Assembly (NCBI GenBank): GCA_031406795.1
Contig: JANOHV010000237.1
Coordinates: 1-16,892 of the forward strand
Direction of reading: 5' to 3'
DNA: 16,892 nucleotides
Origin: DATDCY01 sp031406795 [NCBI: Candidatus Rokuibacteriota bacterium]
GTDB lineage: Bacteria > JAUVQV01
The notes under the pieces were generated by a model. The model had not been told where the DNA came from. It did no database searches and was given only the letters and a program-made list of their open reading frames with translations. Numbering within the stretch: the first letter of the stretch is position 1; every line of letters begins with the position of its first letter. The translations under genes and the position numbers were made by a program. This document shows positions 1-16,892 of the stretch, piece by piece.

Positions 1-85
1 AAATCACGACTGGGATTTTTTTGTGAACTTGGTGCCCGAGTCCGGGGGGTGCTTCTGTACGGGTTTGGTCAAGGCTTTGACTTGT

Positions 86-106
86 GGGCGGGGTGGGGGG
101 CTGGGG
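86..106 (+). other. G-quadruplex-type G-tract cluster
   Basis: Four uninterrupted G-tracts of 3, 4, 6 and 4 bases lie on the plus strand, separated by loops of only 1, 1 and 2 bases. This is a textbook four-tract G4 motif with very short loops. It lies about 70 bp beyond the stop of the minus-strand isochorismatase gene, so the G-rich strand is the template strand for read-through transcription. The following CCCGCCCCAC could pair with the start of the G-rich stretch as an alternative, imperfect hairpin. No T-run follows on the minus strand, so a simple intrinsic terminator is not supported. Nothing else is recognisable in positions 1-173. Confidence 0.5.
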
Positions 107-173
107 CCCGCCCCACACGCACCCCGAGCACCACCGCCGCCAAGGCGCGTCCTGGCCTCCCGCGTGACCCGGG

Positions 174-734
174 CTAACGGATACGGGCCTGGATGGCCTT
201 GAATTCGGGGGTGCCGGCGCGCCCGAGCAACTGGAAGAGCACCGTCTCGGTGCAGGTGATCACCGCGCCGGCGTCGCGCTGCAGTTCGAGCGCGGTGCGG
301 GCGTTCCCGGGGTCGCGCGAGCAGACGGCGTCGGCGGCGACGTGGACGTTCACGCCGGTGGCGAGCAGGCCGAGGACGGTTTGCAGCACGCAGATGTGCG
401 TCTCCATGCCGCAGACGATCACCGTCGAGCGGCCGGTCTGCTCCAGCGCCGGCGCAAACGCCGGTTCGCCGCAGCAGTCGAAGGTCAGTTTTTCGATCGC
501 GGGCGTGCCCGCCAGTGCCGCGCGCAGTTCAGGGACGGTCGGCCCGAGACCCCGGGGGTACTGTTCGGTGAGCAGAACCGGCACGCCGAGCAGTTGTGCG
601 GCGGCAATCAGGTGCCCGGCGTTGGCGACGACGCGCTCGCGCTCGGCCATCACGACGGCGAGCCGCTCCTGGATGTCGACGACGAGCAGCACCGCGTCGT
701 CGCGGTCGAGTTGGAACGTGCTGATGCGTGTCAT
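174..734 (-). CDS. Isochorismatase-family cysteine hydrolase (YcaC/nicotinamidase-like)
   Basis: This 186-aa cytoplasmic alpha/beta hydrolase belongs to the isochorismatase superfamily, which cleaves amide or enol-ether bonds in small molecules. The expected catalytic triad is visible: Asp20 in VVDIQ, Lys82 in the IEKLTF strand, and Cys115 in CGMETHICV, where the preceding CGMETH forms the family's cis-peptide region. The length is normal for single-domain members. The ATG at 732-734 follows a purine-rich AGGGGGG stretch that can serve as ribosome-binding site. An extended -10 promoter lies just upstream, and acs ends behind a strong terminator, so the gene is probably a separate unit. The substrate cannot be read from the sequence. 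The family includes nicotinamidases, isochorismatases and many uncharacterised amidases, and no pathway partner is adjacent. Confidence 0.9.
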   Translation of the reverse strand: MTRISTFQLDRDDAVLLVVDIQERLAVVMAERERVVANAGHLIAAAQLLGVPVLLTEQYPRGLGPTVPELRAALAGTPAIEKLTFDCCGEPAFAPALEQTGRSTVIVCGMETHICVLQTVLGLLATGVNVHVAADAVCSRDPGNARTALELQRDAGAVITCTETVLFQLLGRAGTPEFKAIQARIR

Positions 735-764
735 GGCCCCCCCTGTGATTTTGTCAATGACGGC

Positions 765-773
765 ATTCTAACA
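765..773 (-). promoter_or_regulatory. Extended -10 promoter for the isochorismatase gene
   Basis: On the minus strand this reads TGTTAGAAT, a TGN extension followed by TAGAAT (5 of 6 to TATAAT). It lies 30 bp upstream of the isochorismatase ATG, which would give a leader of roughly 20-25 nt. No good -35 hexamer is seen at 17 bp spacing, as is common for extended -10 promoters. Confidence 0.45.
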
Positions 774-869
774 CTCCTGAGCATTCTGGCGGCGGAGGTC
801 CGCAGCGACAGGACCCCGTAGCCTGCACTGGAATAGAGATATTTTGAAAACCGCAGGATCCAATCGGTG

Positions 870-904
870 AAAAAAAGGCGCCCGTCGCAGGAGCGACGGG
901 CGCC
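870..904 (-). terminator. Rho-independent terminator of acs
   Basis: A perfect 12-bp GC-rich stem (arms 877-888 and 893-904) closes a 4-nt loop. On the minus strand seven T residues (876-870) follow immediately. It starts 16 bp after the acs stop codon and should end the DUF485-actP-acs transcript. There is no T-run on the plus-strand side, so it looks unidirectional. Confidence 0.93.
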
Positions 905-920
905 ACGAGGAACAGCGGTG

Positions 921-2897
<1,977 letters not shown>

Positions 2898-2945
2898 GCC
2901 GCCTCCTTGTGGTGTTGTTGCCGCTCCCCTGGTGATGGCCCGGGG

Positions 2946-4508
2946 CTACTCCGCCCCGATGCCGACGTATGCTCGTAATTTCTCGTCCTCGAACTTCGCC
3001 TCGGCCGTCGGCTCGCGGGTCAGCAGCGAGACCACGATCCCGACCAGGAACGCGCCCCCCATAGAGAAGACGCCCGGGTTCTTGTACTTCACGATCGGCG
3101 CGGCATTGTGGAAGATGTCCACCCAGACCGTGGGGGAGAGCACGATCATGGACACGGCGACGATCAGGCCGGTGTAAATGCTCGTCACCGCCCCCACGGT
3201 GGTGAAGCGCTTCCAGAGAATCGACATCAACAGCGCGGGGAAGTTCGCGCTCGCGGCGACGGCGAAGGCCAGCCCGACCATGAAGGCCACGTTCTGGCCC
3301 TTGAAGGCGAGCCCGAGCACGACCGCGAGGATGCCCAGGGTCACCGTGGCGGCCTTGGCGACCTTGACCTCTTCGCGCTCCGCGGAGACGCCCCGGCGGA
3401 TGACGCCGACGTACAGGTCGTGCGAGAGCGCGGAGGCCCCGGCGAGCGTCAGGCCGGCGACCACCGCGAGGATCGTCGCGAAGGCCACGGCGGAGAGGAA
3501 GCCGAGGAAGATCGGGCCGCCCAGCGCCTCGGCGAGCAGCGGCGCGGCCATGTTGCCGCCCTTGTCGATGCCTGTGATGACTTTCTGTCCGACGAGCACC
3601 GCGGCGCCGAAGCCGATGGTCACGGTCAGGATGTAAAAGTAGCCGATGAAGCCGGTCGCGTAGAACACCGACTTGCGGGCCTCCTTCGCGTCGGGGACGG
3701 TGTAGAAGCGCATCAGGATGTGCGGCAGTCCCGCGGTGCCGAACATCAGCGCGAGTCCGAGGCTGAACGTGTCGAGCGGGTTGGTGTACATGCCGCCGGG
3801 CTCGAGGAACTTCTGGGTGTAGAGTTTGGCGGCCTCGCCGAAGAGTTTGCCGTAGCTGAAATCGAAGCGCGAGCCCACCATCAGCACGAGCAGGGTCGCT
3901 CCGCCGAGCAGCAGCACGGCCTTGATGATCTGCACCCAGGTCGTCGCAAGCATCCCGCCGAACAGCACGTACGAGATCATCAGCGCGCCGACGAGCACGA
4001 GCGCGCCCTCGAACGGCAGGTTGAACATCAGTTTGAAGAGCGTGCCGGCGCCGACCATCTGGGCGATCAGGTAGAAGAGCACCGTCACGAGCGAGCCGAT
4101 GGCGGCGGCGGCGCGGACCGGCCGCTGCTTGAGCCGGTAGGCCACGACGTCGGAGAAGGTGTACTTGCCGAGGTTGCGCAGCGGTTCGGCGATCAGGAAC
4201 ATCACGATCGGCCAGCCGACGAGCCAGCCGACCGAGTAGATCAGTCCGTCGTAACCCTTGGTTGCGACGATCCCGGCGATCCCGAGGAACGAGGCCGCGC
4301 TCATGTAGTCCCCGGCGAGCGCCAGGCCGTTCTGGAAGCCGGTGATGCTCCGGCCGGCGGCGTAGAACTCCTTCGTGGTGCGGGTGCGCTTGGCGGCCCA
4401 GTAGGTGATTCCCAGGGTGCTGAGCACGAAGAGCAGGAAGAAGGCGATTGCCTCGGGGCTGAGCGTGCCGACGACGGTCTGGTAGGCGGCGGGCTGTGCG
4501 GTCGGCAT
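2946..4508 (-). CDS. actP: Cation/acetate symporter ActP
   Basis: This 520-aa member of the sodium:solute symporter family (SSS) has about 13 predicted membrane helices. It imports acetate or related short carboxylates with a cation across the inner membrane. Family signatures are clear: [20 protein letters not shown] at about 50-69 and [18 protein letters not shown] at 257-274, the latter typical of ActP rather than of sugar or proline symporters. The start lies 4 bp after the stop of the DUF485 gene, so translation is probably coupled. acs follows 48 bp downstream. The gene order DUF485-actP-acs differs from the acs-yjcH-actP order known in E. coli, but the partners are the same. The exact substrate (acetate, propionate, pyruvate) is inferred from family and neighbours. 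Confidence 0.95.
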
Positions 4509-4512
4509 CGCC

Positions 4513-4824
4513 TCAGGCTCCGATCTTCTCGCGGACGCGTTTGACGAGCGCGTCGTACGAGGTGTTGGCCCAATAGACGTAGATGCCGGTGAGCACCCAG
4601 GAGAGCAGGATGACGCCGACCGCGATCGGGATGCCGATGGTCATGGCGGAGTTCTCGGAGAGTTTGCCCGACAGGAATGGCTTGTTAAACGCGATCAGTG
4701 CGATGAAACCGAAGTACAGCGAGAGTTCCACGATCGTCAGCACAGTCGAGATCGTTCTCTTCTGTCCTGCCAGGGCCTGGAAGTCCGGGTCCTCAAGAAT
4801 GTTGTGCGCCGATTTCCCGCTCAT
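4513..4824 (-). CDS. DUF485 small membrane protein (YjcH-like ActP partner)
   Basis: This is a 103-aa inner-membrane protein with two hydrophobic helices (about 26-45 and 60-82), an N-terminal cytoplasmic DPDFQ segment and a charged tail ending [10 protein letters not shown]. Length and pattern match DUF485 proteins such as E. coli YjcH, which are encoded next to actP. The start at 4824 is preferred over an in-frame start 63 bp upstream because GGAGAGG sits 6 nt before this ATG and the extra 21 residues are Arg-rich and not family-like. It is the first gene of the operon with actP (4 bp gap) and acs. Its role is not known in detail; a small accessory subunit of the acetate symporter is the likely one, by analogy with DUF4212 before the second symporter. 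Confidence 0.93.
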
Positions 4825-4865
4825 GCTGCCTCTCCCCAATGGATAGATATCGCCGCGTCGGGTCG

Positions 4866-4883
4866 GCCGGGCTGCAGTCCGGC
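4866..4883. promoter_or_regulatory. Imperfect palindrome upstream of DUF485-actP-acs
   Basis: An 18-bp inverted repeat, GCCGGGCTGCAGTCCGGC, has 16 of 18 positions symmetric around CTGCAG. It sits 42 bp upstream of the DUF485 start in the only non-coding stretch before the acetate operon. It is a candidate operator or leader structure. No convincing -35/-10 pair was found next to it, so the operon promoter remains unplaced. Confidence 0.3.
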
Positions 4884-4922
4884 GCACGATCCCCGCACCT
4901 GGAGGGGCATGCTACCACCAAG

Positions 4923-4949
4923 AAAAACGGGAAAAATCATTACTTTTCC
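4923..4949 (-). terminator. Weak possible terminator after the DUF294 protein A gene
   Basis: Just after the stop of the cNMP-CBS-DUF294 gene, the minus strand shows GGAAAA, an 8-nt loop, TTTTCC, then CG and five T residues. The stem is short and AT-rich, so termination would be partial at best. It could allow some read-through into DUF485-actP-acs. Confidence 0.3.
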
Positions 4950-4951
4950 GC

Positions 4952-6862
4952 TCACCATATGGAGGCCCGGTAGCGCTCGATCACGAGCCCCTGCACTTTG
5001 GTCACCAGGCCGAAGGCCTCCCGCGCCGTCTTGCGCTCCAGCGCGCTCAGCCCGTCCGGGTCGACGAAATTGTCGGGTTCAAGCCCGGCCGCGGCCTGGG
5101 CGTGCTGATGGTGGATTCTCAGCAGCATCAGGAACTCGAACGCCTGCTCGAGTTCCTCGCCGTAGCGGCCGACGATCGTGTTCTGCTCGCGCAGCGCGCG
5201 CAGGCGGTCGAGTGTGCCGGTCTCCGGCGAGCCCTTCTCGAGCGCGAAGAGACGGGCCAGATCGACGATCGGGGCGATCGCCTTGAGCTTGAGGTTGAGC
5301 TGGTCACGGTGCTCGCCTTCCTTCTCGACGACGAAATGGTGGAGGAAGCCAAGCGGCGGCGGGTTCTTGATGATCTGATTCGCAAGAAAACCGAGGAAGG
5401 CCGGCGTGCGCGCGATGGCGGCCGCCAGGTGGGCGCGCAGCTGCACGGCGAGATCCTCGGCGCCGAACAGGGGGCGAAAGTCGAAGAGGATCAGCGAGCG
5501 CAGCACCGCCTCCGCGTCGGGATTGCCGACCCAGGAGGAGAAGGTCCGCTTCCAGTCGCGCAGCGGCCGGCACCACTCCGGGTTCGCGGCCATGTAGCCC
5601 CCGGGGCAGAGCGGAAAGCCGCAGCGCGCGAGCGCGTCGCGGACCAGCGGCGTGAAGGCCGCGAACCACGCGCTCGCCTGCCGCGCCTGCTCCTCGTCGG
5701 CCGGGTCGGTGTAGATGACCGCATTGTCCTGGTCGGTCTTGAAGGTCTGCTCGCGCCGCCCCTCGCTGCCGAACACGATCCAGCACCAGGCGACGGGGGC
5801 CGGCTCGAACTGTCTGCCGACCAGTTCGAGAACCTTGCGCACGAGCCGGTCGTTGATCTCGGTGATCACGCGGGTGAGGTTGCCCGCGCCGGCCCCCTCC
5901 TCCAGCAGGACGCCGATCATGCCGTCGACCGCGCGCGCGGCGCGGCAGAGGCCTTCCAGATCCTGCTGGTCCTCGATCTCGCGGACAACCGCGATCGGCG
6001 AGGCCCCCTGGAGCATCATCAAGTCGTGATTGGTGATCACCCCGCGCAGGCGCCCGTGCTCGAGAACGGGCAAGTGGTGCACGTTGCTGCGGATCATCTT
6101 CACCAGGGCCTCGAAGCAGATGTCGTCGGGTTCGGCGGTGATGACGAGCGGGCTCATGATCGTCTCGACGGGCGCCGCGCCGTCGAAGGCCGGGGCGGCG
6201 ACTTTGTCGCGGAGGTCGCGGTCGGTGATGATGCCGACGGGTGCGCGGTCGGCCGCCGCGATGACCAGCGAGCTGACGCGGTTGCCCGACATGATCAGGG
6301 CGGCATCGCGGATCGAGAGGTGCGGGGGGGCGGTGACCGCCGCGCGCTTGACGAGTTCGCCGACGGGGGTCGAGAACATCAACTGCTCGCGGCCGCCCCG
6401 GGCGCGGTTGCCGTCGCGCAGGTCGCTGAAGAGCTTGTCCATGTAGGTGGTGATGAACGTGCGGGTGAAGAATTCCCGGACTTCGGGCCGCCGCTCGAGC
6501 AGCGCGAGAAAATGCTCACGGGGGATCAGGTAGCAGAGCGTGTCCTCGACGGCGGCTACGTTGGTCCGCGAGCGCTCGCCGCTGAAGAGCGAGAGGTAAC
6601 CGATCGCGGCACCCTCGGAGCGGTAATCGACCTCGACTTCGCCGGCGTTGCCGGCCGAAAGGGAGACCTTGACCCCCCCCGACACGACGATCTTCAGAAA
6701 CTCGCTCGGCGGGTCCCCCTCAGCCAGAAGCGGCGTGCCGGCGGGGGAGAAATCGATTTCCACGTGCGCCGCCAGTTCGCGCAGGTCGGACGCTTCCAGC
6801 AGTCGGAACGCCGGAACGCGGGCGAGAAACGCGGCTACATCTTCGATGACCCAGTCACTCAT
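4952..6862 (-). CDS. cNMP-binding / CBS / DUF294 putative nucleotidyltransferase (paralogue A)
   Basis: This 636-aa soluble signalling protein has four parts: a cyclic-nucleotide-binding-like domain (about 8-130), two CBS domains (about 163-290, with GIITDRDLRDK and GVITNHDL), a DUF294 nucleotidyltransferase domain with GSEGRREQTFKTDQD (365-379; Asp377 and Asp379 as metal ligands, as in GlnD-type enzymes), and the DUF294 C-terminal helical domain. The ATG at 6862 was chosen because the paralogue at 12512 begins at the equivalent point; a GTG at 6946 would add 28 residues that do not look like the family. In the cNMP domain the usual Gly-Glu of the phosphate cassette is Gly-Tyr. It lies 127 bp upstream of DUF485-actP-acs on the same strand. 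I infer that it senses a nucleotide (adenylates via CBS) and modulates acetate uptake; the target is unknown. Confidence 0.92.
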   Translation of the reverse strand: MSDWVIEDVAAFLARVPAFRLLEASDLRELAAHVEIDFSPAGTPLLAEGDPPSEFLKIVVSGGVKVSLSAGNAGEVEVDYRSEGAAIGYLSLFSGERSRTNVAAVEDTLCYLIPREHFLALLERRPEVREFFTRTFITTYMDKLFSDLRDGNRARGGREQLMFSTPVGELVKRAAVTAPPHLSIRDAALIMSGNRVSSLVIAAADRAPVGIITDRDLRDKVAAPAFDGAAPVETIMSPLVITAEPDDICFEALVKMIRSNVHHLPVLEHGRLRGVITNHDLMMLQGASPIAVVREIEDQQDLEGLCRAARAVDGMIGVLLEEGAGAGNLTRVITEINDRLVRKVLELVGRQFEPAPVAWCWIVFGSEGRREQTFKTDQDNAVIYTDPADEEQARQASAWFAAFTPLVRDALARCGFPLCPGGYMAANPEWCRPLRDWKRTFSSWVGNPDAEAVLRSLILFDFRPLFGAEDLAVQLRAHLAAAIARTPAFLGFLANQIIKNPPPLGFLHHFVVEKEGEHRDQLNLKLKAIAPIVDLARLFALEKGSPETGTLDRLRALREQNTIVGRYGEELEQAFEFLMLLRIHHQHAQAAAGLEPDNFVDPDGLSALERKTAREAFGLVTKVQGLVIERYRASIW

Positions 6863-7079
6863 GTCTCTGGATTTTCCCCGCTCATCGGTGACTCCAGATG
6901 CTCGCGGGGACGCCTGACGCGTAACCGACGAGCCGTAATCCAACACGACTCAAATCGTAGCAAATAACGTGCCTGGCCTTCTTGCTGCCGCATCAATTAG
7001 AATTTCGCTGTAAATACAATCCGATGTGCGATCAGCAGCGGGTCGTTTCGGGAATGTTCCGCCCCGGGAGACTCGGTGC

Positions 7080-7094
7080 GTTACAAATGGTAAC
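7080..7094. promoter_or_regulatory. Inverted repeat GTTAC-N5-GTAAC (copy 1)
   Basis: Perfect 5-bp arms GTTAC/GTAAC flank a 5-bp centre. On the minus strand it reads GTTACCATTTGTAAC. A second copy at 14588-14602 matches 13 of 15 bases. This copy lies 218 bp upstream of the DUF294 protein A start and 157 bp upstream of the RnfD-like start, so either gene could be controlled. The symmetry suggests a dimeric transcription factor; I do not recognise which. Confidence 0.45.
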
Positions 7095-7212
7095 CGGCGG
7101 CGGTCTGGTGCCACCTTTCATGCAGACAGCCCTCCGCAGGTCGGGGGCAACGAGCGTCAGCGGTGCCATTCCGTCGGCGATACGCGATGACGAAGCCTGA
7201 AATGGCCGGCAG

Positions 7213-7242
7213 TTGACAACACCAGAGGGTAGCGTCTACAAA
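7213..7242 (+). promoter_or_regulatory. Candidate promoter of the RnfD-like gene, leaderless type
   Basis: A perfect -35 hexamer TTGACA (7213-7218) is followed after 18 bp by TACAAA (7237-7242, 4 of 6 to TATAAT). The ATG at 7251 begins only 8 bp after the -10, so transcription would start at or within a few bases of the start codon. The lack of any Shine-Dalgarno just before this ATG agrees with a leaderless mRNA. Confidence 0.4.
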
Positions 7243-7250
7243 CCCCCATC

Positions 7251-8183
7251 ATGTGGACTGTCGTCGCAGCGCTGCTGCCCGCTGCAGCAGTGGGTGTCTT
7301 TTACTTCGGGACCCCGGCGCTCGCCGTACTCCTGATCTCGATCACGGTGTGTCTCGCCCTCGAGGCGCTCGCGCTGCGCCTGCAGGGTCGTCCGGTCATG
7401 CTCGCAGATGGCAGAGCGGTCCTGATCGGGCTGTTGTTGGGGATGAACCTCCCGCCCGGCTCGCCGGTCTGGTTAGTCGTAGCCGGCTGCGCGGTGGCGT
7501 CGGCGTGCGCCAAGCTGGTCTTTCGCGGGCTCGGGTCCAGCCCGTTGAATCCGGCACTCGTCGCGCGCGTTGTTCTGCTGGTCTGCTTCCCGGCGCAGAT
7601 GACGAACTGGAGCCCGCCGGGCGGTCTCTTCAGCGCAGCTCCCGGCGCGACACGCGCGCTCAGCCCGCTCGATGAGGTCGGCCGGGGGCTTCTGGCGCAT
7701 GGTACGGCGCTGGCGGCCGGCCGGCTGGATCTGCTCGACGGGTTGATCGGAAGGATCCCCGGCAGTGTTGGCGAGACGTCGGTGATCGCGCTCGCGCTCG
7801 GAGGAGCGTTCCTGCTTTGGCGCGGGATCATCTCCTGGCATATTCCCGTCGCGTTTCTCGGCAGCGTGGCGGCGCTTGCGGCAATCAGCTCGGCCATTGA
7901 CCCCGCCCGTTTCCCCGGCGCTGGTTTTCATCTCGTAACCGGCGGGTTGGCGCTCGGCGCGTTTTTCATGGCCACCGACTCCGACGCCTCTCCGGCCTCG
8001 CCGCGCGGAATGCTCGTCTACGGGGCCGGATGCGGGCTGTTGACCTGGATGATCCGCTCCTGGGGGGGCTATCCGGAGGGCGTCCCGGTCGCGATTCTGC
8101 TGATGAACATGTTCACGCCACTGATTGTCCTGTACTTTCCGCCGGGGCGATTCGCAGAGCCGGGGCCGAATGAGACTTCCTGA
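7251..8183 (+). CDS. RnfD/NqrB-family membrane protein, orphan
   Basis: This 310-aa inner-membrane protein has about nine hydrophobic segments and clear similarity to RnfD, the flavin-bearing membrane subunit of the Rnf ion-pumping ferredoxin:NAD oxidoreductase. Family-like segments are SPLNPALVARV (about 97-107), IPGSVGETSV (169-178), HLVTGGLALGAFFMATD (227-243) and WGGYPEGVPVAILLMN (271-286). The covalent-FMN site is recognisable but altered: PGATRAL (Thr134 is the candidate acceptor) where RnfD normally has an (S/D)GATPL-like motif. The N-terminus begins directly at the first helix (MWTVVAALLP), about 20-30 residues shorter than usual, and an in-frame stop lies only 18 bp upstream. No other rnf gene is in the window. 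Its role could be electron transfer with partners elsewhere, or a derived function. Confidence 0.85.
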   Translation: MWTVVAALLPAAAVGVFYFGTPALAVLLISITVCLALEALALRLQGRPVMLADGRAVLIGLLLGMNLPPGSPVWLVVAGCAVASACAKLVFRGLGSSPLNPALVARVVLLVCFPAQMTNWSPPGGLFSAAPGATRALSPLDEVGRGLLAHGTALAAGRLDLLDGLIGRIPGSVGETSVIALALGGAFLLWRGIISWHIPVAFLGSVAALAAISSAIDPARFPGAGFHLVTGGLALGAFFMATDSDASPASPRGMLVYGAGCGLLTWMIRSWGGYPEGVPVAILLMNMFTPLIVLYFPPGRFAEPGPNETS

Positions 8184-8190
8184 CCCGCTT

Positions 8191-8203
8191 CCGGCAATGC
8201 CGG
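8191..8203. terminator. Small hairpin between convergent genes
   Basis: CCGGC-AAT-GCCGG is a perfect 5-bp stem with a 3-nt loop. It lies within the 20-bp gap between the RnfD-like stop and the yihY-like stop. No T-run follows on either strand, so it may only slow RNA polymerase or protect 3' ends. Function as a bidirectional terminator is a guess from position. Confidence 0.3.
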
Positions 8204-9067
8204 CTACCGCGCTGAAACCAAGCCGGCCGCGACCCGCCTGCCGTGCCGACCCCGGCCCGGCTCCCCGTCGATGAGAGCCGTCACCTCGGCGCCGAGCAGC
8301 AGCACCGCCGCGGAATAGTAGGCCCAGACGAGCAGCACCGCGGCGGCGCTCAGGGAACCGTAGACGAGCGAGAAACTCCCGAACGCCGACACGTACAACG
8401 TGAAGAGGTGCTTGGCCGCCTCCCAGAGGATCCCGGTGAAGAGGGCGCCCAGCAGGCAGGCGTGCGCGGACGCCCGGCGATCCGGGACGCGGTGGTAGAT
8501 CAGGAAGCAGATCAGCAGCGAGACGAGGAAGGGGACGACGTAGGCGAGCGCAATGTTGAGGAGCACCCCCGTCGTGGCGGGAAGCAACGGGGAGGGAAGC
8601 CGCCGCAGGTACTCGAAAACGGCAGTCAGGCCGACGCTCACCAGGAACGAGGCGCCGCACAGCACGATCATCAGCAGGTCCAGCCCCAGCCCGTGCAGCG
8701 TGCCCCGGGCTTTCGGGACGCCGAAGATGGTGTTCAGAGCGACCCTGAGCCAGCCGAAGATCGTCGTGGCCGCCCAGAGCAGGCCGATCGTCCCGACGAC
8801 TCCGTAGGTCCCGCGGTGGCTGAAGCTCTCGAGAAGATCCCGGTGCAGGGACGGGTCGAGCGCCGGCGCCGCCTGTTCGAGATAGCGACCCAGTTGCTCG
8901 GCGACGCGCTCGTCGGCGAACAGGTAGGACCCCGCGAACGAGAGCAGCAGCAGCGTGAAGGGCACCAGGCACAGCAGCCCCTGGAACGCGATCCCCGAGG
9001 CGAGGAAGAAACCCTGGTCGCGGTCGAATTTCGCGAGCGCCGAGCCGAGGAGGCGGATGGCCTGCAT
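8204..9067 (-). CDS. YihY/BrkB-family inner-membrane protein
   Basis: This 287-aa polytopic membrane protein has six predicted helices. The family pattern is seen at both ends: GIAFQGLLCLVPFTLLLLS near the N-terminus and VYGSLSAAAVLLVWAYYSA followed by LLGAEVTALIDG near the C-terminus, the typical YihY last-helix signature. Older annotations call such proteins virulence factor BrkB or ribonuclease BN, but the RNase assignment is known to be wrong for this family and the true function is not settled. The ATG at 9067 is preferred to a TTG 36 bp upstream because YihY proteins start just before the LGSALAKFDRD-type helix; neither has a good ribosome-binding site. It lies 72 bp after the 97-aa membrane-protein gene on the same strand and may share its transcript. 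Confidence 0.9.
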   Translation of the reverse strand: MQAIRLLGSALAKFDRDQGFFLASGIAFQGLLCLVPFTLLLLSFAGSYLFADERVAEQLGRYLEQAAPALDPSLHRDLLESFSHRGTYGVVGTIGLLWAATTIFGWLRVALNTIFGVPKARGTLHGLGLDLLMIVLCGASFLVSVGLTAVFEYLRRLPSPLLPATTGVLLNIALAYVVPFLVSLLICFLIYHRVPDRRASAHACLLGALFTGILWEAAKHLFTLYVSAFGSFSLVYGSLSAAAVLLVWAYYSAAVLLLGAEVTALIDGEPGRGRHGRRVAAGLVSAR

Positions 9068-9139
9068 GGGCTGATTATCGCGGCTGGGGTTCCCGCAATG
9101 CAAGCGGCAAGGTGCTCAGTCGAAAAGCGGGCGAGGCCG

Positions 9140-9433
9140 TCACGATCCGGAAGGGGCGGCGAAGAGCACCAGCTTGATCTTCCAGGCGGTCAACGCCACC
9201 CAGAGCAGCGACAGCAACACGAAGGAAACGAAGGGCAGGTGCCGGTCGAGGACAAAACGCGGGGTGACCTGACGGACAAGCCGGTCTGCCGGCTGCGTCA
9301 CCCGCTTGAAGAGACGGAAGGCGAAGTTCTTCTCCCGCGCCGACGCGGCCACCAGAAAGATGATCGCCTGCCCGAGGTAGACCATGGCCAGAAGCTCCAC
9401 GCCCGCCTTGAGCACCCTCACAAGCGCGAGCAT
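9140..9433 (-). CDS. Small two-helix membrane protein, unknown
   Basis: This 97-aa protein has two hydrophobic helices (about 10-31 and 67-92) joined by a basic, proline-containing loop (FKRVTQPADRLVRQVTPRFVLDRH). The layout, helix-loop with P..R....TP then a second helix, is reminiscent of one half of YggT-type proteins, but the match is weak and I would not name it so. A strong GGGGAGAGG ribosome-binding site lies about 8 nt before the ATG, which supports real translation. It follows the VC_2705-type symporter gene by 81 bp on the same strand and precedes the yihY-like gene, so it probably belongs to the tail of the module B operon. No catalytic residues are apparent. Confidence 0.75.
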   Translation of the reverse strand: MLALVRVLKAGVELLAMVYLGQAIIFLVAASAREKNFAFRLFKRVTQPADRLVRQVTPRFVLDRHLPFVSFVLLSLLWVALTAWKIKLVLFAAPSGS

Positions 9434-9514
9434 CCGGCGCCTCTCCCCGGGGAACGGGCTTCGCTCCGGTGTCGGCGGGGCGGCGGGAACCCCGGGTTCA
9501 CGTCGTTGCCACGC

Positions 9515-11416
9515 TCAATCGTCGTGGCTGGAGGCGCCCACCGCGCCGCGCGGGTAGCGCACGCTCTCGACGAACTCCTGAAGCTCCCGGCTCGGGGCCG
9601 CGGTCAGCCGCGAGACGGCATAGATCGTCAGGAAGCCCGCCGGGATGCCGAAGATCCCGGAGGAGACGGTCTTGATCCCCCACCATTCCAGGCCGTAGAA
9701 GCGGCTGCCGATCATGTAGAAGACGGTCAGACAGAAGCCGACGGTCATCCCGGCGACCGCGCCGGTCTTGTTCGCGCGCTTGTCCCAGACGCCCAGCACG
9801 AGCGCGGGGAAGAACGAGGCCGCTGCGATGGAGAAGGCCCAGGCCACCAGTTCGACGATGATCGTGATTTTGTAGGTCGCCACCCATGCGGCGACGCCCG
9901 CGGCGAAGACGAGGAGGACGCGCGAGATCGTCAGGCGGCGCATGATGGAGGCGCTGGGGTTGAGCACCTTGTAGTAAAGGTCGTGGGAGAGCGCGTTGGA
10001 GATCGTCAGCAGCAGGCCGTCGGCGGTCGAGAGCGCGGCGGCCAGGCCGCCCGCCGCGACGAGACCGGAGATCACGTACGGGAGGCCGGCGATCTCGGGG
10101 GTCGCGAGCACGATGGCGTCCGCGCCGAGCGTCAACTCGCCGAACTGCAGGATGCCGTCCAGGTTCATGTCCCTGATGGCGACCAGCCCGACCAGGGCCC
10201 AGTTGGCGGTCCAGGCCGGCAGTTCGGCGATCTTGCTGCCGACGAGGGTGCTCAGCACTTCCCAGCGCGCGAACGCCGCGTATGCCGGGGCGGTGAAGTA
10301 GAGCAGGAAGATGAAGAAGAGCGACCAGCCGACCGAGGAGCGGGCGTCCTTCACGGAGGGCACCGTGTAGTAGCGCATCAGAATGTGCGGCAGCCCGGCC
10401 GTTCCGACCATCAGGCAGAAGGTCAGCGCCAGCATGTTCTTGCGGTCCATGCGGGCGAACGGCTGAAGGTACGGCTTGATCGGCTTGGAGGAGGCGACAG
10501 CGGTCTTCTGGGCGGCGATGAGTTTTTCGCGCTCGGCAATCGGGGTGGCCGGGTCCTTGAGTTTCTCGCCGATGGCCCGGCCCTCCTCGGCCCACTTTTC
10601 GCGGACCACGCTCTCCGCCGGGTCGGCGATGATCTCCTTCTCCCGGGCGTCGATCTTCTGGAGGATCTGCCCGTACATGATTTCGGAGACGGGCACGCCG
10701 GTGTGCTTGTAGGACATGACGGTCACCGGGGTCAGATAGGCGATGATCAGGATCAGGTACTGGGCGACCTGCGTCCAGGTGACCGCTTTCATGCCGCCGA
10801 GCAGCGAGCAGACGAGGATGCCGCCGAGGCCGACGAAGACGCCGACCCCGAAGTCGATGCCGAGGAACCGGCTGGTGATGATGCCGACGCCGGTGACCTG
10901 CGCGATCAGGTAGGTGAACGAGGCGGTGATCGCCGCGACGACGCCGATCAGGCGCGGGATGTTGCCGCCGTAGCGCGCGCCGAGGAAATCCGGGATCGTG
11001 TACTGCCCGAACTTGCGCAGGTAGGGCCCCAGAAAGACGGCCAGCAGCACGTAGCCGCCGGTCCAGCCCATGATGTAGGCCAGCCCATCGTAGCCCATGA
11101 CGTAGATCGTGCCGCCCATCCCGATGAACGTGGCCGCGGACATCCAGTCCGAGCCGGTGGCCATCCCGTTGAAGACCGAGGGCACCGAACGCCCGGCGAC
11201 GTAGTACTCCGAGATCTTCGCGGTCCGGGAGACGACGCCGATCAGCGCGTAGACGCCGATGGTCACGCCGATGAAGGTGTAGCCGATCGTCTTCGGCGGC
11301 AGGCCCATTTTCTCGGCGATCCCGAGCAGGATCACGAAGGCGATGAAGACGCCGGTGTACATCCCGTAGACCCGGCCGAGATTGTCGAGGAAGGCGCTGC
11401 TTCGCTGCTTGGCCAT
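9515..11416 (-). CDS. Sodium:solute symporter, VC_2705 subfamily
   Basis: This 633-aa SSS-family transporter has about 13-14 membrane helices. It contains VAGRSVPSVFNGMATGSDWM (about 73-92) and [20 protein letters not shown] (338-357), closely parallel to ActP, which points to a carboxylate such as acetate, propionate or pyruvate as substrate. It is longer than ActP mainly because of a highly charged, probably cytoplasmic loop at about 252-312, and it ends with the ELQEFVESVRYPRG tail. The ATG at 11416 overlaps the stop of the DUF4212 gene by one base (TGATG). The ribosome-binding site GAGGAGG is encoded by the last Glu codons of that gene, so translation is coupled. DUF4212 is the known small partner of this subfamily. 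The actual substrate cannot be determined here. Confidence 0.94.
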   Translation of the reverse strand: MAKQRSSAFLDNLGRVYGMYTGVFIAFVILLGIAEKMGLPPKTIGYTFIGVTIGVYALIGVVSRTAKISEYYVAGRSVPSVFNGMATGSDWMSAATFIGMGGTIYVMGYDGLAYIMGWTGGYVLLAVFLGPYLRKFGQYTIPDFLGARYGGNIPRLIGVVAAITASFTYLIAQVTGVGIITSRFLGIDFGVGVFVGLGGILVCSLLGGMKAVTWTQVAQYLILIIAYLTPVTVMSYKHTGVPVSEIMYGQILQKIDAREKEIIADPAESVVREKWAEEGRAIGEKLKDPATPIAEREKLIAAQKTAVASSKPIKPYLQPFARMDRKNMLALTFCLMVGTAGLPHILMRYYTVPSVKDARSSVGWSLFFIFLLYFTAPAYAAFARWEVLSTLVGSKIAELPAWTANWALVGLVAIRDMNLDGILQFGELTLGADAIVLATPEIAGLPYVISGLVAAGGLAAALSTADGLLLTISNALSHDLYYKVLNPSASIMRRLTISRVLLVFAAGVAAWVATYKITIIVELVAWAFSIAAASFFPALVLGVWDKRANKTGAVAGMTVGFCLTVFYMIGSRFYGLEWWGIKTVSSGIFGIPAGFLTIYAVSRLTAAPSRELQEFVESVRYPRGAVGASSHDD

Positions 11417-11694
11417 CACTCCTCCTCGTGGAGATTGTATTTGCGATCGACGAGATTCATCGTGCGGGAGTAGTTGAAGACGAGCAGCACGAAGACGATG
11501 AGGGAGCCCTGGGCCCCCATGTAATAACCGAGCGGGAAGCCGAAGATCACGATGTGATTCAGCGCTTCAACGAAGAACGCCGCGCCGAACGAAACGGCCG
11601 CCCAGACGATCAGCGTGATCGTCGTGAGCCGTTTGTTCTCCCCCCAGTAGGCGGCCAGTGTCGCCCGGTCCACCCTCGCCTGCTGCATGCTCAT
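11416..11694 (-). CDS. DUF4212 symporter small subunit
   Basis: This 92-aa membrane protein has two helices (about 24-45 and 60-78). It carries the DUF4212 signature: AAYWGENKRLTTITLIVW near the N-terminus, then FPLGYYMGAQGSLIVFVLL, then the MNLVDRKYNLHE tail. Such proteins are regularly encoded immediately before VC_2705-type sodium:solute symporters and are considered a small subunit of the transporter. Here the stop codon overlaps the symporter start, so the two are translationally coupled and probably made in equal amounts. The ATG at 11694 has AGGAGGGG 4-5 nt upstream. It is the counterpart of DUF485 in module A. Confidence 0.95.
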   Translation of the reverse strand: MSMQQARVDRATLAAYWGENKRLTTITLIVWAAVSFGAAFFVEALNHIVIFGFPLGYYMGAQGSLIVFVLLVFNYSRTMNLVDRKYNLHEEE

Positions 11695-11722
11695 GTTCCC
11701 CTCCTGTTCAGATGTTGGCTAA

Positions 11723-11742
11723 CAGGCCGCCGAGGAGGCCTG
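11723..11742 (-). other. Leader hairpin before DUF4212
   Basis: Perfect 6-bp arms CAGGCC/GGCCTG enclose an 8-nt loop in the untranslated stretch between the candidate promoter and the DUF4212 ribosome-binding site. It has no T-run, so it is not an intrinsic terminator. A role in mRNA stability or translation is possible but not shown. Confidence 0.25.
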
Positions 11743-11783
11743 CCCGAAGAACGAGTTTTTCAGGACCCTGCCAAATCCTGCCG

Positions 11784-11812
11784 ATTCTGTCCTTCCCGTC
11801 CGTCGTGGTCAA
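11784..11812 (-). promoter_or_regulatory. Candidate sigma-70 promoter for DUF4212-symporter
   Basis: On the minus strand TTGACC (5 of 6 to TTGACA) and CAGAAT (4 of 6 to TATAAT) are separated by exactly 17 bp. The pair lies in the 140-bp gap after the exonuclease gene and would give a leader of about 80 nt before DUF4212. It would let the transporter genes be expressed apart from the upstream DUF294-exonuclease pair. Confidence 0.4.
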
Positions 11813-11834
11813 CCCCTCGCGGTCTGTCCGCCGG

Positions 11835-12503
11835 TCAGGGTTTGCCGACGCGCAGCAGATCGCCGAGCGTCCGCACGCCGAGGCCGGGCAGCGCGCGCAA
11901 CTGGCGCTGCAGAAGTTGAGCCGTGATGAAGGCGTCGGTGAGCGCGTTGTGGGCGCCGCCGATCCGGATGCCGTGGCGTTGGGCGAGCGAAACGAGATTC
12001 AGTTCGCCTTCCGCCGCCGCGTAGCCTCCCGCGTGGCGGAGGCGCTGCTGCTCGACCCACCCGTGGATGCGCACGGTGTCCACGGCCCGCCGGCGCAGGT
12101 CGGCGGAGCGGATCGCGGACGCCTCGCGCGCGAGAAAGCCGAGGTCGATGCTGAAGAAGTGCCCGACCAGGATACGGTCGCCGCAGAAGGCGAGCAGCTC
12201 TTCGGCGACGATGTCGAGAGACGGTTTCGCGGCCACGTCGTCGGGGGTGATCCCGTGCACGACGATGCTCTCGCGCTTGAAGTTCGCGCGCGGGCTCACC
12301 AGCCGGTAAAAGCTGCGCCCGAGCTCGATGCGCGTGCCGGCCATCTTGATGGCGCCGACCGAGATCACCGAGTCGCGCTTCATGTCCAGGCCGGTGAGTT
12401 CGGTGTCCACGACGACGAACGGAATCTGTTCGATCGGCAACCCGGGGTCGACGACCGCCCCGGCCTTGAGAAACCCGCGAAACCTCTCGACGAGCGTGGC
12501 CAC
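11835..12503 (-). CDS. DEDDh 3'-5' exonuclease (DnaQ / Pol III epsilon-like)
   Basis: This 222-aa protein has one RNase T/DnaQ-type exonuclease domain. The DEDDh residues are all present: Asp33 and Glu35 in VVVDTELTG, Asp120 in LVGHFFSID, and His185 with Asp190 in GAHNALTDA. It should degrade DNA or RNA from the 3' end with two metal ions. The start is a GTG at 12503 with GAGAGG upstream; the open frame extends further but would overlap the preceding gene deeply. It begins 8 bp after the DUF294 protein B stop, so the two are surely co-transcribed. It lacks the helicase or polymerase domains seen in replication proteins, and the genuine replicative epsilon subunit is likely elsewhere. I recall that this exonuclease is often a neighbour of DUF294 proteins; its task there is unknown. 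Confidence 0.92.
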   Translation of the reverse strand: MATLVERFRGFLKAGAVVDPGLPIEQIPFVVVDTELTGLDMKRDSVISVGAIKMAGTRIELGRSFYRLVSPRANFKRESIVVHGITPDDVAAKPSLDIVAEELLAFCGDRILVGHFFSIDLGFLAREASAIRSADLRRRAVDTVRIHGWVEQQRLRHAGGYAAAEGELNLVSLAQRHGIRIGGAHNALTDAFITAQLLQRQLRALPGLGVRTLGDLLRVGKP

Positions 12504-12511
12504 GTTTCCTC

Positions 12512-14419
12512 TCAGGCCCCTACGAGGCCGGGCCGGTACTGCTCGATGATCAGGTCCTGGACGCGGGAGATCAGCCGGAAGGCGTCCTTGAGCGATTTCT
12601 TCTCGTAGGTGCTCAGCGAGCCAGGGTCGATGAAACTGTCGCCCGGGCCGCCGGCCTGGATCTGCTCGAACTGGTGCTGGATGCGCAGCAGCGAGAGAAA
12701 TTCGAAGGCATGCCCGAGTTCCTCCCCGTAGCGGCCCAGCAGCGGGTGGTTCGGCCGCAGCGTGGCCAGGCGGTCCAGCGTGCTGGTATCCGGAATGCCG
12801 GCCTCCAGCGCGCAGAGTCGGGCGATGTTCACGATCGGCCCCAGCGCGCTGATCTTGAGGTTGAGCTTGTCCTTGTGCTCGCCCTGGGTGTCTACCGAGA
12901 AGGCGCCGAAGAACCCGAGCGGCGGGCGGTGCAGCGTGACGGTCCCGGCCAGCCGGGCGTAGAAAACATTCTGGTTGCGCATCGCCTGGGTCAGGTGCGC
13001 GCGCAACTCGTCGGCGAGGGAAAGCGTGCCGGCCAGTCCGCGGAAGTCGAAGAAGATCGTCGCGTGCAGCAGGGCCTCGGGCCCGGGGCTGGTGATCCAT
13101 CGGCTGAACAGGTCGCGCCACGCGGACAGCGGCTGGTTCCAGCGGGGGTTGTCGGCCATGTAGTTGGCCGGGCAGGGGGCGAAGCCGCAGCGAACGAGGC
13201 CGTCCTTCAAGAAGCGAGCGAAGCGGGGGAACCACGCCAGCGCCGCGGCCTCCTCCTCCGGGGTGCGCGGGTCGGCGTAGACCAGGGCGTTGTCCTGGTC
13301 GGTCCGGAAGGTCTGCTCCCGGCGCCCCTCGCTGCCGAAGGCGAGCCAGCACCAGGGCAGCGGCGCCGGCCCGAGACTGCGCAGCGCGAACTCGATCACC
13401 TTACGCACGAGCCGGTCGTTGATCTCGGTGATGATGCGGGTGATGTTGCCGGCGTGCGCGCCGTCTTTGAGCAGCAGTCCGACGATGCTGGTGACCTTCG
13501 CCGCGGCCTGGACGAGCCCGTCGAGGTCCGTCTGGCCCTCGATCTCGCGGACGACGGAGATCGGCGAAGTCCCCTGCAGCACCAGCAGGTCGTGGTTGGT
13601 GACGATCCCCCGCAGGCGGCCGTCGTCCACGACGAGCAGATGGTGGATGTTGTGGCGGAGCATCGTCAGCAGCGCTTCGAAACAGTAGTCCCCGGCGTCC
13701 GCCTTGATCAGCGAGGTGCTCATGATGTTGGCCACCGGTTCGGAGGTCGGGCGCCCGCGGGCGGCGACCTTGTCGCGCAAGTCCCGGTCGGTGATGATCC
13801 CGACCGGGACGCTGTCGCCGTCGGTCAGCACGAGCGAGCTGATGCCGTGGTGCGACATCAGCCGGGCAGCGGCCTGGATGGTGATGTCGCGTGAGGCTGT
13901 TGCGGCCGGGTGCGTGATCAGATCGCCGACCGCCGTTGTGAACAGCAGCTTCTCGCCGCTGCCGAAGAGTTGGCTGCGGCTGCGCATGTCGGTGAAGGCC
14001 TTGTCCATGTACTTGGAGAGAAACGTGCGGTGGAAGTACTCCCGCACCTCGGGGTGGGCTTCGAGCAGCGCGAGGAAATGCTCCCGCGGCATGAGGTAGC
14101 ACGTCGTGTCCTCGACGGCGGTGACGTCGGTTCGGGAGCGATCCCCGCTGTAGAGGGAGAGGAACCCGATGGCGTCCCCCTCGGAGCGGTAGTCGATGAC
14201 GATCTCCTCACTGTCGCTCGAGCGCATCGAGACTTTGGCTCCCCCGGTGCGCACGACTTGCAGGGAGTCGCTTGCCGGCCCGCCCTGGGTGAGGATCGGA
14301 AATCCCTTCGGGTAGTACTCGAGAGACATTGAACCGGCAAGAGCGCTCAGGGTCGGTTCGTCCAGGAGTTGGAATGGGGGTATCCCTTGGAGGAACGAAA
14401 CGGGTTCAAACGTAATCAT
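12512..14419 (-). CDS. cNMP-binding / CBS / DUF294 putative nucleotidyltransferase (paralogue B)
   Basis: This 635-aa protein has the same order as the protein at 4952: cNMP-like domain (about 6-130), two CBS domains (about 165-285, with GIITDRDLRDKVA and GIVTNHDL), DUF294 nucleotidyltransferase with GSEGRREQTFRTDQD (362-376; Asp374 and Asp376), and the DUF294 C-terminal domain. The two paralogues align without a gap through at least the first 380 residues. In the cNMP cassette the usual Gly-Glu is Gly-Phe. The start is uncertain: ATG at 14419 matches the paralogue best, ATG at 14452 would add 11 residues, and neither has a clear ribosome-binding site. It is followed by the exonuclease (8 bp) and then DUF4212 and the symporter. 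I infer a regulator of the adjacent sodium:carboxylate symporter responding to nucleotide levels. Confidence 0.92.
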   Translation of the reverse strand: MITFEPVSFLQGIPPFQLLDEPTLSALAGSMSLEYYPKGFPILTQGGPASDSLQVVRTGGAKVSMRSSDSEEIVIDYRSEGDAIGFLSLYSGDRSRTDVTAVEDTTCYLMPREHFLALLEAHPEVREYFHRTFLSKYMDKAFTDMRSRSQLFGSGEKLLFTTAVGDLITHPAATASRDITIQAAARLMSHHGISSLVLTDGDSVPVGIITDRDLRDKVAARGRPTSEPVANIMSTSLIKADAGDYCFEALLTMLRHNIHHLLVVDDGRLRGIVTNHDLLVLQGTSPISVVREIEGQTDLDGLVQAAAKVTSIVGLLLKDGAHAGNITRIITEINDRLVRKVIEFALRSLGPAPLPWCWLAFGSEGRREQTFRTDQDNALVYADPRTPEEEAAALAWFPRFARFLKDGLVRCGFAPCPANYMADNPRWNQPLSAWRDLFSRWITSPGPEALLHATIFFDFRGLAGTLSLADELRAHLTQAMRNQNVFYARLAGTVTLHRPPLGFFGAFSVDTQGEHKDKLNLKISALGPIVNIARLCALEAGIPDTSTLDRLATLRPNHPLLGRYGEELGHAFEFLSLLRIQHQFEQIQAGGPGDSFIDPGSLSTYEKKSLKDAFRLISRVQDLIIEQYRPGLVGA

Positions 14420-14587
14420 GGCTGTACGAATCAATAGCAATCCGCGTGCCATTGATGAAGAGGGCCGGACGCTGACGGAAACTCCTCTAATACCGGCACG
14501 TTAGAAACCGTTTGGCTGATGCTTTCAGTTGCCGGCGCGGGATCTCGGGAAAAAAAGGTACGGCCCGGCAGATCGGTCAGGCGGCGT

Positions 14588-14602
14588 GTTACAAGAGGTA
14601 AC
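14588..14602. promoter_or_regulatory. Inverted repeat GTTAC-N5-GTAAC (copy 2)
   Basis: On the minus strand this reads GTTACCTCTTGTAAC, matching copy 1 at 7080-7094 in 13 of 15 bases, with both 5-bp arms perfect. It lies in the 206-bp gap between the Sir2-like stop and the DUF294 protein B start, 168 bp upstream of that start. A run of seven T (minus strand, 14556-14550) lies about 30 bp further on, too far from this hairpin to be its terminator tail. Confidence 0.45.
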
Positions 14603-14625
14603 GGCACCGCAATGAGGAACTTCGT

Positions 14626-15333
14626 TCATGAAGAGACAATCAGCGGCAGGATCTCCTCCGGCGGGCCGATCAGCAGTGCGTTGACGGGCAGCTCGCCGAC
14701 TGGCTGTACGGGGGAGATTTCGACAAGGAAGGCGCCCGCCTTTCTCGCAACGCCGGCGAACAGCGCTGCGGGGGTGTTCCGGACCGAGGTGCCCGCGACG
14801 ATGAAGACCTCGCATTGCGAAAGCGCTTCGAAGCAGTTGACCAGCAGCTCCTGGGGGACGTGCTCCCCCTGCCAGAGGATGCCCGGCCGGACCAGGCCGG
14901 TACAGATCGGGCAGGAGGGCGGATTCGCGATCGGGATATCGCGGTTCACGGAGCGCATCCCGCAGCGCGTGCAGCGGACCACCCAGAGGTTTCCGCGCAA
15001 CTCGAGCACACTCCTGCTCCCGGCGAGCCGGTGCAGACCGTCGATGCCCTCGGTGGCGAGCGTGAACTCCTTCATGCGACTCTCCAGCGTCGTGAGCGCC
15101 TGGTGCGCCGCATTGGGGCGCACGCCGGCCAGCCGCGCGCGGTGTTCGTCGTACCACCGCCAGACCGCGAGCGGATCCTCGAAGAAGGGAAGCGGTGAGT
15201 CGAGGTCGAAGGCCGGCGTTTCACCGGCGGGAATCAGGCCCGCGCCGGTGAGGACGAAGACCCGCCTGGCCTTCGAGAGGCGGGAGCGGACTTCCTCCAG
15301 CAGGCGGCTCTGCTCTGCAGTCGCTGTTGCCAC
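14626..15333 (-). CDS. Divergent Sir2-family protein (sirtuin fold, altered active site)
   Basis: This 235-aa sirtuin-like protein belongs to a family that normally removes acetyl groups from lysine using NAD. Recognisable parts are VLTGAG (27-32), the four zinc cysteines (121, 124, 141, 144), RPGILWQGE, GTSVRNTPA (181-189) and VEIS (204-207). Key residues are changed: the GIPxFR arginine is Asp43; the TQNID motif reads TEGID (94-98), losing Gln and Asn; the catalytic HG(N/E) histidine is Arg113 in ELRGNLW; and the later Asn of the NAD site is Ser207. Standard deacetylase activity is therefore doubtful, although folding and zinc binding look intact. The GTG at 15333 was chosen because earlier starts overlap the DUF3330 gene; there is no good ribosome-binding site. 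It lies 49 bp after that gene on the same strand. Confidence 0.88.
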   Translation of the reverse strand: MATATAEQSRLLEEVRSRLSKARRVFVLTGAGLIPAGETPAFDLDSPLPFFEDPLAVWRWYDEHRARLAGVRPNAAHQALTTLESRMKEFTLATEGIDGLHRLAGSRSVLELRGNLWVVRCTRCGMRSVNRDIPIANPPSCPICTGLVRPGILWQGEHVPQELLVNCFEALSQCEVFIVAGTSVRNTPAALFAGVARKAGAFLVEISPVQPVGELPVNALLIGPPEEILPLIVSS

Positions 15334-15382
15334 CGGGAGACTGTAGCATACACGCACCCCGCGGCCCGGCCCGCGCACCGGG

Positions 15383-15562
15383 TCAACCCGGCTTTTTGTC
15401 TTCCGTGGCCTGCTGTTCCTGCCACCTGCGGTAGCACTCGAGGCCACAGAAATGGTGCACATAGTCGGGACCCTCGTGCGTGTGCGCCAGATCGTGGGGC
15501 ATCTCCTTCATGCAGATTGAGCAGGCCAGCGGGGCCTCCTGCTGCGGAGTCTTGTCGCTCAT
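15383..15562 (-). CDS. Small DUF3330-like zinc-binding protein
   Basis: This 59-aa soluble protein contains a likely zinc site: CSIC near residue 14 and, after a His-rich segment (HTHEGPDYVHHF), CGLEC, followed by YRRW. The spacing and the DYVHHFCG...CYRRW ending match DUF3330-type proteins as I know them. The ATG at 15562 is chosen over an upstream in-frame ATG at 15673 because it has a near-ideal ribosome-binding site and the longer version would be translated through the palindromic repeat. It lies 49 bp before the Sir2-like gene and is probably co-transcribed with it. Function is unknown; a metal-stabilised adaptor or redox-sensitive protein is possible. Confidence 0.8.
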   Translation of the reverse strand: MSDKTPQQEAPLACSICMKEMPHDLAHTHEGPDYVHHFCGLECYRRWQEQQATEDKKPG

Positions 15563-15565
15563 CCC

Positions 15566-15577
15566 GATCACCTCCTT
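15566..15577 (-). promoter_or_regulatory. Near-perfect Shine-Dalgarno of the 59-aa gene
   Basis: The minus strand reads AAGGAGGTGATC, complementary over 12 bases to the usual 3' end of bacterial 16S rRNA. The GGAGG core lies 8 nt before the ATG at 15562. It decides the start of the short protein and predicts strong initiation. Confidence 0.85.
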
Positions 15578-15585
15578 CGAGGGCA

Positions 15586-15648
15586 GGCCGCTGAAAAAGG
15601 CCCATCTGCGGCTCGCACGCCTTGCATCTGGACCCTTTTGAGCAGCCC
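15586..15648. repeat. REP-like imperfect inverted repeat
   Basis: About 63 bp form two arms of roughly 25 bp around a short centre. The left arm contains GCTGAAAAAGG then CCCATCTGC; the right arm, read on the other strand, contains GCTCAAAAGGG then TCCAGATGC. The arms can pair with a few mismatches and one-base gaps. It lies between the barrel-protein gene and the DUF3330 gene. The sequence style resembles dispersed palindromic elements I recall from Desulfuromonadales-type genomes, but there is only this copy in the window. On the minus strand CCTTTTTCAGC ends the structure, so it could also act as a partial terminator. Confidence 0.55.
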
Positions 15649-15704
15649 GCCCATTGAATATTGTAACATTCATGCATCCTGGAGATGGAGACTACAGGAA
15701 TTTA

Positions 15705-16892
15705 TCAACGTTGTCTCGAAGCCGAGGGCCCCAGCAGTCCCTGGGGAATCCAGATTCCAAGCGTCGGGTAGACCCCGCCCTCCGCGTCGAGCCCGGCAGC
15801 GATACCGAGCCGCACGGACAGCGGGAAGACGTACGAAAAATAGAGGTCGAGGCGGATCTCGGCGCCGATTCCGGCGTGCAGTTCGCCCGTTCGGAACGCC
15901 CCGGCGCTCCAGGCTTCGCCGGCGTCGACGAAGAGCGCTCCATGGATGCGACGCAGAAAGAAAGGGGCCGACACGCCGCCGCGTCCGACCTCCAGCAGCG
16001 GGAAGCGGTACTCGAGGCTGGTGAGAAGCGCGCGCTCCCCGCGGAAGCGGTTGGGCGCGTACCCGCGCAGGCGCAGAGTCAGGTCGTCGGGAGCGGTGTC
16101 GATCTCGCCGGCCGTGCTGCCACCCAGGCTGAAAATGCCCTGTTGAGGCGGGCCGCCGCTCACGCTGCCGACGAGCAGGCGGGCCGCAAGCACGTGGCGG
16201 GGTGCGGGAAGCGCGAAGTACTCATTCCAGTCGAGGGTGGTTTGGGTGAAGGTCCGGGTACTGCCGAAGCCCTTCTGGAAATGCTCCAGCCGCAGGTCGA
16301 CCCGGCGGCCTTCGCTCGGGCTGACGGTGAGCGGCCAGCGGTGGGCGTCGGAGGAGGACCAGGCCAGGCGTGTGGAGCCGAGTTGGCCGGTTGCCGGCAA
16401 AACGTCGTCGTCTCCCGGCGATGGCGGCAGGGGGGAGAGCGCGGTGAGTTCGCGGTAGCGATACCCGAGGGCGATCGCCCGGGAGGAGTCGAGGCCAGGG
16501 AAGTCCAGGCCGATGTCGGCGCCGAGGGTGCGGAGACGCTCGCTGTAGTCGGCGCTGGCGCGACCGCGCTTGAGCAGGCCGCCATGCGTGCGGTCAATGT
16601 CCGAGGAGGTCAGGCTCACGGTCGGTCGCAGGCCGGCGTAGGTGTAGTCCAGCCAGTGCATCAGCCGGCCGCTCTCCGGCCCGTACAGGCCGGTGAAGGT
16701 ATAGCGGTGTCGTTGGAGCACATCCTGGCCGCCGGTGATGAGCCCCGCCAGCGTCCCGCTGGCCGGGCTGTATGCCGCCCACGGAAACCAGAGGCGGGGC
16801 AGGATCGTGTCGAGCGGGGAGTAGGCGGTCGATGCCGCCGGCGTTATCGTTCGGGCTGCGGGGTCCTGCCTGCCACCCCGCCGCTGGGGTGG
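15705..16892 (-). CDS. Outer-membrane beta-barrel protein, Omp85/D15-like C-terminal part (partial)
   Basis: At least 395 residues of an open frame run off the right edge of the window; no start codon is needed inside, since the frame stays open to the end. The visible part has alternating strands typical of an outer-membrane barrel. It contains an Omp85 lid-lock-like LRLRGY (RGY at about 276-278), then RALLTSLEYRFPL, ALFVDAGEAW, HAGIGAEIRLDL and a final GVYPTLGIWIP strand, as in bacterial surface antigen (D15) domains. The first visible residues include YSPLDTILPRLWFPW and ITGGQDVLQRHRY, which I associate with barrels attached to an N-terminal TolB-like beta-propeller; that part would lie beyond the window. 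It ends with a short hydrophilic tail (GPSASRQR) rather than an aromatic residue. Function is probably protein or lipid handling in the outer membrane; unproven. Confidence 0.85.
   Translation of the reverse strand, partial: PPQRRGGRQDPAARTITPAASTAYSPLDTILPRLWFPWAAYSPASGTLAGLITGGQDVLQRHRYTFTGLYGPESGRLMHWLDYTYAGLRPTVSLTSSDIDRTHGGLLKRGRASADYSERLRTLGADIGLDFPGLDSSRAIALGYRYRELTALSPLPPSPGDDDVLPATGQLGSTRLAWSSSDAHRWPLTVSPSEGRRVDLRLEHFQKGFGSTRTFTQTTLDWNEYFALPAPRHVLAARLLVGSVSGGPPQQGIFSLGGSTAGEIDTAPDDLTLRLRGYAPNRFRGERALLTSLEYRFPLLEVGRGGVSAPFFLRRIHGALFVDAGEAWSAGAFRTGELHAGIGAEIRLDLYFSYVFPLSVRLGIAAGLDAEGGVYPTLGIWIPQGLLGPSASRQR

What the first reader, a model, noticed from the sequence alone, without database searches (positions are those of the whole stretch)
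14626..15333. Sir2 homologue with replaced catalytic residues
The catalytic His of the HGN motif is Arg (codon CGC), TQNID is TEGID, the arginine of GIPxFR is Asp, and a later NAD-site Asn is Ser. The four zinc Cys and the GAG and GTS loops remain. Several independent changes at the active site, with the fold kept and the frame intact, argue against sequencing error and for a pseudo-sirtuin or an enzyme with a different reaction or ligand.
Basis: partly seen in the sequence, partly recalled or inferred. Interest (0 to 1): 0.62.

Follow-up and report, generated by a model that had tools for sequence, protein, structure and literature searches.

The report
Sirtuin fold with dismantled active site
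A bacterial gene beside acetate-use genes encodes a protein shaped like a sirtuin (an NAD-using enzyme that removes acyl tags from proteins), but its catalytic site has been taken apart while the rest has stayed normal, so it has probably become a non-enzymatic protein with another job.

Summary
The 235-aa minus-strand ORF (14626-15333) is a class III-like sirtuin (Pfam SIR2 1.1e-29) with Arg for the catalytic His, Glu-Gly for Gln-Asn and Ser for the NAD-site Asn. The cofactor-loop Arg is not replaced by Asp but deleted with 12 neighbours; acyl-channel and selectivity residues are changed too. None of 245 related sirtuins read has the His, Gln or Asn substitutions. Of 56 near-invariant columns 18 are changed or deleted; leave-one-out tests of 90 close relatives give at most 6, median 0. 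Of constrained columns, 56 of 57 are kept outside the active-site blocks but 18 of 34 inside; neutral decay never gave this in 2000 simulations. Identity to five near relatives is ordinary outside (45-49%) and collapsed inside (41-44%; comparable pairs average 86%). The model has the sirtuin fold but depends on the alignment. I read it as a pseudo-sirtuin kept for its fold, beside an acetate locus of probable Nitrospirota origin. It is one sequence, without orthologue, with a weak start site; no activity was measured.

The parts
14626..15333 (-). Degenerate class III-like sirtuin gene, 235 aa, GTG start, intact frame
   Evidence: fold model
15208..15237 (-). Remnant of the cofactor loop (residues 33-42, LIPAGETPAF): family Ser, Ser, Gly and Thr replaced by I34, G37, E38, A41
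15205..15210 (-). Junction Phe42/Asp43: 13 residues of the family (R-G-x-x-G-L-W-...) are missing here
15142..15144 (-). His64 (CAC) in place of the SIRT5-type acyl-selectivity Arg (Arg in 218 of 245 relatives, His in none)
   Evidence: role of the Arg from PMC3446968 passages
15046..15051 (-). Glu95-Gly96 (GAG GGC) in place of Gln-Asn of TQNxD
14995..14997 (-). Arg113 (CGC) in place of the catalytic His
14902..14973 (-). Zinc module with all four Cys kept (121, 124, 141, 144)
14869..14877 (-). Leu153 and Gln155 in place of Val and Phe of the acyl-lysine channel (xVxWFGE)
   Evidence: Gln155 aligns with residue 159 of Archaeoglobus Sir2
14776..14778 (-). Asn186 in place of the conserved Val after GTS (Val in 243 of 245, Met in 1, gap in 1)
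14713..14715 (-). Ser207 in place of the NAD-site Asn (Asn in 242 of 245, Thr in 2, gap in 1)
15383..15562 (-). Upstream small Cys-rich DUF3330 protein (59 aa) with a strong Shine-Dalgarno; its stop lies 49 nt before the sirtuin start, so the two may share a transcript
12512..14419 (-). Downstream neighbour: cNMP-binding/CBS/DUF294 protein, first gene of the conserved DUF294 - exonuclease - small membrane protein - SSF symporter - Acs module (context only)
921..2897 (-). Acs-type AMP-binding enzyme with the acetyl-CoA synthetase N-terminal domain; carries a C-terminal SGKIMRR motif whose lysine is the usual acetylation site (motif role recalled; context only)
   Evidence: Acs as a sirtuin target from PMC8603916 passages

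Best explanation
This is a pseudoenzyme: a class III-like bacterial sirtuin that has lost NAD-dependent deacylation but is still selected for its two-domain fold, including the zinc module. Shown here: the catalytic His, the Gln-Asn pair, the NAD-site Asn, the cofactor-loop Arg with its neighbours and residues of the acyl-lysine channel are gone; the rest of the protein is as conserved as in intact relatives. Inferred: it cannot cleave the nicotinamide bond or deacylate; the former substrate cleft, now lined by charged and polar groups (Arg113, Glu95, His64, Gln155, Asn186), no longer fits an acyl-lysine and instead binds a protein partner or a polar ligand, possibly still gripping an ADP-ribose-like moiety by the kept GAG and GTS loops. 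Given its place beside the DUF294, symporter and Acs genes, the most likely setting is control of acetate uptake and activation, but that link rests on neighbourhood alone.
For: Sir2 homology. Substitutions unique among 245 relatives read. 18 of 56 near-invariant columns lost against at most 6 in relatives. Losses inside active-site blocks 16/34 and outside 1/57; 2000 neutral simulations with the same total loss always lost 4 or more outside, mean 9.8. Identity to five near relatives is 45-49% outside the blocks and 41-44% inside, whereas 2453 pairs of relatives with 40-52% outside have 61% or more inside, mean 86%. All four zinc Cys kept. Four of 14 changed codons need two or three base changes; simulated neutral P 0.03. 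GC3 is 0.85 (0.80-0.90 by quarters), within the range of the neighbouring genes (0.80-0.96); four spacers have an overall GC of 0.54-0.62. AlphaFold pLDDT 91, pTM 0.89, Z 28.0 and rmsd 1.7 to zebrafish SIRT5. Placed among Nitrospirota sirtuins with a very long end branch, 3.14 against a median of 0.42.
Against: Only one sequence: no orthologue shares the changes, so selection after the loss cannot be measured directly. The start codon is GTG with almost no Shine-Dalgarno (duplex -1.6 kcal/mol). The good model borrows from the alignment: without it pLDDT is 37.6. The full motif blocks were set with the changed residues already in view; with narrower NAD-only blocks the contrast weakens (10/21 inside, 7/70 outside, p 0.0004). 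Retention of hydrophobic columns over the whole protein is not significant by itself (P 0.29). Up to the observed loss 7.6% of neutral simulations stay free of stops. No activity, expression or ligand data.
Confidence: 0.68

Rival explanations
1. Repurposed enzyme: the site was rebuilt for another reaction or ligand (for example a hydrolase or transferase that does not need the sirtuin His and Asn), so the changed residues are new catalytic groups.
For: Changes are concentrated and four codons need two or three base changes, which fits directed change; sirtuins have changed chemistry before, since SirTMs have Gln for His and ADP-ribosylate (PMC4518038 passages).
Against: SirTMs keep the Asn that is Gly here, and mutating it dramatically cuts their activity. 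The cofactor loop is deleted in part. No orthologue set shows a new conserved catalytic motif (0 of 245).
Confidence: 0.14
2. Ordinary pseudogene in decay: the gene has lost its use and simply has not met a stop yet.
For: No orthologue found, weak start site. Up to the observed loss, 7.6% of 1200 neutral simulations are still free of stops, and overall hydrophobic retention is within the neutral range. None of 230 genomes of the class whose Acs locus resembles the window has a close sirtuin at E 1e-28 or better, so such a protein is dispensable there.
Against: Neutral loss would be spread over the protein: the mean outside the active-site blocks is 9.8 columns, never under 4 in 2000 runs, and 1 is observed. 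Outside the blocks divergence is no greater than between intact relatives. Multi-step codons exceed the neutral expectation (P 0.03). Frame, GC3 and zinc Cys are intact.
Confidence: 0.13
3. Assembly or sequencing artefact, or a chimera of two sirtuin genes.
For: The source of the window is unknown, no genome is held for it and no reads can be inspected.
Against: Many separate substitutions, one of three bases in one codon, with GC3 and frame kept across all four quarters of the gene; none of 245 sirtuins read could donate the altered blocks.
Confidence: 0.03

Closest known systems
Class III (SIRT5-like) sirtuins, e.g. human/zebrafish SIRT5, CobB, Archaeoglobus Sir2, and the intact Nitrospirota sirtuins L028/L029
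   Same: Whole fold, zinc site, GAG and GTS loops; 41-50% identity to the eight intact relatives of alignment A2
   Different: Catalytic His, Gln-Asn, NAD-site Asn, cofactor-loop Arg and 12 neighbours, acyl-channel Val/Phe/Val and selectivity Arg all lost
SirTM, macrodomain-linked ADP-ribosylating sirtuins (class M)
   Same: Catalytic His replaced (Gln137 in SpySirTM; PMC4518038 passages)
   Different: SirTM keeps the catalytic Asn and is active. None of the 14 neighbouring genes of the window that I scanned by Pfam is a macrodomain or GcvH protein
FAM118A/FAM118B noncanonical vertebrate sirtuins (SIR2_2)
   Same: Sirtuin-fold proteins with individually very weak NAD processing that act as a pair (PMC12700824 abstract and passages)
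   Different: They lack the zinc module and belong to another subfamily; the protein here keeps the zinc Cys and belongs to the canonical family
Class IIa HDACs, an analogy only
   Same: A deacetylase lineage with an altered catalytic residue and unclear enzymatic activity (PMC12383505, title and start of abstract in search listing)
   Different: Unrelated fold (recalled); single-residue change

Membership tests
Sirtuin (SIR2) family by descent and fold | Significant match to the SIR2 profile and the Rossmann plus zinc-module fold | tested here: met
   PF02146 1.1e-29, score 104 against a cut-off of 24 bits; Z 28.0 to SIRT5
Sirtuin (SIR2) family by descent and fold | Four zinc-binding Cys | tested here: met
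   C121, C124, C141, C144 aligned with family Cys; metal binding itself not testable
NAD-dependent sirtuin deacylase (functional sense) | Catalytic His of HG | tested here: not met
   Arg113; His in 244 of 245 relatives, gap in the remaining truncated row
NAD-dependent sirtuin deacylase (functional sense) | Gln-Asn of TQNxD | tested here: not met
   Glu95-Gly96; Gln and Asn in 243 of 245, gaps in 2
NAD-dependent sirtuin deacylase (functional sense) | Cofactor-binding loop with FRGxxGLW | tested here: not met
   13 residues missing after Phe42
NAD-dependent sirtuin deacylase (functional sense) | Turnover of NAD and acyl-lysine | not testable with these tools
   needs the protein
CobB/NAD-dependent deacylase models of NCBIfam | Score above the curated cut-off | tested here: not met
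   best 152.5 bits against a cut-off of 243 (NF001753); CobB 139.2 against 320
SirTM (class M) | Gln in place of His with catalytic Asn kept | tested here: not met
   Arg113 and Gly96 against Gln137 and Asn118
SirTM (class M) | Operon with macrodomain and lipoylated GcvH-L | tested here: not met
   14 neighbouring genes of the window scanned by Pfam, none of these; the window ends 1.6 kb upstream of the sirtuin
SIR2_2 defence-type sirtuins (FAM118, ThsA, DSR) | No zinc module | tested here: not met
   zinc module present; the feature from PMC12700824 passages

The most novel reading that the evidence does not exclude
A bacterial pseudo-sirtuin has been recruited as a binding-only regulator of acetate activation: it sits in the Acs-symporter-DUF294 locus, keeps the docking faces of a deacylase but cannot deacylate, and so would shield Acs or a partner, or sense an adenine nucleotide, where other bacteria use an active sirtuin.
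Probability: 0.2. Interest if true: 0.68.

Novelty: new variant of a known kind. Interest (0 to 1): 0.5.

Why it matters
The catalytic His is described as found in all sirtuin classes but SirTM (PMC4518038, passages). A canonical zinc-bearing bacterial sirtuin whose catalytic, NAD and acyl-lysine sites are all dismantled while the fold stays constrained would show that the sirtuin fold can be kept for binding alone, and would give a natural test of which parts of a sirtuin serve partner recognition rather than chemistry. My searches of the open-access library for pseudo-sirtuins gave no paper or only listings in which no title or abstract start describes one (with 15 of 22 papers listed, 75); I did not open those papers for this question apart from passages of PMC8556138. 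Most subscription papers are not in that library.

Tried and rejected
Orthologues that share the changes. The exact-peptide scans of genome contigs and viral contigs found none. tblastn of plasmids and phages found only sirtuins of 37% identity or less among the rows shown (40 of 119 records, 15 of 34). Protein searches covered 9 genomes of fetched loci, Nitrospirota (395 genomes), the family, order and class of G001 (7, 176 and 230), the phyla of G004 and G002 (149 and 148), the orders of G034 and G273 (3 and 7) and the class of G273 (266). The best match reported was 50%. These sets overlap, and not every reported match was fetched and read. One search was thresholded at E 1e-28 and warns that an empty answer without a positive control shows nothing; in the order inside that class, one search did find weaker sirtuins in 23 of 176 genomes, so the search works there.

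Frameshift as the cause of the odd loop (LIPAGETPAFD): I read the other two frames of the printed DNA by eye and saw no family motif; no tool was run for this.

Whole-protein tests that did not discriminate: overall hydrophobic retention (P 0.29); codon-position differences (second/third position 0.376/0.622 for the window protein in 48 pairs against 0.364/0.680 in 867 pairs of relatives of similar divergence), a mild excess of protein change; stop-free chance (7.6%). Single-sequence AlphaFold was uninformative. The promoter scan around the gene found nothing.

SirTM-type ADP-ribosyltransferase: rejected as the first choice because the Asn is also lost. Acyl-lysine reader: weakened because the acyl channel is changed too.

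Rows dropped: loci L237, L238 and L241 were left out as duplicates, only the best ORF per locus was read, and 2 of 247 loci gave no hit. In some searches the 26 distant (SrtN-like; that label is recalled) rows were left out of 116; the tree used 90 close and 7 distant rows. The structure alignment used 32 of the 43 viral loci (near-identical ones, one with a stop and one short fragment left out). The start coordinates that I assumed for several neighbours (DUF485, exonuclease, DUF3330 by one codon, the alternative upstream sirtuin start) were not true start codons, so only the acs and sirtuin values and, with a 3-base offset, the DUF3330 value are used.

Searches returned errors: no own genome is held, and 'of' needs a G handle. 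The handles were then obtained.

Full report
Observation. The ORF at 14626-15333 on the minus strand starts with GTG and codes for 235 residues. Pfam SIR2 matches with E 1.1e-29. NCBIfam deacylase models match by homology but far below their curated cut-offs (152.5 against 243 bits at best).

Relatives. The best matches are intact sirtuins in the phylum of G001, whose named record is a Nitrospirae MAG: 50% identity at most, and 191 of 395 genomes carry a match. Others lie in the phyla of G004 and G002 (113 of 149 and 121 of 148 genomes). I read 245 sirtuin rows from the loci I fetched (247 loci used, 2 without a hit; not every reported match was fetched). Gln and Asn are present in 243 and His in 244; the missing cases are gaps in one truncated contig and in one gene with an internal deletion. 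No row has Arg for His, Glu-Gly for Gln-Asn, Ile and Gly for the two loop Ser, His for Arg64, Gln for Phe155, Asn for Val186 or Ser for Asn207 (two rows have Thr there).

Extent of change. In the alignment of 90 close relatives, 56 columns are at least 95% conserved; the window protein keeps 38, changes 14 and lacks 4. Leave-one-out tests of the relatives give at most 6 of 57 and a median of 0. The changed positions are the catalytic His, the Gln-Asn pair, the NAD-site Asn, the cofactor loop, the SIRT5-type Arg and residues of the xVxWFGE and GTSxxV blocks that line the acyl-lysine channel. The roles of the His, the nicotinamide pocket, the Arg and the pocket-lining residues come from passages of PMC7696986, PMC4164625, PMC3446968 and PMC4358366. 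The mapping of Val153, Phe155 and Val186 to Sir2Tm Val160, Phe162 and Val193, and the role of Asn207, are recalled. One search aligns Gln155 with residue 159 of Archaeoglobus Sir2.

Selection or decay. Among 91 constrained columns (near-invariant, or hydrophobic in at least 95% of rows, and not deleted), 16 of 34 inside the active-site blocks are lost and 1 of 57 outside, a Leu to Val (Fisher 1.1e-7). Simulated neutral decay with the same total loss gives 9.8 outside on average and never fewer than 4 in 2000 runs. With narrower block definitions the contrast remains but weakens (12/24 and 5/67, p 2.4e-5; 10/21 and 7/70, p 4e-4). Outside the blocks the protein is 45-49% identical to five near relatives and inside 41-44%; 2453 pairs of relatives with 40-52% outside have 86% inside on average and 61% at least. 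The frame would survive equal neutral change in 7.6% of 1200 simulations, indels not counted. Four of 14 changed codons need two or three base changes (neutral P 0.03). GC3 is 0.85 and 0.80-0.90 by quarters. Against this, hydrophobic retention over the whole protein is not significant by itself (P 0.29), the GTG start has almost no Shine-Dalgarno, and the blocks were drawn with the changed residues in view.

Structure. With 32 viral-contig sirtuins as the alignment, AlphaFold gives pLDDT 91 and pTM 0.89. The best matches are SIRT5 structures (Z 28.0, rmsd 1.7 over 226 residues) and Archaeoglobus Sir2. Without an alignment the model fails (37.6), so the high score shows compatibility with the fold rather than independent proof.

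Phylogeny and place. In a quick tree of 98 rows the protein falls within a 31-row clade whose other 30 rows all come from the Nitrospirota search (SH-aLRT 84, inner order unresolved), with an end branch of 3.14 against a median of 0.42. Its exact place is unsure. The flanking genes are closest, among what I searched, to the order of G001: Acs up to 81%, and the order DUF294 - exonuclease - small membrane protein - symporter - Acs recurs in 11 loci compared there, some cut by contig ends. Yet none of 230 genomes of that class has a close sirtuin (E 1e-28 or better), and 23 of 176 in the order have only distant ones (best E 3e-25). The gene was therefore either gained by transfer or kept from an older ancestor. 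No genome is held for the window itself, so its taxonomy is probable, not proven.

Neighbourhood. A small Cys-rich DUF3330 gene (15383-15562) with a strong ribosome-binding site ends 49 nt upstream of the sirtuin. The scan of 14300-15800 showed no terminator-like site on the minus strand. Downstream on the same strand lie a cNMP/CBS/DUF294 protein, an RNase_T-type exonuclease, a DUF4212 protein, an SSF symporter (ActP-like; that name is recalled) and, further on, Acs. Sirtuins activate Acs by deacetylation in other bacteria (PMC8603916 passages). This makes acetate control the natural guess, but nothing here tests it.

Verdict. I conclude that this is a pseudo-sirtuin whose fold is still under selection (0.68). 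A rebuilt enzyme (0.14) and a fresh pseudogene (0.13) remain open. Searches of the open-access library under the terms listed no paper whose title or abstract start describes a canonical bacterial sirtuin of this kind.

Noticed in passing
L235 (genome G025), frame 0, 219-residue ORF: A second odd Nitrospirota sirtuin: an in-frame deletion of 44 residues relative to L028 removes the YxxR and TQNVD motifs while the His and the rest stay. It may be another degenerate sirtuin or an assembly collapse.
   Followed up: partly
e.g. L133, L172, column of C124: In 21 of 245 sirtuins with intact catalytic residues, the second zinc Cys is replaced (Glu 17, Gly 2, Asp 1, His 1). The degenerate window protein keeps all four.
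   Followed up: no
window 921-14452: Duplicated acetate-type module: two cNMP/CBS/DUF294 proteins (53% identical), two SSF symporters and two small partner proteins (DUF485 and DUF4212), ending in Acs; one copy of the order recurs across the order of G001.
   Followed up: partly
window 7251-8183 (+): A lone RnfD-type subunit (TIGR01946, 266 bits) on the opposite strand inside the module; no other Rnf gene among the 15 genes scanned.
   Followed up: no
window 15383-15562 (-): Small DUF3330 Cys-rich protein with a near-perfect Shine-Dalgarno just upstream of the sirtuin; function unknown, a possible partner.
   Followed up: partly
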